Shown here one piece after another: positions 1-64,000 of a DNA stretch of 64,000 nt (its first letter is position 1; every line of letters starts with the position of its first letter). The stretch spans positions 1-64,000 of the forward strand of contig JAPLFY010000137.1 of assembly GCA_026390435.1 (NCBI GenBank). The letters are read 5' to 3'. The notes beneath the pieces are model-generated. The model saw nothing but the letters and a program-made list of their open reading frames with translations. It did no database searches and had not been told where the DNA came from. The DNA is from Pseudomonadota bacterium. Lineage in GTDB: Bacteria; Bdellovibrionota_B; Oligoflexia; Oligoflexales; CAIYRB01. The translations under genes and the position numbers were made by a program.

Positions 1-1
1 T

Positions 2-610
2 GAGTTAAAGCTCACGCTGACCACGTCGCAATTCGCCTTGCTCGAGAGGGCACGTGAAGTTTTAGCTGCTGCTGGCTCCGTACCAACCGATGCGGAAATC
101 TTTATGAAAGCCGTGGGCGACCTGCTCACCAAACGAGATCTCATGCGCAAGGCCGAGCGCGCTGCCGCGCGGCAGCGAAATCTTGATGATGATCTGGGAG
201 GCCGAAACAACAATGTTGAGAACACTTTCGAGAATAATAATGCCGCAGTGGCGTCCCCACACGACGGTCCCACTATCGCTGCCGCGCGGCAGCAACAAAA
301 CAACGCAGGTAGATATATACCCGCTGCCGTGCGGCATCAGGTTTGGCTGAGAGATCAAGGGCAGTGTATGCACATGCATCCGGATGGGTCTCGGTGCCAG
401 GAGAAGATGATGATCGAGTTAGATCATATCGATCTTTATTGTCGCGGCGGCGAGCATTCCGCGAGCAACTTGCAACTGAAGTGCAGGCTGCATAACCACT
501 TTGCTGCCGCGGCCGCATTCGGAAATGAGTGGTATAGGCACAAACGCACGTCCGAGATTCATAGAGCCCAGCCGGAACAGCCAAGCAGCGCGGCATTTTT
601 TGAATACTAA
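2..610 (+). CDS. HNH endonuclease, 5' end outside the window
   Basis: The reading frame is open to the left edge of the window, so the true start lies upstream; a TTG at 38 is probably internal. The C-terminal third is an HNH nuclease domain: the lead-in RYIPAAVRHQVW, a zinc-type Cys pair (GQC and SRC), the ELDHI core with catalytic His, GGEH, and the closing NLQLKCRLHNHFAA. The N-terminal part is charged and helical (ERAREVL, KAERAAARQ), as in HNH proteins common in Bdellovibrio relatives. The middle is a low-complexity Asn-rich linker. Two perfect 16-bp palindromes lie inside the coding region and both encode part of the motif AAARQ. Such proteins may be homing-like or restriction-like nucleases; the substrate is unknown. 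A decayed relative lies at 33690-33791. Confidence 0.85.
   Translation, partial: ELKLTLTTSQFALLERAREVLAAAGSVPTDAEIFMKAVGDLLTKRDLMRKAERAAARQRNLDDDLGGRNNNVENTFENNNAAVASPHDGPTIAAARQQQNNAGRYIPAAVRHQVWLRDQGQCMHMHPDGSRCQEKMMIELDHIDLYCRGGEHSASNLQLKCRLHNHFAAAAAFGNEWYRHKRTSEIHRAQPEQPSSAAFFEY
161..176. repeat. 16-bp perfect palindrome inside the HNH gene, copy 1
   Basis: GCTGCCGCGCGGCAGC equals its own reverse complement. It encodes most of the AAARQ motif of the HNH protein. A second identical copy lies at 278-293 and a degenerate copy (GCTGCCGTGCGGCATC) at 323-338. A shortened form occurs in the decayed HNH copy near 33739. Confidence 0.9.
278..293. repeat. 16-bp perfect palindrome inside the HNH gene, copy 2
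   Basis: This is identical to the palindrome at 161-176 and is read in the same frame, again giving AAARQ. It sits at the junction between the Asn-rich linker and the HNH domain. Confidence 0.9.
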
Positions 611-679
611 TAAATATTTGTTTTATATGCAGTAAAAATAGTTTTTTACCAAGTGACGAGCGTTAAGTTCATAGCTTAA

Positions 680-868
680 ACTTTTCTGCAGAAGATTCCT
701 GTCGGCGACGTCACCGGCAAGGGAATACCAGCCGCCATGGTAGTGCAAGCTGTGCAAGCCCTTTGGGCACACTCGCTGAGCCAGCCTACTTTTGTACCAG
801 AACAATGGATAAACAGTGTAAATCAGACTTTATTAATGACTAGTTTGGGTCGAGTATTCCCCACTTAA
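680..868 (+). pseudogene. Fragment of a SpoIIE/PP2C-type phosphatase domain
   Basis: This stretch lies in the 450-base space between the HNH gene and the thioredoxin-like gene. The frame from 680 to the TAA at 866-868 has no good start codon. It encodes VGDVTGKGIPAAMVVQ followed by ALWAHSL and VNQTLLMT. GDVTGxGxPAAMV is the metal-binding hallmark of SpoIIE/RsbU-type serine phosphatases, which usually sit at the C-terminus of much longer signalling proteins. Everything before and after this motif is missing, so it is best read as a remnant. Apart from an AT-rich inverted repeat just after the HNH stop (about 627-650), I see nothing else in 611-1057. Confidence 0.65.
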
Positions 869-1057
869 GCAAGCTGCGTAGCAGCGGACAAAATACCATA
901 TCACCTTAATAATATTGGGTAATTTATAGCAATGAGCAAGAAAAGATGGGCTTTCGGCAAATGAGAGCTGACCCCTCTCTCGATGGCCGCTACATTACCG
1001 TCTTTAAGTTGCCACTTTAAGTTCCCAAACTCTTAGGAACTAAACGGAGATACTTTT

Positions 1058-2605
1058 ATGTCTAAGGCCCTTCTCATGGCCGTTTTGGTTATGATTAGTT
1101 CTGCAAGAGGAGAGCTGACTGCCATGGCCAACGGTGTCAGTCCTGTCTGGTACCAAGGATCACTCGAAGCCGGCTTTGCTGAAGCCAAACGCGATACAAA
1201 ACCTATATTAGTTTATTGGGGTGCCGTATGGTGCCCACCTTGTAACGAGCTTAAAAGCCAAGTCTTCAGTCAACCGCGCTTTGCTGAATTGATGAAGCCT
1301 ATGATTGCTATCGCTCTGGACGGTGATACCGAGCAGGCTCAAGCTTGGGGTGAAACCTTGCAGGTGCATTCCTACCCCACCGTGCTTTTACTTTCATCTG
1401 CCGGCAAAGAGCTGATGCGTTTACCTACTAGCGTAAGTATGTCGGAATTCGAGACAGCTTTATCGGCTGCTTTGAATGACGGCCAAAACTTTGCTGAGGC
1501 TTTAAAACGTGGGTTGGACGGCAAAGCCACTCTAGCTGACTGGCGCATGCTGGCATACTACAACTGGACTGAATTGGCTCCTGCACCAGAACCCACGTTC
1601 GACCTACTGGCGACACAAGCCAAACTTTTGGACCAAATAGCTGAGATCCCAAGTTCTACCAACCTAGTGGCAGAGCGCGCATTATTGAGCGCAAATTTTT
1701 TAAATAGCTGTCTCAGCACTGCACCGGAGGAGCGCAAAAAATATCATGCAGTTGGTAGAACTCAGCTCAGTTGGCTACTGGATCATTCAGCAGCCGCACA
1801 GGCGGCGCGCTCAACCTTAGCCTATAATATTGAGATCCTCGGCTGGTTATATCCAGATAACGATAAAGAGTCACAAAAGATGGACCAACTTTGGTCCAAG
1901 GCAGCGAAGCAAATTGCCGAAAATCCCGAAACTTCGATCGATGTCAGGCTCTGGGCGCAATGCGAACCCCTACAACTGTTTCGCCTTAGACACAAAGGTG
2001 CACCTATCACTCCAGCATTAAAACTGCTGGTCATAGACGCTGTGGCCACTGCCGATAGATCTGCTAAATCAGGCTATGAGCGCCACTCCTTCGTCTCTGG
2101 TGCGGCGTCGCTGCTACAAGATGCTGGTGCCGTAGACGCAGCCAGAAAACTGCTTGATCGGGAACTGCTACACACCAACACGCCGTGGTATTACCAGGCT
2201 GCATATGCAAGTTTGGAAAAGTCAGCAGGCCGCGATGCGGAAGCATTAGCAAGAATTCAAAAGGCGAGAGAGTCCGTGATCGGGCGCGCCAGCAAACTGC
2301 AATGGATCACCGCAGACCTAGCGATGACTGCCAGTACTAAATCACAAGATCAACAGGAACGCTTAATCCGCCTGGTCCGAGAATATTATCAAGAGGCCAT
2401 GCAGCTTCATGACGGCTTCAAGGGCCGCAACAGCAAAACTGCAGCTCGCGTCCTTGAACAGCTCAAACCCTGGGTAGCTCAACCGCAAGTCAGGCAAATA
2501 GTTGAGCAGTATGCAGCCAAGTGCAAGACCGCGGACGCTCCCGTGGGGTGCAGCGCTCACTTTGCCGCATTAGAGCCCCCAAACGGCGACAGCACGGCGA
2601 AATAA
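1058..2605 (+). CDS. Secreted thioredoxin-fold protein with a long helical C-terminal region
   Basis: The 515-residue protein starts with a hydrophobic N-terminus (ALLMAVLVMISSARG) that looks like a signal peptide, so it is probably periplasmic. Residues about 35-140 form a thioredoxin-like domain with the redox motif WCPPCNELK and the cis-proline region SYPTVLLL. The remaining 370 residues are Ala/Leu-rich helices with TPR-like spacing (ARKLLDRELL, AYASLEKSAGRDAEALARI). Domains of this type act as thiol-disulfide reductases or sensors in the cell envelope; the partner here is unknown. A purine-rich site (ACGGAGATAC) precedes the ATG. It stands alone, followed 66 bases later by the DedA gene on the same strand. 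Confidence 0.8.
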   Translation: MSKALLMAVLVMISSARGELTAMANGVSPVWYQGSLEAGFAEAKRDTKPILVYWGAVWCPPCNELKSQVFSQPRFAELMKPMIAIALDGDTEQAQAWGETLQVHSYPTVLLLSSAGKELMRLPTSVSMSEFETALSAALNDGQNFAEALKRGLDGKATLADWRMLAYYNWTELAPAPEPTFDLLATQAKLLDQIAEIPSSTNLVAERALLSANFLNSCLSTAPEERKKYHAVGRTQLSWLLDHSAAAQAARSTLAYNIEILGWLYPDNDKESQKMDQLWSKAAKQIAENPETSIDVRLWAQCEPLQLFRLRHKGAPITPALKLLVIDAVATADRSAKSGYERHSFVSGAASLLQDAGAVDAARKLLDRELLHTNTPWYYQAAYASLEKSAGRDAEALARIQKARESVIGRASKLQWITADLAMTASTKSQDQQERLIRLVREYYQEAMQLHDGFKGRNSKTAARVLEQLKPWVAQPQVRQIVEQYAAKCKTADAPVGCSAHFAALEPPNGDSTAK

Positions 2606-2671
2606 TGCCATTAATGACAAAGCCGTGGGATCATCATACGATATCTTAATTCAAGAACCTGGGAGCTGAAA

Positions 2672-3343
2672 GTGGACTTACTACACACCGCCATCGATCT
2701 TATTAGACATTTAGACGTTCACTTGAATGCATTGCTGGGGTCACTCGGCGCATGGTTCTACGTTCTTTTATTCCTAATTATTTTCGCAGAGACTGGCCTA
2801 GTGGTCATGCCATTCCTACCAGGTGATTCACTGCTATTTGCTGTCGGTGCCCTCGCGTCGATCGCGGACTCACCACTGCAGCTACCTCTGTTGGCTCTAA
2901 CCTGCTTTGTCGGCGCTCTTCTAGGTGATGTCACCAACTACAGTGTCGGCAGATTCTTTGGGCCACGACTATTTAGCAAAGAAGCCTCCCGCATATTTAA
3001 CCGCCGGTATCTGACCGACACTGAGGCTTTCTATGAGAAGCACGGTGGCAAGACGATTATCATCGCCCGCTTCGCGCCAATTATCCGCACGTTTGCCCCT
3101 TTCGTGGCTGGCATAGGCCAGATGAGATTCGCACGTTTTATCTCTTTTAGTGTGGTTGGAGCGGCACTTTGGATCGTGCCATTTTTATCGGGTGGATTTT
3201 GGTTCGGCAATAACCCGGTGATGAAATCAAATTTTCACTACGTGGTCGTAGGCATTATTGCATTATCCGTCACGCCCGCTTTACTGCAAGTGCTCAAGGC
3301 AAGGCGCGCTACACGCCTCACCGCAACTACGGCTCAGCGGTGA
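2672..3343 (+). CDS. DedA-family membrane protein
   Basis: This 223-residue polytopic inner-membrane protein has the DedA/SNARE-associated signature: FAETGLVVMPFLPGDSLLF near residue 40, GDVTNYSVGRFFG near 90, and the amphipathic stretch RFAPIIRTFAPFVAGIGQM near 135-155. DedA proteins are needed for membrane lipid homeostasis; some members flip undecaprenyl phosphate or phosphatidylethanolamine. The GTG start at 2672 follows GGGAGCTGAAA, a good ribosome binding site. The 3' end overlaps the convergent ClC channel gene by 10 bases. Which lipid it handles cannot be told from sequence. Confidence 0.9.
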   Translation: MDLLHTAIDLIRHLDVHLNALLGSLGAWFYVLLFLIIFAETGLVVMPFLPGDSLLFAVGALASIADSPLQLPLLALTCFVGALLGDVTNYSVGRFFGPRLFSKEASRIFNRRYLTDTEAFYEKHGGKTIIIARFAPIIRTFAPFVAGIGQMRFARFISFSVVGAALWIVPFLSGGFWFGNNPVMKSNFHYVVVGIIALSVTPALLQVLKARRATRLTATTAQR

Positions 3344-4647
3344 AGCTTTTGATGTCCGGAATTCGACACACCTGCTGAAGTGACAAAAGCCACAGTCGAA
3401 GCAATCAGCCCCGGTACTACTAGTGCCGCGCTACCTGTTGCTTCGGCAATAAACACTGCTGCAAATAGCAGACTGTTGTAACTCGCACCCGTAAAAGCGG
3501 CGATCCCCATCAGGGTGAAAAGACCGGGTTGCATGGACGGAAAGAGCGAATCACATGCAGCACCAAGAGCGGCTCCTATCGTTGCAGATGGGATAAAAAG
3601 CCCTCCCACCCCACCGCAGCCAAAGGTAATCACAGTGGCAAGCATCTTAACCAAAAAAATGAACAAGCAGATTTGCAGCGTATAATCGCCGTGCAGCAGC
3701 CGCCGGGCTTCAGGCAGGCCAGCCTGCAGAGTAACTGGCTCACCAACGACATAGCATGATGCGTAGGCGAGCAAGCTTAAAAGCACTCCGCCAAGCAAAT
3801 AAAAATAAAAACGCGGAATTTTACTCGCGCTAGTTATGCGCTTGATCGCGGACAATGTACCAAGAAACAGATGCGATGAAAGACCCGCCACCAAGCCAAG
3901 GGGGACGCACACAAGCAGATCCCGCCAATTTAATGTATAGGCTACATGAATCGAGAAATACGGTGTTGCCGAACCAATTGCCGTAAACGTCAGGTAACTC
4001 ATTGCCGACGCAACTAAACCATGCAGCAGAGCCTCATGAGCCATGTCATGCTTATAAGGTGACTCGACTCCCATGATGGCGCCGGTGAGCGGTGCCCGAA
4101 AAATAGCCGAGATTCCTGCCGCGGCACCCGCAAGCATGGTGATCTCAACCTTTGTGTGCATGAATCTCCACCGCCTAAGACGGTTTAGTTTAGTCTGGAT
4201 AAAGCCGCCCATAATGGCTCCAACCCACTTACTTGCGCCCTCCATACCGGCACTGCCGCCAAAACCCATGGTGGCCAGAGAGGCAGTTAATTTCGCTGCA
4301 GACTGGCGATAGTTGAGACCCTCGTCTGGATGATGGTAGGCGCGCACCACCTCATCAGCCATGCTGGTCCACTTAATATGACCGATGGTCACGACCACCC
4401 AAGTCAGAAGCATTCCAATGATGGGCATCAGGCACAGGAGGGACCGCGACAACTCACTGGAGAGATGCCCCCACAGCAAGGTGTTGACGACGTAATCGTA
4501 GCCCGCAATAGCGACCCCAACCAACATTCCAAGCGGTGCTGAAACTGTCAGTAGCTGCACACCCAGTTGCAGATGATCAGCAATATTTAGATCCGACAAC
4601 CGTCCATTAAACCGAGAACGCGTTGCAGAGGATTCTTCAGGTGGCAT
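3334..4647 (-). CDS. ClC-family chloride channel or chloride/proton antiporter
   Basis: The 437-residue protein has about ten membrane segments and the three ClC motifs. They are GSAGMEGASKWVG (usual GxEGP loop, with Pro replaced by Ser), AAAGISAIFRAPLTGAIMGVE (helix F region) and GCGGVGGLFIPSATIG (GxFxP selectivity loop). There is no C-terminal CBS pair, as in many bacterial members. ClC proteins move chloride or fluoride across the inner membrane; the fluoride-type motif is not evident, so chloride is more likely. No clear ribosome site precedes the ATG at 4647. The gene is convergent with dedA-like and follows the M23 lipoprotein gene on the same strand with a 10-base gap, so co-transcription is likely. 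Confidence 0.88.
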   Translation of the reverse strand: MPPEESSATRSRFNGRLSDLNIADHLQLGVQLLTVSAPLGMLVGVAIAGYDYVVNTLLWGHLSSELSRSLLCLMPIIGMLLTWVVVTIGHIKWTSMADEVVRAYHHPDEGLNYRQSAAKLTASLATMGFGGSAGMEGASKWVGAIMGGFIQTKLNRLRRWRFMHTKVEITMLAGAAAGISAIFRAPLTGAIMGVESPYKHDMAHEALLHGLVASAMSYLTFTAIGSATPYFSIHVAYTLNWRDLLVCVPLGLVAGLSSHLFLGTLSAIKRITSASKIPRFYFYLLGGVLLSLLAYASCYVVGEPVTLQAGLPEARRLLHGDYTLQICLFIFLVKMLATVITFGCGGVGGLFIPSATIGAALGAACDSLFPSMQPGLFTLMGIAAFTGASYNSLLFAAVFIAEATGSAALVVPGLIASTVAFVTSAGVSNSGHQKLHR

Positions 4648-4657
4648 AGTCTTTTGC

Positions 4658-5290
4658 TCAGTGGCGACTGGAAAGTAGACGGTCTTTCTGTATCACAGTC
4701 AGCGGGTCAACTGAATCCCCAGCGATCGTTCTGATCTCAAAATGCAGATGGGGGCCTGTCGCGCGGCCGCTATGGCCGGAAGCGCCAAGCTCCGTCAAGC
4801 GGTCTACCCTATCACCAGGTTTGACGCGAGTACGCGCCAAGTGAGCGTAAAGAGTTTTAAAATGGCGATGGCGGACAATGACAACTTTGCCATAGCCATG
4901 CTGCCATCCTGCGAACTCAACCACTCCCGGAGCTGCACATTGCACTCGGCTCCCCGTCCTAGCCCTAATATCGATGCCGTGATGAAAGCGACGCCTCCGC
5001 TTGCCATACTGCGAGCTAACCTCGCCTAAAAGAGGCCAATCCAGAGTCTGATCGTTACCACCGTGAGTAAACCCGCCGTCCCCAAAGAGTAGGCCCCGGT
5101 TACCCAGATGCCTCCCGTCAGCGTAGTCATAGATTAAATCAGGCTCGTCCGCACGGTCGTCGTCATCACTAGCGCTCTCCAGTGTCCTACCATCAAACTT
5201 ACCAGTGCCGTTGCTAGTTATGCAGGCAGCAAACAGCAACGGCATCAAGGCTAGGCTAAACCTAAGCGCAAGACGTCCGTAGTGGTGCAT
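4658..5290 (-). CDS. M23 (LytM) family peptidoglycan-peptidase lipoprotein
   Basis: The frame extends to 5305. However, GGAGGT lies five bases upstream of the ATG at 5290, so that ATG is taken as the start (210 residues). The N-terminus has a lipoprotein signal with lipobox LLFAAC. The C-terminal half is a LytM domain with the zinc motifs HHGIDIRA (HxxxD) and GPHLHFEIR (HLH), plus GHSGRATG. Metallopeptidases of this family cut peptide crosslinks in peptidoglycan, or act as activators when zinc residues are lost; here the zinc ligands are present, so activity is likely. The protein should be anchored in a membrane facing the periplasm. Confidence 0.9.
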   Translation of the reverse strand: MHHYGRLALRFSLALMPLLFAACITSNGTGKFDGRTLESASDDDDRADEPDLIYDYADGRHLGNRGLLFGDGGFTHGGNDQTLDWPLLGEVSSQYGKRRRRFHHGIDIRARTGSRVQCAAPGVVEFAGWQHGYGKVVIVRHRHFKTLYAHLARTRVKPGDRVDRLTELGASGHSGRATGPHLHFEIRTIAGDSVDPLTVIQKDRLLSSRH

Positions 5291-5373
5291 GAGACCTCCA
5301 TACATTCAAACACAAACAGCAAAAACAATTTAAATTGGCAGGGGGGGCCGCGAGGGCGTGGACTAATTAGAGC

Positions 5374-5401
5374 AAAAAATAAGGGCCCAGATACTGGGCC
5401 C
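5374..5401 (-). terminator. Intrinsic terminator of the Agl/Glt-like operon
   Basis: Read on the minus strand, just after the stop of the FHA protein gene, there is a perfect 8-bp stem (GGGCCCAG / CTGGGCCC, 3-base loop) followed by TTATTTTTTG. This is a textbook rho-independent terminator and marks the end of the unit that starts near 16.3 kb. Confidence 0.88.
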
Positions 5402-5415
5402 GCGAGATCAAAACA

Positions 5416-7563
5416 TCAGAGAGGATTGAATACGAATGGATAGTTGACACTAACTGGCTGTCCACCGCGCGGCTTGGGGAATGCCCAACGCTGCATCTTG
5501 CCCGTCACACAGCCACGCATCATTGAGTCATTCACCGTATCCTGCGCAACGCTAACTGAGGACACTCGACCAGCAGTATCGATGACAAACGTGGTCCCCA
5601 TCTTACCGGATGCGCTAGGCGAGCGTTGTAGTAGTTGCTCGTAACAGTGTCGAATCTGGTTCAAGTTAGCGCGGATAACGGCCATGATCTCTTGGGAAGT
5701 CAAACCACCCGACACTACTGGATCCCCAGCCGGCACGCTTACGTTCGCTCGCCCGTGACCACCAGCACCGCCAGTACCCCCGGCGCCGCCATTACCGAAG
5801 CCTGGTCCAAGCCCAGAGCCGCCGTTTCCGCCAGATCCACCTTGTCCGCCTAAAAGGCCGCCAGAACCGGAACCGAAATTGTTCACTGCTCCACCAGATC
5901 CGGCCAAACCAAGAGACTTACCGGAACCGAGTCCGCCTAAACCGTAGGTTTTCCCTGCCGAACCCATACCACCGCCAGCTCCGCCGGCTGAATCCTTGAA
6001 GTTGGTACTGATGGCACCAGCACCGGTCTTACTCATGATCTTACCGACGCCAAGACCCAACTTGGACAGGTTAACACCCGAGGCTTTGTCGTTATTAACG
6101 CCTTCAACACCCATGGTACTCGCGTTGCTCTTACCTTTGATCGGTGCCCCTGCTTGATTCATCCCAGACCCAACAGCACCTCCAGACTTACCAATTGCCG
6201 TATTGGGCAAGGTTGGTCCTGCGGCTTTGAAGTTAGGAGCTTTAGCCCCAGTCGACGGCATACCAGCTGACAGCTTGTTGAGGTTCGGCTTGTCTGCTGC
6301 CGCAGCCTTAGGCTTACTCTCTGCTGGTTTAGTCTCCGTCGGCTTCGGTGGTGTCGGTTTTTGCTCGGTCAAAACTTCCGTAGGCTTTTTTATCTCAACG
6401 GGCTTTTCGACTGGTTTAGTCTGAACCGGCTTTTCCTTCTCCACAGGCTTAACCGGCTTGATCTCCGGCTTTGGCTTAGGTGGCGGTGGCTTCTTCGGCG
6501 GAGTTTTAACTTCCGCGATTTTCACCTCTGGTTTCGGCTTCTCTGGTGGCTTCTGTTTTTCCTTCTCTTGTTCCTTTTCAGGCACCTGAAGCACCTGCCA
6601 AATGTCGTCCTTATCCTTCTTTTCTGGCGGTGGTACATGCGTCCATGCCAAAGGCATCATGATTGCATAAAAAAGAAAGGCAAAGCTCATTAGCCCGATA
6701 AAGAAAGGATCCCGGACCCCTGTCTTTGGAAAATCTAGTGGTGGCGGCTTCACGAACATCAAGAAGTAACTGACGGCACCGAATTTGATGTGAGCAATGT
6801 CACGGTTACCGAGCGAAATATCGCCCGGCTGGTTGACCTTCTCAACTTTGCCGCCCTTACGCAGGCGGGCAGACATACCGTCTATCAATGTGACTTTGTA
6901 ACCACTGCCACTAAACCGCGCCATCTGATGCAACTCTACGTGGGTCTTACCGGCGGCGATAAGATGAGCCTTGGTAGGGTCGCCGATCGTAACGGCTTCA
7001 AAACCTTTGAAACTTGGATGAAACAACTCTACATCGAGGACCGTATCACCCCAATAAGCCACCACTTCCAAGACATCACCACTTGGACGAGCTTTGCGCG
7101 GGGAAAACAGTAAATCCTTCTGACGCTCCCTATTCTCTACTTTAACATCGGGGATGCCCGCGACTAAGGTGCCGTCTGGGGTATCGCGGCGCCCTCGATT
7201 TTCAGACGACTTTACCGTCGCACCATGACGACCAGCTGCACCATCAGAGACAACAGCTGCTTGCGTTTGCAACTCGACCACATGCAGAGTGACGCTGCCA
7301 ACGACGATTGTGTCACCGTCTTTTATCGACGACTCAACATCGATCAGCTGATCGTTAAGTCTGACACCAGCGACCGATCCAAGATCGGTAATGATTACCT
7401 CACCAGGGCCAATCTCCTCGATCAAAGCGTGAATCGGATCCACACCTGGTGCACGCAGCACAATTTGATTGGACAGCAGCGCACCAATCTTGATGGTTTG
7501 CTGGTCCAACGGCACTTGCCGCTCAACTTGACCTGGAATGGTGAATCGCAACTCGAGAGCCAT
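5416..7563 (-). CDS. FHA-domain protein with TonB-like AgmX/PglI C-terminal domain (GltG/GltJ-like)
   Basis: The layout of this 715-residue protein is: FHA domain about 20-80; a conserved cytoplasmic domain about 155-270; a single membrane segment about 287-307; a long Pro/Lys/Glu-rich stalk about 310-425; a Gly-rich stretch to about 610; and a C-terminal AgmX/PglI domain about 620-715 (IRHCYEQLLQRSP, GKMGTTFVID, MQRWAFPKP). This is the topology of a TonB-like protein crossing the periplasm. In Myxococcus, GltG and GltJ of the gliding machinery have this plan (family knowledge). The FHA loop reads KIGALLSNQI, so the Arg that usually binds phosphothreonine is absent. The start ATG follows GGAAGG. 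It is the last gene of the operon and probably couples the TolQ/TolR-like motor to envelope components. Confidence 0.82.
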   Translation of the reverse strand: MALELRFTIPGQVERQVPLDQQTIKIGALLSNQIVLRAPGVDPIHALIEEIGPGEVIITDLGSVAGVRLNDQLIDVESSIKDGDTIVVGSVTLHVVELQTQAAVVSDGAAGRHGATVKSSENRGRRDTPDGTLVAGIPDVKVENRERQKDLLFSPRKARPSGDVLEVVAYWGDTVLDVELFHPSFKGFEAVTIGDPTKAHLIAAGKTHVELHQMARFSGSGYKVTLIDGMSARLRKGGKVEKVNQPGDISLGNRDIAHIKFGAVSYFLMFVKPPPLDFPKTGVRDPFFIGLMSFAFLFYAIMMPLAWTHVPPPEKKDKDDIWQVLQVPEKEQEKEKQKPPEKPKPEVKIAEVKTPPKKPPPPKPKPEIKPVKPVEKEKPVQTKPVEKPVEIKKPTEVLTEQKPTPPKPTETKPAESKPKAAAADKPNLNKLSAGMPSTGAKAPNFKAAGPTLPNTAIGKSGGAVGSGMNQAGAPIKGKSNASTMGVEGVNNDKASGVNLSKLGLGVGKIMSKTGAGAISTNFKDSAGGAGGGMGSAGKTYGLGGLGSGKSLGLAGSGGAVNNFGSGSGGLLGGQGGSGGNGGSGLGPGFGNGGAGGTGGAGGHGRANVSVPAGDPVVSGGLTSQEIMAVIRANLNQIRHCYEQLLQRSPSASGKMGTTFVIDTAGRVSSVSVAQDTVNDSMMRGCVTGKMQRWAFPKPRGGQPVSVNYPFVFNPL

Positions 7564-7703
7564 GGGAATCCTTCCCGTGCTAGATACCGGAACTTTTACG
7601 GTCAGATCAATCGAAGTCTATAATTGGCTTGTGTTTATCTTCTCTATTATCCCGCGTGAGGCAGCAAATGAAAAGACTCAAAAGCATTTAGTGATGATTA
7701 TGA

Positions 7704-8912
7704 TTATTTTTCACCACTTTCAGCGCCACCATCACCAGCCCCACCACCCTCGGGTTGTACTGCGGGTTGAGTCTTGCCCTTCTCCGCAGGAGGCCCCACA
7801 GGCGCAGCCTTAGCCTTGTCAGCAGCTGCTTTTACTGCGGCTGCCTTGTCATTTACCACTTTGTCCGCGGCTGCTTTAGCTGCCTTGCCTAGCATCTCGT
7901 CGCGCTTAGCCGTCGCCTCTTCAGCATCGATCTGGGAGATCAGCAGGAACGCTTTCTCATTCCACCCCTCAGAGGTGAGCTTAGCTCGTCCGGCTCTTGT
8001 TAAGTACTCTTTAGCTTTAGCTAAATTGTGTTTATTTTGATATTCGACTAAACCACAATTAAACAACGCAGCGGAATGCTCTGGTTGTTTTTTCAGCACT
8101 CGATCGCAATTCTCAAGAGCCCCACCCACATCGCCATCCAAACGCTGAATGGAAATCATACCGTAGGAGACGAACCAGTCATTTTCAATCTTACTCAAAA
8201 GCTGCTTCGCCATTGCTATTTCACCACCCTTGAGCGCAGCGAAACCAAGGTTAAGAAGGGATGGTTTATAGCCAGGCACAGCCTTCAAAGCTTCACGGAA
8301 ATAAAGCACTGCCTCTGGGATACGGTCGTCACGCAATGCAACGACTCCCATAGCGTTGTAGGCACCAGCCTTCACGTGCGCAACTTTTGAATCTGTAAGC
8401 TCTTGGAGGAAAAACTCAGCCAATGCAAAGTTTTTTGCCTGCAATGCCCCTAATGCTATTTCAAGCTTCACTTCAGGGCCAATCGTTCTACTTGCGCCCT
8501 TTTCCATCTGCAATTCAGCCAGCTTCTTCGCACTACCTAATATTTCCCCCGGATTTTTGCGGGCTAATCGTTCCGTAGATATCACACCTTGCAGGGCTAG
8601 CTCACCTTTACCATTGCGAAAGCGGGCCAACTCGGACTCTGCCTTAGCCGGCGCAATCGTCTGAGAAGTGAGAGGGTTATTAGCAAGACTGGTAGTAAGA
8701 GTGACGCGTGTAGCCGATGCCGACTCCGGCCCTTCAGCCTCTTTGCCTGTTTCACCACTACTAGTGCGCTCATTGTCGGATTTGCTGGAATTGTCTTTCT
8801 TCTCTGCCGTAGAACAGGCAGACAAGGCGCAAACACCCATCAAGCACAAGTAGTTTTTCCAAACTTTGTGCCCGAGTCCACTAGTCAACGATCTTCTACT
8901 GAGCGTTTGCAT
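7704..8912 (-). CDS. TPR lipoprotein of the Agl/Glt-like operon
   Basis: The start is set at the ATG at 8912, which shares one base with the stop of the upstream gene (TGATG) and has GGGAG upstream; a TTG at 8915 is the alternative. The N-terminus carries a signal with lipobox LSAC. TPR-like helices fill residues about 130-310 (AYNAMGVVALRDDRIPEAVL, PSLLNLGFAALKGG, AALFNCGLVEYQN). The C-terminus is an Ala/Lys-rich tail ending in Gly/Glu. GltE (AglT) of Myxococcus is a comparable TPR protein, but this is only an analogy. Translational coupling to the 1043-residue TPR gene suggests the two are made together. The 140-base gap to the FHA gene holds no other gene. Confidence 0.78.
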   Translation of the reverse strand: MQTLSRRSLTSGLGHKVWKNYLCLMGVCALSACSTAEKKDNSSKSDNERTSSGETGKEAEGPESASATRVTLTTSLANNPLTSQTIAPAKAESELARFRNGKGELALQGVISTERLARKNPGEILGSAKKLAELQMEKGASRTIGPEVKLEIALGALQAKNFALAEFFLQELTDSKVAHVKAGAYNAMGVVALRDDRIPEAVLYFREALKAVPGYKPSLLNLGFAALKGGEIAMAKQLLSKIENDWFVSYGMISIQRLDGDVGGALENCDRVLKKQPEHSAALFNCGLVEYQNKHNLAKAKEYLTRAGRAKLTSEGWNEKAFLLISQIDAEEATAKRDEMLGKAAKAAADKVVNDKAAAVKAAADKAKAAPVGPPAEKGKTQPAVQPEGGGAGDGGAESGEK

Positions 8913-11900
8913 CAATCTCCCTTGCCTTTAACCGCTTGGGCGATGTTCTCTGGAACCTCAGCGCCAATAAAGTCTGGTCTAACGATCAGGTCATCGAAGC
9001 CGATTTTTTTGCCTTGAATACGCGTCGAACCGCTCAGAGCTTTCGCAGCCCACTCATTATAAACAAGATATTTGCTAACGGCGTCCAACGCCTTTTTGTA
9101 GAAGGCTTGTGCTTCAGCACGCGCAGCTTTGGCATCACCCGCTAACTGTTTCACCACATCGGCATGAGGTGCACCTTTAATCTCTGGTGGATTCTCGAGA
9201 TCCCTAGCTAACAACTCGCGGGCAAACCCGAGCTGATAAAATGCAGCAACACCCCAGTAAGCATCTTTTGTCGCAAGGACCTGCTCGTATGCCCCCTGTA
9301 CCTTTGGTAAAGAACCGACTTTTTGCTGAATCGATCCTGCCAGGGCATCGACAGTGCCACCTCTTAGTCGCATTGCTTGGAACTGCGCCATGATGCCATT
9401 GACGCGGCGAAACACTAACCCACCGACTGAGCGCAGCGCCTCGCCGGAAACACTTCCACCAGATTTTTTGAATGTTTCTAGGATTTCATTAGCTGCTTGT
9501 TGGGCCGCCGCACCCCGACTGTTCATCACCGTCGTGTACGCTTGGATACGCTCTTCAGCACTGAGCTTAAATTTACCATCCAGTACTTTCGCCAGCTGCA
9601 GGACCTTAGCTTCTTCTCCAGATGAGAAGGCCGTGCGCTGCATTCTGAATAAGATTACTTTGGCGCTATTCGGATCTACCTGCGCAAACGCTAAGCAGGA
9701 ATTGACTGCACTTTCCGCGTTTAGACCCGCCTCAATTTCGCAACTGTTTGCTAGCGCAGCGGCGGCCTCTTTCTCTTTCGGGTAGCGCTTAGCAAACTCG
9801 TGGAACATCCGAGCTGCAGAAGCCAATTCAAGACGATTTTGATCCAGAATAGCCACCTTCAGAAGGGCCGGCTTAGCACCTTCTGACTTGGGAAACTTTT
9901 CTAGGACGATCATGTAGTCTTTGATAGCTTCACTGACTTTATTACATTTTTCCCAGTCTAGTGCGGCGTTATAGATGAGAGCGTCGCTATCTTTGGCGTT
10001 GGGTTTCTTCTTGAAGAGATCCTCGCCCTTCTTGGCTCTTGAACAAGCATTCTTGTCGCTTTTAACAGCATCTACAGCAAGACCGTGATCTAGGTTTTCT
10101 AGTTTCTCGCCAATCTTACCTTTTTGATAAGCAGGAATCTTGCGGAGCTCAGCAATAATAGCTGCTAACGCCTTTTCATCTTTACCGTAAAGAGGAATCA
10201 AATTCTCTATAGCCTCTTGGCCCTCTTTCTCATTGGGGTACTTCTTTGCCAACATGAGTAAGTATTTTTCGGCCATTTTTTTATCGTTACTGCGGTAAAA
10301 AACCTCAGTCAGGTAAGTGTCACAGTTTTTTACATTCTTTTTTTCATTAGGATAGGACTTCGTGTAGTACTCGCAAGCCTTGACGAAATTTCGCCCATTT
10401 TCTGAAACTGGCTTCGGTCCTTTGGAGAAATCTGGTTTAACTTTAACCAGAACTTTCAACTCAGGTTCAAAGGTCCGGTAGTAAGAATCCAACATATATT
10501 CCGCAGATTGCTTGTGAATATTGGTGGTCTTATTAGTTTTCGAGTCGTAGATCAGGGCTTTATCGTTACCCATTAAACAGATATCGAGATAAAGCTTGCC
10601 AGCTTCTCGGTACTGTTTCGTAAAGTAATAAATATCTGCCATGTTATATTTAATTTCGGCAACTTCACGCGATTTTGGATAATTTTTCAAAAAGAGATTA
10701 TAGCCACGGAGCGCCTCTACATAGCTCCGCTTGTTATCGTCTTTTTGCGCGTTTTTGTGTGTTAACTTGGCGTAGTAAATGATCTGATCTTTAATCGTCT
10801 GCTGGGTCTCGTCGAATAGTTTCTTGTCAGCTTTATGACGATCACCCCAAGGGCTAATAGGACCGAACAGACGCGGATATCGATCGAGCTCAACCCAAAC
10901 ATCATTCACCCTATTAAGCTCAAAGAATAACGCAATGATGCTTTTTTGAGTGTCTGGAACATCATCAGCAAAAGGAGCTACTTGCTGATACCGACGAAGG
11001 ACCTTGATAGCCTCTGCGTATTGCCCTTGATCAGAGAAGGTGTCAGAAAGGAGCAGTAGGAAGCGGCCGATATATTTATCGCCCCCATTCGCTTTGTAAT
11101 AGGCAATCGCTGGCTCAATCTCGCGAAGCTCAGCAAATGCATAAACCATGTCGCGCAGAGCTTCTTCGTTAAGCGCCATGCCCATCTTACCGGACCTTTT
11201 AGCCTCCATGACAGTCTGCTTCCAATAGGCTAGAGACTGCTTGTGCTGGCCTAAGTTATAGCTACACCAACCCAGCTTAAACATGGACCAAGCAAATGAC
11301 TTGGACTGCTTAAAGCGCAGAGCGTTCTTATAGTTATTCATCGCATTGCTGTAGTCGCTTTTATCGAAATAGAAGTCACCCAAGGCGTAATAAGCATCGC
11401 CTGCTTTTTGAGAATTCGGAAAGCGGGTAATTAATTGACTGAAGATTCGCGCCGCTTCTTTATCTCTCTTGAGGACGTTGTAGGCCAAACCAATGTTGAA
11501 CATGGTGACATCGGCATTCTTGCTTTTGGGGTACTCAGCTAGGACATTTAGGGCATCTTTAGCTAGCGTCTGCCACTGACCTTTTGACTGCGATTCATCG
11601 AGTTTAGGCTCTCGTCCCTTGCGTCCGCCATTGTCCCAGGCATCCCAAGCCTTCTCGTACTGATGCATCTCCTGGTTTGTGTAATAGACCGCGCCTTCGA
11701 GGCGAAGATTGACGAGACGGTCTTTCATCTCCAGGCGGGTCGAACTTTTCTTCGGCATGCGCTCCGATTGCGCCGATAGATAATTGGTTGCTTTGGTAAT
11801 TTCAGAAATTAGCCGAGTTTCGGTCGCGACCATGAATGCTTCATTGGCATTCAACTTACTGGACGCCGCTTTTTTGGCGGGCTTCTTTTTGACGGACTGT

Positions 11901-12043
11901 TCTTTTACATCGTTTAAATTAACTTGAGTGGTCTTTTGCGTAGTAGCTAAAACTGTGCCAGCGAGCACGACCATTAAAGGCGCGGCCGCTAGCGTTTTGA
12001 GCATTTTTTGTAGCCATATTCTACGCAAGATTCCCACCCTCAC
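8912..12043 (-). CDS. Large periplasmic TPR protein (1043 aa)
   Basis: A hydrophobic N-terminal segment (TLAAAPLMVVLAGTVLA) looks like a signal peptide. The body is a long array of TPR-type helical hairpins, for example NADVTMFNIGLAYNVLKRD, AGDAYYALGDFYFDKSDYS and EIKYNMADIYYFTKQYREA. Such superhelices are protein-binding scaffolds. Position and size recall the large TPR proteins of the Myxococcus Glt complex (GltI/AgmK), though no direct orthology can be claimed. The annotated start is GTG at 12043; TTG at 12028 with GAGGGTGGG upstream, or ATG at 12004, are alternatives. The stop overlaps the next gene by one base. Confidence 0.78.
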   Translation of the reverse strand: MRVGILRRIWLQKMLKTLAAAPLMVVLAGTVLATTQKTTQVNLNDVKEQSVKKKPAKKAASSKLNANEAFMVATETRLISEITKATNYLSAQSERMPKKSSTRLEMKDRLVNLRLEGAVYYTNQEMHQYEKAWDAWDNGGRKGREPKLDESQSKGQWQTLAKDALNVLAEYPKSKNADVTMFNIGLAYNVLKRDKEAARIFSQLITRFPNSQKAGDAYYALGDFYFDKSDYSNAMNNYKNALRFKQSKSFAWSMFKLGWCSYNLGQHKQSLAYWKQTVMEAKRSGKMGMALNEEALRDMVYAFAELREIEPAIAYYKANGGDKYIGRFLLLLSDTFSDQGQYAEAIKVLRRYQQVAPFADDVPDTQKSIIALFFELNRVNDVWVELDRYPRLFGPISPWGDRHKADKKLFDETQQTIKDQIIYYAKLTHKNAQKDDNKRSYVEALRGYNLFLKNYPKSREVAEIKYNMADIYYFTKQYREAGKLYLDICLMGNDKALIYDSKTNKTTNIHKQSAEYMLDSYYRTFEPELKVLVKVKPDFSKGPKPVSENGRNFVKACEYYTKSYPNEKKNVKNCDTYLTEVFYRSNDKKMAEKYLLMLAKKYPNEKEGQEAIENLIPLYGKDEKALAAIIAELRKIPAYQKGKIGEKLENLDHGLAVDAVKSDKNACSRAKKGEDLFKKKPNAKDSDALIYNAALDWEKCNKVSEAIKDYMIVLEKFPKSEGAKPALLKVAILDQNRLELASAARMFHEFAKRYPKEKEAAAALANSCEIEAGLNAESAVNSCLAFAQVDPNSAKVILFRMQRTAFSSGEEAKVLQLAKVLDGKFKLSAEERIQAYTTVMNSRGAAAQQAANEILETFKKSGGSVSGEALRSVGGLVFRRVNGIMAQFQAMRLRGGTVDALAGSIQQKVGSLPKVQGAYEQVLATKDAYWGVAAFYQLGFARELLARDLENPPEIKGAPHADVVKQLAGDAKAARAEAQAFYKKALDAVSKYLVYNEWAAKALSGSTRIQGKKIGFDDLIVRPDFIGAEVPENIAQAVKGKGD

Positions 12044-12080
12044 TTTTTAGTGGCCGCGACTGGCTAAGCCTTAGGGGCCA

Positions 12081-13667
12081 CTATTTTTCAGCTTTGACTG
12101 CCTTTGCCGCCCCGTTGCCGCCGTTGCCGCCGTCGCCGCCTTTTCCACACAAGCTATCGATGTTGTAGACATAGCCGCCCAGCTCATCTTCCCAGTATTC
12201 TCCCTCGAAGGGCCAATACTCTAGATCTTGCGAGACGTTGAGCTCCTGGAGCCCACCAATGAAGTTGGCTTTTTTATCTGCGGTTCCCACTTTTAGCTGG
12301 GCCCTCAGGGCATCGACTCGACCAAGGACCATCTCTGTATTGATCCCGATAGTCTGATCTGAGAGCTCTTTCAAATAAGCGTAGTAGCCTGTTGCCTTAT
12401 CAAATAACCGCTTACCGGCATCCTTAGTCGCCACTGTCTTTTTATTGCGCAAGAACGTCCCGATGTCGTCCTGGAGTCCCGTCCGCCCCCAAATTGCGCT
12501 GTAACGGCTGAGTCGTGCCAACTCGTTGTCAGCGAATCGGACCGTGGTACCCGCCTCTTTGTAAATATCGGTACGCGACAGAGCGTCTAGTATCGACCAG
12601 GCCCTTTTGTAGTCATTGAGCGATCCGGTTTTATAGTCATAAACTAACTTGAAGAAGCCCTTGGATTCTGATTTATTTTTCTCGATCATCTTCGAAAGAT
12701 CGTCAAACACACCTTTGTAACGAGTCTTAAATCGAGAGAGCGATAACTTTACTTGTTTATAGCGGCACAGTCTGAGGAAGGTAATCGACTGCAGAATATA
12801 GCTCTCTGGGAAGAAGCGATTCTCGAAGAATGGGGAGTGCAGGGTATGAATCGTTCCTAACGTATTGTTGTGCTTTTGCATCATAAAGAAGGCCCAAGCA
12901 GCCTCGAAAAGAGCCTCAAGCCAGTTATCTGAATCGCGAGGAATCTGAGCATAATATTCAATCGCAGAGCGATATCTCTTAACTTCGTAATTGACACGCG
13001 CCATGTTCAGATTGGCTTGCTCCCGAATCCACAAGCCCTCCTCGCCCTTGTCCGCACTAGCTCTGACTTTTTCGAAATAAGAAATTGCTTTGCTATGTGC
13101 GCCACGAAGGTTTGAGATCACTCCCATGTGAAATTGGGCTTTGATCAAGTAGGGTCCGGACGGGACCCGTTGAAAATAGGCGAAAGCTTCTTCAAATTTG
13201 CGCTGATTAAATGATTCGATACCAAGATAGTAGAAATAAAATCCCGCCGCCTGCTGAGGTACCATCGCTGGATCGATACGAGTCTTGAAAAGCTGAACCA
13301 CGTGCGATTGGCCCAGGTTAATCGTCGAGTTGATTTTACCCAGCTCCTCTAGAGCCTTAGTGAAATAAATATTACTAGCGATCGGACCACGTCTTACGAT
13401 GACAGAGTAGTATTTGGATGCTGAATAGTAAAAACCAAGTCTCTCCAAGCTTTGAGCTAGCCCCCATTCGGAACGCTCCTTCTCACCCGGGGCCTTGGGA
13501 TAACCAAAGGCCTGAAAATACGCATTAGCCGCTGAAACGTAATCGCGCCGTGCATAAAAAGCGGTCGCAGCACGGTAATCAGCGAATGCCGGACCGGCCG
13601 CCATCGACAAGGACAGCCCCAAACAGATTATAAATTTAAGTACTTGTCGCACTCTGGCGCTCTCCAC
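12081..13667 (-). CDS. Periplasmic TPR-like protein (528 aa)
   Basis: The N-terminus has a signal peptide (LKFIICLGLSLSMAAGPAFA, cleaved near ADY). Helical repeats of TPR type follow (ATAFYARRDYVSAANAYFQA, EEAFAYFQRVPSGP, IEYYAQIP). The last 20 residues are a Gly/Asn repeat (GGDGGNGGNG) and then Lys/Ala. The start is GTG at 13667, but a GTG at 13652 with GGAGAG upstream is as good or better. The gene lies 37 bases upstream of the 1043-residue TPR gene and 24 bases downstream of the outer-membrane barrel gene, inside the same operon. It probably serves as a periplasmic scaffold of the same machine. Confidence 0.75.
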   Translation of the reverse strand: MESARVRQVLKFIICLGLSLSMAAGPAFADYRAATAFYARRDYVSAANAYFQAFGYPKAPGEKERSEWGLAQSLERLGFYYSASKYYSVIVRRGPIASNIYFTKALEELGKINSTINLGQSHVVQLFKTRIDPAMVPQQAAGFYFYYLGIESFNQRKFEEAFAYFQRVPSGPYLIKAQFHMGVISNLRGAHSKAISYFEKVRASADKGEEGLWIREQANLNMARVNYEVKRYRSAIEYYAQIPRDSDNWLEALFEAAWAFFMMQKHNNTLGTIHTLHSPFFENRFFPESYILQSITFLRLCRYKQVKLSLSRFKTRYKGVFDDLSKMIEKNKSESKGFFKLVYDYKTGSLNDYKRAWSILDALSRTDIYKEAGTTVRFADNELARLSRYSAIWGRTGLQDDIGTFLRNKKTVATKDAGKRLFDKATGYYAYLKELSDQTIGINTEMVLGRVDALRAQLKVGTADKKANFIGGLQELNVSQDLEYWPFEGEYWEDELGGYVYNIDSLCGKGGDGGNGGNGAAKAVKAEK

Positions 13668-13691
13668 TTCCGGAGCTAAATCATGCCGGCG

Positions 13692-14435
13692 CTAAAAAAA
13701 CGTCGACATTCCAAATTGCAGGGTCACGTTCTGTTGAGAATTAGTGCCCTTTGGCACCGTGGGATCACAAGATCCATCAGCTAAATTATATATAAACAGG
13801 TAATCTCGAACATCCCAACGGATCGCAGTATCTTCCGACAAGAAGTACTTTTGCCCAAAGCCGAGTCCGACACCCGGATACCCTTTGGTGGTTGGAGCCG
13901 GCTTGGTTGTATTAGGAGATACGCACTGAGCGTAGTCATAGGAAATACCTGTCATGCCGGCTTCAACGCTTAGAAATGAGTCAAAATAGACCACATCTCC
14001 GCCTGGTAGCTGCGTTTTTCCGTAAATCGGTGTCCAAAGCAGGCCACCAGCCGCGATATAAGCGGTGCGTAGTATCTGAGTACTAATTTGGAAGTCCCGC
14101 TTGAGTAGCGTTTTATCCTGTTTATCTATAGACGCACCGTAGGCTCCATTAATTTCCAAAGCCCACGACTCGCTAAAGTGATAATCCAGCAGGCCGGAGG
14201 CTAGATAGGTATAAATAAACGACTGGTTCATGATAAAAATACCCTGCGCACCTAGCTCAAATCGATTTGATTTGGTCATAAAGCGAGGGCGAATCACTCG
14301 TATTTCGTATCCGTCAAAGCGGTCGTCGGCTGCACTTGCCATCGTCGCGGCCACTACGGTGCTAAAAGCACAGGCCAGGCACATGGACTGTACCATGGCT
14401 CTTACGCGACTAGTTTTTGACTGCACGTTGATCAA
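13692..14435 (-). CDS. Outer-membrane beta-barrel protein
   Basis: The protein has a signal peptide (ACAFSTVVAATMASAA), then about 220 residues with alternating hydrophobic positions and aromatic girdles (FELGAQGIFIMNQSFIYTYL, WALEINGAYGAS). It ends in FGMSTFF, with the terminal Phe typical of barrel insertion signals. About eight strands are likely. The start is TTG at 14435 with GGAG eight bases upstream; GTG at 14426 is possible. In the Myxococcus Glt complex, GltA, GltB and GltH are outer-membrane barrels, and this gene has the matching place between the TolR-like and TPR genes. It is the likely outer-membrane anchor of the complex. Confidence 0.8.
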   Translation of the reverse strand: MINVQSKTSRVRAMVQSMCLACAFSTVVAATMASAADDRFDGYEIRVIRPRFMTKSNRFELGAQGIFIMNQSFIYTYLASGLLDYHFSESWALEINGAYGASIDKQDKTLLKRDFQISTQILRTAYIAAGGLLWTPIYGKTQLPGGDVVYFDSFLSVEAGMTGISYDYAQCVSPNTTKPAPTTKGYPGVGLGFGQKYFLSEDTAIRWDVRDYLFIYNLADGSCDPTVPKGTNSQQNVTLQFGMSTFF

Positions 14436-14462
14436 ACAAGAATCTCCGACTCTGCAAACCCG

Positions 14463-14963
14463 TTACTCACCCTGCCTAGCTACCATCAATTTGAACGTGA
14501 TGTACTCAGCTTGTTGAGCTGCTAGCATGATGCGCTTCATCAGTTTAAAGTTGTGCCCCTGATCCATTTCCATGGTGAGCGTAGACAGCCGAGCCTTATC
14601 AATTTCAGACATTTTACCTGCTAGCGTTCGCTTAGTCGCCTCAGCCATCTTCTGGAGTTCCTGAAAGACAGGGAAGATAGCGCCCTGACTGCGGCTGGCT
14701 TCGTCCACGTCACCACCGACGATAGCAGCAATTTTCTTATCATTGATGATAATTTCAGTTCTCGTGACTTTGATCGTCGGAATCTCATCCAGCGTTGATA
14801 GCGTGATAGACTCTGGCAGTTCAACGCCGTTATTGACGTCGTAACTCACTGGATCGGTCGAATAGCTCATCAGCAAAAATGTGATCAAGATGCTGAAGAT
14901 ATCAAGCATCGGCATCAGATTTAAACTGAGTGTCTCGCCGGAATCTGTGGAAACTCCCGCCAT
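14463..14963 (-). CDS. TolR/ExbD-family stator protein 2
   Basis: This 166-residue protein has one N-terminal membrane helix with the functional Asp: LMPMLDIFSILITFLLM. The periplasmic part follows (VELPESITLSTLDEIPTIKV, EIIINDKK), matching the ExbD/TolR/AglQ-AglS family. The Asp is the proton-carrying residue of this motor class. The ATG follows GAGAGG. It sits 40 bases after the other TolR-like gene, giving one TolQ-like and two TolR-like subunits, the same composition as AglR-AglQ-AglS in Myxococcus. It should form a proton-driven inner-membrane motor with the products of 15597-16280 and 15004-15549. Confidence 0.88.
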   Translation of the reverse strand: MAGVSTDSGETLSLNLMPMLDIFSILITFLLMSYSTDPVSYDVNNGVELPESITLSTLDEIPTIKVTRTEIIINDKKIAAIVGGDVDEASRSQGAIFPVFQELQKMAEATKRTLAGKMSEIDKARLSTLTMEMDQGHNFKLMKRIMLAAQQAEYITFKLMVARQGE

Positions 14964-15003
14964 GCTACCTCTCCATCAAGTCGCCGCCTAGGCCGACCTG
15001 CGT

Positions 15004-15549
15004 CTATCTTAGGATTACACTGGCCATCACAACTTTGGGGAACAAGAATTCTGCAGCGAGCTTTTTTTGAAGCTCACTGGCGCCTGCCGGAACTACAACT
15101 GGATCTGCCGGTGCCCGTACCTTAATTGTATCGAGGACCATGGAGATATCTTTCCAGATCACGTCATCTTCAGTAAAAAGCTGGACCTTATCTGCCTCGG
15201 GGTTGGCGCGACGCAGATCGACAAGAAACTTATGCATGTTCGGCATATCGGCCTTATCAACCTTAAACTCGCGCTTCTGCTCATTAATCGGCGGCTTACT
15301 ATAGGCAGCAATCACTTCGACTTTCGTTTTCTCCATATCGACTTTGATATCGAGGACACGTTCGTCTGCTTTTTTATCCGGAGGGGCCGAAGTCAGAAAT
15401 GGGATTTGAACTTCCAAAATTCCGACTGAGAGAAATACAGCCGACATCAGCAGGAAGGTATTCAAAAGGGAAAAGACGTCGATGAACGGCATGATGTTCA
15501 ATTCGATATCGCGGTATTTAATCTTCTTTGTTTTCTTCTTTTTTGACAT
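15004..15549 (-). CDS. TolR/ExbD-family stator protein 1
   Basis: The N-terminus is Lys-rich (SKKKKTKKIK), then comes a membrane helix with the conserved Asp (IMPFIDVFSLLNTFLLMSAV) and a periplasmic domain (DERVLDIKVDMEKTKVEVIA). This is the TolR/ExbD plan, 181 residues. GGAGGGGG lies just upstream of the ATG. It is the first of two such genes in this operon; the two differ in sequence, so the stator is likely a heteromer as in AglQ/AglS. It probably uses the proton gradient to drive the TonB-like FHA protein encoded at the end of the operon. Confidence 0.88.
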   Translation of the reverse strand: MSKKKKTKKIKYRDIELNIMPFIDVFSLLNTFLLMSAVFLSVGILEVQIPFLTSAPPDKKADERVLDIKVDMEKTKVEVIAAYSKPPINEQKREFKVDKADMPNMHKFLVDLRRANPEADKVQLFTEDDVIWKDISMVLDTIKVRAPADPVVVPAGASELQKKLAAEFLFPKVVMASVILR

Positions 15550-15596
15550 ACATGCCCCCTCCGTCTGACTGACATCCCACCGTAAACAATCAGGGC

Positions 15597-16280
15597 TTAA
15601 TCGGCGCTAGCGCTAGATGACGAGGAACTGCCACCGCCTTTAATTTTCATCTTCCGGGTGTAAAGCAGGTCAATAAGGCGAGCGGAATTCCGGTTAATAT
15701 CGTCGACAATCGCTGACTGTTTCAGAACTAGGATACCGTAAGCCAACAGACAGACCAGCGCCGTGCCAAGACCAAACGACGTCGCAGTCAATGCCTCGGA
15801 GATACCAGCAGCAAGAGCAGTTTGCTTAGCCGAACCGGTCAGCTTTGCCGCAGCACCGAAAGACTTCATCAGACCAAACAAAGTTCCGAGCAATCCGAGC
15901 AGAGTCGCCACGTTGGCCGTCGTACCAAGGAATGGTAATACCTGCGTCAGTTTCGGCATCGCCGTCAGCGTCGCAGTATTTAGTGCGTTTTCGATTTCTT
16001 CCGTTGAATCATTGGCGCGCTTGAGCCCCTCGGACATGACATAGGGCAACAGCTTCGGCCGCGCCTTCTTACATAATCTGATCGCATTCTCGATGGAGTT
16101 GTTCATCACCATTTTCTGCACTGCAGCCATGAAACCCGAGCTGTTAGCTAGGTCGTACTGCAACCAGTAGCGATACGATCGCTCGATGATCAGGCCGATT
16201 GACAGGACGGCTACGAAACTAATGGAGGACATGATTTCATGGCCACCTTGCTCAAACTTTTCAGCAATAAAATCCAACAT
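15597..16280 (-). CDS. TolQ/ExbB/MotA-family proton channel (AglR-like)
   Basis: The frame runs up to 16592, but the ATG at 16280 has GGGAGG seven bases upstream and gives 227 residues, the normal length of the family. The protein has three membrane helices: SSISFVAVLSIGLII near the start, then the conserved pair TQVLPFLGTTANVATLLGLL and GLGTALVCLLAYGILVL. The region GLLGTLFGLMKSF is the family hallmark. The C-terminus is a Ser-rich tail. It is the first gene of the operon and should form the channel of the motor with the two TolR-like proteins. Confidence 0.88.
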   Translation of the reverse strand: MLDFIAEKFEQGGHEIMSSISFVAVLSIGLIIERSYRYWLQYDLANSSGFMAAVQKMVMNNSIENAIRLCKKARPKLLPYVMSEGLKRANDSTEEIENALNTATLTAMPKLTQVLPFLGTTANVATLLGLLGTLFGLMKSFGAAAKLTGSAKQTALAAGISEALTATSFGLGTALVCLLAYGILVLKQSAIVDDINRNSARLIDLLYTRKMKIKGGGSSSSSSASAD

Positions 16281-16672
16281 CGCTTCGCCTCCCAAGTCCC
16301 TTAGGAAATTCCCGGATCGCACCCTAAAAACCTTGCGCTGCTTCAGTTTTGGCTGTTCCAGCTGGTCTATCCAACCCGCCGTCCACCGCCACTGCGTTAG
16401 TGCAGAGGTTAATATTTTGGTTTTATTAAATTTTAGGGAGCTATCCCGGTAGCTGTCAACCCACAGCTCAAGTTTTTTGGGGTAGTAGCTTTCAGATGTG
16501 GGTTGGCTTACAATCAGGAGGTTTAGAAATACTGATTTCAGCTTTTTATGTCGATTTATTGAAGTTCTGCGTTGGGCCAGAAAGAGCAGCAAACAGATTT
16601 AATTTATTGAGTATTAATTTGATTATTGGCAAAAAAGCGAACGCAGCTCGGTAGTATGATGGGAACAAGTTC
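16281..16672. promoter_or_regulatory. Divergent intergenic region between the motor operon and the GHKL-like gene
   Basis: These 392 bases separate the start of the TolQ-like gene (minus) from the GHKL-like gene (plus). The minus frame stays open through most of it, but without a credible start or family-like sequence. The part nearest the plus gene (about 16596-16630) is AT-rich and is the likely place for both promoters. No clean -35/-10 pair with 16-18 base spacing could be assigned. Confidence 0.4.
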
Positions 16673-17641
16673 ATGGTTATGAACGTCGTCTGCCTCGATG
16701 TCGCCGGTCGCAAACCCCTACCCGACGTCAGCGTCTTGCGAGTCGCCGCGTCCGGTGCGGAAATTACCTGTGTGAGCGAACCCAAAGCGGCAGCCGCCAT
16801 ACTACAGTCGCCGAATACCTTTGACGTGTTAGTCGTGAACACTCCGAACAAAGAAATACTTAGCTTGGGCCGGGCGCTACACCCTAACATACGGACTGTG
16901 TTGGTCACCGACGACACGATGGAGCAGTATAGCCAAGCCCTGGCAGGTGAAGAAGGTGAGTTAGTCGACCACCTAGTCGCCAATCGCGCACCATCGGAGT
17001 GGACCATCCACGAATTACGCGTGACGCTGCAGAAGTTGCTCCGCAGGGACCATTTTGGCATAGGCAAATATCTGGCCACGTCAACGCACATTAAAGAATT
17101 GCCTGTTCGCGGTTCCGCCGACCGCGAACCCTATAACTCGAGCGTCATGTACTGCGCTGAAGAGCACAGGCTCGGACAATTCATCTCCAAGGCTGTATTC
17201 GGCATCACCGAAGAGTTACTCATGAATGCCATCTATGATGCTCCGATTGCTGGTGGCCGCCTGCATTATGGCGAGCGCCCGCGCACCGCTTCCGTGCAGT
17301 TGGACCCCAGCGAATATGCGTCCCTAGCTTTTGGTTGCGATGGAGCCACCTTTGCGATCGGTGTCACGGATCCCTTTGGCGCCCTCAAGCGCGAGAAGCT
17401 CTATCAGTACATAAAGAAGGTTTTACGACGTAACGATAGCGCGAACCTCATTGACACGAAAAAAAGCGGTGCGGGCTTAGGGCTGTTTAAAATCCTCTAC
17501 AGCAGCCACGCCTTGGTCTGCAATATCGAGCCCGGCAAGCGCACCGAGATGATTGCCCTGATCGACCTCCAGCAGCCCTTACGAGATTTCTCGAAAATGC
17601 CGCGCTCTGTACACTATTTCGAGGTGAAAGCGGCTGGTTAA
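16673..17641 (+). CDS. Receiver-like plus GHKL-type ATPase protein, possible regulator of the motor operon
   Basis: Residues 1-130 resemble a response-regulator fold (VLVVNTPNKEILSLGRAL, TVLVTDDTMEQYSQAL) but lack a clear phosphoacceptor Asp in the usual place. Residues about 175-300 carry GHKL/HATPase features: GITEELLMNAIYDAP (N-box like), VTDPFGALK (G1-like) and KSGAGLGLFKI (G2). There is no membrane segment and no histidine phosphoacceptor domain, so it is more like an anti-sigma or switch-type ATPase than a full sensor kinase. It is transcribed away from the TolQ/TolR operon, which makes a regulatory link plausible but unproven. ATG at 16673 or 16679. Confidence 0.6.
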   Translation: MVMNVVCLDVAGRKPLPDVSVLRVAASGAEITCVSEPKAAAAILQSPNTFDVLVVNTPNKEILSLGRALHPNIRTVLVTDDTMEQYSQALAGEEGELVDHLVANRAPSEWTIHELRVTLQKLLRRDHFGIGKYLATSTHIKELPVRGSADREPYNSSVMYCAEEHRLGQFISKAVFGITEELLMNAIYDAPIAGGRLHYGERPRTASVQLDPSEYASLAFGCDGATFAIGVTDPFGALKREKLYQYIKKVLRRNDSANLIDTKKSGAGLGLFKILYSSHALVCNIEPGKRTEMIALIDLQQPLRDFSKMPRSVHYFEVKAAG

Positions 17642-17738
17642 CCGAACTCTGGTCGGACCGGGCTCATGAACGTAGTTGCCCAAGTCTGTCTATATGCTAC
17701 CTTGCGAAAGCTACAAGCATTGCAAGGGAGTTGACTGC

Positions 17739-18968
17739 ATGAAGAAGATCAAAGTGGCCAAGCCGGTTGTGGAACTCGACGGCGATGAGATGACACGTAT
17801 TATTTGGCGGATGATCAAGGACAAACTGATCCTTCCCCATCTCGATATCGACCTCAAGTATTTCGACCTGAGCATGGAAAACCGCGACCTCACCGACGAC
17901 CAAGTCACCGTGGATGCAGCTAAAGCCATCCAGCAGTACGATGTGGGCATCAAGTGTGCAACGATCACCCCTGATGAAGCTCGAGTCAAAGAATTCAAGC
18001 TTAAAAAGATGTGGAAGAGCCCTAACGGCACGATCCGCAACATCCTTGGCGGCACCGTGTTCCGCGCTCCGATTATCTGTCATAACGTTCCCCGTTTGGT
18101 AAAGAACTGGACCAAGCCGATCGTCATTGGTCGCCATGCATACGGTGATCAGTACCGCGCAACCGACGTCAAGATTCCTGGCGCCGGCAAACTGACCATG
18201 ATGTTTGAACCCAAAGGCGGCGGTGCCTCGACCACTTGGGAAATCAACGAATTTACCGGGCCGGGCATTGGCATGGGCATGTTCAATACCGACGAATCCA
18301 TCGAGGGATTTGCCCGCTCAGTGTTTGAGTACGGTATTTTGGTGAAATATCCAGTTTATCTCTCGACCAAAAACACCATCCTCAAGACCTACGACGGCCG
18401 CTTCAAGGACATTTTCCAGGCGCTCTTCGACAAAGAATACGCAGGTCGTTACAAAGAGCTTGGCTTAACCTACGAACACCGTCTGATCGACGACATGGTA
18501 GCGCAAGTCCTAAAGTGGGACGGTGGCATCGTCTGGGCCTGCAAAAACTACGATGGGGACGTACAATCCGACACCGTCGCTCAAGGCTTCGGTTCACTCG
18601 GCATGATGACCTCCGTACTCATGTGTCCAAATGGCCGCACTATCGAGACTGAGGCTGCACACGGCACGGTAACACGCCACTACCGCGATCATCAGGCCGG
18701 CAAAGCGACCAGCACCAATCCGGTAGCTAGTATTTTTGCTTGGACACAGGGGCTGGTCCACCGCGGCAAGTTGGACAACACGCCTGAGCTGATCCACTTT
18801 GCCCAAACTCTCGAAAAAGTATGTGTGCAAACGATCGAAGGCGGCAAGATGACGAAAGACCTCGCGGTCTCCATCCACGGCAACAAAGTGCCAGCTGATT
18901 CGTACCTGAATACCGGTGACTTTCTCGATGCTCTAGCAAGCAATTTAGAGGCAGCGCTTAAGCATTAA
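17739..18968 (+). CDS. icd: NADP-dependent isocitrate dehydrogenase
   Basis: The enzyme converts isocitrate to 2-oxoglutarate and CO2 with NADPH formation in the TCA cycle (cytoplasm). The sequence is of the dimeric, eukaryote-like type: [14 protein letters not shown] at the N-terminus, [30 protein letters not shown], and [20 protein letters not shown] with the metal-binding Asp. The C-terminal part has [15 protein letters not shown] and [11 protein letters not shown]. The frame extends to 17676, but AAGGGAG is eight bases before the ATG at 17739, giving 409 residues, normal for the family. It stands alone between two unrelated genes. Confidence 0.95.
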
Positions 18969-19017
18969 GCCCGCGCTACCCCAGCCGGTCTCTCGATCTG
19001 ACTCAATGCAACTCTAC

Positions 19018-19046
19018 GGAGGTTGGCACGTCTCGTGTCAGCCTCC
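19018..19046. terminator. 13-bp stem-loop between convergent genes
   Basis: GGAGGTTGGCACG and CGTGTCAGCCTCC pair over 13 positions (two G-U pairs in RNA) around the loop TCT. The stem lies 50 bases after the icd stop and overlaps the last bases of the convergent SH3 lipoprotein gene. There is no T-run on either side, so it is a transcript-end stabiliser or a rho-assisted stop rather than a classic intrinsic terminator. Confidence 0.5.
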
Positions 19047-19694
19047 GGGTGCTTTGGGGCTAAGAAACTTGCTTTGTACCCACTGCCCCTTAGCGATCTT
19101 TACCCATTTACCTTTTTTGGATACGACCCGTACTTCTTCGCCTGCCTGTAGCTGGCGTACAACGCTCGCTTTCACGCTGGGTTTGCTGCGGACATTTAGC
19201 GTGCTTGCTTTGACGTAGCGAGTGGCTTTGCCCTTGCTGACCTTGCCGTGTTTACCACCTTTGGCCTTGTGCTTGTGGCCACGTTGGCCGGACCCTGACG
19301 ACTGGTCCATCGGCATTTCATTGGCCTGAGGACCTTCGCCCAACCCAGCCTCTTGAAACGGCGCTGGTGCGGCCGAATCCATAGCCACTGCTTCACCGTC
19401 TAGGGGCGCTTCAGGCACAGGTTCAGAATCGGCTAGAGGTTGCTCACCCTGTTCACTGGTAGCTGCAATTGGCTCTCGAGGAGTTGCGTTTTCTTTAGCG
19501 TCATTCGGTGCGACAGCAGCCGCTTCGGCAGATGCTCCTGACTCAGTCGCTGCTGAGTCGCCAGATACTGACCCGGTGACGGCAGCTACCGGTTCTTGAG
19601 GCGACTTTTGATCGCTATCACTACAAGCGGCCAGCAGACTAAAGGTAGCTGTAAACCATAAGCTCAAGAAACCCTGACGCTGCCTTGCCGTCAT
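19038..19694 (-). CDS. SH3b-domain lipoprotein
   Basis: This 218-residue protein has a lipoprotein signal with lipobox LLAAC. It continues with a long low-complexity Ala/Glu/Pro/Ser linker (about 25-140) and a Lys/Gly/His-rich stretch. The C-terminal bacterial SH3 domain (about 155-215) reads ASTLNVRSKPSVKASVVRQL and GKWVKIAKGQWVQSKFL. Such domains usually bind peptidoglycan or proteins in the envelope. CGGAGGT lies eight bases before the ATG. It runs convergent to icd and is 54 bases downstream of the thioredoxin gene on the same strand. Confidence 0.8.
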   Translation of the reverse strand: MTARQRQGFLSLWFTATFSLLAACSDSDQKSPQEPVAAVTGSVSGDSAATESGASAEAAAVAPNDAKENATPREPIAATSEQGEQPLADSEPVPEAPLDGEAVAMDSAAPAPFQEAGLGEGPQANEMPMDQSSGSGQRGHKHKAKGGKHGKVSKGKATRYVKASTLNVRSKPSVKASVVRQLQAGEEVRVVSKKGKWVKIAKGQWVQSKFLSPKAPGG

Positions 19695-19748
19695 GACTGC
19701 GACCTCCGCTGATCGGTTTAGAAAAGTGTACGTAGATGATGCCTAATA

Positions 19749-20069
19749 CTACCGCTGAGGCACCGCCTTGTCGATGAGTTCTTGCAACGATTTTATACCC
19801 TTAAAGCCAATCACCTGACCCACCTTAGACTTATCTTTAAAGACAAAAAAAGCCGGCAACACCTCGGTATCGGTGATCTCTAGGATTTCCGGGTGGTCAT
19901 CCGTTGATATCTGCCCAAAGCGGGTTTGATGGGTATCGGCGGCCACGATGCGCTCAATGGCGGGAATGGACAATTTACAGGCGCCACAGCCCTTCTTCCA
20001 AAGTTTGAGAAAGACGGCGGCTCCACTCTCGATCTGCTCTTGGAGTTGCTCAGGGGTCCAGTTTTCCAA
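19749..20069 (-). CDS. Small cytoplasmic thioredoxin-fold protein
   Basis: The 106 residues have the thioredoxin fold with the active site KKGCGACKLSIP (CGAC instead of CGPC) and the cis-proline region EVLPAFFVFKD. There is no signal peptide, so it should act in the cytoplasm as a disulfide reductase. The start is TTG at 20069 with AAGGAG nine bases upstream. It is divergent from the ABC-importer operon and upstream of the SH3 lipoprotein gene. Confidence 0.82.
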   Translation of the reverse strand: MENWTPEQLQEQIESGAAVFLKLWKKGCGACKLSIPAIERIVAADTHQTRFGQISTDDHPEILEITDTEVLPAFFVFKDKSKVGQVIGFKGIKSLQELIDKAVPQR

Positions 20070-20194
20070 TGCTTTCAGCTCCTTGTAAATCTTCCTTGCG
20101 CCCTAACCTTAGCGCAGTAGAATGCGCTCGCGTCGCCTCCAACCATACCGCCAACGGGCCGAAGTGAATAGCCCCGACATCGCAAGGTCTTACG

Positions 20195-21484
20195 ATGCTA
20201 AAAATGATAACGATTTGGCTCTCCCTCTGTCTGTCCGCCACCGCTTTTGCCAACGATCAGCTGGTCATTCTGTCTCCGCATCGGAAATCGATGCAGGAAG
20301 AATTCATCCCTAGGTTCAAAGACTTCTATAAAAAGACCTTCGGTACTGCCGTAGATGTCGAGTGGCTCGATAACGGCGGCACTGCCGACGCGGTCCGCTT
20401 GCTGCGCACCCGCTTCGCTAAGAACCCACAAAGTGCCAATGTCGACCTCATTTGGGGCGGAGGAACCAGCGCCTATTTGGACCTCAGCCGTGATCAGTTG
20501 CTCGCCAAAATACCCGTGCCAGTTGGTCTAAGCACCACCATTGCCGGCGTGCCGATGTATGACCAGACCCAAACCTGGTACGCCACCGCCATGTCGTCCT
20601 TCGGCATCTTCACCAACCGCAAAGTTTTGAGTCTCGAGGGCCTAACGCCGCCCAAGCACTGGGAGGACTTAGCAGGCCCCAAATTCCGCGGTCAAATCAC
20701 GTTGGCAGACCCACGCCACTCCGGCACCGCCCTCACTATGGCCATGATCCTGCTGCAAGCACACGGTTGGGACAAAGGCTGGTCCGTGCTGACTCGCATC
20801 GCGGCCAATACGCGCGCCTTCACGCAATCAAGCTCAGACCCGATTAAAGCGGTCGTTGCCGGCGATGCTGCGGCTTCAATGGCAATCGATTTTTACGCCC
20901 AGCCGAAAGTCGATGAACTCGGCGCGGACAAGCTGGACTTTCTACTGCCTGATTCCGAGACCGTGCTAGATCCAGATCCAGTCGCTGTCGCAAAAGGCGC
21001 GCCTCATGCCGTCGTTGCTGCACGTTTTGTTAATTACTTACTGAGCCTTGATGCTCAAAAGATCCTGATTTTGCCGAAAGGCGCTGCAGATGGTCCCCGT
21101 CTAGCAACTCTGGGACGCATGGCCGTGACTACAGCAGCTTACGAAGCCACCGAAGGTCGACGCGTCAACGCCTTCAATCCCTTTAAGCAAAAGAAATTTG
21201 TCGCCCTCGACTTGAACAAAACAGTAAAGCTCGAGCACATCCTCGGCGACCTTCTCGGCGCAACCCAGATTGACCTACAAAGAGAGCTCGCGGCAGCTTG
21301 GATGGCCGTCATCAAGCGCGGACTCAAACCTGAGGAGGTCGCGGACCTGACGAAAGCACCCGTCAGTGAGAAAGAGTTGCTGGCGCTATCGGCAAAATGG
21401 GACGACAATCTCGTTCGCAACCAAACTATCAACGCCTGGGCTAATGCCGCCAAGGCAACCTACAAACGCATCGCTGGGCAGTAA
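20195..21484 (+). CDS. ABC importer substrate-binding protein, iron(III)-type family
   Basis: A short signal peptide (ITIWLSLCLSATAFA) is followed by a type 1 solute-binding fold: HRKSMQEEFIPRFKDFY, SSFGIFTNRKVLSLEGL, and WEDLAGPKFRGQITLADPRH. This is typical of periplasmic Fe3+/anion-binding proteins (AfuA/FbpA/FutA relatives). A C-terminal extension of about 100 residues goes beyond the usual length. It is the first gene of a three-gene importer: binding protein, ATPase (26 bases on) and permease. The actual ligand (iron, a phosphonate-like anion or another solute) cannot be read from the sequence. Confidence 0.85.
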   Translation: MLKMITIWLSLCLSATAFANDQLVILSPHRKSMQEEFIPRFKDFYKKTFGTAVDVEWLDNGGTADAVRLLRTRFAKNPQSANVDLIWGGGTSAYLDLSRDQLLAKIPVPVGLSTTIAGVPMYDQTQTWYATAMSSFGIFTNRKVLSLEGLTPPKHWEDLAGPKFRGQITLADPRHSGTALTMAMILLQAHGWDKGWSVLTRIAANTRAFTQSSSDPIKAVVAGDAAASMAIDFYAQPKVDELGADKLDFLLPDSETVLDPDPVAVAKGAPHAVVAARFVNYLLSLDAQKILILPKGAADGPRLATLGRMAVTTAAYEATEGRRVNAFNPFKQKKFVALDLNKTVKLEHILGDLLGATQIDLQRELAAAWMAVIKRGLKPEEVADLTKAPVSEKELLALSAKWDDNLVRNQTINAWANAAKATYKRIAGQ

Positions 21485-21509
21485 CGGAAGTCCTGAACGG
21501 AAGTCGCGC

Positions 21510-22607
21510 ATGGAAGTCGTATTCGATAACATCGTAAAGAAGTACGGCGATGTCACTGCCGTTGGCGGTGTCACATTGCGGATAGCGGACGGTGCCTTGC
21601 ACTTTCTGCTGGGACCGTCTGGCTGTGGCAAAACTACCGTGCTGCGTATGCTGGCTGGCCTCGAGACACCAACGGGTGGCCGCATCCTATTCAATGGCCG
21701 CGACGTCACCAACTTGCCAGCCGCTGCGCGCGGCATCGGCATGGTATTTCAGAACTACGCACTGTGGCCGCACATGACTGTGCGTAAGAACATCGAATAC
21801 GGTCTTTCCGTACAGAAGATGCCAACGGCCGACTTGCGCAAGCGCGCGCAAGAGGCACTAGAGATCACTCAGCTCAGTCAGTACGGCGAGCGTTTACCTG
21901 GACAACTTTCTGGAGGCCAGCAACAGCGGGTCGCGTTAGCTCGCGCCCTCGCAGTGCGGCCATCGGTACTTTTGCTAGATGAACCACTCAGCAATTTGGA
22001 TGCGCAACTGCGCCTTGAAATGCGCGACAACTTAAGCCGCATCCATAAACAGCTTGGAATCACCACTGTCTACGTGACGCATGATCAAAAAGAGGCCCTG
22101 TCGATGGGGACGTCGGTCAGCGTGCTAAGGGCTGGACGCTTGATTCAATCTGATCCACCGCGCCAACTCTATCACTCACCTAAGACACCATTCGTAGCGC
22201 GCTTTGTCGGCGAGACGAATCTAGTCGAGGGCGAGTGCGTCAGTACTGAGTCGGGTAAGCACACCATGAAAACAGCCTTCGGTTTACTCACCGCCAGCCG
22301 CACCATGACGGTCCTGAGAACGGGGCAAAAATATATGGTGTCCATTCGCCCCGAGGCAGTGAAATTGCAGCTAAGCGGCGCGTCCCCGAGCCCGGCAAAT
22401 CCACTAAATTTAAAGCTAGAGCATTTAACTTACCTAGGTGAGTCCGAGCAGTTTCAACTCCTCTCCGCCGATGGAAGCGAGCTCCGCGCCAGCATTTTTA
22501 ATCCGCCCGATCATAAATTAGCTACTGGCGACACGATCACCGGCTGGGTGGCTCCAGAAGATGTCTTAGTACTACCGGTAGAGACCGATCACTCAGCGAG
22601 TACCTGA
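21510..22607 (+). CDS. ABC importer ATPase (FbpC/PotA-like)
   Basis: The frame overlaps the binding-protein gene if taken from 21366; the ATG at 21510 (MEVVFDNIVKKYG) is the proper start and gives 365 residues. Motifs: Walker A GPSGCGKTT, Q-loop FQNYALWPH, signature LSGGQQQRVALARAL, Walker B LLLDEPLSNLD and switch VYVTHDQ. The C-terminal 120 residues form a TOBE-type regulatory domain (GQKYMVSIRPEAVKL). The protein hydrolyses ATP on the cytoplasmic face to power uptake. It ends two bases before the permease gene. Confidence 0.92.
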   Translation: MEVVFDNIVKKYGDVTAVGGVTLRIADGALHFLLGPSGCGKTTVLRMLAGLETPTGGRILFNGRDVTNLPAAARGIGMVFQNYALWPHMTVRKNIEYGLSVQKMPTADLRKRAQEALEITQLSQYGERLPGQLSGGQQQRVALARALAVRPSVLLLDEPLSNLDAQLRLEMRDNLSRIHKQLGITTVYVTHDQKEALSMGTSVSVLRAGRLIQSDPPRQLYHSPKTPFVARFVGETNLVEGECVSTESGKHTMKTAFGLLTASRTMTVLRTGQKYMVSIRPEAVKLQLSGASPSPANPLNLKLEHLTYLGESEQFQLLSADGSELRASIFNPPDHKLATGDTITGWVAPEDVLVLPVETDHSAST

Positions 22608-22609
22608 GC

Positions 22610-24325
22610 ATGAGTCAGGCCACTGGCACACGGCGCCACTTTGTATTCACCGAGAGCTTACTAGGCTATGCCACTATGCTAGCCTTGGTGGCTGTATTGG
22701 TGACGTTTCTGATTTTGCCCGTCGGGGTGATTTTGGTGAAAGCCTTCCGCGGACCGTCGGGCTTCACTCTTGATTACTTCAAACTGCTGTTTGCCAACGA
22801 ACTCCACATGGAGGCGACGCTCAACAGCCTTGCACTCGGACTAGTGACGGTCATCGCCACGACCATCGTGGCACTGCCTTTAGCCCTGGCCAACACCAAG
22901 CTAGACTTTCCCGGCAAAAGCCTTTTGACTGGGTTGCTCCTGATGCCCATGGTAATGCCGCCTTTTGTCGGCGCGATTGGCATCCAGCGCTTTTTTGCCC
23001 GACGTGGCGTCGTGAATTTACTGCTGATGAAGCTAGGCGTGACCGAGACACCGATTGAATGGCTCGAAGGCAGCAGAATTTTCTGGGCAGTTGCGGTCTT
23101 GGAAGCGCTGCACTTGTATCCGATCCTCTATCTAAACCTAACGAGCGCTCTCGCTAATATCGATCCCAGTCTAGATGACGTCGCCGATACGTTCGGTGTC
23201 AGCAGGTGGAAGCGCCTCAAGGACATCACCTGGCCACTAGCTAGGCCGGGCTACTTCGCCGGTGCGATCATTGTGTTCATCTGGGCTTTTACCGATCTAG
23301 GCACGCCGCTACTAGTAGGCTATCAGCAAGCTTTACCAGTACGCATCTTCAACATGATCAGCGATGTGAATGAAAACCCCGTGGGCTTCGCCCTCGTTGT
23401 TTTGGTGATCGTCCTCACTCTCGTTATTTTCTTCGTATCGAAGGCAACGCTGGCCGGGAAAAAGTACGAGATGCTAGCCCGCGGCCATGTCACCAACCGG
23501 GTGCAGAAATTGTCGGCGTGGGGCGCCATTCCCTGCTACCTGATGCTAGGCACCGTCATATGCGCAGCGGTAGTACCGCACCTAAGCGTGCTGCTCACCA
23601 GCTTCAGCGACAATTGGTTCATGACGATTTTGCCGGAGCACTACACGCTCGAACACTATCAACAAGTGTTGTCGACTGAGCTTCCCGCCATAGGAATCAA
23701 AAACAGTCTGCTGTTCTCCGGTATCTCTACCGTGGTCGATTTGGTGCTCGGCGTGCTCATCGCATATGTCATCGTGCGCAAGGTCGTGCCTTTCACGCAG
23801 CTACTCGAAGCCATCACCATGATGCCGCTTGCCCTGCCAGGGATCGTCCTCGCATTTGGTTATGTGGTGACCTTCACCGGAACAAAAATTGACCCTTTTA
23901 TGAATCCTATGCCGCTGCTCATTATCGCTTACGCGATTCGCCGCCTACCCTACATGGTGCGCGCTGCGATCGCAGGTCTTATGCAAACCAGCCGCAGTCT
24001 AGAAGAAGCATCGATGGTATTCGGCGCTAGCCGCTTCACCACACTACGCCGCATCACCATGCCACTGATTGCTGCTAATCTAGTGGCTGGGTGTCTGCTC
24101 TGCTTTGCCTACGCGATGCTAGATGTAAGCGACAGCTTAATCCTTGCCATGAAGGACCGCTTCTATCCCCTCACCAAGGCCATTTACTCGCTGTTTCTTG
24201 AGCAAGGCCGCGGTGAGCTAACCGCTTCAGCATTAGGCGTGATCGGCATGATCATCCTCGCGGGATGCTTACTTGGTGCTTCGCGCGTGTTGGGGCAAAA
24301 GATGGGCGAGCTGTTCCGCAGCTAA
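22610..24325 (+). CDS. ABC importer permease, fused double-length
   Basis: The 571 residues contain two copies of the binding-protein-dependent permease domain, about 12 membrane helices in all. Each half has an EAA loop: DTFGVSRWKRLKDITWPLA near residue 200 and MVFGASRFTTLRRITMPLI near 470. This fused arrangement is typical of FbpB/AfuB-type iron permeases. The gene begins two bases after the ATPase stop, so translation is coupled. The stop is immediately followed by a 15-base repeat shared with the end of the GH35 gene. Confidence 0.92.
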   Translation: MSQATGTRRHFVFTESLLGYATMLALVAVLVTFLILPVGVILVKAFRGPSGFTLDYFKLLFANELHMEATLNSLALGLVTVIATTIVALPLALANTKLDFPGKSLLTGLLLMPMVMPPFVGAIGIQRFFARRGVVNLLLMKLGVTETPIEWLEGSRIFWAVAVLEALHLYPILYLNLTSALANIDPSLDDVADTFGVSRWKRLKDITWPLARPGYFAGAIIVFIWAFTDLGTPLLVGYQQALPVRIFNMISDVNENPVGFALVVLVIVLTLVIFFVSKATLAGKKYEMLARGHVTNRVQKLSAWGAIPCYLMLGTVICAAVVPHLSVLLTSFSDNWFMTILPEHYTLEHYQQVLSTELPAIGIKNSLLFSGISTVVDLVLGVLIAYVIVRKVVPFTQLLEAITMMPLALPGIVLAFGYVVTFTGTKIDPFMNPMPLLIIAYAIRRLPYMVRAAIAGLMQTSRSLEEASMVFGASRFTTLRRITMPLIAANLVAGCLLCFAYAMLDVSDSLILAMKDRFYPLTKAIYSLFLEQGRGELTASALGVIGMIILAGCLLGASRVLGQKMGELFRS

Positions 24326-24339
24326 TGGGGTCAGGCACT
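24325..24339 (+). repeat. 15-base repeat, copy 1 (after the ABC permease gene)
   Basis: ATGGGGTCAGGCACT starts at the last base of the permease stop codon. An exact copy lies at 47103-47117 inside the last codons of the GH35 gene. The core GGGGTCAG also occurs inverted (CTGACCCC) near 968. These may be ends of a small REP-like or IS-derived element. Confidence 0.6.
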
Positions 24340-24411
24340 TCGGGTAACCTACTGAAACCCTAAGACCTTACTAGGGTCCGCCGCACCAAAGCATTGAGAT
24401 CGGTATAAACG

Positions 24412-24433
24412 TACCGCCTCCTGGCAGGCGGTA
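24412..24433. terminator. Stem-loop after the ABC importer operon
   Basis: TACCGCCT and AGGCGGTA form a perfect 8-bp stem around a 6-base loop, 86 bases after the permease stop and before the insertion sequence. No T-run follows, so it may be a rho-assisted or weak terminator. Confidence 0.45.
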
Positions 24434-24495
24434 TATCACCAAATTCACGCCACTAAGCCAGATACGTATTGAGTCATAGGAAAATGTTACCGAAA

Positions 24496-25795
24496 GCGGA
24501 ATAGATTTTGCCTGTTAGGCTGCCTCGTCTGGGTCTTTGGGAATCCTTCCTTGGTTCAGCTTGTGTAGCCTCTCTCCAAACAGCCGAAGCTTGGCATCCA
24601 GGCCTCGCTTTAGCACCAATGGGTCGAGCAAATCACGGTCCGTCTGCAAGCGCTTAGTTTGAAGCTCCGAGAGCTTGCCCGAGTCAAGCAGACGGTCACA
24701 AGGAGTCTTCGGCTTGTCATAAATCTTCCTTAGCCTTCCACCGATGCGGATCTTCTGCGTGAGCTTGAGAACTGGACAAAAGAAGTTCAAAAATGGATTC
24801 CAATAGTTCTGATAAATGTCGTTCATTAAATCGACTAGGTCTTGCTCCTCTATCCGGTGGTAACCAAATAACTGGCGCACGTGAGTATTATTTTTCTGTT
24901 CCACATGGGCTGCGTCGTTCTTTTTGTATGGACGTCTGCGGACGAATTTCACCGGCCCATTCTTTTGGCTTTGCATGTAGCTAACGAGAGATTGGTTGAT
25001 AAACTCGGAGCCGTTGTCGCAGGCAAACCCCACCATTCTGAAGGGCAGACCGCCACGAATCTCGATGATTTTTGCAAGTACGCTAGCAGCGTCTTTGCCC
25101 AGTGTGGCACGATTAGCAGTCCAGCCAGATAATAGGTCGGTTACCGTTAATGAGTTGGCAAATAAACCTTGTAAGGCGTTTCCACAGTGGGCAACCGTGT
25201 CTGCCTCGACCATCCCAGGTCTATCGACGTGTTTATCTATTAGCTCAATTGGGATTTTCGACTTTAGGAAGGCTCCTGCCTTTGTCGCCGATAAACCTCG
25301 GTTGCAGGTGGTCTTAACCGGCTTCAGCAGCCTGTCTATCGTGGACGGACTAACCTCGTGAAGTTTACGCTCATCCTCGGGCGTCACGGCTACTGACTGC
25401 TTGTAGTACGGCAACCAAATTGGGATCGCCACTTTCATCTTAACCGAGCACATATAGTTCATGAGCTTCCACAAAGAGACCAGATGGTGCACGCAGCTAG
25501 GGTCATATTTGGCCTTGGGACCTGGCTTTGAACGTGGTTCGCCGGCCCGTTCCCCTAAGATGCGGATGGCATGCTTCCGGGTGTAGCCACAAACCTGGCA
25601 AAACTCGTCCAGGATCAAGCCTTGCTGCTTTCTGGTGGCATTTTTGTAGCGCATACGAATGGCGGCGAGGTATTGTTTACGAGCCTCGATAGTCACAGTG
25701 AGTCCTTTCACTAAGCGCCGAGAATAGCCGGGAAAAGCTTGGTTCTCGGTGCGGGTTAATGTGATTTATCGAGGCAGCCTACCAAATTATTCCGC
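24496..25795 (-). mobile_element. Insertion sequence of about 1.3 kb with one transposase gene
   Basis: Both ends carry related inverted sequences. At the left are GCGGAATA (24496-24503) and TAGGCTGCCTCG (24516-24527). At the right, read inverted, are GCGGAATA (25788-25795) and TAGGCTGCCTCG (25770-25781). The distance between the two blocks differs by four bases. The left inner repeat covers the last codons of the transposase. I could not find a convincing target-site duplication, so the exact outer borders are uncertain. The element lies between the ABC importer and a gene that appears to have lost its start. Confidence 0.75.
24515..25711 (-). CDS. DDE transposase with integrase catalytic core
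   Basis: The 398-residue protein has an N-terminal helix-turn-helix-like region (LDEFCQVCGYTRKHAIRIL) and a Pro/Lys hinge (PRSKPGPKAKYDP). An rve/integrase core follows, with the acidic triad in MVEADTVAHCG, GFACDNGSEF and AAHVEQKNN (D, D, E). It resembles the integrase-type transposases of several unclassified IS groups. No frameshift or internal stop is seen, so it may be active. The last residues DEAA are encoded by the left inverted repeat. Confidence 0.88.
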   Translation of the reverse strand: MKGLTVTIEARKQYLAAIRMRYKNATRKQQGLILDEFCQVCGYTRKHAIRILGERAGEPRSKPGPKAKYDPSCVHHLVSLWKLMNYMCSVKMKVAIPIWLPYYKQSVAVTPEDERKLHEVSPSTIDRLLKPVKTTCNRGLSATKAGAFLKSKIPIELIDKHVDRPGMVEADTVAHCGNALQGLFANSLTVTDLLSGWTANRATLGKDAASVLAKIIEIRGGLPFRMVGFACDNGSEFINQSLVSYMQSQKNGPVKFVRRRPYKKNDAAHVEQKNNTHVRQLFGYHRIEEQDLVDLMNDIYQNYWNPFLNFFCPVLKLTQKIRIGGRLRKIYDKPKTPCDRLLDSGKLSELQTKRLQTDRDLLDPLVLKRGLDAKLRLFGERLHKLNQGRIPKDPDEAA

Positions 25796-25804
25796 ACCGG
25801 TCCG

Positions 25805-26644
25805 GTGGCATTTAATTCAACTCAACTCGTTATAGCCAACATTGCTAAAGCCGGCAGCTCCAAAGTTGGCGGGTTCGCTACTTCCCTTACTAAAGGTCTG
25901 TCAGATGACAGTTTCGCCTTCAATGGAAAAACTTTCGGTAAACTTAAATCATCGCTAAATACGAACGCCAAAACGCTAACTGCTTTTGAATCTATAGGTA
26001 AACCATTCAAATCGATGAACGACCTGTTCGCTGCGCATGGTTTAAAAGGCTCGATCAAAGTTGATGAGATGAAGGCATATGTGAAGGTCGCAAGCGCAGC
26101 GCTCACCGCACTATCACAACCAAAGGCTTCAGTGCCTCGCCTTGACACAGCAACTATGGCCCGCGCACTACGCGTCTCGGTCGCGCTATCCATTGTCGCA
26201 GCAAAGAAAAGTAGCGCTGGCCTGAACCTAGACGACAAACCAGCATGGGGATATGCGGGTGCCTGCAGCACCTACAACCAGAGTGCTGCTAACAATAAAA
26301 ACTGGATGTGCTATCAAAAAGAAATTGGCGGATCGATTGGCTATATCAGTGCTGGCAACAAAAAGCAGTGGGAGGACGCTTTCGATCCTAGTAAAAAATA
26401 TAAGGTTTGCGATGCAGCATCGGCGCCCAAAGGCAGCGGTGCCTGGGGATGGATTGCAGACCCGAGTGCCCCGGGTGGCGGCGAATCTTGCCACGTGGAT
26501 GTACCAGTTACTGATTCTAGTCTTCAGCCAATTTGCGCTAAATATAAGGACATAGACTCAGGAGACTGCAAGCCTAGCGCGAACCAAAAGACTGAGAAGT
26601 CAAATACTCCTGAAAACTCGGATGAGGACTCTGATCAGGAGTAA
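25805..26644 (+). CDS. Cys-containing secreted-type protein, probably cut at its 5' end by the IS
   Basis: I do not recognise the family. The 279-residue frame begins with a GTG only nine bases after the right end of the insertion sequence. There is no signal peptide and no ribosome binding site, and upstream the frame runs into the IS. The N-terminal half is helical and Ala/Ser/Lys-rich. The C-terminal half holds several Cys (YAGACSTYN, NWMCYQKE, KVCDAAS, ESCHVDV, PICAKYKD, GDCKPS), which suggests export to an oxidising compartment. It ends in an acidic tail (EDSDQE). Such a protein without a signal peptide is odd, so loss of the original start by IS insertion is the simplest reading; it may be a pseudogene. 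Confidence 0.55.
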   Translation: MAFNSTQLVIANIAKAGSSKVGGFATSLTKGLSDDSFAFNGKTFGKLKSSLNTNAKTLTAFESIGKPFKSMNDLFAAHGLKGSIKVDEMKAYVKVASAALTALSQPKASVPRLDTATMARALRVSVALSIVAAKKSSAGLNLDDKPAWGYAGACSTYNQSAANNKNWMCYQKEIGGSIGYISAGNKKQWEDAFDPSKKYKVCDAASAPKGSGAWGWIADPSAPGGGESCHVDVPVTDSSLQPICAKYKDIDSGDCKPSANQKTEKSNTPENSDEDSDQE

Positions 26645-26694
26645 GAAACAGTACTGATTAGGTTCAAGTTTAAACGTGAAAATAAAACGCAGAA

Positions 26695-27417
26695 TCAGGG
26701 TCTCTTAAAAATCTGATTTATAATCGTTCCTAAACCACCCGGAGCTGGTGCCGCCTGACTTAACTGCACCGGAGCTTTAACTGGGGCTGCATTGCCAAAC
26801 TTCAAGTAGGTATTCATCTCTAGAGGGCTACTTGTGCCGTATGGAGTCATACTCATGCCCATCAGATCGATATGCACAATGATCGCATTCGCTTGCGCTG
26901 CAAAACTAACCGGCTGATCGGTTTCGTAGTGGTAGTAATTAGGGCCTGAATTACCGAATAGATCGTTACCTTGAAGATTATTCAAGGTCCCTCTAACGGT
27001 ATGACTTGAGTCTCCGGCATCAGTAATCACGTACGTCAGGTTAGCTTGTGCCCCAACGTATGACGCCAAGTCAAAACTAACTGCACTGGCTGTAAACGGT
27101 ATTTGTTTACCATCGCAGTCAGTAACCGTCATTTTGTATTCGCCAAAGTTACCAGCAACTCCGTTTTGCACAGTGTTAGTCAGCAGCGTGACCTGAGTTG
27201 CCGCATCATTCTCGCACTTTTGTATCTCCGGAGCACTAAACTGCGTTTCTTTAGACTTAGGCACGGCCACTTTCTGAACGGGAGCAGGCACTGCATTAGC
27301 GCTGCGTTCAGTCTGCTTAGCACTCTCACTGGTAAAACCAGTCGCGCCGCAGGAGATCACGAATGCCACGGGGCACAGAGCCAAGGGCAGCTGAAGCCTA
27401 TATCGAATTTTGAGCAT
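26695..27417 (-). CDS. Lipoprotein of unknown function
   Basis: The longest frame starts at 27555, but the ATG at 27417 has GGAGGAAAC upstream and is followed at once by a lipoprotein signal (LPLALCPVAFVISCG), giving 240 residues. After a Ser/Ala/Pro linker comes a predicted beta-rich domain (ATQVTLLTNTVQNG, YKMTVTDCDGKQIPF, QANLTYVITDAGDSS). I do not recognise a family. It is convergent to the IS-disrupted gene, with a 50-base gap without a terminator. Confidence 0.75.
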   Translation of the reverse strand: MLKIRYRLQLPLALCPVAFVISCGATGFTSESAKQTERSANAVPAPVQKVAVPKSKETQFSAPEIQKCENDAATQVTLLTNTVQNGVAGNFGEYKMTVTDCDGKQIPFTASAVSFDLASYVGAQANLTYVITDAGDSSHTVRGTLNNLQGNDLFGNSGPNYYHYETDQPVSFAAQANAIIVHIDLMGMSMTPYGTSSPLEMNTYLKFGNAAPVKAPVQLSQAAPAPGGLGTIINQIFKRP

Positions 27418-27577
27418 AGTTAAGTTTCCTCCACAGTGCCGAAGCTTCGACAAGCCCCGGACACTAGGAGGATCGGCGGGATTTGGTTTAACTTTAATTA
27501 AACAAAATAATAATTGTGAAAACAAACTCTTATACAAAATTCCTAGCACTACCAAACCAGTCTACACACAGACTGGC

Positions 27578-28576
27578 TTAGCATTTCAAGATCAGCTTAC
27601 CGGTGTTTGAACCATCGAAGAGTTTGTTAACAGCACGCGGCGCGTTCTCAAGACCGTCAACGATATCTTCCGCATATTTGATGCGGCCCTGTTTCACCCA
27701 TTGGTACATCTCGCCGATAGCCTCTGGCCAGCGGGCAGCGTAATCACTGACGATGAAGCCTTGCACCTTGAGGCGCTTCATCAAGATCAGCGAATAATTT
27801 CTCGGCCCAGGAATCGGCTTGCCGTCATTGTAGCCAGAAATCATGCCGCACAGCGACACGCGCGCATACATGTTTAGGTTAGACCAAACTGCTTCCGTTG
27901 TAGCACCGCCGACGTTATCGAAATAAATATCGACACCTTTAGGACAGAGCTCAGCGAGAGCTTTCTTAACGTCTTGGGTCTTGTAATTAATAGCTCCGTG
28001 AAACCCGAGTTCTTTGGTGAGCCATGCGCACTTAGCGTCTGTGCCGGCGATGCCAATGACGCGCAATCCTTTGATCAAGCCAATTTGACCCACGATGGAA
28101 CCAACCGCACCTGCAGCACCAGACACCACTAAAGTTTCGCCTGCTTTCGGCGCTGTGACATCAAGTAGGCCGAAATAAGCGGTCATTCCGGTCAAACCAA
28201 GCACGCTAAGAAAAGCCGTCGGCGGGATGTCCATCTCTTTCGGTAGCGGTCTTAAGGCGGCAGCTGGATGTAGCGAATAGTCTTGCCATCCAAGTAGACC
28301 CATGACGAGATCCCCAGCTTTAAGCAAGGGGGATTTACTTTCGGTAACCACGCCCACACCACCGGCACGCACCACCTCGCCGAGAGCAATAGGCGGCATG
28401 TATTGTTCCATGTCACTCATCCAAATGCGGTGGGTAGGATCAAGCGACAGATATTGGTTACGCACCAAGACCTCGCCGTCTTTTAGCGTCGGCAAAGGCT
28501 CGGTAACCAATTTAAATAAATCGTCGGCGATCTGCGCCTGCGGTCTTTTATCTAGGATAAATTTGCGGTTGTTCAT
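27578..28576 (-). CDS. Zinc-free MDR-family NADPH oxidoreductase (CurA-like)
   Basis: The 332 residues match the leukotriene B4 dehydrogenase/curcumin reductase branch of medium-chain dehydrogenases. The N-terminus reads LVRNQYLSLDPTHRIWM, followed by SVLGLTGMTAYFGLLDV, and the nucleotide-binding loop is VSGAAGAVGSIVGQIG. YFDNVGGATTEAVW and RVSLCGMISGYN follow. Zinc ligands are absent, as expected. These cytoplasmic enzymes reduce alpha,beta-unsaturated ketones and aldehydes with NADPH. A 7-bp dyad lies 34 bases upstream of the start and could be an operator. Confidence 0.9.
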   Translation of the reverse strand: MNNRKFILDKRPQAQIADDLFKLVTEPLPTLKDGEVLVRNQYLSLDPTHRIWMSDMEQYMPPIALGEVVRAGGVGVVTESKSPLLKAGDLVMGLLGWQDYSLHPAAALRPLPKEMDIPPTAFLSVLGLTGMTAYFGLLDVTAPKAGETLVVSGAAGAVGSIVGQIGLIKGLRVIGIAGTDAKCAWLTKELGFHGAINYKTQDVKKALAELCPKGVDIYFDNVGGATTEAVWSNLNMYARVSLCGMISGYNDGKPIPGPRNYSLILMKRLKVQGFIVSDYAARWPEAIGEMYQWVKQGRIKYAEDIVDGLENAPRAVNKLFDGSNTGKLILKC

Positions 28577-28609
28577 AGCGAGTCCCTCTCAACTGGACGG
28601 TGCCTTAAT

Positions 28610-28634
28610 GGGTCACTGGTTCCTATGGTGACCC
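28610..28634. promoter_or_regulatory. Inverted repeat upstream of the CurA-like gene
   Basis: GGGTCAC and GTGACCC form a perfect 7-bp dyad with an 11-base spacer, 34 bases before the start of the minus-strand reductase gene. The position suits an operator or a leader hairpin. No regulator gene is next to it. Confidence 0.4.
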
Positions 28635-28716
28635 ACCTTAACACAGCTTTGTGCTGCTCGCTGCCGCAGGCTACGGTAAGCACCCCAGCATTATTAGTGG
28701 GGACGCGGTGAATGGC

Positions 28717-28742
28717 TTTTTTGTACCGTTGCGGTAAAAAAT
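28717..28742. terminator. Symmetric hairpin downstream of the Hint-protein gene
   Basis: TACCG and CGGTA pair around TTG and are flanked by a T-run on one side and an A-run on the other, so the hairpin reads alike on both strands. It could stop transcripts of the pseudopilin-Hint operon; the T-run falls inside the stem, so it is not a classic terminator. Confidence 0.35.
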
Positions 28743-28789
28743 ACCCAAATTAAGCACCCAAGTGGTGGAGGGCGCTTGCGAGCTAGACA

Positions 28790-30781
28790 TTAGTTAGGGA
28801 CCGGGCTTGTGGCAGCTGAAAACTTACTAACGCTGGCCGCACCCTTTACTAAGTCTTGCTGTAACTGCAGGTCACCCGTCATGATCCCATCTGCCACCAC
28901 CACGTGATGGGACGGGCTATCGTCAGCATCGTCCATGACGAAGTTGTACACTTGTTGGTTTGGAACGACCGGCAGCCGACGCAACTCTTCCAACCGATGG
29001 TACTTGCCGTCGGCTCCAAGTAACTGCTCACCGGGGGCTAAATCTTTGGCGGCCTTGACACCAGTTCGCGTGAGCATTGAGTGCTTAGTCGTCACGTGAA
29101 CCAGTTTGCCCTCGTAGCCAAGTTCAATCATTGGCTCCGCCTCGGGGCCCTTGACCATGCCCTTCAGCTTAGCCGCACGCTTGATAAGTGGGTTGTAGAT
29201 CAGATCGCCAGAGTGGAGTGTATCGATCCGCCGACGCGATCCGTCGGCCATCTGTATTTTGGTTTCTGGCGAAAAGCATCCTTCGTCGCGAAAATTCCCG
29301 TCGTCACAACCGCACCCGCCGCAATCCCACCAGACTGTTCCTGTGCAGTAATTGTAGTGTGGGCCATACGTATTCCACATAACCCAGGAATTTTCCGACC
29401 GTTGGTAACACTGACCCAGATAAAAATAGTTGCTACCCTCGTCCATGGTGTGTTCGCGACATAGAGTCTGACCGATGTTAACTGTAGCCGTGTTGCTACA
29501 TCCTTGCCAGGAGCCAGGCGCCAAACCTGGACCGGTGACACGGCCCCAAATGTCGGCTGTACCATATTGATTACCGGGGCTGAATCCAGCCGCCCAAACA
29601 TTGCCGCCACTTTGCGACGTACCTTGCCAATTACCAACGTGTTGCCACCCCCAGTTACCGGCACCGTTTCTTGCACTGTCGAGGGTGTTAACGGTGTTAT
29701 TGACCGGCATTTCCATTTGAGGCGTGCCAGAAACCATGCCAGATACGCCCATGTAGATTGGGACGGATCCTAGTTCCTGAGTAGCGTAACTGGTAGGACT
29801 AAACCAGCAACTCGGCGGTCTATACGCTGGCACTTGCACAATCCTCTGGGTAGTACCACCTGGTCCCGTGGCGGTGACGAACACCGAGATAAAGCCAACC
29901 GAGTCATTGTAGCCCACATCAGGTGTTTGAAAGTTCACGGTACACGAACTGAGGGAGTAGCCACGCCCACGTATACTTCTGGAGTCCGCCGGTAGAGTTG
30001 GTGTGCAGGCTGCGCCAGGATTATTGGCTGGTACGATGCTGACGCTTGTCATGACGCCAGACCCTTTAAAATAAATCGTCGCAGACTGGCCATATGCTAA
30101 TGGATTGTTGACATTCGGCACACCGGACCACTCAACCTCAGGCTTTGGAGGCGGTGGCACTTCTATTTCTGCCTCCAAATAATTGGCAGAATTTCCGCTC
30201 GTACTCTGCGTCAAGGTGGCCGACGATGCCACACGGATTTTTTCTATCAATGTGCCATTCATAGCAGGGATACTCATCAGCGTCACACGACTGTTGGCAC
30301 TCTGAGCTCCAGCTCCCGTCGTGACCGTGGCGCCAGACTGAAAGGCCTGATCCATACTGGTATCATTCAGTTTTGCGTTATTGAAGCCCTCAACTAGAAT
30401 CCCACCACCTCCGTCTGCGCTCCACCGTGCGTCTGCCGGAGCTGGTTTCATTGCGACTAGCTTCACTTCTGAGGCCGAGCTAAAAATATATGGGTCGGGA
30501 TAAATGCTTGGCACGTAGTTTGGGTTAGTGGCGACTTGCTGGTCGGTAGGGAGCCCACTCGGGAATCGCATGAGTGCCGCCAGTGCGGGAAGATTAGTGG
30601 CATTTGCCTGCTGCGAGGAGTCTCGGCTCCGTTGTACCTGGGATTCTTTCAGACTGCGGTCGCTATTCTCTGCCATGTAAGCAGCGACTCCACCGGCGAC
30701 AGCCACTAACGCCAAGGAGAACACGACCTGAGCGCTGCCTTGTTGCCCTACTAAAAACCGAGTTTTTTTAATTTGCCCCAT
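28790..30781 (-). CDS. Pilin-like anchored protein with a C-terminal Hint (hedgehog/intein) domain
   Basis: The start is taken at the ATG at 30781 (GGGGGT upstream), giving 663 residues. The N-terminus has a basic leader, then QQGSAQVVFSLALVAVAGGV, a hydrophobic helix after a Gly as in prepilins but without Glu at position 5. A long Ser/Gly/Asn-rich exported region follows (about 60-430), then a Cys-rich stretch with CGGCGC. The Hint domain begins at about residue 502: GCFSPETKIQMADG (N-terminal Cys block), LVHVTTKHSML (TxxH block), and VYNFVMDD with HHVVVADGIMTGD. The usual C-terminal His-Asn is missing, so N-terminal thioester chemistry may work without splicing. It is the last gene of a four-gene unit with two prepilin-like proteins. 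Confidence 0.75.
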   Translation of the reverse strand: MGQIKKTRFLVGQQGSAQVVFSLALVAVAGGVAAYMAENSDRSLKESQVQRSRDSSQQANATNLPALAALMRFPSGLPTDQQVATNPNYVPSIYPDPYIFSSASEVKLVAMKPAPADARWSADGGGGILVEGFNNAKLNDTSMDQAFQSGATVTTGAGAQSANSRVTLMSIPAMNGTLIEKIRVASSATLTQSTSGNSANYLEAEIEVPPPPKPEVEWSGVPNVNNPLAYGQSATIYFKGSGVMTSVSIVPANNPGAACTPTLPADSRSIRGRGYSLSSCTVNFQTPDVGYNDSVGFISVFVTATGPGGTTQRIVQVPAYRPPSCWFSPTSYATQELGSVPIYMGVSGMVSGTPQMEMPVNNTVNTLDSARNGAGNWGWQHVGNWQGTSQSGGNVWAAGFSPGNQYGTADIWGRVTGPGLAPGSWQGCSNTATVNIGQTLCREHTMDEGSNYFYLGQCYQRSENSWVMWNTYGPHYNYCTGTVWWDCGGCGCDDGNFRDEGCFSPETKIQMADGSRRRIDTLHSGDLIYNPLIKRAAKLKGMVKGPEAEPMIELGYEGKLVHVTTKHSMLTRTGVKAAKDLAPGEQLLGADGKYHRLEELRRLPVVPNQQVYNFVMDDADDSPSHHVVVADGIMTGDLQLQQDLVKGAASVSKFSAATSPVPN

Positions 30782-30949
30782 GACTGACCCCCACGATGTA
30801 CAATAAGAACATCGGGACATACCGTCCGCAACTTGAGACAATCACGTAACCCCCTGCATTTTTGAACTTATTGCATCAACATTTGAGGGCGGCTTGCAGC
30901 CAATTTTGGAGAGAGCGATCAGAGTCCAAACTTCTGCCCCCTGCGACAC

Positions 30950-31966
30950 TCATCGAACCTGCGGAGGCATGCGGTAGTATCGTTCACCAGGCAAACGTAC
31001 CGGCTGGACTCCCTTGGGTGGCATCGGCGCCTGCGTGGCAGGCTTACTTACCACTTTAGGACATGCTGCGGCTTGATCCTTCATCGACAGAATTAGGCTC
31101 AAATCTGTGGGCGTTGAGGCCACTGGTATTGATGTCACCTTTTGATTTAACTCGCGCACCCGCTGAGCGACGGTCTGCGCCGATCCAGCCGAACCTAACT
31201 CTTTAGCTAACACTGAGGTGATCTTTTTGTAGCCGTTGTCGTCGAATTTGGTACCGACCTGGACATCTGCCGCAGTCGAAGCTAGCAAGACATGCTGGAA
31301 AAAGTAAACTCTATAGGGCGGTTTATAAGCGTTCGAAAGTTTACCGTCCCCAAGCTGACGGGGAGCCATCACCGCCTTATAGGCAGCGTTGATATCTTCA
31401 ACCTTTTTGTTGGCACAAGAGTCGCCCTGACCAGTGTCGCTACAGAGGAATACCCCCACACTTTTAGGGCTTTTGAGCGCAGGGAAATCAAAGGACTGGT
31501 CAAACCCGGCGGCGAGCTTTTCAAACGTGATGGGCTGCGCGATCGGTTTAAATTCGCGATCACCGGGAACTAGAGATTCTAAAGTGAGAAGCAGACGCGC
31601 TCCTGAGTTGGCCACTAGTTCGCCGCGGATCAGATCCAGATCACCCCAATTGCAAGTCTTCTTTATTTTCACATGAACATTGAAATGCGCCCCCTTGCCG
31701 TCAACAATCAGAGGTGTCGGCGTAAAGCCAGCCTCGATCATAGCTTGCTGACGATGAACCACCGCCTCAGTATTAGGGCCGGTGACGCGAGGGGCACTTC
31801 CCTTGGACAGAGATTGCGCTTTGCCAGCCTTGCTATCGACAGCTGCTACAGACTGCTCAGGCGATTGCGACTTCGTCGCTGCATGCTTACGTTTGACGAA
31901 AAATATGACGCCAACCACAGCAATTAGTGCGATCACCGCCAGATACTTTTGGTTTTTCTCGCTCAT
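30950..31966 (-). CDS. Membrane-anchored protein of the pseudopilin-Hint cluster, unknown function
   Basis: The 338-residue protein has one N-terminal membrane helix (YLAVIALIAVVGVIFFV) followed by KRKH, so its bulk faces the periplasm. There is a low-complexity linker to about residue 65. A globular part with several Cys follows (KKTCNWGDLDLI, GVFLCSDTGQGDSCANKK), and the tail is Pro-rich (APMPPKGVQPVRLPGERYY). I recognise no family. The gene lies nine bases after the second prepilin gene and 168 bases before the Hint-protein gene, so it probably belongs to the same assembly. Confidence 0.7.
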   Translation of the reverse strand: MSEKNQKYLAVIALIAVVGVIFFVKRKHAATKSQSPEQSVAAVDSKAGKAQSLSKGSAPRVTGPNTEAVVHRQQAMIEAGFTPTPLIVDGKGAHFNVHVKIKKTCNWGDLDLIRGELVANSGARLLLTLESLVPGDREFKPIAQPITFEKLAAGFDQSFDFPALKSPKSVGVFLCSDTGQGDSCANKKVEDINAAYKAVMAPRQLGDGKLSNAYKPPYRVYFFQHVLLASTAADVQVGTKFDDNGYKKITSVLAKELGSAGSAQTVAQRVRELNQKVTSIPVASTPTDLSLILSMKDQAAACPKVVSKPATQAPMPPKGVQPVRLPGERYYRMPPQVR

Positions 31967-31975
31967 GTCTCACTC

Positions 31976-32635
31976 CTAATGCATAATTTGAATGCCTGCA
32001 GTCGATGCGGTCGGTAGGGTCAGGCTGTGTTTTAAATACTTTATTTGTGAGCGCGACTGCAGGTAGTAAAAATAGATGTTGGCCGATAGCGCCGTGGTCG
32101 TAGTCCGGCGGAAACAAGCCATAGCGCCGACACCGTGATTAGTGACGCTGCCGCCGACCGACTGAGCCAATGCAGGGTAACTTTTCGTGCCCGCGGTGCC
32201 CGGATAAGTCACCTCGATGATCGGTTGTGTGCCAGCGGGACATACAAAACTGCAGTTCGCAAATGCTTGTCCAGTGGTAGGAAAGCTGAGTCCCACAAGT
32301 TTCGCCGGAATTGCCGTACACTTTTGATTGTGAACTACTGTGCCGCTCGGGGACGATGGGACCCTGCAAGTTTGACCGTTGCAGGAGGTCTGCATCAGTC
32401 TGTTGTAGTCGAGCTTTTCGATGTCACGAGTAAAACGAGCAACATACTGATTCAGCTCCCGCTGGGCGTCACGTCTAGCCTCTTCGGCAGATGTATAGCT
32501 AGACATCGACGATGTCACACTGGACACCACGGAGCCAATGATCGCAATGATCCCAACTGCCACGACTAGTTCGACGATGGACATTCCGCTTGATTGAGCC
32601 AATGGTGGCCGTTTGAGTCTACATGCTGGGCGCAT
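31976..32635 (-). CDS. Prepilin-like protein with type IV N-terminal signal
   Basis: The start at 32635 overlaps the upstream gene by 17 bases; ATG at 32647 is the alternative. The leader (RPACRLKRPPLAQSSG) is followed by MSIVELVVAVGIIAIIGSVV: cleavage after Gly, a methylated N-terminal residue, and Glu at position 5 of the mature protein. These are the marks of type IV pilins and pseudopilins processed by a prepilin peptidase. The rest (about 190 residues) has a coiled N-terminal helix (AEEARRDAQRELNQY) and a beta-rich head with Cys pairs. It is likely a minor pilin or a pseudopilin of a secretion system. Confidence 0.85.
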   Translation of the reverse strand: MRPACRLKRPPLAQSSGMSIVELVVAVGIIAIIGSVVSSVTSSMSSYTSAEEARRDAQRELNQYVARFTRDIEKLDYNRLMQTSCNGQTCRVPSSPSGTVVHNQKCTAIPAKLVGLSFPTTGQAFANCSFVCPAGTQPIIEVTYPGTAGTKSYPALAQSVGGSVTNHGVGAMACFRRTTTTALSANIYFYYLQSRSQIKYLKHSLTLPTASTAGIQIMH

Positions 32636-33476
32636 AAAAAGACCCATTTGAGCGTTTGTAAATATTAGGTTTCCCGCGGCTGTACCAGTAAATTGAGTAT
32701 TGGACCTCCACCGACGAGGAGCCAGACTTGTCCGCAACTAAGCACGGTGAGTTACTAATGGGCTGGCATAGTGGGTTACAAGATGCAGGATTAGCGCGAC
32801 AATTGTTGTAGCTATCGCGATTAAACCGATAAGATTGAAATGCATTGTAGGCACTGGCGTATTCACTACAAGTCAGAGGCAGCCCGGAATCCAAATTAAG
32901 CACCCGGGCACGCACCTCGGCAATCGCCTTTGGCGCACCATTGAATGACGTACCCGAGTAGTTGGCGTTGCCTATGCCCGAAAATTCCACACAGAAGTAG
33001 AGATCTTGGCTGCTTGGTAGGGAACGAAATCCCGATGCACACCGCCTCAATGCTGCAACATGCTTGGCCGGAGCATCTGCTGGCCACGCCGCGATTGCGG
33101 TCTTGGTCGAGAACATGACACCGTCGTTGCCAACCTGGCGGTTGACGATTGAGATTGGTGCCCCAGAGCACACCCCTCCTGCGACGGGTTTGAGCATCCT
33201 GTGGACTTCGTCCACTAACATGGTTTGAAACGACGATTCGATATCTTTGTGACTACTACTGGTTTCAACGATGCGGCGAATAAAAGCAGAATTCCGCATC
33301 GACATGGACAGCACGTAAATGAAGATCCCGATAAAAGCGACCATAACTATCGCGCCCACCAAGGTAAACCCTTCACTGCCGCTCAGCGTCTTCGCTCCGA
33401 GTGGCCGCACGGGTTTCAAGTCGCTACTCGCGACTTGCGGTTGATCAGCACGGTTATGTGAACTTATAGAACCCAT
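32619..33476 (-). CDS. Prepilin-like protein lacking Glu5
   Basis: After a long leader (about 35 residues) comes GSEGFTLVGAIVMVAFIGIF, the type IV prepilin pattern with cleavage before FTLVG. Position 5 of the mature protein is Gly instead of the usual Glu. Loss of Glu5 is known from tip pseudopilins of the GspK type, which cap the pilus; by analogy this may be the tip subunit. The head (about 220 residues) has several Cys (VAGGVCSGAP, ALRRCASGF, NPASCNPLCQP). It is the first gene of the unit; ATG at 33476 follows GGGGCGC. Confidence 0.8.
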   Translation of the reverse strand: MGSISSHNRADQPQVASSDLKPVRPLGAKTLSGSEGFTLVGAIVMVAFIGIFIYVLSMSMRNSAFIRRIVETSSSHKDIESSFQTMLVDEVHRMLKPVAGGVCSGAPISIVNRQVGNDGVMFSTKTAIAAWPADAPAKHVAALRRCASGFRSLPSSQDLYFCVEFSGIGNANYSGTSFNGAPKAIAEVRARVLNLDSGLPLTCSEYASAYNAFQSYRFNRDSYNNCRANPASCNPLCQPISNSPCLVADKSGSSSVEVQYSIYWYSRGKPNIYKRSNGSFYAPSM

Positions 33477-33689
33477 TTGCGCCCCTTAGTCCCCTGCCCC
33501 GGAACCCAAGACACTCAAACGGCCAATGTCCATGTGACCAAGTCCTGAGTGCCATCTAACCTTTCGGAGGTGCTCGGCGTAACTTTAGAGATTTAATTTA
33601 AAGTCAAAAGATTACAAAAACTTAAACAAAAACAGCGTCGAGTTGCGGCACCGCTTGTAATATCGATATCCCCCAGTACCAATACCATC

Positions 33690-33791
33690 GAGAACAATGA
33701 TGCCGCATTGGCACCACCAAAAGATGGCCCCAATATCGCTGCCGCGCAGCCAATTCGGGGCGAGATTCATAGAGCACCGCTCCGTTATTGA
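33690..33791 (+). pseudogene. Remnant of an HNH endonuclease gene with its catalytic core deleted
   Basis: The frame reads ENNDAALAPPKDGPNIAAAQ, then PIRG, then EIHRAPLRY and a stop. The first part matches the linker of the HNH protein at the start of the window (ENNNAAVASPHDGPTIAAAR), and EIHRA matches its C-terminal tail. The 14-base string GAGATTCATAGAGC is identical in both. The entire HNH domain in between is missing. In the rest of 33477-33958 I see only AT-rich sequence that probably holds the promoters of the divergent pilin-like and patatin genes. Confidence 0.75.
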
Positions 33792-33958
33792 GCGGACCAC
33801 CAATTAAATACAAACAATTGATATTATGAGATATTATAACATGTTTTGGGGTTTCATTCGACATATTGCTTAAGTTAACCAAACGGGCGCCGATGAACAC
33901 TGTGGGCGATCAAAGGTTTGGCCGCGCCGCATCTAGCGACTGGCACGGGACTTAGTCA

Positions 33959-35113
33959 ATGACTGCGAAGCAACAGACGACTGGACTGATACTCACCGGT
34001 GGTGGCGCCCGCGGCGCCTATCAAGCCGGCGTGCTCCAGGGCGTGGCAGAAATTGCTAAGAGCAGGCAGACAGCTTTGCCGTTCGGGATCGTGTCTGGCG
34101 CAAGTGCCGGCGCCATCAACGCCAGCTTTGTTGCCGCTACGGCCGATTCTTTCATTCGCTCTGCTAAGCAGCTCTCCGAATTTTGGTCAACTCTACGTTC
34201 GGAGGCGATCTTCCGCACCGACATTCGCTCCCTTAGCCGGATTGGCGTAAACTGGGCAACCGACCTCACCCTGGGTAACGTCCGCAAACGCAAGCAGGCC
34301 GTCTCACTCCTCGATACCGCACCGCTCATGCGACTTCTAGCTCACAACATTCCGTTTAACCGCGTTCCCAAGCACTTAAATAGCGGACTAATTTCCGCTT
34401 TTGAAGTGTCTACACTGGATTATAAAACATCCGAAAACGTCTCTTTTATCATGAGTAAGAAGCCACTCGACGCATGGATACACCCAAGACGCCGCTCTGC
34501 TTTTACACCGATCAAGGTGGAGCATGTGATGGCCTCCTCGGCAATTCCACTGATTTTTCCGCCTGTAGAGATCGAGCAGCGCTACTATGGTGACGGCTGT
34601 GTGCGCAACCCGGCTCCGTTTAGTCCATCAATCAGATTAGGTGCGAGAAAACTATTGATCGTTGGGGTACGCCACGGCCGCGATCCAAATCAGCCCCGAC
34701 CAGAGCTTGAGGCCACAGAAAAGCCAACGGTCGCCCGCATCCTTGGTGTGATCATCAACGCCCTCATGATGGACACTGTCGAGTACGACATCGATCGTTT
34801 AATGCGGATGAACAAATTAGTTGCCTCGGTACCTGCTGAGTTCCAGGATCAGTTACCACTAAAAGAAATCGACTACCTAGCCATTCAGCCTTCTGCAGAT
34901 TTAGCCGAGCTGGCAAGCCAGCACTTTAAGCGTTTGCCGGGAATGATTCAGTACCTGATCGGTGGTCTCGGTTCACAGTCTGAAGCATCTGAACTGGCAA
35001 GCTATCTGTTATTTGAGCCTGCATTTTGCGCCTACCTCGTCGAGCTCGGCCGCCAGGATGCGCATGCGCGCCGAGATGAAATTGAAGCCTTCCTCTTTGC
35101 GGATGCTCGCTGA
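33959..35113 (+). CDS. Patatin-like phospholipase
   Basis: The 384-residue protein has all patatin elements: oxyanion loop LTGGGARGAYQAGVLQG, nucleophile elbow SGASAGAINA with the catalytic Ser, and the second catalytic residue in YGDGCVRNPAPFSP (Asp of the DG motif, with Cys following where Gly or Ala is usual). Such enzymes hydrolyse phospholipids or neutral lipids with a Ser-Asp dyad. No signal peptide is visible, so it is cytoplasmic or exported by another route. It is followed 17 bases later by a small secreted protein gene. Confidence 0.9.
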   Translation: MTAKQQTTGLILTGGGARGAYQAGVLQGVAEIAKSRQTALPFGIVSGASAGAINASFVAATADSFIRSAKQLSEFWSTLRSEAIFRTDIRSLSRIGVNWATDLTLGNVRKRKQAVSLLDTAPLMRLLAHNIPFNRVPKHLNSGLISAFEVSTLDYKTSENVSFIMSKKPLDAWIHPRRRSAFTPIKVEHVMASSAIPLIFPPVEIEQRYYGDGCVRNPAPFSPSIRLGARKLLIVGVRHGRDPNQPRPELEATEKPTVARILGVIINALMMDTVEYDIDRLMRMNKLVASVPAEFQDQLPLKEIDYLAIQPSADLAELASQHFKRLPGMIQYLIGGLGSQSEASELASYLLFEPAFCAYLVELGRQDAHARRDEIEAFLFADAR

Positions 35114-35130
35114 GCATAAAGCAGGTAGCA

Positions 35131-35772
35131 ATGAGGATCACTCACTACTTATTATTTAGCTACGTGCTCGTTGTGTGCACCGGTTTGGCACCAGGTAATA
35201 ACGACCAAAACCTAGTAAAACCGGTAGATGCAACCAAGGATCTACGCGCGGCATTGACTGGCAGCTGGTCAAGCGACTGCATAAAACCCTACTCGCCTGA
35301 GCAAAACCCAGTCAGCTCGACCCAGTTCAAGTGGGTCTATGCGGATGGTCAGGCTATTTTTGTCTACACATACTTCTCCGACCCGAGCTGCACCCAGACC
35401 TGGAACGAACTCAAGTTCCATTATGTCTATAAAATCGGCAGCCCAAGCCGCTCGGTACCAGGGACCGTGGATATCGACTTTAAATCGATGAAGACGACGG
35501 CAAGATACACCACAGATTTTGGCGTGGCAGGTAGCAACCAACTAAATATGTCCTCGCCCAATACGGAATGTCGTAAGGCCAGTTATAAAACAAATATCGA
35601 AACTGACATTACTGCATGCGCGGCGAAGGCACCTGGTGAGGCCACCTTCAATATTTTTGCGATCGACGCCAAATGGCTCTGGATGGGCGCGTGCAGTGAA
35701 GATCAGGTACATTGTGGCAAATCATCCGCCGCAAGGCCTAAATCGGTAACGGGGCCATTTGTCAGAAATTGA
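35131..35772 (+). CDS. Small secreted or lipid-anchored protein, unknown function
   Basis: The 213 residues start with a signal sequence (YLLFSYVLVVCTG) that contains a possible lipobox LVVC. The mature part begins GSWSSDCIKPY and is beta-rich, with YTYFSDPSCTQTW, WLWMGACSEDQVHCG and four further Cys. The pattern of a start GxWxSxxC and strands of tolerable lipocalin-like spacing is suggestive, but I do not assign a family. It starts shortly after the patatin gene, so they may be expressed together. Confidence 0.7.
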   Translation: MRITHYLLFSYVLVVCTGLAPGNNDQNLVKPVDATKDLRAALTGSWSSDCIKPYSPEQNPVSSTQFKWVYADGQAIFVYTYFSDPSCTQTWNELKFHYVYKIGSPSRSVPGTVDIDFKSMKTTARYTTDFGVAGSNQLNMSSPNTECRKASYKTNIETDITACAAKAPGEATFNIFAIDAKWLWMGACSEDQVHCGKSSAARPKSVTGPFVRN

Positions 35773-35913
35773 CCGTCCTACCCGGGTAAGTCACTATCAC
35801 GACTAGCGCACGGAGCCTCCAGATCATCACCCCCGACTTATTTTTGGTTGATTCGGGGACTTAGCTAGCGTAGGTAGCCCAGAGCCACCAGTACGGCAGC
35901 TGAGGATCCAACG

Positions 35914-37797
35914 ATGCACCACGATGAAGCGCGAGCATGGCTACGCGATGTCTACCAAGGCGACCGAGTACGCCAGCTCTCCGTACGCTCTGTAGTCAGC
36001 GGTATGCTGATTGGGGCAATTATGTCGGTGTCGAATCTATACGTTGGTTTAAAGACCGGCTGGGGCCTCGGCGTCACTATCACAGCTTGTATCATTGCGT
36101 TCGGCGTCTTCCGCGCATTGGAAGCTGTGATCCCGGCGTACAAACGCAACCCATTCTCCATTCTCGAAAATAATACGATGTCTAGCGCTGCCAGTGCGGC
36201 CGGCTATATGGCCTCAGCAGGCTTGACCTCGGCATTTCCGGCTCTTTACCTAACCACTGGTCGGATCTTAACTTGGTGGGAGATGATCGGCTGGCTATCG
36301 ACGATTTCCGTGCTCGGCGTCTTTATGGCTGTGCCACTCAAGCGCCAATTGATCAATATCGATAAATTACCGTTCCCATCAGGCATAGCCACCGCTGAAA
36401 CCCTGCGCTCGATGCACTCTGCTGGCAAAGAATCCATCGGCAAGGCACGCTCGCTGATGTGGAGTGCGGGACTTGGCGCGCTAGTTGCTTTTTGGCGTGA
36501 TGGATTGGGTCATTTAGGCGCTTGGCTAGCCATTAAACTCGATCGCCCGGACCTCAAAAGCACTCTTGAAGGTGCGGCAATACCAGATTCTGTACCTCTA
36601 TACCCTGGCGCTGGGGGTCTTTTAGAGCGCTATACGATAGGCTTCGAGGGCTCATTGATCATGATCGCAGCCGGTGCGATTATGGGCATTCGTGTGGGCA
36701 CATCGCTACTTTTGGGCGCGCTAATCTACTACGGAATTATTGGCCCACAACTGGTCAACAACGGCATTGTCGAACCCGGATATAAAGGGATCGTTTCGTG
36801 GACCATGTGGCCTGCGACATCGCTCATGGTCACATCGAGCATGGTATCGCTCGGCCTGCGTTGGCGGACTATTGTGCGAGCCATGTCAGGGCTCAAAGCC
36901 GCCTTCAGCAAAGACAAAGCTCCTGTAGATCCGCTGGCCCATATCGAAGTACCAACTTCTTGGTTCGTTTGGGGCACGCTAATTTCAGGCGGAATGGCCG
37001 TTTATCTGGGTCATGCCTGGTTCGGGGTTACCTGGTGGATGGGTATACTGGCGGTTATAATGACTTTCTTCCTCGCCATTGTCGCCGCACGGGCAACAGG
37101 CGAGACGGATGTCACCCCAGTTGGGGCGATGGGTAAAATCACTCAGCTGTCTTACGGAATGATCGCTCCGTCGAATATGACGACTAACCTGATGACCGCT
37201 TCCATTACCGCAGGAGCATCATCCCATGCAGCCGACCTGCTCACAGATCTGAAGGCAGGATACTTACTGGGTGCAAATCCGCGGCAGCAAACGATTGCTC
37301 AGCTGTTCGGTGTCATGGCCGGGAGTTTACTGGCGGTCCCGGTTTACACCTTGGTAGTGCGGCCAGAGCAACTCGGCACCGCCGCGCTGCCGGCACCCTC
37401 AGCAAAAGTGTGGGCTGGCGTGGCCAAAATGCTAGCTAATGGCTTGGATTCGTTGCCGGCCGGAGCCTTCGCTGCCATGGTGGCTGGTGCCGTATTGGGC
37501 GCTGTTTTAGCCGTCGCAGAGGAATACCTGCCACAACGCTACAAACGCTGGCTGCCGTCAGCCACAGGACTTGGCATCGCGGGTGTAATACCCGCCTTTA
37601 ACGCCCTTTCGATGTTTATTGGCAGCCTGCTCGCCTGGCGTTTAGTCAAAACAAAACCCGAAGTGGCTGACCGTTATCTGGTCACTGTTTCTTCGGGTCT
37701 GATTGCTGGTGAATCGCTGATGGGTGTCGGGATTATCTTGGCATCCCAGGGCGGCGGTATGCTGCATGAACTAATGAAAGCATTCGGTGGCGGCTGA
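35914..37797 (+). CDS. OPT-family oligopeptide/metal-chelate transporter
   Basis: The 627-residue protein has about 15 membrane helices. Typical OPT motifs are present: SVSNLYVGLKTGWGLG near residue 40, NPFSILENNTMSSAASAAGY near 90, and KLPFPSGIATAETLRSMHS near 155. The C-terminal part has SNMTTNLMTASITAGAS and SGLIAGESLMGVG. OPT proteins are proton-coupled importers of small peptides or siderophore-like metal chelates in the inner membrane. The substrate cannot be inferred. The gene stands alone, with 140 non-coding bases before it that hold no clear signal. Confidence 0.9.
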   Translation: MHHDEARAWLRDVYQGDRVRQLSVRSVVSGMLIGAIMSVSNLYVGLKTGWGLGVTITACIIAFGVFRALEAVIPAYKRNPFSILENNTMSSAASAAGYMASAGLTSAFPALYLTTGRILTWWEMIGWLSTISVLGVFMAVPLKRQLINIDKLPFPSGIATAETLRSMHSAGKESIGKARSLMWSAGLGALVAFWRDGLGHLGAWLAIKLDRPDLKSTLEGAAIPDSVPLYPGAGGLLERYTIGFEGSLIMIAAGAIMGIRVGTSLLLGALIYYGIIGPQLVNNGIVEPGYKGIVSWTMWPATSLMVTSSMVSLGLRWRTIVRAMSGLKAAFSKDKAPVDPLAHIEVPTSWFVWGTLISGGMAVYLGHAWFGVTWWMGILAVIMTFFLAIVAARATGETDVTPVGAMGKITQLSYGMIAPSNMTTNLMTASITAGASSHAADLLTDLKAGYLLGANPRQQTIAQLFGVMAGSLLAVPVYTLVVRPEQLGTAALPAPSAKVWAGVAKMLANGLDSLPAGAFAAMVAGAVLGAVLAVAEEYLPQRYKRWLPSATGLGIAGVIPAFNALSMFIGSLLAWRLVKTKPEVADRYLVTVSSGLIAGESLMGVGIILASQGGGMLHELMKAFGGG

Positions 37798-37825
37798 TCA
37801 CAGCGCCACGCTTAGATCTTTATGT

Positions 37826-38581
37826 TCAACCAGCTCGCCCCTGGCACTGTAGGTTCTTGCTATCCCAACGCGCACCGCGCGGGCAAGAGCAACTCTGACG
37901 AGTGGTGTTCCAGGTGCCGCGGTTAAACTCACTTTCGCACACGTTGCGACTTGGCAATGCATGTGGATCCATGCAGCTTTGGTTCAGCCACATCTGACCA
38001 TTTTGGCAATGGCAACGTTTGTGACTTGAGTCCCAGGTGCCACTATTAAAGCCACTTTCGCAAATTACCGCTGAGCTTAATCGCGACTGCAAAGCACAAA
38101 GTCCAACTAGCCAAATGCGGCCACTAGGACACTGACAACGGTTCTTCGCGAGATCCCATTTGCCATTGTTCAAGCTATTATTCTCACACGCCTTTTTCAA
38201 ACTCGCCACTTCCGCCGGCGAGAGAGCCGAGGCTTTTTCCGTCAGCTTTTGCTCTGGGATCACAGCTTTAGCTTCCGGCATTAAAGTTGCCGGTGCCATG
38301 TCCTTGATGTCATTCTGTGGCGCCTTGGCCGCTTCTTGAGCAGCTAGCTCCATCTCTTGTGGCTTAGCCGCGGCCGCAACTTCAGCCTCACAGCGACTAC
38401 CGCTCCATTTTTGACCACCACTGCACTCGCATTCATTGGTCGTGCTATTCAGCGTAGCACCTGCGGCGGTGCAAAGACTGCCTCTGTCTGCGGCTTCGTT
38501 GTCCCGTGAAGCCGGCTCATTGTGACAGGCAAAAATAAACAACATTAAGTTTACCATAAACAGGCGCTGCACGTGGCGCAT
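37826..38581 (-). CDS. Lipoprotein with four Cys-rich repeats
   Basis: A lipoprotein signal (FMVNLMLFIFAC) is followed by repeats of the form C...GxW...CxCxxGxxW....C. Unit 1 is near residue 37-68 (NECECSGGQKW) and is separated from the others by an Ala/Glu-rich linker (about 70-130). Units 2 to 4 are contiguous (NRCQCPSGRIW, KRCHCQNGQMW, QSCSCPRGARW). The spacing suggests small disulfide-stabilised modules like EGF-like folds, for binding at the cell surface. AGGAG lies before the ATG. Family not recognised. Confidence 0.75.
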   Translation of the reverse strand: MRHVQRLFMVNLMLFIFACHNEPASRDNEAADRGSLCTAAGATLNSTTNECECSGGQKWSGSRCEAEVAAAAKPQEMELAAQEAAKAPQNDIKDMAPATLMPEAKAVIPEQKLTEKASALSPAEVASLKKACENNSLNNGKWDLAKNRCQCPSGRIWLVGLCALQSRLSSAVICESGFNSGTWDSSHKRCHCQNGQMWLNQSCMDPHALPSRNVCESEFNRGTWNTTRQSCSCPRGARWDSKNLQCQGRAG

Positions 38582-38628
38582 CGAGCAGACTCCTAACAGT
38601 GATGGAGGGAGAGAAAGAGAGAGATAGC

Positions 38629-39069
38629 TTAATTATACAGTAATTTATTGATGGCGTCCCAAGGCAGGAGCACGCACTGAGCCCTGGTCGGATATCTGCG
38701 CAAATCATAAAGAGCGACTAAATCAGCGCTAATATTAGGCGGCAAGGCCGGTCCAGGAGTCGGGAAGGTGGTTTGCAGCAACCGCACCAAGGCTGCAGCA
38801 GGTTCCATGGCTAGACCTGATAACGTGGACACCATGACCGATGCACTAGCCTTGCACAGCAGACAGGCTTGGCAATGAAAACCAAGTTCTAAAAGCCCCT
38901 CCGCCGTCCAACGCCGCATAACTGTGACCTCATCACCGCAAACTGGATTGGCCAGCGTCACGCTTTCGGCCCGCTCCAAGCTCTGACAGTAGCCCCGTGG
39001 CGACCTTGCATGTTGCAGAATGATGTCCTGATAAGGCTGCTGAGTCACTTCGTGCGGACGCGCTGTCAT
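38629..39069 (-). CDS. IscU/SufU-like iron-sulfur scaffold
   Basis: The 146-residue protein matches the U-type scaffold family: NPVCGDEVTV with Cys44 and Asp46, FHCQACLLCKASASVM with Cys66/69/72, and RYPTRAQCVLLPW with Cys132. These are the cluster or zinc ligands of SufU/IscU. Such proteins build Fe-S clusters or accept persulfide sulfur from a cysteine desulfurase; no desulfurase gene is in this window. The start overlaps the stop of the J-domain gene by one base (TAATG), so the two are translationally coupled. The pair recalls IscU with its J-protein HscB. Confidence 0.8.
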   Translation of the reverse strand: MTARPHEVTQQPYQDIILQHARSPRGYCQSLERAESVTLANPVCGDEVTVMRRWTAEGLLELGFHCQACLLCKASASVMVSTLSGLAMEPAAALVRLLQTTFPTPGPALPPNISADLVALYDLRRYPTRAQCVLLPWDAINKLLYN

Positions 39070-40052
39070 TAAATCATCCGCGCCGACAACCGCGCATAAG
39101 CATTAACCAGAACTTTAAAATCCTGGTCATCACCTCCCTGCCGGTCAGGGTGCAGCTTTTTAGCCATATCGATATAACGCTGACGCAATAGGCCGGCAGG
39201 CGGAAGTTCACTAAAGCCCATGAACTGCATTGCCGAAATATCCGCCGGAGACAGAGCGGGAGCCGCGCTTGCGGCACTGCTGCGCCGCCGCCGGAACTCA
39301 TCCCGAAGATCCTGAGCGGCCTGAGAGCTACGCGACCTCTTGGGCTCCTGCGCAGCCATTTTTCGTTGCTCCACCCACAGCTTCAAACTGCACTCGCGTA
39401 ACTGCTGATAACAGTTGTTCAGTCGATCGCGTGCCACCAAGATTTCTGTGCGCACGTTCATCAGAAAAGAGGCTAGAGCCCGACTATTCAATGCCGCAGG
39501 GATGCCGTCAGGAAGTACATCCAGGCGCAGCCCAGCGAACGGTCCTTGCAGACAGCACATCTCTTCTAGCCTTGCGTTGTGACTAAGCAGGGTACGCCAG
39601 AGACAGCCAGAGGTTTCCATAAACGGCAGATTAGGAGACTGTCTAGATCGCCATGCCGCAGTCAATCCTTGCTCAACCTGGGCGACATTGCTTGGCTCGT
39701 AAGCGGCGAATACCGGCTCACCGAGGAGTGTCGCCTGAAACGGACCGGTCGTCGTTGATGATGGAGCCCTAAACCAGGCCACTGGTCGCTCGGGCGACAG
39801 CATAGGTAATCTAAAACGCAGAGTATTTTCTAGAGCGCGAATCTTTTGCCCTAGATCGGTCACCGTATCGACCGCCGATGTTTCCAAAGTAAGGTTTTGT
39901 TTGAGCATGGCGATAAAAGAGCGGCGAGTGTCCAGCTCACTCAACAAAGCATCCAAACAAGGTCCAACCGGGCCATCATGCGCAATAGCAGTCAGGAACC
40001 AGTCCCTTGCGCCAAGTTCAGTGTCATTAGTCTGTTCGTTTGGTTTTGCCAT
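39069..40052 (-). CDS. J-domain protein (C-terminal DnaJ domain)
   Basis: The 327 residues consist of an N-terminal region of about 265 residues with no recognised fold, a charged coiled part (EPKRSRSSQAAQDLRDEFRRRR), and a C-terminal J domain. The J domain has the invariant HPD (YIDMAKKLHPDRQGGDDQDF). J domains stimulate Hsp70 ATPase. It is encoded next to an IscU/SufU-like scaffold, with one base of overlap. A role as a specific co-chaperone in cluster transfer, analogous to HscB, is plausible. However, the domain order and the length differ from HscB, so this is inference. Confidence 0.8.
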   Translation of the reverse strand: MAKPNEQTNDTELGARDWFLTAIAHDGPVGPCLDALLSELDTRRSFIAMLKQNLTLETSAVDTVTDLGQKIRALENTLRFRLPMLSPERPVAWFRAPSSTTTGPFQATLLGEPVFAAYEPSNVAQVEQGLTAAWRSRQSPNLPFMETSGCLWRTLLSHNARLEEMCCLQGPFAGLRLDVLPDGIPAALNSRALASFLMNVRTEILVARDRLNNCYQQLRECSLKLWVEQRKMAAQEPKRSRSSQAAQDLRDEFRRRRSSAASAAPALSPADISAMQFMGFSELPPAGLLRQRYIDMAKKLHPDRQGGDDQDFKVLVNAYARLSARMI

Positions 40053-40067
40053 GCTATATCTTCGGCG

Positions 40068-40610
40068 CTACTTAACTTGAGTGTGAGGAGCACCCTGGTT
40101 ACGTTCCATGGTCTCAGACAGGCGATTCAGTTCTTCCGCGACTTCCGCGAAGGCATCACCCTTGCGGAGATAGGTGCGCGCATTATACCGCCCTTCAGCA
40201 AGCGAACGGATATGCCTACGAAACGCAATGGTCGGCCCCACTAACCTGTGCGTAAATAGTACCGATATGGCCACGGTTCCGCCGATATAAATGAGACATG
40301 ACAGGTATACCCAAAGCTGGGTTCCGCGCCAGTAATCCATGAACAAATCGCGTACTTCGTCTTCAGCATCGGTCAGTAAAACTACCGAATTCACCAAGCC
40401 AGCAAAATTGTAATAAACAATCCATGCCAGAGAACCGGCAAAAAGCAGTGAAATGATGATCGAATAGAGACCAATTTTTATTTGCAGGAGAGGCTGCAGC
40501 ATAAAATTGTGCAAACGCCGTTTGGCTTTACCGCTACCTAGCGGCGCCTGCGTTTGTGGCGCCTGAGTTTGCGGCGCTCCCTGTCCCGGACCTACTGTCT
40601 GATTCGTCAC
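40068..40610 (-). CDS. Membrane protein with HAMP domain
   Basis: The longest frame begins at 40751 inside the upstream gene, but GGGAGG lies seven bases before GTG at 40610, so that is the start (180 residues). After a Gln/Pro-rich stretch come two membrane helices (IGLYSIIISLLFAGSLAWIV and LWVYLSCLIYIGGTVAISVL). A HAMP-like segment follows (HRLVGPTIAFRRHIRSLAEG), then a short helix. There is no kinase or chemotaxis signalling domain after HAMP, and the short periplasmic loop is only about 40 residues, so it is a stripped-down receptor or a structural partner of its neighbours. Confidence 0.72.
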   Translation of the reverse strand: MTNQTVGPGQGAPQTQAPQTQAPLGSGKAKRRLHNFMLQPLLQIKIGLYSIIISLLFAGSLAWIVYYNFAGLVNSVVLLTDAEDEVRDLFMDYWRGTQLWVYLSCLIYIGGTVAISVLFTHRLVGPTIAFRRHIRSLAEGRYNARTYLRKGDAFAEVAEELNRLSETMERNQGAPHTQVK

Positions 40611-40663
40611 CGCGCTACCCTCCCTTGGGTATGTTTGCTGCGAGTCGCTATTACTTATTATAA

Positions 40664-41635
40664 CTACTTCACATCGTAAGTATAAACCAGCTCCCCAATC
40701 ATGTTCTCGTTTACAGGAAATTGCATTCTCGACAATTCCAGAAAGACACATTCAACTAGCTTAGGATCATTCGCCGTGCCGCCAGTGTTTTTCAGCTTGA
40801 TCATCGTGCCAGTCTGTTTCGACAACAGGAATGTGAAGCTTAAGGTACCACGCAAATCGTCATTAAAATCAAGTCGATCGGTATAACACCGGCGTAGGTT
40901 AACATCGTTAGTATTCAGCACCCCTGAGATAGCTTTGCTATTATAATTATGGCGAAAAAGATCGAGCTTATAAAACATCGCAATCTGCCGGTTAAAAGTA
41001 ATGGACCGGCGGAGCTCATGGGTGCTCGAATAATCGGTGTCCGCGCCCGTCAGCACCCGCGAACCACCAAAGGCCTCCTGAACCAGACCGTTAAAACCAT
41101 CCAAGACCGCTGCAATGGAGCTATCTTTCTTCGTCTTGCCATTTTCTCGAAATACGTTCGGAACCATGCTGAAGACTACTTTAAGACTGTCCCTCCCTTC
41201 GGGAGCAATAGTCCAGCGCCCCAGGTTGGATAGGCACTGCCGTTTGACGACAAAGTCGCGATACATCGCGCTGCCAGACCAGGTCCTTTTGATACCCGAC
41301 CCATCCACGACCACTATACTTTCCACTTGATACTTGCCCCTACCGGTTGCCCAGATCTGTCCAGCCACCGAGCTGGGGTCACGACTTGGATCGGCACTTA
41401 CAACAAAGGTCTTTTGCCCCAAGATATCTCGCACCGTCACCAGGACGTCCGTTACCATCCGGTTTTTGCCACGAAAATTTTTCATGTCCAGGGAGAAGAA
41501 AAACCCGCCCTGCTTCTTGTCAAAATATTCTCCGTGCCACTCCTTAAGCGAACTGGGCAACTGCGTCTGCGCGTGCCCACCGGGCACGGCTAAAACAGCG
41601 ATAAAACCAGCTATAATCCAGGACCGAAGTGACAC
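40664..41635 (-). CDS. Secreted protein with C-terminal AgmX/PglI-like domain
   Basis: A signal peptide (SWIIAGFIAVLAVPGGHA) precedes a 300-residue body. The last 90 residues (NLRRCYTDRL, LRGTLSFTFLLSKQTG, LVECVFLELSRMQFPVNEN) have the AgmX/PglI C-terminal pattern seen in the FHA protein at 5416-7563: xRxCY, a strand pair ending in G, then a Cys, an aromatic or hydrophobic residue and FP. The upstream part has WHGEYFDKKQGGFFFSLDMKN and is not recognised. Here the domain is not attached to a membrane helix or Pro-rich stalk, so it would act in the periplasm on its own. It is the first gene of a unit with the HAMP, J-domain and scaffold genes. Confidence 0.68.
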   Translation of the reverse strand: MSLRSWIIAGFIAVLAVPGGHAQTQLPSSLKEWHGEYFDKKQGGFFFSLDMKNFRGKNRMVTDVLVTVRDILGQKTFVVSADPSRDPSSVAGQIWATGRGKYQVESIVVVDGSGIKRTWSGSAMYRDFVVKRQCLSNLGRWTIAPEGRDSLKVVFSMVPNVFRENGKTKKDSSIAAVLDGFNGLVQEAFGGSRVLTGADTDYSSTHELRRSITFNRQIAMFYKLDLFRHNYNSKAISGVLNTNDVNLRRCYTDRLDFNDDLRGTLSFTFLLSKQTGTMIKLKNTGGTANDPKLVECVFLELSRMQFPVNENMIGELVYTYDVK

Positions 41636-41740
41636 TCGGGTAGGTTTCCGTAGCAGGAGGTGGCTATAGGGTCTCTTAAGTATACCAAAATCTACGCGGT
41701 TTTAGGGTGCATGGCGTTAGATTACATCTTGCAGACGGGA

Positions 41741-41768
41741 TTGCGTTTTACCCAACCTAGGCTAAAAT
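41741..41768 (+). promoter_or_regulatory. Candidate promoter of the P5C dehydrogenase gene
   Basis: TTGCGT (41741-41746) and TAAAAT (41763-41768) are separated by 16 bases. They lie upstream of the ATG at 41851 and match the vegetative consensus at most positions. Prediction only. Confidence 0.45.
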
Positions 41769-41781
41769 GCGCCGTAGCCGT

Positions 41782-41797
41782 GCGGACTAGCGTCCGC
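41782..41797 (+). promoter_or_regulatory. Perfect hairpin in the leader of the P5C dehydrogenase gene
   Basis: GCGGAC and GTCCGC form a 6-bp dyad around a 4-base loop, between the candidate promoter and the ribosome binding site. It could be an operator or an mRNA-leader hairpin. Confidence 0.4.
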
Positions 41798-41850
41798 TTC
41801 GCTATACTCGGAATCGTCGTTTAAAGCTTAATTAACTCATGAGGAACGAT

Positions 41851-43482
41851 ATGGCCAACGGACTCTTTCACGCTCCACCGCCGGTTAATGAGCCCGTCTA
41901 TAATTACGCCCCTGGCAGCCCCGAGCGCGCCGCTTTGAAGGCCGAACTGAAGCATCAGAGCAGCACTCCCGTGGATATCCCGCTGGTCATTGGTGGGCGT
42001 GAAGTCCGCGGCAAAAGTACTGCTGAGGTGACGATGCCGCACCAGCACCGACATGCCATAGCCACTTACCACAATGCCAGTGCCACTGATGTAGAGTCGG
42101 CAATCACGACAGCTGTTTCAGCCCAGCGGGACTGGTCACGGCTGCCTTGGGAAGATCGCGCGGCCGTCTTTTTGAAAGCTGCGGAGCTGCTTTGCGGCAA
42201 GTACCGGCAAGTCATGAACGCGGCGACTATGCTTGGCCAGAGCAAAACCTGCTACCAGGCTGAAATCGATGCAGCCTGCGAATTAGCTGACTTCTGGCGG
42301 TTCAACGTTCACTTCATGACCGAACTCTACCGCGATCAACCCATCTCATCGCCAGGCGTCTGGAACCGAATCGTAGGGCGTGGCCTTGAAGGCTTCGTCT
42401 TCGCCGTGACCCCGTTTAACTTTTCCTCCATCGCACTAAATCTTGCCACCGCTCCAGCACTCATGGGCTGTGGCGTGGTTTGGAAGCCAGCCGCCACCGG
42501 CCTTGCCGCTTCCTGGGTCGGGATGCAGATCCTACGCGAGGCTGGGTTGCCAGACGGCGTCGTCAATATGCTCAGCGGTGACGCAGCTGCAATCAGCGCC
42601 CAAGTCCTCGCCAATCCGCATTTGGCTGGTATCCACTTTACTGGCTCCACCGGGGTGTTCAACAGCATGTGGCAGACTGTAGGCCAAAACATCAATAAAT
42701 ACAGAGCCTATCCTCGACTCGTGGGGGAAACGGGCGGCAAAGACTTCGTTTTCGCGCACCCCTCCGCAGACGCGAGCAGCCTGGTGACCGCTTTAGTGCG
42801 CGGAGCTTTTGAATACCAAGGCCAAAAGTGTAGCGCCGCCTCGCGCGCCTACATCCCAAAGAGCCTTTGGCCACGGGTGCAAGAGGCCTTGGTCAGTCAG
42901 GTATCGAGCCTAAGCGTTGGGGATCCAGCAGATTTCCGTAACTTCATGGGGGCAGTCATCGATAAGCGGGCTTTCTCTCGCCTGCGCGGCGCCATTGAGG
43001 AGAGCAAGAAGGCTCCCGGAGTCAAAGTACTAGTGGGCGGCGAGACCGATGACAGCGTCGGCTACTTCATAAAACCGACCGTTCTAGTCACCGAAGACCC
43101 TAAATACCGCACCATGAGCGAGGAGCTGTTCGGGCCTGTGCTCACCATTTACGTCTACGATGATGCCAAGCTCGACGAAACCTTGGTCCTGGCTGACCAG
43201 ACTTCACCCTATGCTCTTACTGGCGCTATTTTTGCCCAAGATCGGCTAGCGATTCAAAAGCTGACGGCAGCCTTAGAACAGACTGCCGGCAACTTCTATA
43301 TCAATGACAAACCAACCGGTGCCGTGGTTGGCCAGCAGCCTTTCGGCGGCGCTAGGGCCTCGGGCACCAATGACAAAGCTGGCAGCAAGCTCAATTTGAC
43401 TCGCTGGATGAGCCAACGGACGATTAAAGAGACGTTCGTGCCACCAACCAACTATGCCTATGCACACATGACAGAACCGTGA
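41851..43482 (+). CDS. pruA: L-glutamate gamma-semialdehyde (P5C) dehydrogenase
   Basis: The enzyme oxidises glutamate gamma-semialdehyde to glutamate with NAD in proline catabolism. It has the aldehyde dehydrogenase fold: FAVTPFNFSSIALNLATAPA for the cofactor, FTGSTGVFNSMW, the catalytic Glu in VGETGGKDFVF, and the catalytic Cys in YQGQKCSAASRAYI. The C-terminal part has EELFGPVLTIYVYDD. Its length (543 residues) and the motif FGGARASGTNDKAGS are typical of the free-standing P5CDH type, not of the long PutA fusion; no proline dehydrogenase gene is next to it. ATG at 41851 with GAGG upstream is preferred to the earlier ATG at 41839. Confidence 0.93.
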   Translation: MANGLFHAPPPVNEPVYNYAPGSPERAALKAELKHQSSTPVDIPLVIGGREVRGKSTAEVTMPHQHRHAIATYHNASATDVESAITTAVSAQRDWSRLPWEDRAAVFLKAAELLCGKYRQVMNAATMLGQSKTCYQAEIDAACELADFWRFNVHFMTELYRDQPISSPGVWNRIVGRGLEGFVFAVTPFNFSSIALNLATAPALMGCGVVWKPAATGLAASWVGMQILREAGLPDGVVNMLSGDAAAISAQVLANPHLAGIHFTGSTGVFNSMWQTVGQNINKYRAYPRLVGETGGKDFVFAHPSADASSLVTALVRGAFEYQGQKCSAASRAYIPKSLWPRVQEALVSQVSSLSVGDPADFRNFMGAVIDKRAFSRLRGAIEESKKAPGVKVLVGGETDDSVGYFIKPTVLVTEDPKYRTMSEELFGPVLTIYVYDDAKLDETLVLADQTSPYALTGAIFAQDRLAIQKLTAALEQTAGNFYINDKPTGAVVGQQPFGGARASGTNDKAGSKLNLTRWMSQRTIKETFVPPTNYAYAHMTEP

Positions 43483-43490
43483 AGATTGAC

Positions 43491-43509
43491 AACACGGTTC
43501 GGCCGTGTT
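43491..43509 (+). terminator. Hairpin after the P5C dehydrogenase gene
   Basis: AACACGG and CCGTGTT form a 7-bp stem around TTCGG, starting nine bases after the stop codon. Only a weak T-rich tail follows (TGATTCGACTCTTAATT), so the stop may be leaky into the peroxiredoxin gene. Confidence 0.45.
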
Positions 43510-43561
43510 TGATTCGACTCTTAATTAGGCCACAGGTGGCTAATCACCAAGGAGACAACGC

Positions 43562-44143
43562 ATGTCCGTTCTTGTAGGGAAAAGCGCCCCCGATTTCAAA
43601 GCAGAAGCCGTAGTAAACGGTGACTTTAAAACCATCAGCCTCTCTGACTACCGCGGCAAGTACGTCTTGCTATTTTTCTACCCTCTAGACTTTACCTTCG
43701 TCTGCCCAACTGAACTGCACGCCTTCCAAGACAAGTTGGACCAGTTCAAGAAGTTAAACACTGAAGTCTTAGCCGTCTCGATCGACAGCAAATTCTCGCA
43801 CTTGGCGTGGCTGAACACCAAGCGTGATGATGGCGGCATCGAAGGCGTGAAGTACCCCATCATTTCCGACTTGAACAAAACCATCGCTCGCGATTACGAC
43901 GTGCTGATTCCGAATGATGGCGTTGCTCTGCGCGGAGCATTCCTCATCGACAAAACCGGCAAAGTGCGTCAGCAAACCATCAACGACCTGCCGCTCGGCC
44001 GTAATATCGACGAGTTCCTGCGTCTAGTCGAAGCACTTCAGTACCACGAAGAGCACGGCGAAGTTTGCCCAGCCAACTGGAAGAAGGGCGAAAAAACGAT
44101 GAAGACCACGCAAGCAGGACTGAAAGCTTACTTTAAGAAGTGA
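43562..44143 (+). CDS. Typical 2-Cys peroxiredoxin
   Basis: The 193-residue enzyme reduces hydrogen peroxide and organic peroxides. The peroxidatic Cys48 is in [13 protein letters not shown] and the resolving Cys169 in HGEVCPANW, so it is a 2-Cys AhpC/Prx1-type enzyme. The conserved Trp-containing tail (WKKGEKTMK) and the [13 protein letters not shown] region fit eukaryote-like Prx1. AAGGAGA lies upstream of the ATG. It is a single-gene unit closed by a strong terminator, and reducing power probably comes from a thioredoxin (one small thioredoxin-fold protein is encoded at 19749-20069). Confidence 0.95.
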
Positions 44144-44150
44144 GCCTTGC

Positions 44151-44197
44151 GCCCTCGACTCTGTCCGCGAAAACGTCGGACAGGGCGAGGGTGTCTT
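44151..44197 (+). terminator. Intrinsic terminator of the peroxiredoxin gene
   Basis: The stem pairs GCCCTCG with CGAGGGT and CTGTCCG with CGGACAG, with the short internal loop ACT/GG. The terminal loop is about nine bases (CGAAAACGT). It is followed by GTCTTATATCTCTT, a T-rich tail. Confidence 0.8.
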
Positions 44198-44286
44198 ATA
44201 TCTCTTACCACCGCCTGCCAGACCTACCCGGACTGTGACACATTCATCATGTGACAGACTAAAGCAGCAACTCTGGAGACCGGCTC

Positions 44287-45237
44287 TTGGTCACTTCGGA
44301 AGTATTAAATAAAAAATATCGACGCGCCTACGTTGAAATCAGCAACATCTGTAATCTCAAATGCAGCTTTTGTCCTGAAGTAGAGCGTGCTCAGCAAGTC
44401 ATGGATGCAGCGACTTTTAAGCGTATTGCCGCTGACATTGCGCCGCTCGTGGACGAAGTTTGCCTTCACTTAATGGGCGAGCCGCTCGGCCACCCGGAAC
44501 TTGCAGACATTATCACTGCCTGCACCGATCACAAGCTACCAGTAAACTTAACGACTAACGGCATGCTGATCACCGGCCATCGGCGAGACCTGTTACTCTC
44601 GCCGATTGTTCGTCAGGTCAATATTTCCGTCCACAGTTTCGAAGCTAATTTCCCAACGCGGGACATCGAACCATACCTGCAACGAGTCCTGAGCTTTGCC
44701 GGCTTAGCTGCGGAATTACGCCCTGAACTCTACATTAATCTGCGCCTGTGGGATCAAAAGCAGGGTGAGAACATACCCGAAAGCAACGCTCTCATCAGGT
44801 CTACGTTAGAGCGCGAGTTTGGCGTCGATTTGTCCGTCGGAGCTATCGACGTGCGCCGCCGGAAACAAGTCCGTCTAGCCGGTCGTTTGTCAGCGCATTT
44901 TGACTCGCGATTTATCTGGCCCGCGATGAATTTACCGCACCGGTCCAAGCAAGGATTTTGTCACGGCCTTGGTAGTCATTTCGGTGTCCATGCGGACGGG
45001 CGCGTGGTTCCTTGTTGCCTGGATAAAGAAGCCGTCATAAATCTTGGGAACGCACTCAAGACTCCAATATCCGAGATACTTAAGAGCCAACGCGCCGTAA
45101 ATCTACGGGAAGGATTTGATCGCGGCGAACTGGTTGAAGACCTCTGTCAGCGCTGCCCATTCATCTCCCGTTTTGATCGACAAGCGCGGCGACTTCGGGC
45201 TGAATCAAGCGCCAGCGGTGGGCGCCCCAAAGTCTAG
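44287..45237 (+). CDS. Radical SAM protein with C-terminal SPASM-like Cys region
   Basis: The 316-residue protein has the CxxxCxxC motif at C22, C26, C29 (ICNLKCSFCPE) that binds the SAM-cleaving 4Fe-4S cluster, and the radical SAM barrel signatures HLMGEPLGHPEL and INLTTNGM-like VNLTTNG. The C-terminal part has VVPCCLDKEA and LCQRCPF, with spacing typical of SPASM/twitch auxiliary clusters. Such enzymes often modify peptides or act in maturation. No small precursor peptide gene is visible next to it. The start is TTG at 44287 with GGAGA eight bases upstream. The next gene, 32 bases on, is the GH35 beta-galactosidase. Confidence 0.85.
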   Translation: MVTSEVLNKKYRRAYVEISNICNLKCSFCPEVERAQQVMDAATFKRIAADIAPLVDEVCLHLMGEPLGHPELADIITACTDHKLPVNLTTNGMLITGHRRDLLLSPIVRQVNISVHSFEANFPTRDIEPYLQRVLSFAGLAAELRPELYINLRLWDQKQGENIPESNALIRSTLEREFGVDLSVGAIDVRRRKQVRLAGRLSAHFDSRFIWPAMNLPHRSKQGFCHGLGSHFGVHADGRVVPCCLDKEAVINLGNALKTPISEILKSQRAVNLREGFDRGELVEDLCQRCPFISRFDRQARRLRAESSASGGRPKV

Positions 45238-45269
45238 AAATCCTAAAAACTGCAGGAGACCGCTAATCT

Positions 45270-47138
45270 ATGACACAGGTAAAACAGATGTTAGTGTCGG
45301 CTTTGCTCGCCCTAGCGGGAGCCACCACTGTGCAGTCATTATCAGTATTGGCCGATACAGCAGAAAAGCCACCCAGCTTTGCCATCCACGGTAACCAATT
45401 CGAACTCGATGGCAAACCATTCCTAATTCGTGCGGGTGAGATGCATTATGCGCGAGTGCCGAAGGAGCATTGGCGACATCGCATGAAAATGCTACGTGCG
45501 CTCGGTCTCAACACCCTAACCACATATGTGTTCTGGAACCTGCACGAGCCTCAGCCTGAGACCTATAATTTTAGTGGCCAGTTAGATATCGCGGAGTACA
45601 TAAGGACCGCGCAAGAAGAGGGATTATTTGTCATCCTGCGGCCAGGCCCGTTCGTCTGCGCCGAGTGGGAGTTCGGCGGACTACCTGCCTGGCTACTCAA
45701 AGATCCGACACTAATGGTACGCAGTGGCGACCCGCGATTTATTGCAGCCTCAGGAAGGTACTTGAGTAAGGTTGGCGAGCAAGTCAAAGATCTAATGATC
45801 AGCAAAGGCGGCCCAATTATCTTAACTCAGGTAGAAAACGAATACGGCTCCTTCGGCGCTGACCGCGACTATTTGAATGCTATCCGCGCTGCGCTTACTA
45901 ACTCTGGCATCGACGGCATTCTCTTTACTTCCGACAACGTGCTTGGACAGCACAATATTTTGACGCTACTAGAGAGAGGCTCCTTTCCGGACTTGCCGTT
46001 GGCAATAAATTTCGGTCAGAACGAATCCGCTGCGAGTGCTTTTGGCGTTCTAGATAGTTTTCGTCCCGAAGGCGTTCGGCTGAACTCCGAATTTTGGTTC
46101 GGCTGGTTTGACCATGTTGGCGGCAAACATTCGAACAAAGATATGCAAATGGGTCTAGATAGTCTGAAATGGATGTTGGATCGCAAGATCAACATCAGCA
46201 TCTATATGGCGCACGGCGGCACCAACTTTGGCTTTATGAACGGAGCCACTTCTGAGCATGGTTTCTACCGCCCTGATACCACGAGCTATGATTATGATGC
46301 TCCGATCAGCGAGGCCGGACTTCCTACGGCAAAATTTCATGCGATTCGGGCTATCCTTCAACAAGAGCAGCCAGGGGCGACGCTACCAGCTATTCCTTCT
46401 ACGCCCAAAATGCTTAAGCTCGCACCGTTCGCTTTTACAGAAAGCGCCTCACTTGACCAACTGCTTGGACAGCCGATCATCTCCAAGTCACCGAAGACCA
46501 TGGAGGAGGTTGACCAAGCCTATGGTTTCATTCTCTATCGTCATCACGTGAAGAAGCCTTATGACGGCATGCTAGCACTTCGGGATGTGCATGATTATGC
46601 ATGGCTGCGTCAAGGCTCCAAGCTACTTGGCACCCTCGATCGTCGTTACAATCAAAGTACTTTAGATATCCATCTTGAGGCGGGAAAGCCGCTCGACATC
46701 TTAGTAGAAAATCATGGGCGCCTAAACTTCACTCCGGAGTTAGCCTATGATCGTAAGGGCATCACCAAGCAAGTTGTGAGCGACACTGGTGAGCTGACTG
46801 ACTGGGAAATATACCCACTACCACTCAACAACCTTTCCGCCCTTCACTTCACGAAGGCGAAAAAGCTAGGCCGTCTGACGGGTCCAACATTTTTTCGCGG
46901 CTCCTTCAAATTGGCTGAGGTGGGCGACACATTTATTGATACTCGCGGCTGGGGCAAGGGTGTGGTGTTTGTGAACGGACACAATCTTGGGCGCTACTGG
47001 CGCATCGGACCGCAGAGAGCACTTTATTGTCCTGGCTCATGGCTTCAAAAGGGCAACAACGAGATCATAGTTTTTGAACTCGAAAATGCTTCGATGGCTT
47101 CGATGGGGTCAGGCACTGGCGCTAACCTCCCAACATGA
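45270..47138 (+). CDS. GH35 beta-galactosidase, secreted
   Basis: A signal peptide (VSALLALAGATTVQSLS) is followed by the GH35 catalytic barrel: GEMHYARVPKEHW, TYVFWNLHEP, RPGPFVCAEWEFGGLPAW, the acid/base Glu in TQVENEYGSFG, and the nucleophile Glu in NSEFWFGWFDH. The C-terminal third carries the usual beta-sandwich regions (FVNGHNLGRYWRIGPQRALY). The protein cleaves terminal beta-galactosyl groups from glycans in the periplasm or outside the cell. Its length (622 residues) is normal. The last codons contain the 15-base repeat also found after the ABC permease gene, so the C-terminus (MGSGTG...) may be altered. Confidence 0.93.
   Translation: MTQVKQMLVSALLALAGATTVQSLSVLADTAEKPPSFAIHGNQFELDGKPFLIRAGEMHYARVPKEHWRHRMKMLRALGLNTLTTYVFWNLHEPQPETYNFSGQLDIAEYIRTAQEEGLFVILRPGPFVCAEWEFGGLPAWLLKDPTLMVRSGDPRFIAASGRYLSKVGEQVKDLMISKGGPIILTQVENEYGSFGADRDYLNAIRAALTNSGIDGILFTSDNVLGQHNILTLLERGSFPDLPLAINFGQNESAASAFGVLDSFRPEGVRLNSEFWFGWFDHVGGKHSNKDMQMGLDSLKWMLDRKINISIYMAHGGTNFGFMNGATSEHGFYRPDTTSYDYDAPISEAGLPTAKFHAIRAILQQEQPGATLPAIPSTPKMLKLAPFAFTESASLDQLLGQPIISKSPKTMEEVDQAYGFILYRHHVKKPYDGMLALRDVHDYAWLRQGSKLLGTLDRRYNQSTLDIHLEAGKPLDILVENHGRLNFTPELAYDRKGITKQVVSDTGELTDWEIYPLPLNNLSALHFTKAKKLGRLTGPTFFRGSFKLAEVGDTFIDTRGWGKGVVFVNGHNLGRYWRIGPQRALYCPGSWLQKGNNEIIVFELENASMASMGSGTGANLPT
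47103..47117 (+). repeat. 15-base repeat, copy 2 (end of the GH35 gene)
   Basis: ATGGGGTCAGGCACT is identical to 24325-24339. Here it supplies the codons for MGSGT near the C-terminus of the beta-galactosidase. Confidence 0.6.
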
Positions 47139-47201
47139 TTGTATTTCGGAAACGGATCACACACAGCGCGCGCTTTTAGGAGCTTAGCGTTGGTGCCCCA
47201 A

Positions 47202-47237
47202 CCCCACTCACCCCACTCACCCCACTCACCCCACTCA
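47202..47237. repeat. Four tandem copies of a 9-base repeat in a non-coding region
   Basis: CCCCACTCA is repeated four times without a gap. It lies in the 396-base space between the GH35 gene and the serine hydrolase gene. A second, weaker periodic stretch (12-base units around ATAACCCACCG) lies at about 47328-47368. On the minus strand both repeats fall in one small frame (47412-47176) that would give a short membrane-like stretch (SVGYAAGYVTSYVVGWFVLG) and a GVS repeat tail; there is no good ribosome site, so I do not call it a gene. Nothing else is seen in 47139-47534. Confidence 0.85.
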
Positions 47238-47534
47238 CCGTCGGCTCATCCGGCGCATCAGCTTGGCCCGTTACCCGAATACAGACTAAAAGCGCATGAA
47301 ACCGACCCAGAACGAACCATCCCACCACATAACTCGTCACATAGCCCGCCGCATAACCCACCGACATATAAAGATAAATGCCGAACCTCCAGCACCACCT
47401 TGACCGCCACACCGGTCTGAGGTTATGACTTATATCGACACACTACATTTAGTTTAGACAATGCTGTGCTCCCCCCACCGTAATATCGTGAGTTCTAATC
47501 AGTCGCTTGGCGTAACGCCCTGTGGGGTTTTCTT

Positions 47535-49292
47535 ATGCAATTAAATCTACTTTTTAAGGCACTTCTTCTATCTCAGCAGCTTTATGCGAGCGAGGCGATA
47601 ACCTCAATTCCGCAACTAAGCGTTGAGCTACAAGAGGCGAATTATTTCTCGAATGACCCTGCCACCTTCGTGACGGTGTGCCGCGGCTCAACCTGTCAAT
47701 CAGCAGCCGAGGGTTACACGGGAATAGGTCGTCAGGAGCCCGTAACTCTGGACAGCTTGGTTACGATTGGTAGTAACTCAAAATATATCACCGCTATTAT
47801 GACCCTAAAACTTGTCGATCAAGGCCTACTTAAGCTGACTGACAAGTTAACCGACTTCTTCCCCGAATATGGCCAATGGGGCGAGGTCACCGTGCGTGAT
47901 CTTCTCAACCATTCCTCGGGTATTCCTGAGTACGTATTCAGTAAAGAGGGCATCAACCGTATCTTGCGTAGCGCCTTCAACTGGCATTCACGCAAGTGGA
48001 AGCCACGCGAATTAATCAACGCTGTAGCAAAACAGCCCTCCATGTTTCCGGTTGGGACTAAAGTTGAATACAACAATACCAATTACGTCTTACTTGGCAT
48101 GATTGCAGAGAAGGTCACCAGTCAACCTCTGGATCAAATACTAAGGACTCAGTTATTCGAACCGTTAGGTATGAATTCCACCTATCTATCTCTGCCAGAA
48201 GACCAAAAGAAATTCCGCGTCTCGGGCTACATGGTGGCAAATTTGCCGTTTCCTGGGTGGTTCATTAATACGTTTTCGCGCAAGATCAAAAAAATCGGAT
48301 CGTACCTTGATACGACCAATATTTTCGACAGCTCCTTCGTTTGGGCTGCCGGTGGCATCATCTCAAACACATCCGACCTTACGCGACTGACCTACGCACT
48401 CTTTCATGGCGAGATCCTAAAACCGGAAACGCTCGCTGAAATGAAAACAACTCGACTGGGCTCCGTTCTGGGAATGCCGCTGCAGTATGGACTCGGCTTG
48501 ATGAAGACACCGTCGCTTATCGGCGATGGCTTCGGTCATGGCGGGTTGGTACCTGGATATCAGACGATCACGAATTTCTTTCCCGAAAAAGATCTGACTT
48601 TAACCATGTCATGTAATATGGGTCCGTCGCAGCTTTATGCGGTGTATAACGATTTTCTCTCTCGGCTACAAAAATCCGAGGAAGACAAACCTTTCGTCGA
48701 GTCAGAGGCGGTAAAAAGCGACAACCTAAGGAGCAAAGGGATTCACTTGCGCCTAAAGGGACACTTGGCTGAAGATACTACCAATAAAGTCTTTTTCCGG
48801 GATGCCTTTGGCTACGCCGAAGTTAAAGAAAACGGCAGGAGCTCACTACCTTTCTCCACTTTCGAGGCAATCGCAAAAGAAGCCAATGGACGCTCTGAGC
48901 TCGAATTACGCATCAAGGGCAGTCTCACCTTCCTCGACTTGCAGGCACAGGCAACAGTGAGCCTGCCATTCCTCACTGTCATCATTGACCAAAGCGAACT
49001 TCATGGCGCCACCGAGACTTTAATAGAGTCAAGTGATGCCCGGCGCATATTTGCCTTTAAAGGCTTGGCACAGGTGGCTCCTGGAGGCAAAGAAGATCTA
49101 TGTGTCACAGAAATTATCGATCTTGCTGAGACTACCGCTCTCCAAATCGCTGGCACAAGTGAACACGGTTTCCACTCGCAAGACAGCATCAAGCTTGCTG
49201 GCAACATACCTCTGCGCAAGGTGGCAAAAGACGAGAAAGTGCCGGAGCTAGAGCAGCGCAACCTAAAGGTTTGCTCTAGCGCTTCACATTAG
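47535..49292 (+). CDS. Serine hydrolase of the beta-lactamase class C/penicillin-binding family
   Basis: A signal peptide (LNLLFKALLLSQQLYAS) precedes a hydrolase domain of about 360 residues. Motifs: nucleophile SxxK in GSNSKYITAIM, tyrosine motif in KVEYNNTNYVLLG, HxG in GFGHGGLVPGY. Other typical parts are LLNHSSGIPEY and GGIISNTSDLTRL. The C-terminal 180 residues form a beta-rich domain of unknown role. Family members are D-Ala-D-Ala peptidases, esterases or amidases; true beta-lactamase activity is less likely given the extra domain. The gene is preceded by the repeat-rich region and stands alone. Confidence 0.85.
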   Translation: MQLNLLFKALLLSQQLYASEAITSIPQLSVELQEANYFSNDPATFVTVCRGSTCQSAAEGYTGIGRQEPVTLDSLVTIGSNSKYITAIMTLKLVDQGLLKLTDKLTDFFPEYGQWGEVTVRDLLNHSSGIPEYVFSKEGINRILRSAFNWHSRKWKPRELINAVAKQPSMFPVGTKVEYNNTNYVLLGMIAEKVTSQPLDQILRTQLFEPLGMNSTYLSLPEDQKKFRVSGYMVANLPFPGWFINTFSRKIKKIGSYLDTTNIFDSSFVWAAGGIISNTSDLTRLTYALFHGEILKPETLAEMKTTRLGSVLGMPLQYGLGLMKTPSLIGDGFGHGGLVPGYQTITNFFPEKDLTLTMSCNMGPSQLYAVYNDFLSRLQKSEEDKPFVESEAVKSDNLRSKGIHLRLKGHLAEDTTNKVFFRDAFGYAEVKENGRSSLPFSTFEAIAKEANGRSELELRIKGSLTFLDLQAQATVSLPFLTVIIDQSELHGATETLIESSDARRIFAFKGLAQVAPGGKEDLCVTEIIDLAETTALQIAGTSEHGFHSQDSIKLAGNIPLRKVAKDEKVPELEQRNLKVCSSASH

Positions 49293-49333
49293 TCAGTTAC
49301 GTCACCAGTAGTGTGCCGAGCCTCAAGAAGCAG

Positions 49334-50332
49334 CTATAGCTGTCCGTGGGGTAGCTCTTTGCTGAAGTGTGGTTCGGCAGTTCTGTAGGCGAAGAACACA
49401 GCTGCCGACCCCAGGACGAAAAACAGATCCAAAGTGATACTGGTTTGGCAGTCGTTTTCGAAAATTGCCGCAACTAGGGTTTGGCCAAAAGAATTTAATT
49501 CTGCCGCGGAAGACGTCACAAATATACGTCCAATCTGAAGCAAAAGATAAAGTAGCGCGAATATTGCGACACTTCCGAGCCACTGCGGCAGTTGTGTTTT
49601 TTTAATCCCAAGTCTTTTTGGTTCCGGCATTAGTGCAATGAGCAGAATGATGTGAAGAAAAATAAGGTTTACTATGTAAGCCAACGACGAGGTGGACAGT
49701 AGGGGACTTAAAACGATTGATGCCATGGCTAGGATGATACTGAACCCTAAAACGGGACCAATCGTGTGCAGTGGAGAGGGTCCGACATCGCTCATATTGG
49801 TGGATAATGTAGAGTCGATCCCACTTTTAGAGATTTGCTCTCGACACACCCAATCTGCCAAAAAAAGAGCAAAAGCCACGCTTATCGCACCGAGAAACCC
49901 CAGCAAGGCAAATCGCCATGCTGGGCGACCACCTGCGCTCTTTAAAATACTGACGAAGGCACAGGTGGCAATTAGGAGTTGTGACGACCAGAACCAATGT
50001 TGTGGTGTCTTGCTCACCAATCGATAGGCTTGGATAAATAAATCTGATTCGGATATCCAAAGTTGCCAACTGCCACTTGCAACAGTTGAGAAAGTCCAAT
50101 CAAAGAATCGAATAATGTAATACCAGGTGCTCAGCCCTGCAATCAGAGCAATGAGCATGAACACCGTCGCGAATATAATTCCTCTTCTCGCTCTGCCGTC
50201 ACCTTTCTTCAGACTCTTGAAAAGCTTCAGATAGGAGGAGAAAGTACGTTTGCCGACAGCGAAAAATGCGTACGCCAGCACGCTGAAGTACATGGCGACC
50301 GAGGCAGCACCAATCAGGATTTTTACGGTCAC
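49334..50332 (-). CDS. Multi-pass membrane protein, unknown function
   Basis: The 332-residue protein has about eight or nine hydrophobic helices (LIGAASVAMYFSVLAYAFFA, IIFATVFMLIALIAGLSTWY, FALLGFLGAISVAFALFLAD, AYIVNLIFLHIILLIALM) and no recognised motif. The start is GTG at 50332. It is convergent to the serine hydrolase gene (41-base gap) and 63 bases downstream of the M28 peptidase gene on the same strand. No function can be proposed. Confidence 0.65.
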   Translation of the reverse strand: MTVKILIGAASVAMYFSVLAYAFFAVGKRTFSSYLKLFKSLKKGDGRARRGIIFATVFMLIALIAGLSTWYYIIRFFDWTFSTVASGSWQLWISESDLFIQAYRLVSKTPQHWFWSSQLLIATCAFVSILKSAGGRPAWRFALLGFLGAISVAFALFLADWVCREQISKSGIDSTLSTNMSDVGPSPLHTIGPVLGFSIILAMASIVLSPLLSTSSLAYIVNLIFLHIILLIALMPEPKRLGIKKTQLPQWLGSVAIFALLYLLLQIGRIFVTSSAAELNSFGQTLVAAIFENDCQTSITLDLFFVLGSAAVFFAYRTAEPHFSKELPHGQL

Positions 50333-50395
50333 CGAGAACCCATATTTTATCGTTCATGTTTGAGAGACATCAAGCAGCGCATTTCCAGAAGCTCT

Positions 50396-51715
50396 TTAGC
50401 GAGTTAATAGCTCCAGCGAGACGCGAGTGAGCAGCGTCGTCAAGCGCGCCATATAGTCAAAGTTGACTCCACTGACTTTGTCACATTTCCTGTGGTAGCA
50501 AGGATTTGCATCCCCTCCGAAGAAATTCTCCGAAAGCACTACAGCTGGCTTACCCGCTCGCCAAAAACTCGCATGATCGCTACGGCTAGTGCATGCAGCA
50601 ACTGGCTTCAGCTTTAGTTCAGGGTCGCGCGCTGCTACATTTTTAAAGACTCGCGATAGCTGCTCGGATGAGTTCTCATTACAGTCCATGACGTGAAATG
50701 AGCCATCGCCGCGCGCATTATAGCCAGTCATTTCCATATTAATCACACCAACTACCCGATTAATCTCACCGCTATCGGCCAAGGATTGTGCATAAGCTTC
50801 CGAACCGACTAGGCCTAACTCTTCCTCATCGAATGCAACAATTCTCAGATTGTATTTCAAGGACGCATCTTTCAACGCTCTAGCCATAGCTAGGGCCGAG
50901 ATAGTCCCAGAGCCATTATCATCTGCACCGGCATTTCCTACTGAATCAAGATGAGACGACACGATTAGCACGCGACTAGTATCACTGCCGGCCTTTTCGG
51001 CCACAAAATTTGCATTGGTGCCGAAACTTCGACCTTGATACGGTACCTCTGCAACGGTAAAGCCCAACGCCTCATATTGCTGACGCAGCCAAGCGCGCGC
51101 GTGGGCCTTATTCTCATCCAGTCGCCGCTCGCTGATCCTAAGCTCCTTACCATTTAGACTCACAGGAAGGTCGCCCGACAGTTGACGCAACTCCGTAACC
51201 AAAACATCCGGCTTAATCACAAGGCCACTAGCCAATTCGGGTGAACCAGCAAATTCCTGCTCCGCTGCGGTAAATTCCATTAGACTTTTGTCAACAGCTG
51301 GCGAGGTGCGTTCCCGCGTTGCCAACTCCTCACCATAAAGCGTGGGCACACCAGCAACCATATGCAAATCAGCATCATATGATGCCGAAATCACCGCAAA
51401 ATTACCGAACCGATCGAGCTCGCCAGGCAAAACCGCGGGGCTACCGGAATGGAGTTCGACCATGACTAGACGCTCATCCGTTGCCGGGAAGAGACGCGAA
51501 CTCTTTAGTGCTCCCTGCACAGGCTGAGAGGTAGCAACAAATTGGAGCTGATTATCGGCTAATCTATTATAAAACCGCGCCACACTGCCTTTAGTGACTA
51601 AAGAGAAATAGGCGCCACGAGGCTCATCATGCCCCCGCAGTCGGTAGTCTGCATCAGTGCAAGCCGTGCCAGCGAGGAGAATTCCAAGCAAACACACCCT
51701 AGCATTATGCAGCAT
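50396..51715 (-). CDS. M28-family aminopeptidase lipoprotein
   Basis: ATG at 51715 with GGGAG eight bases upstream is preferred to the longer frame (51766), giving 439 residues. A lipoprotein signal (CLLGILLAGTAC) is present. The M28 zinc-peptidase domain shows SSHLDSVGNAGADDNGSG (first His and bridging Asp), FDEEELGLVGSEAYA (catalytic Glu and zinc Glu), and GYNARGDGSFHVMDCNEN, then SRSDHASFWRAGKPAV with the last His. Enzymes of this type are di-zinc aminopeptidases that remove N-terminal residues. It would act at the cell surface or in the periplasm. Confidence 0.9.
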   Translation of the reverse strand: MLHNARVCLLGILLAGTACTDADYRLRGHDEPRGAYFSLVTKGSVARFYNRLADNQLQFVATSQPVQGALKSSRLFPATDERLVMVELHSGSPAVLPGELDRFGNFAVISASYDADLHMVAGVPTLYGEELATRERTSPAVDKSLMEFTAAEQEFAGSPELASGLVIKPDVLVTELRQLSGDLPVSLNGKELRISERRLDENKAHARAWLRQQYEALGFTVAEVPYQGRSFGTNANFVAEKAGSDTSRVLIVSSHLDSVGNAGADDNGSGTISALAMARALKDASLKYNLRIVAFDEEELGLVGSEAYAQSLADSGEINRVVGVINMEMTGYNARGDGSFHVMDCNENSSEQLSRVFKNVAARDPELKLKPVAACTSRSDHASFWRAGKPAVVLSENFFGGDANPCYHRKCDKVSGVNFDYMARLTTLLTRVSLELLTR

Positions 51716-51793
51716 AGCGTTAGCTCCCAAATCAGTTGATCGATAATCAGACCAATCATACCGCATACAGGTACCGAATCTACAATTTTAATA

Positions 51794-54112
51794 TTACGCA
51801 ATATCGCGATTGATTTGATCGGCTGCGAGGTTATTACGCGGAGCTCCATACCGCTCACGCAGCAGATCATAGAGGAATTGACGCTGTCCTTTGTTACCAC
51901 CATAAATCTTCAGACCATGCTCGAAGCCAGATCGAATCACCTTTCCCCACCGAACCTCTACGGTAACTCCGTCCATTAATTTTGCTTGGAGTTTCCTATT
52001 TAATTCGGCATCAGATGTGACGATTTTCACAGAAATAAGAGATTTCTGGCCAAACAGCCTGGGACCCGTCACTCGAAACCCAAACATCGAAAGATCCACG
52101 ACCACAAAGGTACCGTATGAGCTAACTAAATTAATCGCGCTTGGATCCTCGACATCTACCGACTTATCAAAGGCGCGAACACCCAATTGATCCAAATGAA
52201 AGGTCTCGGCCACTTTAAGCAAGTGCGGACGCTCGTAAAAGGGGTCACACTCACACGCCTGGACTAGATTGGCATGATGTTTTACCGCGATCGCAATATC
52301 AGAAAAAAGTGCTGGACTAACCCCAGCCTTTACCAACTGGTCACGACACAATTTACTTACTATCATTTTGAACGGACTACAGGCTGTTTGCAGACGGCGA
52401 GCAAAATTAACTCCTGAACCGACCATCGTGAAATCAACAAGGGTCTGTCCCCCGAGATTACCAACGCTAACTTCTGCTGAGTGAATCCCTATTCGAACAG
52501 GCATAATCATCACATCCCGCCCTGCGGCAGCGGCTGAATTAGCCTGTGAAACGGTAAGTTCCTGGATCTTAGACGCAGCTAAGAACGCATTCATTGTATT
52601 TTTTTCAGGTTCATCAGCACCTTCGCTAGCGAAGAAGCACAAAAGTCCGTCGCCCAGCGAGCGATCAACTGCTCCACCGTGCGCCTCGACCACAGAACCT
52701 ATCTGACTAATACGACGAGAAAGCTCATTAAAAACCTTACGTGACGGCAACGGCGCCGAGATTTGGGAGAAGGAAACGATATCCACAAACATAATACAAA
52801 CTTCAGACACCTCACCAAAGTCGTCTACAGACGATCCGGCGGGAACGGCGGGATTACCGTCTCCGGCACTCCTCTTTTTAGTCAGAGATGCAATGATTTT
52901 TTGCCGCTTTTTTTCCAACAACCGTAACCGGATCGCCAATGACGAGGAAAAAACAGCACTTACTATAAGCGCACCAATTTGAAACATATAATTACGAACA
53001 AAAGTTGCCTCGATCCAACCAAACCAGGCGGCATATGTCACAAACCAAGATGAGGAAAAACCAAGAGTCAACATAAAAAACTGCAGTGCCTGCGGATGAC
53101 GCAGATACCTACGCAACACCAACTGCTTCCAAACTAATATGCATGAAGTAATAAAAATTATTACCAAGGTATGCAACTGAGCGTTAACAAATGGGGCAAG
53201 TAATGCCAGTGCCAATACCCCGCCTAATGAGAATCTATCCTGAATCTTCAGAATTCGCAGATGATTACTCATCCGAAAAAACGACTTTTGAAATAAAATT
53301 ACAGCCGCAATTGTAAGGAGAAAAGCCTCCTGTCCAAATAGTAAAAAATGCCCATAATGATGCCCAATCGGCGGGTACAGAAGACCCAATGAGCCAGATA
53401 AAAGCAATGCGACGGCAAGTAAAGATGCGAGAAAAATGCTGTAATATAAAAATATCTTACGTCGAACAAATACAAACAAAAACAGATTAAATAAAACCAT
53501 CCCCAGCGCAGTACCTAGCATCAGACCCAAACACAACTCACGTGTCCTCGAGTACTTGATAAATTCGCTATTAGTCCTTATCTTCAGTGTCGCGGGTGAC
53601 TGCCCAGCAGTCACTGTCTTGACGTAAACATATCGCTCAACTTCTGGCGAAGCCTTAAAGGCAAATGCACTCGTGGTTCCTAAAGAACGACGCTTAGTAT
53701 CGACTCGATCAAATCCGGCCGCCACTTCATCGATCACCCGACCTCGCTCCACCAGGTAAAAATCGACTGATTTATGTAAAATGAATTCCACTTCGGCAAC
53801 AAAATCTGGATCCTGTGCTTGGGTGGAGACCGGAACCGTAACCCTTAACCAGCTATAGACATCATCGGGCCCCGGATAGCGCAGTTTATTACCGTTTTGC
53901 TGACGCCAGAGTTGGGGTGAAAGCTGCAGAACATCTCCAATTTCATCCGCACGAACCATAGACTCGTACTCTGTAACTGGCCATTGCAACCCTTTATCAG
54001 CAGTTGTGGCTGCAAATAAAAAGGCGAGAATCATGGGCAACAAAACAGGAAATGCCGTAGATGCTATAAGAAGTGACTTTTTATTCCTCACTAGAATCAC
54101 ATTCGTCCCCAT
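51794..54112 (-). CDS. 7TMR-DISM receptor with class III cyclase and PilZ-like domains, paralog 1
   Basis: The start is taken at ATG 54112 (AAGG seven bases upstream); GTG at 54118 is the alternative. After a first membrane helix comes a periplasmic 7TMR-DISM extracellular domain (about 45-190), seven membrane helices (about 195-400), a class III nucleotide cyclase domain (about 435-600) and a PilZ-like C-terminus (about 665-765; VVVDLSMFGFRV). Cyclase residues: metal Asp in MFVDIVSFS and in SLGDGLLCFF, and the transition-state Asn and Arg in VGSGVNFARRL. The substrate-binding Lys is replaced by Arg (VDRSLGD). It probably converts ATP to cAMP in response to a periplasmic ligand. A paralog lies nine bases upstream. 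Confidence 0.85.
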   Translation of the reverse strand: MGTNVILVRNKKSLLIASTAFPVLLPMILAFLFAATTADKGLQWPVTEYESMVRADEIGDVLQLSPQLWRQQNGNKLRYPGPDDVYSWLRVTVPVSTQAQDPDFVAEVEFILHKSVDFYLVERGRVIDEVAAGFDRVDTKRRSLGTTSAFAFKASPEVERYVYVKTVTAGQSPATLKIRTNSEFIKYSRTRELCLGLMLGTALGMVLFNLFLFVFVRRKIFLYYSIFLASLLAVALLLSGSLGLLYPPIGHHYGHFLLFGQEAFLLTIAAVILFQKSFFRMSNHLRILKIQDRFSLGGVLALALLAPFVNAQLHTLVIIFITSCILVWKQLVLRRYLRHPQALQFFMLTLGFSSSWFVTYAAWFGWIEATFVRNYMFQIGALIVSAVFSSSLAIRLRLLEKKRQKIIASLTKKRSAGDGNPAVPAGSSVDDFGEVSEVCIMFVDIVSFSQISAPLPSRKVFNELSRRISQIGSVVEAHGGAVDRSLGDGLLCFFASEGADEPEKNTMNAFLAASKIQELTVSQANSAAAAGRDVMIMPVRIGIHSAEVSVGNLGGQTLVDFTMVGSGVNFARRLQTACSPFKMIVSKLCRDQLVKAGVSPALFSDIAIAVKHHANLVQACECDPFYERPHLLKVAETFHLDQLGVRAFDKSVDVEDPSAINLVSSYGTFVVVDLSMFGFRVTGPRLFGQKSLISVKIVTSDAELNRKLQAKLMDGVTVEVRWGKVIRSGFEHGLKIYGGNKGQRQFLYDLLRERYGAPRNNLAADQINRDIA

Positions 54113-54127
54113 TGCCACGCCTTAGAT

Positions 54128-56470
54128 TTAGGCCGCATCTATATCGTCTGGAAAATCATTTGGTATATCATTCTTGAGAGCCTGCAGACTCACCTCAACA
54201 CCCCGCGCTGCTTCAACCAGAATCCCCATCAAGAAATGCCACTGAGACTCAGTGCCCCCGAGCAGCCTCATTCCGTGCAAAAACTCACGGCCATTCTTAC
54301 GGCTCCATCTAACCTCGACAGTCAGGTCGCGCATTAATTTTTCACTGAGTTTTAAGTCTAATTCGGGATTCTGCGTATCGATACAGACTTCAACCACAGA
54401 TTTTTGTGCCAAAAATACGGAACTCACCACTTGAAAACCACGTGGTGAAAAATCAATCATTCGAAACGAAGCACCACTAGAGACGAGATAAATATCGGGC
54501 ACACCTGCCACCCGGAACCTATCTTCGCGCGAACTTTCTCCTAACTGCTTTCTGTACATCTTCACAGACAAATTCATTCGAGTCGGGTCGTAAGCAAATG
54601 GATTCACCTCGTAAGCTTGAACTAAATCCGCTTTATTTTTTAAAGCAAATAATATGGATTGAAACTGATCGCGATCGATCCCGTCTGACATCAATTGCTG
54701 CCGACATGACTCACTAAGCATGATTTTAAAGGGTGCACATGCTGACTCTAACTGGCTAGTGAAGTTGACGCCGCTACCAACCATCGTGAAGTCAACAGCT
54801 TGATCGCTACCTAGGTTGCCTATGGTCACAGTATCCGTGTGAATTCCAATCCGCACTGGCAACGGGAAATTCTCTTGCTGATCGTGGCCATCGTCAGCGA
54901 CTTCGCTCGACAAATCAACAGTGTCTTGTTGTATTTTAACTGCAGCATTGAATGCGTCTAACGCATGCTTACTCGACTGAACTGCTGCGCCGTAACCAAA
55001 GAAGCACAGAAGACCATCGCCCAGTGACCGATCTACAGAGCCGCCAAATTGATGGATGGTTTTGGTGATTTCATCAAGCCGCTTAGATAGTTTACTCATC
55101 ACCTCATCAGGCTGCAAAGTAGCAGCTAACTGCCCGAAAGACACAATATCAATAAACATGATTGTGACCTTAATTTCGCTAGCTCGATATTGACCGCGGT
55201 ATGTCTCTCGCAATACAGCGTTAAGTCGACTTTTCGGCCCACGACTCTTCAACGTGTTAACTACGAGCTCGTTTCCTTTATGAACATCTCTGACCCGCGC
55301 TGCTATCGCCATCGTCAAGAATAGTCCAGCCCAAATCAGTCCCACCACATACATTCGATCGACCACAGCCGAACCAGAGAAAAGTCCGAGCCACGAAGCA
55401 AAACTTATTAATCCGGCAGCGCAGACCCCCCTTATCGCAAAGCCAAAGTAGCGTGCTGAACTGAATTCAAAATGTATAGAGTTAGAGTTGTTATATCTGG
55501 TCAAAGATATGACAAGAAAAAGAGCAGATCCGCTGATAAGTAATGGAATCGGCAAAATAGGCGCGGCAAAAAGAAGAATAATCGGACTGAATCTTGCGAA
55601 TTTTGAGAAACTACTCTTTTTTGGAGTACTCCTTCGAATACTCATGAAAGATTCCGCAAAAAGAGCGGGCGCCATGATCGCCACCAGGATTAATTGGGAT
55701 TCAACACGGACTAATTGATCGAATCTGATATCAAATCCTGACCACAGTGCACTTGCGACTCCGTTGCCAAAGAAAGCAAATGCGATCAATACAGCCTGAA
55801 ACATTGCGTAATAAACGTAATTTTTTCGTCTCAGGACGGAGTAGAGAACGACGTTATAAGTCAATACACCGATCGATACTCCAAGCAGTAACCCAATAAA
55901 GATATTTCTGAGGCTCTCAAATCTATTGTGGGTGACCTCCTCGCGAAGTGCGATTGGAGCAACCATGAACACTTGTGATGCAATCCTTACGTATAAATCC
56001 TGTTGAAATCGGGTATTTCTGCTGAAGCGGAAACCAAAATAGAGACCACGATCACGGTTTTTTTCGTCGCCCCCATCCACACCACTGATCATCGAATCAA
56101 CGATTCGATTGTCTTCCACTAAGTAAAAGTCAACATGCTTAAGCACATAAAAACCGACATCAGCAACGAAACTCTGGCGACCGCCACCGCTATTATTTGC
56201 AGGTATTTTGATGCGGAACCAAGCTTCTTGCTCCGCTAAAGAAATCGGTGCGAAAGCATGTTGCTTCAGCTTAGACCATTGCTTATCTGGCAATCGACGG
56301 ACTTCGTCTATGTTACGATGCTCAGTCGCTAAGCCAATTGTTTCGACAGAATAATAAGAACCTATCTGCTCCCGCGAATCCGAAAGCAAAGCAGCCACGG
56401 CGACAAATAAAAACACGGGCAGCCAAACGACCGCCTTCGAAAATATTTTTTTTATAGTTGTGTCAGTCAC
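54128..56470 (-). CDS. 7TMR-DISM receptor with class III cyclase-like and PilZ-like domains, paralog 2
   Basis: This 780-residue protein has the same plan as the next gene: N-terminal helix, periplasmic DISM domain, seven membrane helices, cyclase domain, PilZ-like tail (FRMIDFSPRGFQVV). The metal Asp residues are kept (MFIDIVSFG, RSLGDGLLCFFG). However, the transition-state Arg that follows Asn in the motif VNxxxR is replaced by Gln (VGSGVNFTSQL), so it may be a weak or inactive cyclase that pairs with the active paralog. The start is GTG at 56470. The two genes are tandem duplicates in one transcription unit. Confidence 0.85.
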   Translation of the reverse strand: MTDTTIKKIFSKAVVWLPVFLFVAVAALLSDSREQIGSYYSVETIGLATEHRNIDEVRRLPDKQWSKLKQHAFAPISLAEQEAWFRIKIPANNSGGGRQSFVADVGFYVLKHVDFYLVEDNRIVDSMISGVDGGDEKNRDRGLYFGFRFSRNTRFQQDLYVRIASQVFMVAPIALREEVTHNRFESLRNIFIGLLLGVSIGVLTYNVVLYSVLRRKNYVYYAMFQAVLIAFAFFGNGVASALWSGFDIRFDQLVRVESQLILVAIMAPALFAESFMSIRRSTPKKSSFSKFARFSPIILLFAAPILPIPLLISGSALFLVISLTRYNNSNSIHFEFSSARYFGFAIRGVCAAGLISFASWLGLFSGSAVVDRMYVVGLIWAGLFLTMAIAARVRDVHKGNELVVNTLKSRGPKSRLNAVLRETYRGQYRASEIKVTIMFIDIVSFGQLAATLQPDEVMSKLSKRLDEITKTIHQFGGSVDRSLGDGLLCFFGYGAAVQSSKHALDAFNAAVKIQQDTVDLSSEVADDGHDQQENFPLPVRIGIHTDTVTIGNLGSDQAVDFTMVGSGVNFTSQLESACAPFKIMLSESCRQQLMSDGIDRDQFQSILFALKNKADLVQAYEVNPFAYDPTRMNLSVKMYRKQLGESSREDRFRVAGVPDIYLVSSGASFRMIDFSPRGFQVVSSVFLAQKSVVEVCIDTQNPELDLKLSEKLMRDLTVEVRWSRKNGREFLHGMRLLGGTESQWHFLMGILVEAARGVEVSLQALKNDIPNDFPDDIDAA

Positions 56471-56606
56471 TGCAACCCGCCGAAATGAGCTAGAAGCTCC
56501 CGATTGTCGTTCGGCTAGTTCCGCATAATTTATGAATAAAGACTAACGCCCAGTACTTGGCACTTAGTTAATTTTGAACGAAAACACTGATGAATCTTAT
56601 AATATA

Positions 56607-56636
56607 ATAAAAACGGGGAGCCTTAGAAAGAAGCCC
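56607..56636 (-). terminator. Possible terminator after the 56672-58189 gene
   Basis: On the minus strand, GGGCTT and AAGGCTCCC can form a bulged stem, followed by CGTTTTTATTAT. It lies about 35 bases after the stop of the membrane-protein gene. Confidence 0.4.
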
Positions 56637-56671
56637 GAACCAATCGTTTCAAAATACCAAGTCCGTGGCCT

Positions 56672-58189
56672 TTAATTGAACCACTGTTCTTTTGGCAGTG
56701 CCCAGAAATACAAGTTATCGATGCACTCGTTCTGCCAAAGTTTGTTTAGACTTGCGCCTAAATCCGGCCATACAGCTCGTACTGTCCGATCTAATGCATA
56801 CAAATACCCTTGTTTCTCTCCTCGACAGAAACTTCTTAAGTCACGAGCAATAGTGAAAGGACTGGAGTCGCTGAAATAATGACCATTAAATATCTGCTTA
56901 TCTACTTCCGCGAGCGATCCTGTAACCTGTTGCACAGCGAAAAAATCGAGATTATTGGCGACGATTTGCCGCCGCAAACCAAACAGAAACACTAGAGCAA
57001 AAATGATACCAAAAAGCATTTTGCGACTATCCATCCAGCTGTACCTAGCCACTGAACGAAATGATTCGAAAGCGGGAATGACCGTTATAGTTAGGGCTGG
57101 CACTAGGTAGCGTGGCCCCAAACACCATTCGCCGTGATTATTTTTCCAGCCACCAGCAACAACGATAATCGCCAAGAGATTCAGCCAAATCAGTGCGCTC
57201 TCCCTTGAATACCTCCGCCTATGCGCACGAAGGCCAAGGAAGCTAAAAATGATCATGGGGACAAAAAATAATATGCTCGCATTTCTTCCCCACAAGTAAT
57301 CAGGGATAGAATCCTTAAAGTGTTCCAAAGCATACCAGTCACTGCGTGACCGGGGAAAAGCTGGACCAACCCCGACCTCAAATAGACTACCAAATTTGTA
57401 ATAATTCACAGCAAGCTGACTCAAGCCACAAAGTCCGAGTAAAGCACAGCCGACCAAAGCTAAATTCCGTGCATTTTTCGATCCAAGACGCCCGACAAAG
57501 AGGCAAATTAGCGACAAGATAAAGAATAAAGAAAAATATACCTTCGCGTGAACTAGAGCGAAGAGAAGCAAACTAAATGCGACCATGGTCCGCCAAGACT
57601 GCCACGGATGAGTGCTTTCATCAGCATAGCTGAGAGTGTCATTCAATTTACGGAATGCCACCAGCGACCAGACCAGCAGCGTCATTTGGATAATTTCTGA
57701 TGCCTGCGCCCGCAAGTAGTAAAAAAGCACAGTACTAGTCAGAAACCCAAAAACACAAAAAATCGACCACAAGGGCGAGAAAGCATTGCCAGCCAACAAT
57801 AAAAGTCCCGTAGCCAAGGTGGTTGCGAGGGCCACATTGAAGGTATTAAGTGCCAGCACTAGCGGTTTGGGTTGTGCATCCGGCCCCACGACCGATAATG
57901 GAATGGCAAATGCCAATGAGTTCGTCAGACCCCACCTTGAGAAATATTTTTGGCGACTGTCATTTCGCCAAAAATACTGATCTGGCTCGCTAGCCGGTGG
58001 CAACAAGTTTTCAGGTAGCTGATCCTTAGCGTCGTAAGGGATACCAATCTCTTGATGCTTAAGTAGAAATCTTGTTTCGTATCTTATAGCTACCGGATCG
58101 CCAGCCAATAAAAAGTAGGGCTGAGTGATCAATAATGCTAAAGCGAACAAGGCCAGAGATAGGCATCCGAGTGGTGAAATCGACCGCAT
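56672..58189 (-). CDS. Multi-pass membrane protein, glycosyltransferase-like
   Basis: ATG at 58189 (GGAG nine bases upstream) is preferred to the GTG at 58198, giving 505 residues. About eleven membrane helices (LALFALALLITQPYFLLA, FVPMIIFSFLGL, LLAIIVVAGG). A periplasmic stretch near the N-terminus has ETRFLLKHQEIGIPYDAK, and a later one has GPRYLVPALTITVIPAF, a pattern seen in integral-membrane dolichyl- or lipid-linked sugar transferases (GT-C type). The canonical acidic catalytic pair is not obvious, so the assignment is tentative. It lies upstream of the cyclase genes (200-base gap with a possible terminator). Confidence 0.6.
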   Translation of the reverse strand: MRSISPLGCLSLALFALALLITQPYFLLAGDPVAIRYETRFLLKHQEIGIPYDAKDQLPENLLPPASEPDQYFWRNDSRQKYFSRWGLTNSLAFAIPLSVVGPDAQPKPLVLALNTFNVALATTLATGLLLLAGNAFSPLWSIFCVFGFLTSTVLFYYLRAQASEIIQMTLLVWSLVAFRKLNDTLSYADESTHPWQSWRTMVAFSLLLFALVHAKVYFSLFFILSLICLFVGRLGSKNARNLALVGCALLGLCGLSQLAVNYYKFGSLFEVGVGPAFPRSRSDWYALEHFKDSIPDYLWGRNASILFFVPMIIFSFLGLRAHRRRYSRESALIWLNLLAIIVVAGGWKNNHGEWCLGPRYLVPALTITVIPAFESFRSVARYSWMDSRKMLFGIIFALVFLFGLRRQIVANNLDFFAVQQVTGSLAEVDKQIFNGHYFSDSSPFTIARDLRSFCRGEKQGYLYALDRTVRAVWPDLGASLNKLWQNECIDNLYFWALPKEQWFN

Positions 58190-58227
58190 TGAGATCACTC
58201 TCCTAGAGGAAAAGAGGCCTCAATTCT

Positions 58228-58905
58228 CTAGCGACCGCACTCGATCTCATGCTTGATTTCAGAATCTTTTTTCACCTGGAAACTTGTCGAAAGGATTTTC
58301 TTAAACGGCTGCTTAGGATCGAAGTCATCGTCCATCACAACGGTTAGCTGCTTAAATTCTGCACTATATTTGTCATTACCGGTTAGCGAGAACGTCGGTC
58401 TCTCCGAATGCGCTGCGTCCTTGCGGATAAACAATGCTGTCATAGCGTTAGTCGATCCGGCAGTCTTGATTTCTTTTTTGTCCTCTGCTTTGGTGAAATC
58501 CATCAGATTTACTTGCTCAGTCATCCCCGAGCCAATAATCAGAAAGTCTCCGTCACCGATTCCCTTGGTGTAGCTGAATGAATAGCTAAATGTCTCAATC
58601 CCGGTGCTGCTCCGTATCTGATTTGAATCTCGTTTAGTGTAGACAAAACCACATCCTGGCTCTGATTTTCGCAGAGCATAAATAGAATGGCCTTTCACAA
58701 CCGTGACTTTATCTGAGCTCCAGGTATCACAGCCAACGACACAGCCCACTAGGTTGGCGGTCGCATACTCACCGCCACAGGTTTCTTCGCAGGCAGCTCG
58801 CGAGGTAGTCAGTTCAGACACCGACCGCACGCCACTGCTACTTGGTGCGGAGGCCCGACATCCAAGTGACAGGAGAACTAGACTAAGCATAGCTCTGCTC
58901 TTCAT
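58228..58905 (-). CDS. Lipoprotein of unknown function
   Basis: The longest frame starts at 58983, but the ATG at 58905 with GAGGG upstream leads directly into a lipoprotein signal (AMLSLVLLSLGC), giving 225 residues. The mature part starts with Ser/Ala and a Cys cluster (ACEETCGGEY, VGCVVGCDTW). The rest is predicted beta-rich (FSYSFSYTKGIGDGDFLIIG, PTFSLTGNDKYSAEF). I recognise no family. Thirty-eight bases separate it from the membrane-protein gene downstream. Confidence 0.7.
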   Translation of the reverse strand: MKSRAMLSLVLLSLGCRASAPSSSGVRSVSELTTSRAACEETCGGEYATANLVGCVVGCDTWSSDKVTVVKGHSIYALRKSEPGCGFVYTKRDSNQIRSSTGIETFSYSFSYTKGIGDGDFLIIGSGMTEQVNLMDFTKAEDKKEIKTAGSTNAMTALFIRKDAAHSERPTFSLTGNDKYSAEFKQLTVVMDDDFDPKQPFKKILSTSFQVKKDSEIKHEIECGR

Positions 58906-59000
58906 ATTGCCCTCAATCATGTAGCGAAGATAATTTAAGGCAAATGATAACATGCACTTTGCAGAAAATCGAACTATGAGCAAAAAGCGACCCAGGCCAA

Positions 59001-60686
59001 TTACGGTTGCTTGAGCGGTGCCTCAGCCCCGTTTAACTCATCTATCGGCCAGAATCGCCCTTCGAACTTACCGTTATAAATCCACCAAAGAGTGGCATTC
59101 ATACGATTTGCTTCATCCTCAGTGAGGGGGCCGACTTTTACCGAATCGTGCCGTTGCTTTAGCACTTCGGCATATTTTCCTGCCTGCCCATCTCGCCACA
59201 GGCGTTCCTCGATATTGCCATCCTCCCGAGCCATCGCAAAAGGCATAGCACGAGCGACCTGATGCACTTGCCAGCTATCTTGGGTTTCCGGCACTACGAC
59301 CACACCGCTAATATCGAAAATAGGGGTTAAACGAGGTGGCAACCTTGCTGCCTTTAGCTTTGACAACAGCACCTGATGCGCTGAAGCTTCACGCCGAGCC
59401 GTAGTACTAAATAATTGTTTAATCGACTGGCGCCAATTCTTATCTGTTCCTCGCCGGTCCGCCAACTCACCACGGAAGAATGCATTCAGCGTTGGCTCCA
59501 TGCTCCGCGGCAACCGCACTCCGTGACGACCGTGCTTGACCCCACAGGACTCGGCTAAGTAATCGAGTAACTCACTTGCTACCCGACGATCGCGCACCGG
59601 ACCATAGGCTTGCGTCGTGCCAGGCATGATTGGCCCAATACCAACCACGACTTCATGACCGTCAGCTGCCACAAAAATAGTTTGAATGGTCCGCTGGTGC
59701 CAAAGCGATGGGTGAAATCCTACGGACTGCCCCTCTAGAGCCTGGCACTCCTCAAGCAAAGCAGCATAGCCATTAGCACTGCGACTTACTTGCAAATCGG
59801 ATGCTTTGAGCACTAGGCGCAGCAGCGGGCGTGGCAATTGATCGAACACGCGCAAACGGCCAACTTCGCGATGTAGGTGCAGTGCACTGCTTAAAAACAT
59901 CAGCTTGTTCTGCTGATCATACAGCGAAAACACACCCGGACCGGGAGGAACCGCCGCTAAAGTCGCTGCCTCCAGACTCCAGCCTAGACGCATGCTGGAC
60001 TCTAAATCGCCCTGTAATCGGATGGCAGCATCGATGCGATCGACACCACGATCCCGCAGACGCTTAAGCAGCACCTTAAATAGATCTAAAGTAACGTAAG
60101 CATCAGCTTCTGCCCTGTGCAGCTCACCGGTGCTCAGTTCGAAGAACTTTGCTAGACCACGAAGCGACTTATCCGGTGACTCCGGAGCTAGTTTTTCTAC
60201 TAGTAAATGCGTACAGAGATAAAAGTTCTCCATTTCAATGCCGGTAGTGGTCTTGGCAAAATGGCGGAGAAACTTCATGTCGCCTATCGTATTGTGGCTA
60301 ACCAACACGTCGCGACCGACAAACTCAAGCAAACCAGGCATCACGGCATCAATGCGAGGTGCGCCACGCACCATTTGGTTATTAATCCCAGTCATCCGAC
60401 GCACAATAGGTGGAATCGGGATACCTGGGTTCACCATACTGTAGAAGGTGTCCATCACCTCGCCCGCTTTATAACGGACCGCAAAAATTTCGGTGATGCC
60501 ATTACGCTCTGGATTACCGCCCGTAGTCTCGATATCGAAGACCACATAGCTGCCGGTCGATAGCGGCAACTGGAGCAGAGCCTGGGCCTCTTCACTCACC
60601 TTAGGAATACTGAGAAGCTCCCGTCTTTTACCACTACTGCGTCGACCACGGGACTGAGAGCGACCATTATTATTTGACGTATTCAT
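59001..60686 (-). CDS. DEDDh exonuclease with degenerate GIY-YIG-like region
   Basis: The start is the ATG at 60686, which overlaps the stop of the pyrC gene by four bases (ATGA). The N-terminal region is charged (QSRGRRSSGKRREL). Residues about 45-215 form an epsilon-type exonuclease: FDIETTG (Asp, Glu), SHNTIGDMKFLRHF (Asp), HRAEADAYVT (His, Asp). From about 245 comes GPGVFSLYDQQNKLMFLSS, which recalls the start of UvrC/Cho GIY-YIG domains, but the motif reads GVF and FLS and the catalytic Arg/Glu are not clear. A further 250 residues have no recognised fold. Fusions of epsilon-like exonucleases to GIY-YIG nucleases are known; here the second nuclease looks inactive. It probably works on DNA in repair. 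Confidence 0.8.
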   Translation of the reverse strand: MNTSNNNGRSQSRGRRSSGKRRELLSIPKVSEEAQALLQLPLSTGSYVVFDIETTGGNPERNGITEIFAVRYKAGEVMDTFYSMVNPGIPIPPIVRRMTGINNQMVRGAPRIDAVMPGLLEFVGRDVLVSHNTIGDMKFLRHFAKTTTGIEMENFYLCTHLLVEKLAPESPDKSLRGLAKFFELSTGELHRAEADAYVTLDLFKVLLKRLRDRGVDRIDAAIRLQGDLESSMRLGWSLEAATLAAVPPGPGVFSLYDQQNKLMFLSSALHLHREVGRLRVFDQLPRPLLRLVLKASDLQVSRSANGYAALLEECQALEGQSVGFHPSLWHQRTIQTIFVAADGHEVVVGIGPIMPGTTQAYGPVRDRRVASELLDYLAESCGVKHGRHGVRLPRSMEPTLNAFFRGELADRRGTDKNWRQSIKQLFSTTARREASAHQVLLSKLKAARLPPRLTPIFDISGVVVVPETQDSWQVHQVARAMPFAMAREDGNIEERLWRDGQAGKYAEVLKQRHDSVKVGPLTEDEANRMNATLWWIYNGKFEGRFWPIDELNGAEAPLKQP

Positions 60687-62047
60687 CCGACTCCATGTCC
60701 CGACTTTTCGCGACAGTAAACTTGACGACCTACATTCCAGGTCGCAACGACATCGCTGGGCAGATGCCAGCCTGCATATGGGGTCCAGCCGCATTTACTG
60801 ACTACATCAGTCGACTGGACGGTATGTTCCTCATCACTCAGCAGCACTAAATCGGCGTCATAACCCGGTGCCAAACGCCCTTTATGCCGCCAGCCAAGCA
60901 GCGCCGCGGGGGCCTCTGTGGCCATGCGCACTGCTTGCGCCAGGGGCAAACCGGTGCGTCGACTTACCGCTATCAGGAGCTGATAAAATAACTCAACACC
61001 GGGAACACCGGAGGGCGAATGCGCCACATCCGAGTATTTTTCTGACAACAAATGTGGGGCATGATCCGTCGCAAAAATATCGACAGCACCCTGTCCCACT
61101 AAACGGTTCAGTGCTTCCACCTCCGCCAAGGATCGCAGAGGCGGATTCATCTTCACCAACGGTCCAAGACGTTCATAATCGGCCGTTGAGAACAGTAGGT
61201 GATGAGGTGCCACTTCGCAGGTCACCTGTACACCGCGCGCCCGAGCCTCTGCCACTAACTCGACCTCTAGGGCCGTGCTCACGTGAGCAATGTGAATCGG
61301 GCGTTTATATACGGTACGCGCCCACTCCAAGATTGTCCGGGTAGAGAGATGTGCCGCTTCGCTACTGCGGATCGCTGAGTGCACCGCGAAGGCTGCATTA
61401 TCTTTTTCGTGCAGGCGGCGAGCGTACTGTTGATGATTACAGTCGATCATACATTGATCTTCGGAGTGAAAAACAACGACTTTGCCGCCGTGTTCCGGGA
61501 GCACCCGAGCCAAGGTCTCCAGATCATCGTAAAGTAGTTCGCCAGTGGTCCGCCCATAAAAGACCTTCAGGCCACATAAGGGCAGCTCTGGGTCAACCAG
61601 AAGACCGGAAATTTGATGGATATTGCCAAGTCCGACCCCGAGAAAGAAGGAGAACTCGATGCCCGACGCGCGCGCGCGCTCGGCCTTCACTAAAACCGAC
61701 TCACGGGTCATTGTCGGTGGATTCGTATTGGGCATGTCGGCAACGGCGATAACCCCGCCGTGCCAAGCTGCGCGGGCTAAGGTTTGCCAGTCTTCTTTGT
61801 GGGTTAGACCAGGATCGCGACTGTGCACATGAACATCGATAGCAGCCGGCACCAAAGTATAACCGCCCGCATCTACTAGAGTATTCGGTGCGAGTGCGGC
61901 AAAATCGCCCACCGACGTCATGGGCACTGACTCGGGATTTACCGGGGGAGGTGCCGCTGAAGTTTGCACGGCATCTACACGGCCGCCCTGCAGGCTTAGT
62001 TCCAGCCACTGCCCGTCTATTTGTTTTGCATTGATAATTCTGACCAT
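60683..62047 (-). CDS. pyrC: Dihydroorotase
   Basis: The enzyme closes carbamoyl aspartate to dihydroorotate in pyrimidine synthesis. It is a 454-residue amidohydrolase with the metal motif DVHVHSRDPG (His73, His75), the carboxylated-Lys region CGLKVFYGRTTGEL, zinc His residues in RPIHIAHVST and CEVAPHHLLF, and the catalytic Asp in FATDHAPH. The PNTNPP loop is present (ADMPNTNPPTM). The layout resembles the longer type I/PyrC-like bacterial enzymes. The exonuclease gene overlaps its stop by four bases, so both are translated from one mRNA. Confidence 0.93.
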   Translation of the reverse strand: MVRIINAKQIDGQWLELSLQGGRVDAVQTSAAPPPVNPESVPMTSVGDFAALAPNTLVDAGGYTLVPAAIDVHVHSRDPGLTHKEDWQTLARAAWHGGVIAVADMPNTNPPTMTRESVLVKAERARASGIEFSFFLGVGLGNIHQISGLLVDPELPLCGLKVFYGRTTGELLYDDLETLARVLPEHGGKVVVFHSEDQCMIDCNHQQYARRLHEKDNAAFAVHSAIRSSEAAHLSTRTILEWARTVYKRPIHIAHVSTALEVELVAEARARGVQVTCEVAPHHLLFSTADYERLGPLVKMNPPLRSLAEVEALNRLVGQGAVDIFATDHAPHLLSEKYSDVAHSPSGVPGVELFYQLLIAVSRRTGLPLAQAVRMATEAPAALLGWRHKGRLAPGYDADLVLLSDEEHTVQSTDVVSKCGWTPYAGWHLPSDVVATWNVGRQVYCREKSGHGVG

Positions 62048-62361
62048 GACATCCTGTCCGTACTTACAGCGGCCACCATAACCTTAGTAAACCCGCACAG
62101 GCAAGACAGTAAACCCGCAAGGGTCCGCTCTTAGGCGCATGTCTGGAACTGCATCCGCTCCAAGTTGCCTCAGAAAGCCTTGGCCTTGCTGAATCCTTGC
62201 AGTTGAGGTACCCACCTTATTCATTCCAGGCTTGCTTGCCAACCTGGTGATATAAGATCTGATAGCCGATACGCAGCAAAAGGGTGCGCCCGAAGCTCAG
62301 CCTGTTGGGTTTTATCAAGATAAGTTCTATCATACGAAGCCACATCAAGAGGGGATCGATC
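62048..62361 (+). other. Intergenic region with direct repeats and a possible structured RNA
   Basis: This 314-base space lies between the divergent pyrC and glutaredoxin genes. It contains AGTAAACCCGCA twice (about 62084 and 62109). Further on is a GC-rich stretch with possible hairpins, for example CCTCA...TGAGG around 62168-62212 and CCAGG...CCTGG around 62225-62246, and the string GTACCCACCTT. It could hold a small RNA or only promoters. I could not assign a known RNA family. Confidence 0.3.
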
Positions 62362-62685
62362 ATGGGTGCTCAAGAAGCTCTGCAACAAATCAAAAACGAC
62401 ATCGAGTCCAACCCAATTTGCGTCTTCATAAAAGGCACGCCGGAATCGCCACAATGCGGTTTTTCGGCGCAAGTCGTTCAGATCCTCAACTCCTACGGCG
62501 TCAAATACCACGCGGTCAACGTTCTAGCTGACTGGGATATCCGCGAGGGCATCAAGCAATACACCAACTGGCCGACGGTCCCACAAATCTATGTAAACGG
62601 CAAATTCATCGGTGGCTGTGACATCACCGCGGAAATGCATCGTAAAGGCCAATTAGCGGAAGTACTGCACGCAACCGCAAAGTAA
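62362..62685 (+). CDS. grxD: Monothiol glutaredoxin, Grx4 type
   Basis: ATG at 62362 with AGAGGGG upstream is preferred to the longer frame (62284), giving 107 residues. The active site is the monothiol CGFS (SPQCGFSAQ), with KGTPESP before it, WPTVPQIYVNGKFIGGCDI after it and a terminal helix. These are the hallmarks of Grx4/Grx5-type proteins, which bind a 2Fe-2S cluster with glutathione and take part in cluster transfer. Twenty-five bases separate it from the next gene, so they are likely co-transcribed. Confidence 0.95.
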   Translation: MGAQEALQQIKNDIESNPICVFIKGTPESPQCGFSAQVVQILNSYGVKYHAVNVLADWDIREGIKQYTNWPTVPQIYVNGKFIGGCDITAEMHRKGQLAEVLHATAK

Positions 62686-62710
62686 ATTTGGATCATCACA
62701 GGAGTCCGGC

Positions 62711-63865
62711 ATGGCGATCGACCCAAAGCACTACACTAAAGTTGTCCATGCCGGAGCAAACCCCGAGCCCCTAACCGGGGCCATCATGCCGCCAATCTTT
62801 ATGACGTCAACGTACGTCCAGCAAGAGCCAGGCGTGCACAAAGGCTATGACTACTCACGCGCTGACAATCCGACCAGGGCAGCTTATGAGACGGCACTTG
62901 CTGAAATTGAGAGTGCGCGTCACGGCTTGGCATTCTCCTCCGGCCTAGCTGCAGAGCAAGCGATCGTCCAACTCTTATCGCCAGGCGCCAGGGTCATTGT
63001 TTCGGACGATGTCTACGGTGGCACGGGTCGACTGTTCCGCCGCTTGTACGCCAAGTACGGAATCGACTTCCAGTTCATTGATTTATCCGATGAACAGGCC
63101 GTAAAGGCGGCTCTCACGCCAGAAACCAAAATGCTCTGGGTAGAGACACCATCGAATCCGACCATGAAAGTGATCGACATCCGCAAGATGGCTGCCCATG
63201 CTAAAAGCGTCGGCGCGCTGATCGTTGTAGACAACACCTTTGCAACCCCCATCTTCCAATCACCTTTGGCTCTCGGTGCCGACATCGTCGTGCATAGCAC
63301 CACCAAGTATATTGGAGGCCACTCCGATATGATCGGGGGGGCGCTGATGGTCAATGATGATGAGCTATTTCAACAATTGAAGTTTGTCCAGTTTGCTGCC
63401 GGGGCAGTTCCTGCACCGCTTGAATGCTTCTTGTTACATCGCAGCATCAAAACACTGGCTGTGCGGATGCAGCAGCATGAGCGAAATGCCCTGGTTATTG
63501 CCGAGATGCTAAGTCAGCATCCGAAAGTACGTAAGGTTTACTATCCTGGGCTACCTAGCGATGCAGGTCACGCACTCGCGAAGAAGCAAATGAGTGGATA
63601 CTCCGGAATGGTGAGCTTTGACCACGGCGGCAGTTACGCCGAGGTAGTCAGCTTTCTCCAACGCCTCAAGATTTTCTCATTAGCAGAGAGCTTAGGTGGC
63701 GTCGAATCCCTCGCAAATCACCCGGAGCGCATGACTCATGCCTCGGTACCGGAAGATCTGAGGCGTAAATTAGGCATCGGTCCGCAGCTAGTGCGCCTCT
63801 CGGCGGGCATTGAACATTCCGATGATCTCGTCGCCGATTTGCGTCAGGCTCTAACTGGTGGGTGA
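62711..63865 (+). CDS. Cystathionine gamma-synthase/lyase-family PLP enzyme
   Basis: The 384-residue enzyme belongs to the Cys/Met-metabolism PLP family (MetB, MetC, cystathionine gamma-lyase). Motifs: YDYSRADNPTRAAYE with the Tyr/Arg that contact the neighbouring active site, FSSGLAAEQAIVQLL, YGGTGRLFR, VETPSNPTMKV, DNTFATP, and the PLP Lys in HSTTKYIGGHSD. The C-terminal part has SLGGVESLANHPERMTHASV. The exact reaction within the family (synthase or lyase) cannot be decided. AGGAG lies before the ATG. The glutaredoxin gene upstream is probably in the same transcript. Confidence 0.92.
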   Translation: MAIDPKHYTKVVHAGANPEPLTGAIMPPIFMTSTYVQQEPGVHKGYDYSRADNPTRAAYETALAEIESARHGLAFSSGLAAEQAIVQLLSPGARVIVSDDVYGGTGRLFRRLYAKYGIDFQFIDLSDEQAVKAALTPETKMLWVETPSNPTMKVIDIRKMAAHAKSVGALIVVDNTFATPIFQSPLALGADIVVHSTTKYIGGHSDMIGGALMVNDDELFQQLKFVQFAAGAVPAPLECFLLHRSIKTLAVRMQQHERNALVIAEMLSQHPKVRKVYYPGLPSDAGHALAKKQMSGYSGMVSFDHGGSYAEVVSFLQRLKIFSLAESLGGVESLANHPERMTHASVPEDLRRKLGIGPQLVRLSAGIEHSDDLVADLRQALTGG

Positions 63866-63870
63866 TTCGG

Positions 63871-64000
63871 ATGAAAAAAACGTCGTCTCTTGAGTGCAGC
63901 CGCCGGCAGTTCCTACAAGGCTCAGCGGCACTGGGTGCCTCGAGTGCGACTGTGGCAACGCCGGCCCTAGCTGATGTCACTACCGATGACTACGGTGCGA
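63871..64000 (+). CDS. Start of a Tat-exported protein (3' end outside the window)
   Basis: The ATG at 63871 lies five bases after the stop of the PLP enzyme gene. The first 43 residues form a twin-arginine signal: basic start, SRRQFLQG, a hydrophobic part (SAALGASSATVA) and a likely cleavage after PALA before DVTTDD. Such proteins are folded, often cofactor-containing, before export. The function cannot be told; the protein runs off the right edge. Confidence 0.75.
   Translation, partial: MKKTSSLECSRRQFLQGSAALGASSATVATPALADVTTDDYGA

Follow-up and report, generated by a model that had tools for sequence, protein, structure and literature searches.

Why should a protein that begins like a prepilin end in a Hint domain, and what could such a domain do there? 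This question was raised by a small operon in a 64,000-nucleotide stretch of contig JAPLFY010000137.1 (assembly GCA_026390435.1, Pseudomonadota bacterium), which is called the window here. The preliminary description had placed four minus-strand genes at 28790-33476, and all four were found there. As shown in Table 1, they encode two minor-pilin-like proteins (PILA and PILB), a Hint-associated protein (HAP) and the pilin-Hint protein. The genes of PILA and PILB overlap by 17 bp and those of PILB and HAP are separated by 9 bp, so these three genes look co-transcribed; the gap from HAP to the pilin-Hint gene is 168 bp. By reading of the translations, an integrase-type transposase gene was also observed near the operon (24515-25711).

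Table 1. Features of the operon in the window (a slash marks the leader boundary).
Feature	Position	Strand	Description
PILA	32619..33476	(-)	minor-pilin-like, 285 aa, ...GSEG/FTLVGAIV, no Glu5
PILB	31976..32635	(-)	minor pilin, 219 aa, ...QSSG/MSIVELVV, Glu5
HAP (Hint-associated protein)	30950..31966	(-)	338 aa, N-terminal membrane helix, predicted periplasmic domain, Cys-rich
Pilin-Hint protein	28790..30781	(-)	663 aa; prepilin-type N-terminus, variable middle, C-terminal Hint domain
Leader MGQIKKTRFLVGQQG/SAQVVF... and long N-terminal helix of the pilin-Hint protein, residues 1-71	30569..30781	(-)	no Glu5
Fast-diverging head of the pilin-Hint protein, residues 361-490	29312..29701	(-)	from identities of tandem paralogues
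Hint domain, residues 502-646	28844..29278	(-)	from profile, fold and conserved residues
Codon of Hint-domain Cys502	29276-29278	(-)	
Further sites of the Hint domain			Thr564/His567 (block B TxxH), Asn613 (block F), Asp637 (GD-L end)

The presence of a Hint domain from residue 502 had been proposed from the sequence at first sight, and it was confirmed by both profile and fold. The single pilin-Hint protein matched the Pfam family Vint at E = 3.5e-4, which is under the Pfam cut-off, and a profile built from 18 homologues reached 2LWY, the structure of a Clostridium bacterial intein-like (BIL) domain, at E = 7e-11. The AlphaFold model of residues ~502-646 had a pLDDT of ~90 or more across most of its length. 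With Foldseek, this model matched intein and BIL structures at E ~1e-7 with a target TM of 0.7-0.87. These results indicated that the Hint domain is real.

Residue conservation was counted over the 44 Hint domains with HAP as a neighbour. Cys1, the Gly preceding it, the His of the TxxH motif, the Glu at Cys+45, the Asn of block F, the Asp in the terminal GD and the Gln downstream of it were all invariant (44/44). The Thr of TxxH was kept in 40 of the 44, and the GD Gly in 43. Because the catalytic residues are kept in all of these HAP-linked relatives (one residue in 40), the active site appears intact, and the Hint domain is very probably active. The His-Asn end of inteins and A-type BILs is absent, nearly all homologues having Gly-Asp at this place, and the domain is followed by a tail of about 20 residues only (LQLQQDL...), in which the AlphaFold model predicts a helix (638-645). 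A splicing intein was ruled out, since there is neither a His-Asn end nor a C-extein. Such conservation is the pattern expected where the N-terminal half-reaction is active and the C-terminal half of an intein is missing.

The product of the third gene had been described simply as a membrane-anchored Cys protein. The anchor and the cysteines were both found, and beyond these the protein represents a family in which C105, C175, C184 and C302 are nearly invariant. No relative worth naming was detected in Pfam, NCBIfam, PDB sequences or PDB folds (best fold E = 0.08), and the idea that HAP might be an enzyme or chaperone of known type was dropped for lack of a database relative. In the fetched neighbourhoods, 46 of the 51 HAP copies have a Hint gene at a distance of no more than 3.5 kb; among the other five, two are at contig ends and one has a Hint pair a little less than 4 kb away. 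At G036:C2, HAP stands alone. The distances among the Hint domains correlated with those among the HAPs (r = 0.67), compared with 0.39 ± 0.05 when the HAPs were shuffled within genomes, and none of 2000 shuffles reached as high a value. This correlation shows joint inheritance and is no proof of contact. HAP may serve the head or the pilins instead of the Hint domain, because one relative in genome G032 (L127) keeps HAP without a Hint domain and because of the solitary copy at G036:C2.

The distribution of the genes was compared across the phylum of this bacterium, referred to below as the first phylum. A Hint match, often together with both pilins, was present in 37 of 58 genomes, a count that takes in short, lower-scoring Hint proteins, and HAP was present in 15 of the 58; certain genomes hold 7-12 Hint matches each. 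The scan of named genomes was made with a narrow alignment and gave 7 loci only. Two of the named relatives are Oligoflexaceae, which places the window in Oligoflexia or close to that class. As the same arrangement recurs across many genomes and most HAPs stand beside a Hint gene, the expected conservation of the neighbourhood in relatives was borne out, and a chance gene arrangement was ruled out. Hint genes fetched from a second phylum, which was reached via L092, again adjoin HAP. Their proteins have Sec signals and, in some cases, Dockerin or DUF4215 repeats, and no pilins are adjacent. Because the pairing of HAP and Hint persists there without pilins, we regard Hint plus HAP as the core module and the pilins as one form of its display. 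The linkage of pilin and Hint in the preliminary description thus holds in that it recurs with two pilin families, and needs amending in that the steadiest companion of the Hint domain is HAP, not the pilins.

Other Hint carriers were also recorded. One family of the class (f12) has Hint carriers without recognisable HAP, and four first-phylum Hint proteins (L027, L029, L031 and L048) are lipoprotein-like and stand without HAP or pilins. Plasmid and viral scans returned distant Hint proteins only, with no HAP or pilins detected. Related Hint domains, annotated as "Hint domain-containing protein", were observed in a Pseudoalteromonas and a Tistrella plasmid (L161 and L162), and no HAP or pilin match was obtained in their surroundings by the profiles used here. 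In the tree, the Hint domain of the window falls inside a set that has good support and is made up mainly of domains from the second phylum. This grouping may reflect ancient paralogues, and no transfer is claimed; the HAP tree gives no firm deep placement.

The pilin nature of PILA and PILB, which had been taken for prepilins without and with Glu5, was supported by sequence. They have a Gly-ended leader ahead of a hydrophobic helix, by which type IV minor pilins and pseudopilins are recognised. Glu22 of PILB, which corresponds to Glu5, is invariant in 20 family sequences. The Pfam family N_methyl was matched by 15 of the 20 PILB members (best E = 2e-7), with the copy of the window below the limit, and by 6 of the 17 PILA members (best E = 9e-4); PILA homologues adjoin Hint genes. 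Glu5 is absent from PILA and from the pilin-Hint protein, both of which have the leader and the helix, and certain known minor pilins also lack this residue. For the pilin-Hint protein, the AlphaFold model contains a helix at 19-71, the membrane part of which is of low confidence, and the ..G/S.. leader boundary recurs in the homologues.

The prepilin-type signals are predicted from the motif. A strict prepilin rule was positive for 31 of 52 first-phylum Hint proteins compared with 37 of 622 other ORFs, and for 3 of 14 second-phylum Hint proteins, the rule being a crude one that is positive for 6% of other ORFs and detects only 13 of the 50 neighbouring pilin-like genes. By eye, nearly all first-phylum Hint proteins have prepilin-type N-termini, incomplete ones and lipoproteins aside. 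The genome encodes a prepilin peptidase (PF06750, E = 4e-30) and has 7 T2SSE matches above the cut-off, corresponding to T2SS/T4P-type ATPases. No pilus-assembly genes were recognised in the translations of the window, nor was a Tad locus. By the same reading, a cluster resembling that of Agl/Glt gliding motility, with FHA, TPR and ExbB/ExbD-like proteins, was observed at 5416-16592, and two adjoining paralogues that combine a 7TM receptor, a nucleotide cyclase and a PilZ-like end were observed at 51794-56470.

The variable part of the pilin-Hint protein was seen in tandem copies. One contig of genome G005 carries at least two full copies and part of a third. Between the two full copies, the identity was 83-89% in the N-terminal parts, 60% in residues 216-360 and 48% in residues 361-490; their Hint domains were 77% identical. 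In this tandem array, at L021 (G005:C125, 8601-12852), spacers of 20-23 bp separate the pilin-Hint genes, the ends of which are near-constant while the head differs. An 88-aa Hint fragment of G005 was rejected as a decayed copy, since it is cut by the contig end and is probably another tandem copy. By analogy, divergence of the head between a base and a Hint domain that are both conserved would fit a recognition tip. Operons of this type were also found to encode three Hint-less relatives, of which G013 has two (L056 and L057) and G032 has one (L127). Aligned with its counterpart from a genus-mate, the G032 protein ends close to the Hint junction. Both G013 loci are without a HAP neighbour, and the G032 locus retains one. 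From these three relatives, one of them with HAP, it appears that a Hint-less head can suffice as product and that HAP is not strictly tied to the Hint domain.

The reading that we favour, with moderate confidence, is a minor-pilin tip complex whose Hint domain would separate the variable head at Gly501-Cys502 via a thioester. PILA, PILB and the pilin-Hint protein would enter the inner membrane via their prepilin-type signals and would be trimmed by prepilin peptidase. All three would come to sit at the tip of a type IV pilus or pseudopilus, where variable recognition would fall to the head of the pilin-Hint protein. The C-terminal Hint domain would fold in the periplasm, where the Gly501-Cys502 peptide bond would be converted into a thioester, with Cys502 as the nucleophile and Thr564/His567 assisting. 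The head would then be separated from the Hint domain, and it may be released by hydrolysis or joined to a nucleophile by transfer. The membrane-anchored HAP would be the dedicated partner of the Hint protein, possibly as a gate, chaperone or acceptor.

A tentative alternative is a hedgehog-like attachment, in which the Gly of the thioester would be moved onto a nucleophile such as a group of HAP, a lipid, peptidoglycan or an amine of a target cell. By what is generally known of hedgehog proteins, their Hog/Hint domain shares with the present one the C-terminal placement, the Gly-Cys-Phe junction and the TxxH motif, but the host protein is unrelated, and here the tail of about 20 residues after the Hint domain offers no region resembling that for sterol recognition. 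The invariant Gly-Cys and an intact N-terminal half-reaction without the C-terminal half of inteins, as in hedgehog (PMC7765530), argue for attachment, and so does the dedicated, co-inherited partner HAP. However, the conserved residues of HAP are Cys, Asp, Glu, Gly, Pro and Leu, without an invariant Lys, Ser or Thr, and an acceptor would be superfluous for plain hydrolysis. It is possible, at the same tentative level, that the locus represents a pilus-borne, bacterial version of hedgehog processing, by which a variable tip would be put onto HAP, an envelope molecule or a contacted cell.

We consider it unlikely that the protein cleaves itself without any pilus, the N-terminal helix merely serving as an anchor and the Hint cleavage shedding a surface protein. 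Such shedding would suit the second-phylum Hint proteins, with their Sec signals and without pilins, as well as the lipoprotein-like Hint proteins of the first phylum, but it is opposed by the repeated co-location with two pilin families and by L037, a fusion protein that combines a Glu5 pilin of the classical kind with the Hint domain. An added C-terminal cleavage at Asp637, which would be an atypical C-terminal residue and would free the short helical tail, seems quite improbable: the Asp at the intein Asn position and the downstream Gln are invariant, but Gly stands (43/44) where inteins have their penultimate His, and the tail seems to be part of the fold in the model. A polymorphic toxin freed by its Hint domain was rejected as highly improbable, since, although a score with PT-HINT of Pfam was also obtained for some of the present Hint domains, the C-terminal Hint domain is followed by the short tail and no further domain, and the upstream head gave no toxin match.

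The preferred tip complex was compared with known systems. B-type BILs cleave without splicing (PMC4031507, PMC7765530). By their description, the present domain is consistent with them in having the N-terminal motifs of inteins and no block G (His-Asn), whereas here there is a fixed GD-L..Q end and a pilin-like host protein. The Kil/Tad pilus of Myxococcus xanthus has interchangeable tips (PMC12075869). In common with the present locus are a set of three minor pilins, one of them large with an exposed variable domain, and the occurrence of several sets per genome, a likeness of arrangement; a Hint domain is not mentioned in that paper.

An earlier study reported C-type BIL domains from predatory bacteria (Dori-Bachash et al., 2009, cited in PMC2797640 and PMC9185962); according to the passage of PMC9185962 that concerns them, they bear a "putative predator-specific domain 1" (PPS-1). 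By this description, they and the present domain have in common that Hint-type domains occur in predatory, partly related bacteria. Bd2400 of Bdellovibrio bacteriovorus was reportedly given as a C-type BIL gene in the 2009 study. C-type BILs may be of the same Hint type as found here, in which case the domain type is not new, and PPS-1 might even be the equivalent of the N-terminal part of the present protein. A text search of the open-access literature found no paper on a fusion of a Hint or BIL domain with a pilin or pilus. The preliminary description knew of no named system of this make-up; this has to be restricted, as Hint domains of predatory bacteria were described before. The pilin-tip context and HAP, neither of which turned up in the papers searched, appear new.

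The locus would join autoprocessing Hint domains and pilus-tip complexes, for which no earlier link was present in the open-access papers searched, and it suggests that pilus tips, once assembled, may undergo cutting or covalent coupling. With HAP, it adds a partner protein without detectable relative. Little is understood of the Hint domains in predatory-type bacteria, and the locus offers a defined setting in which their function can be studied.
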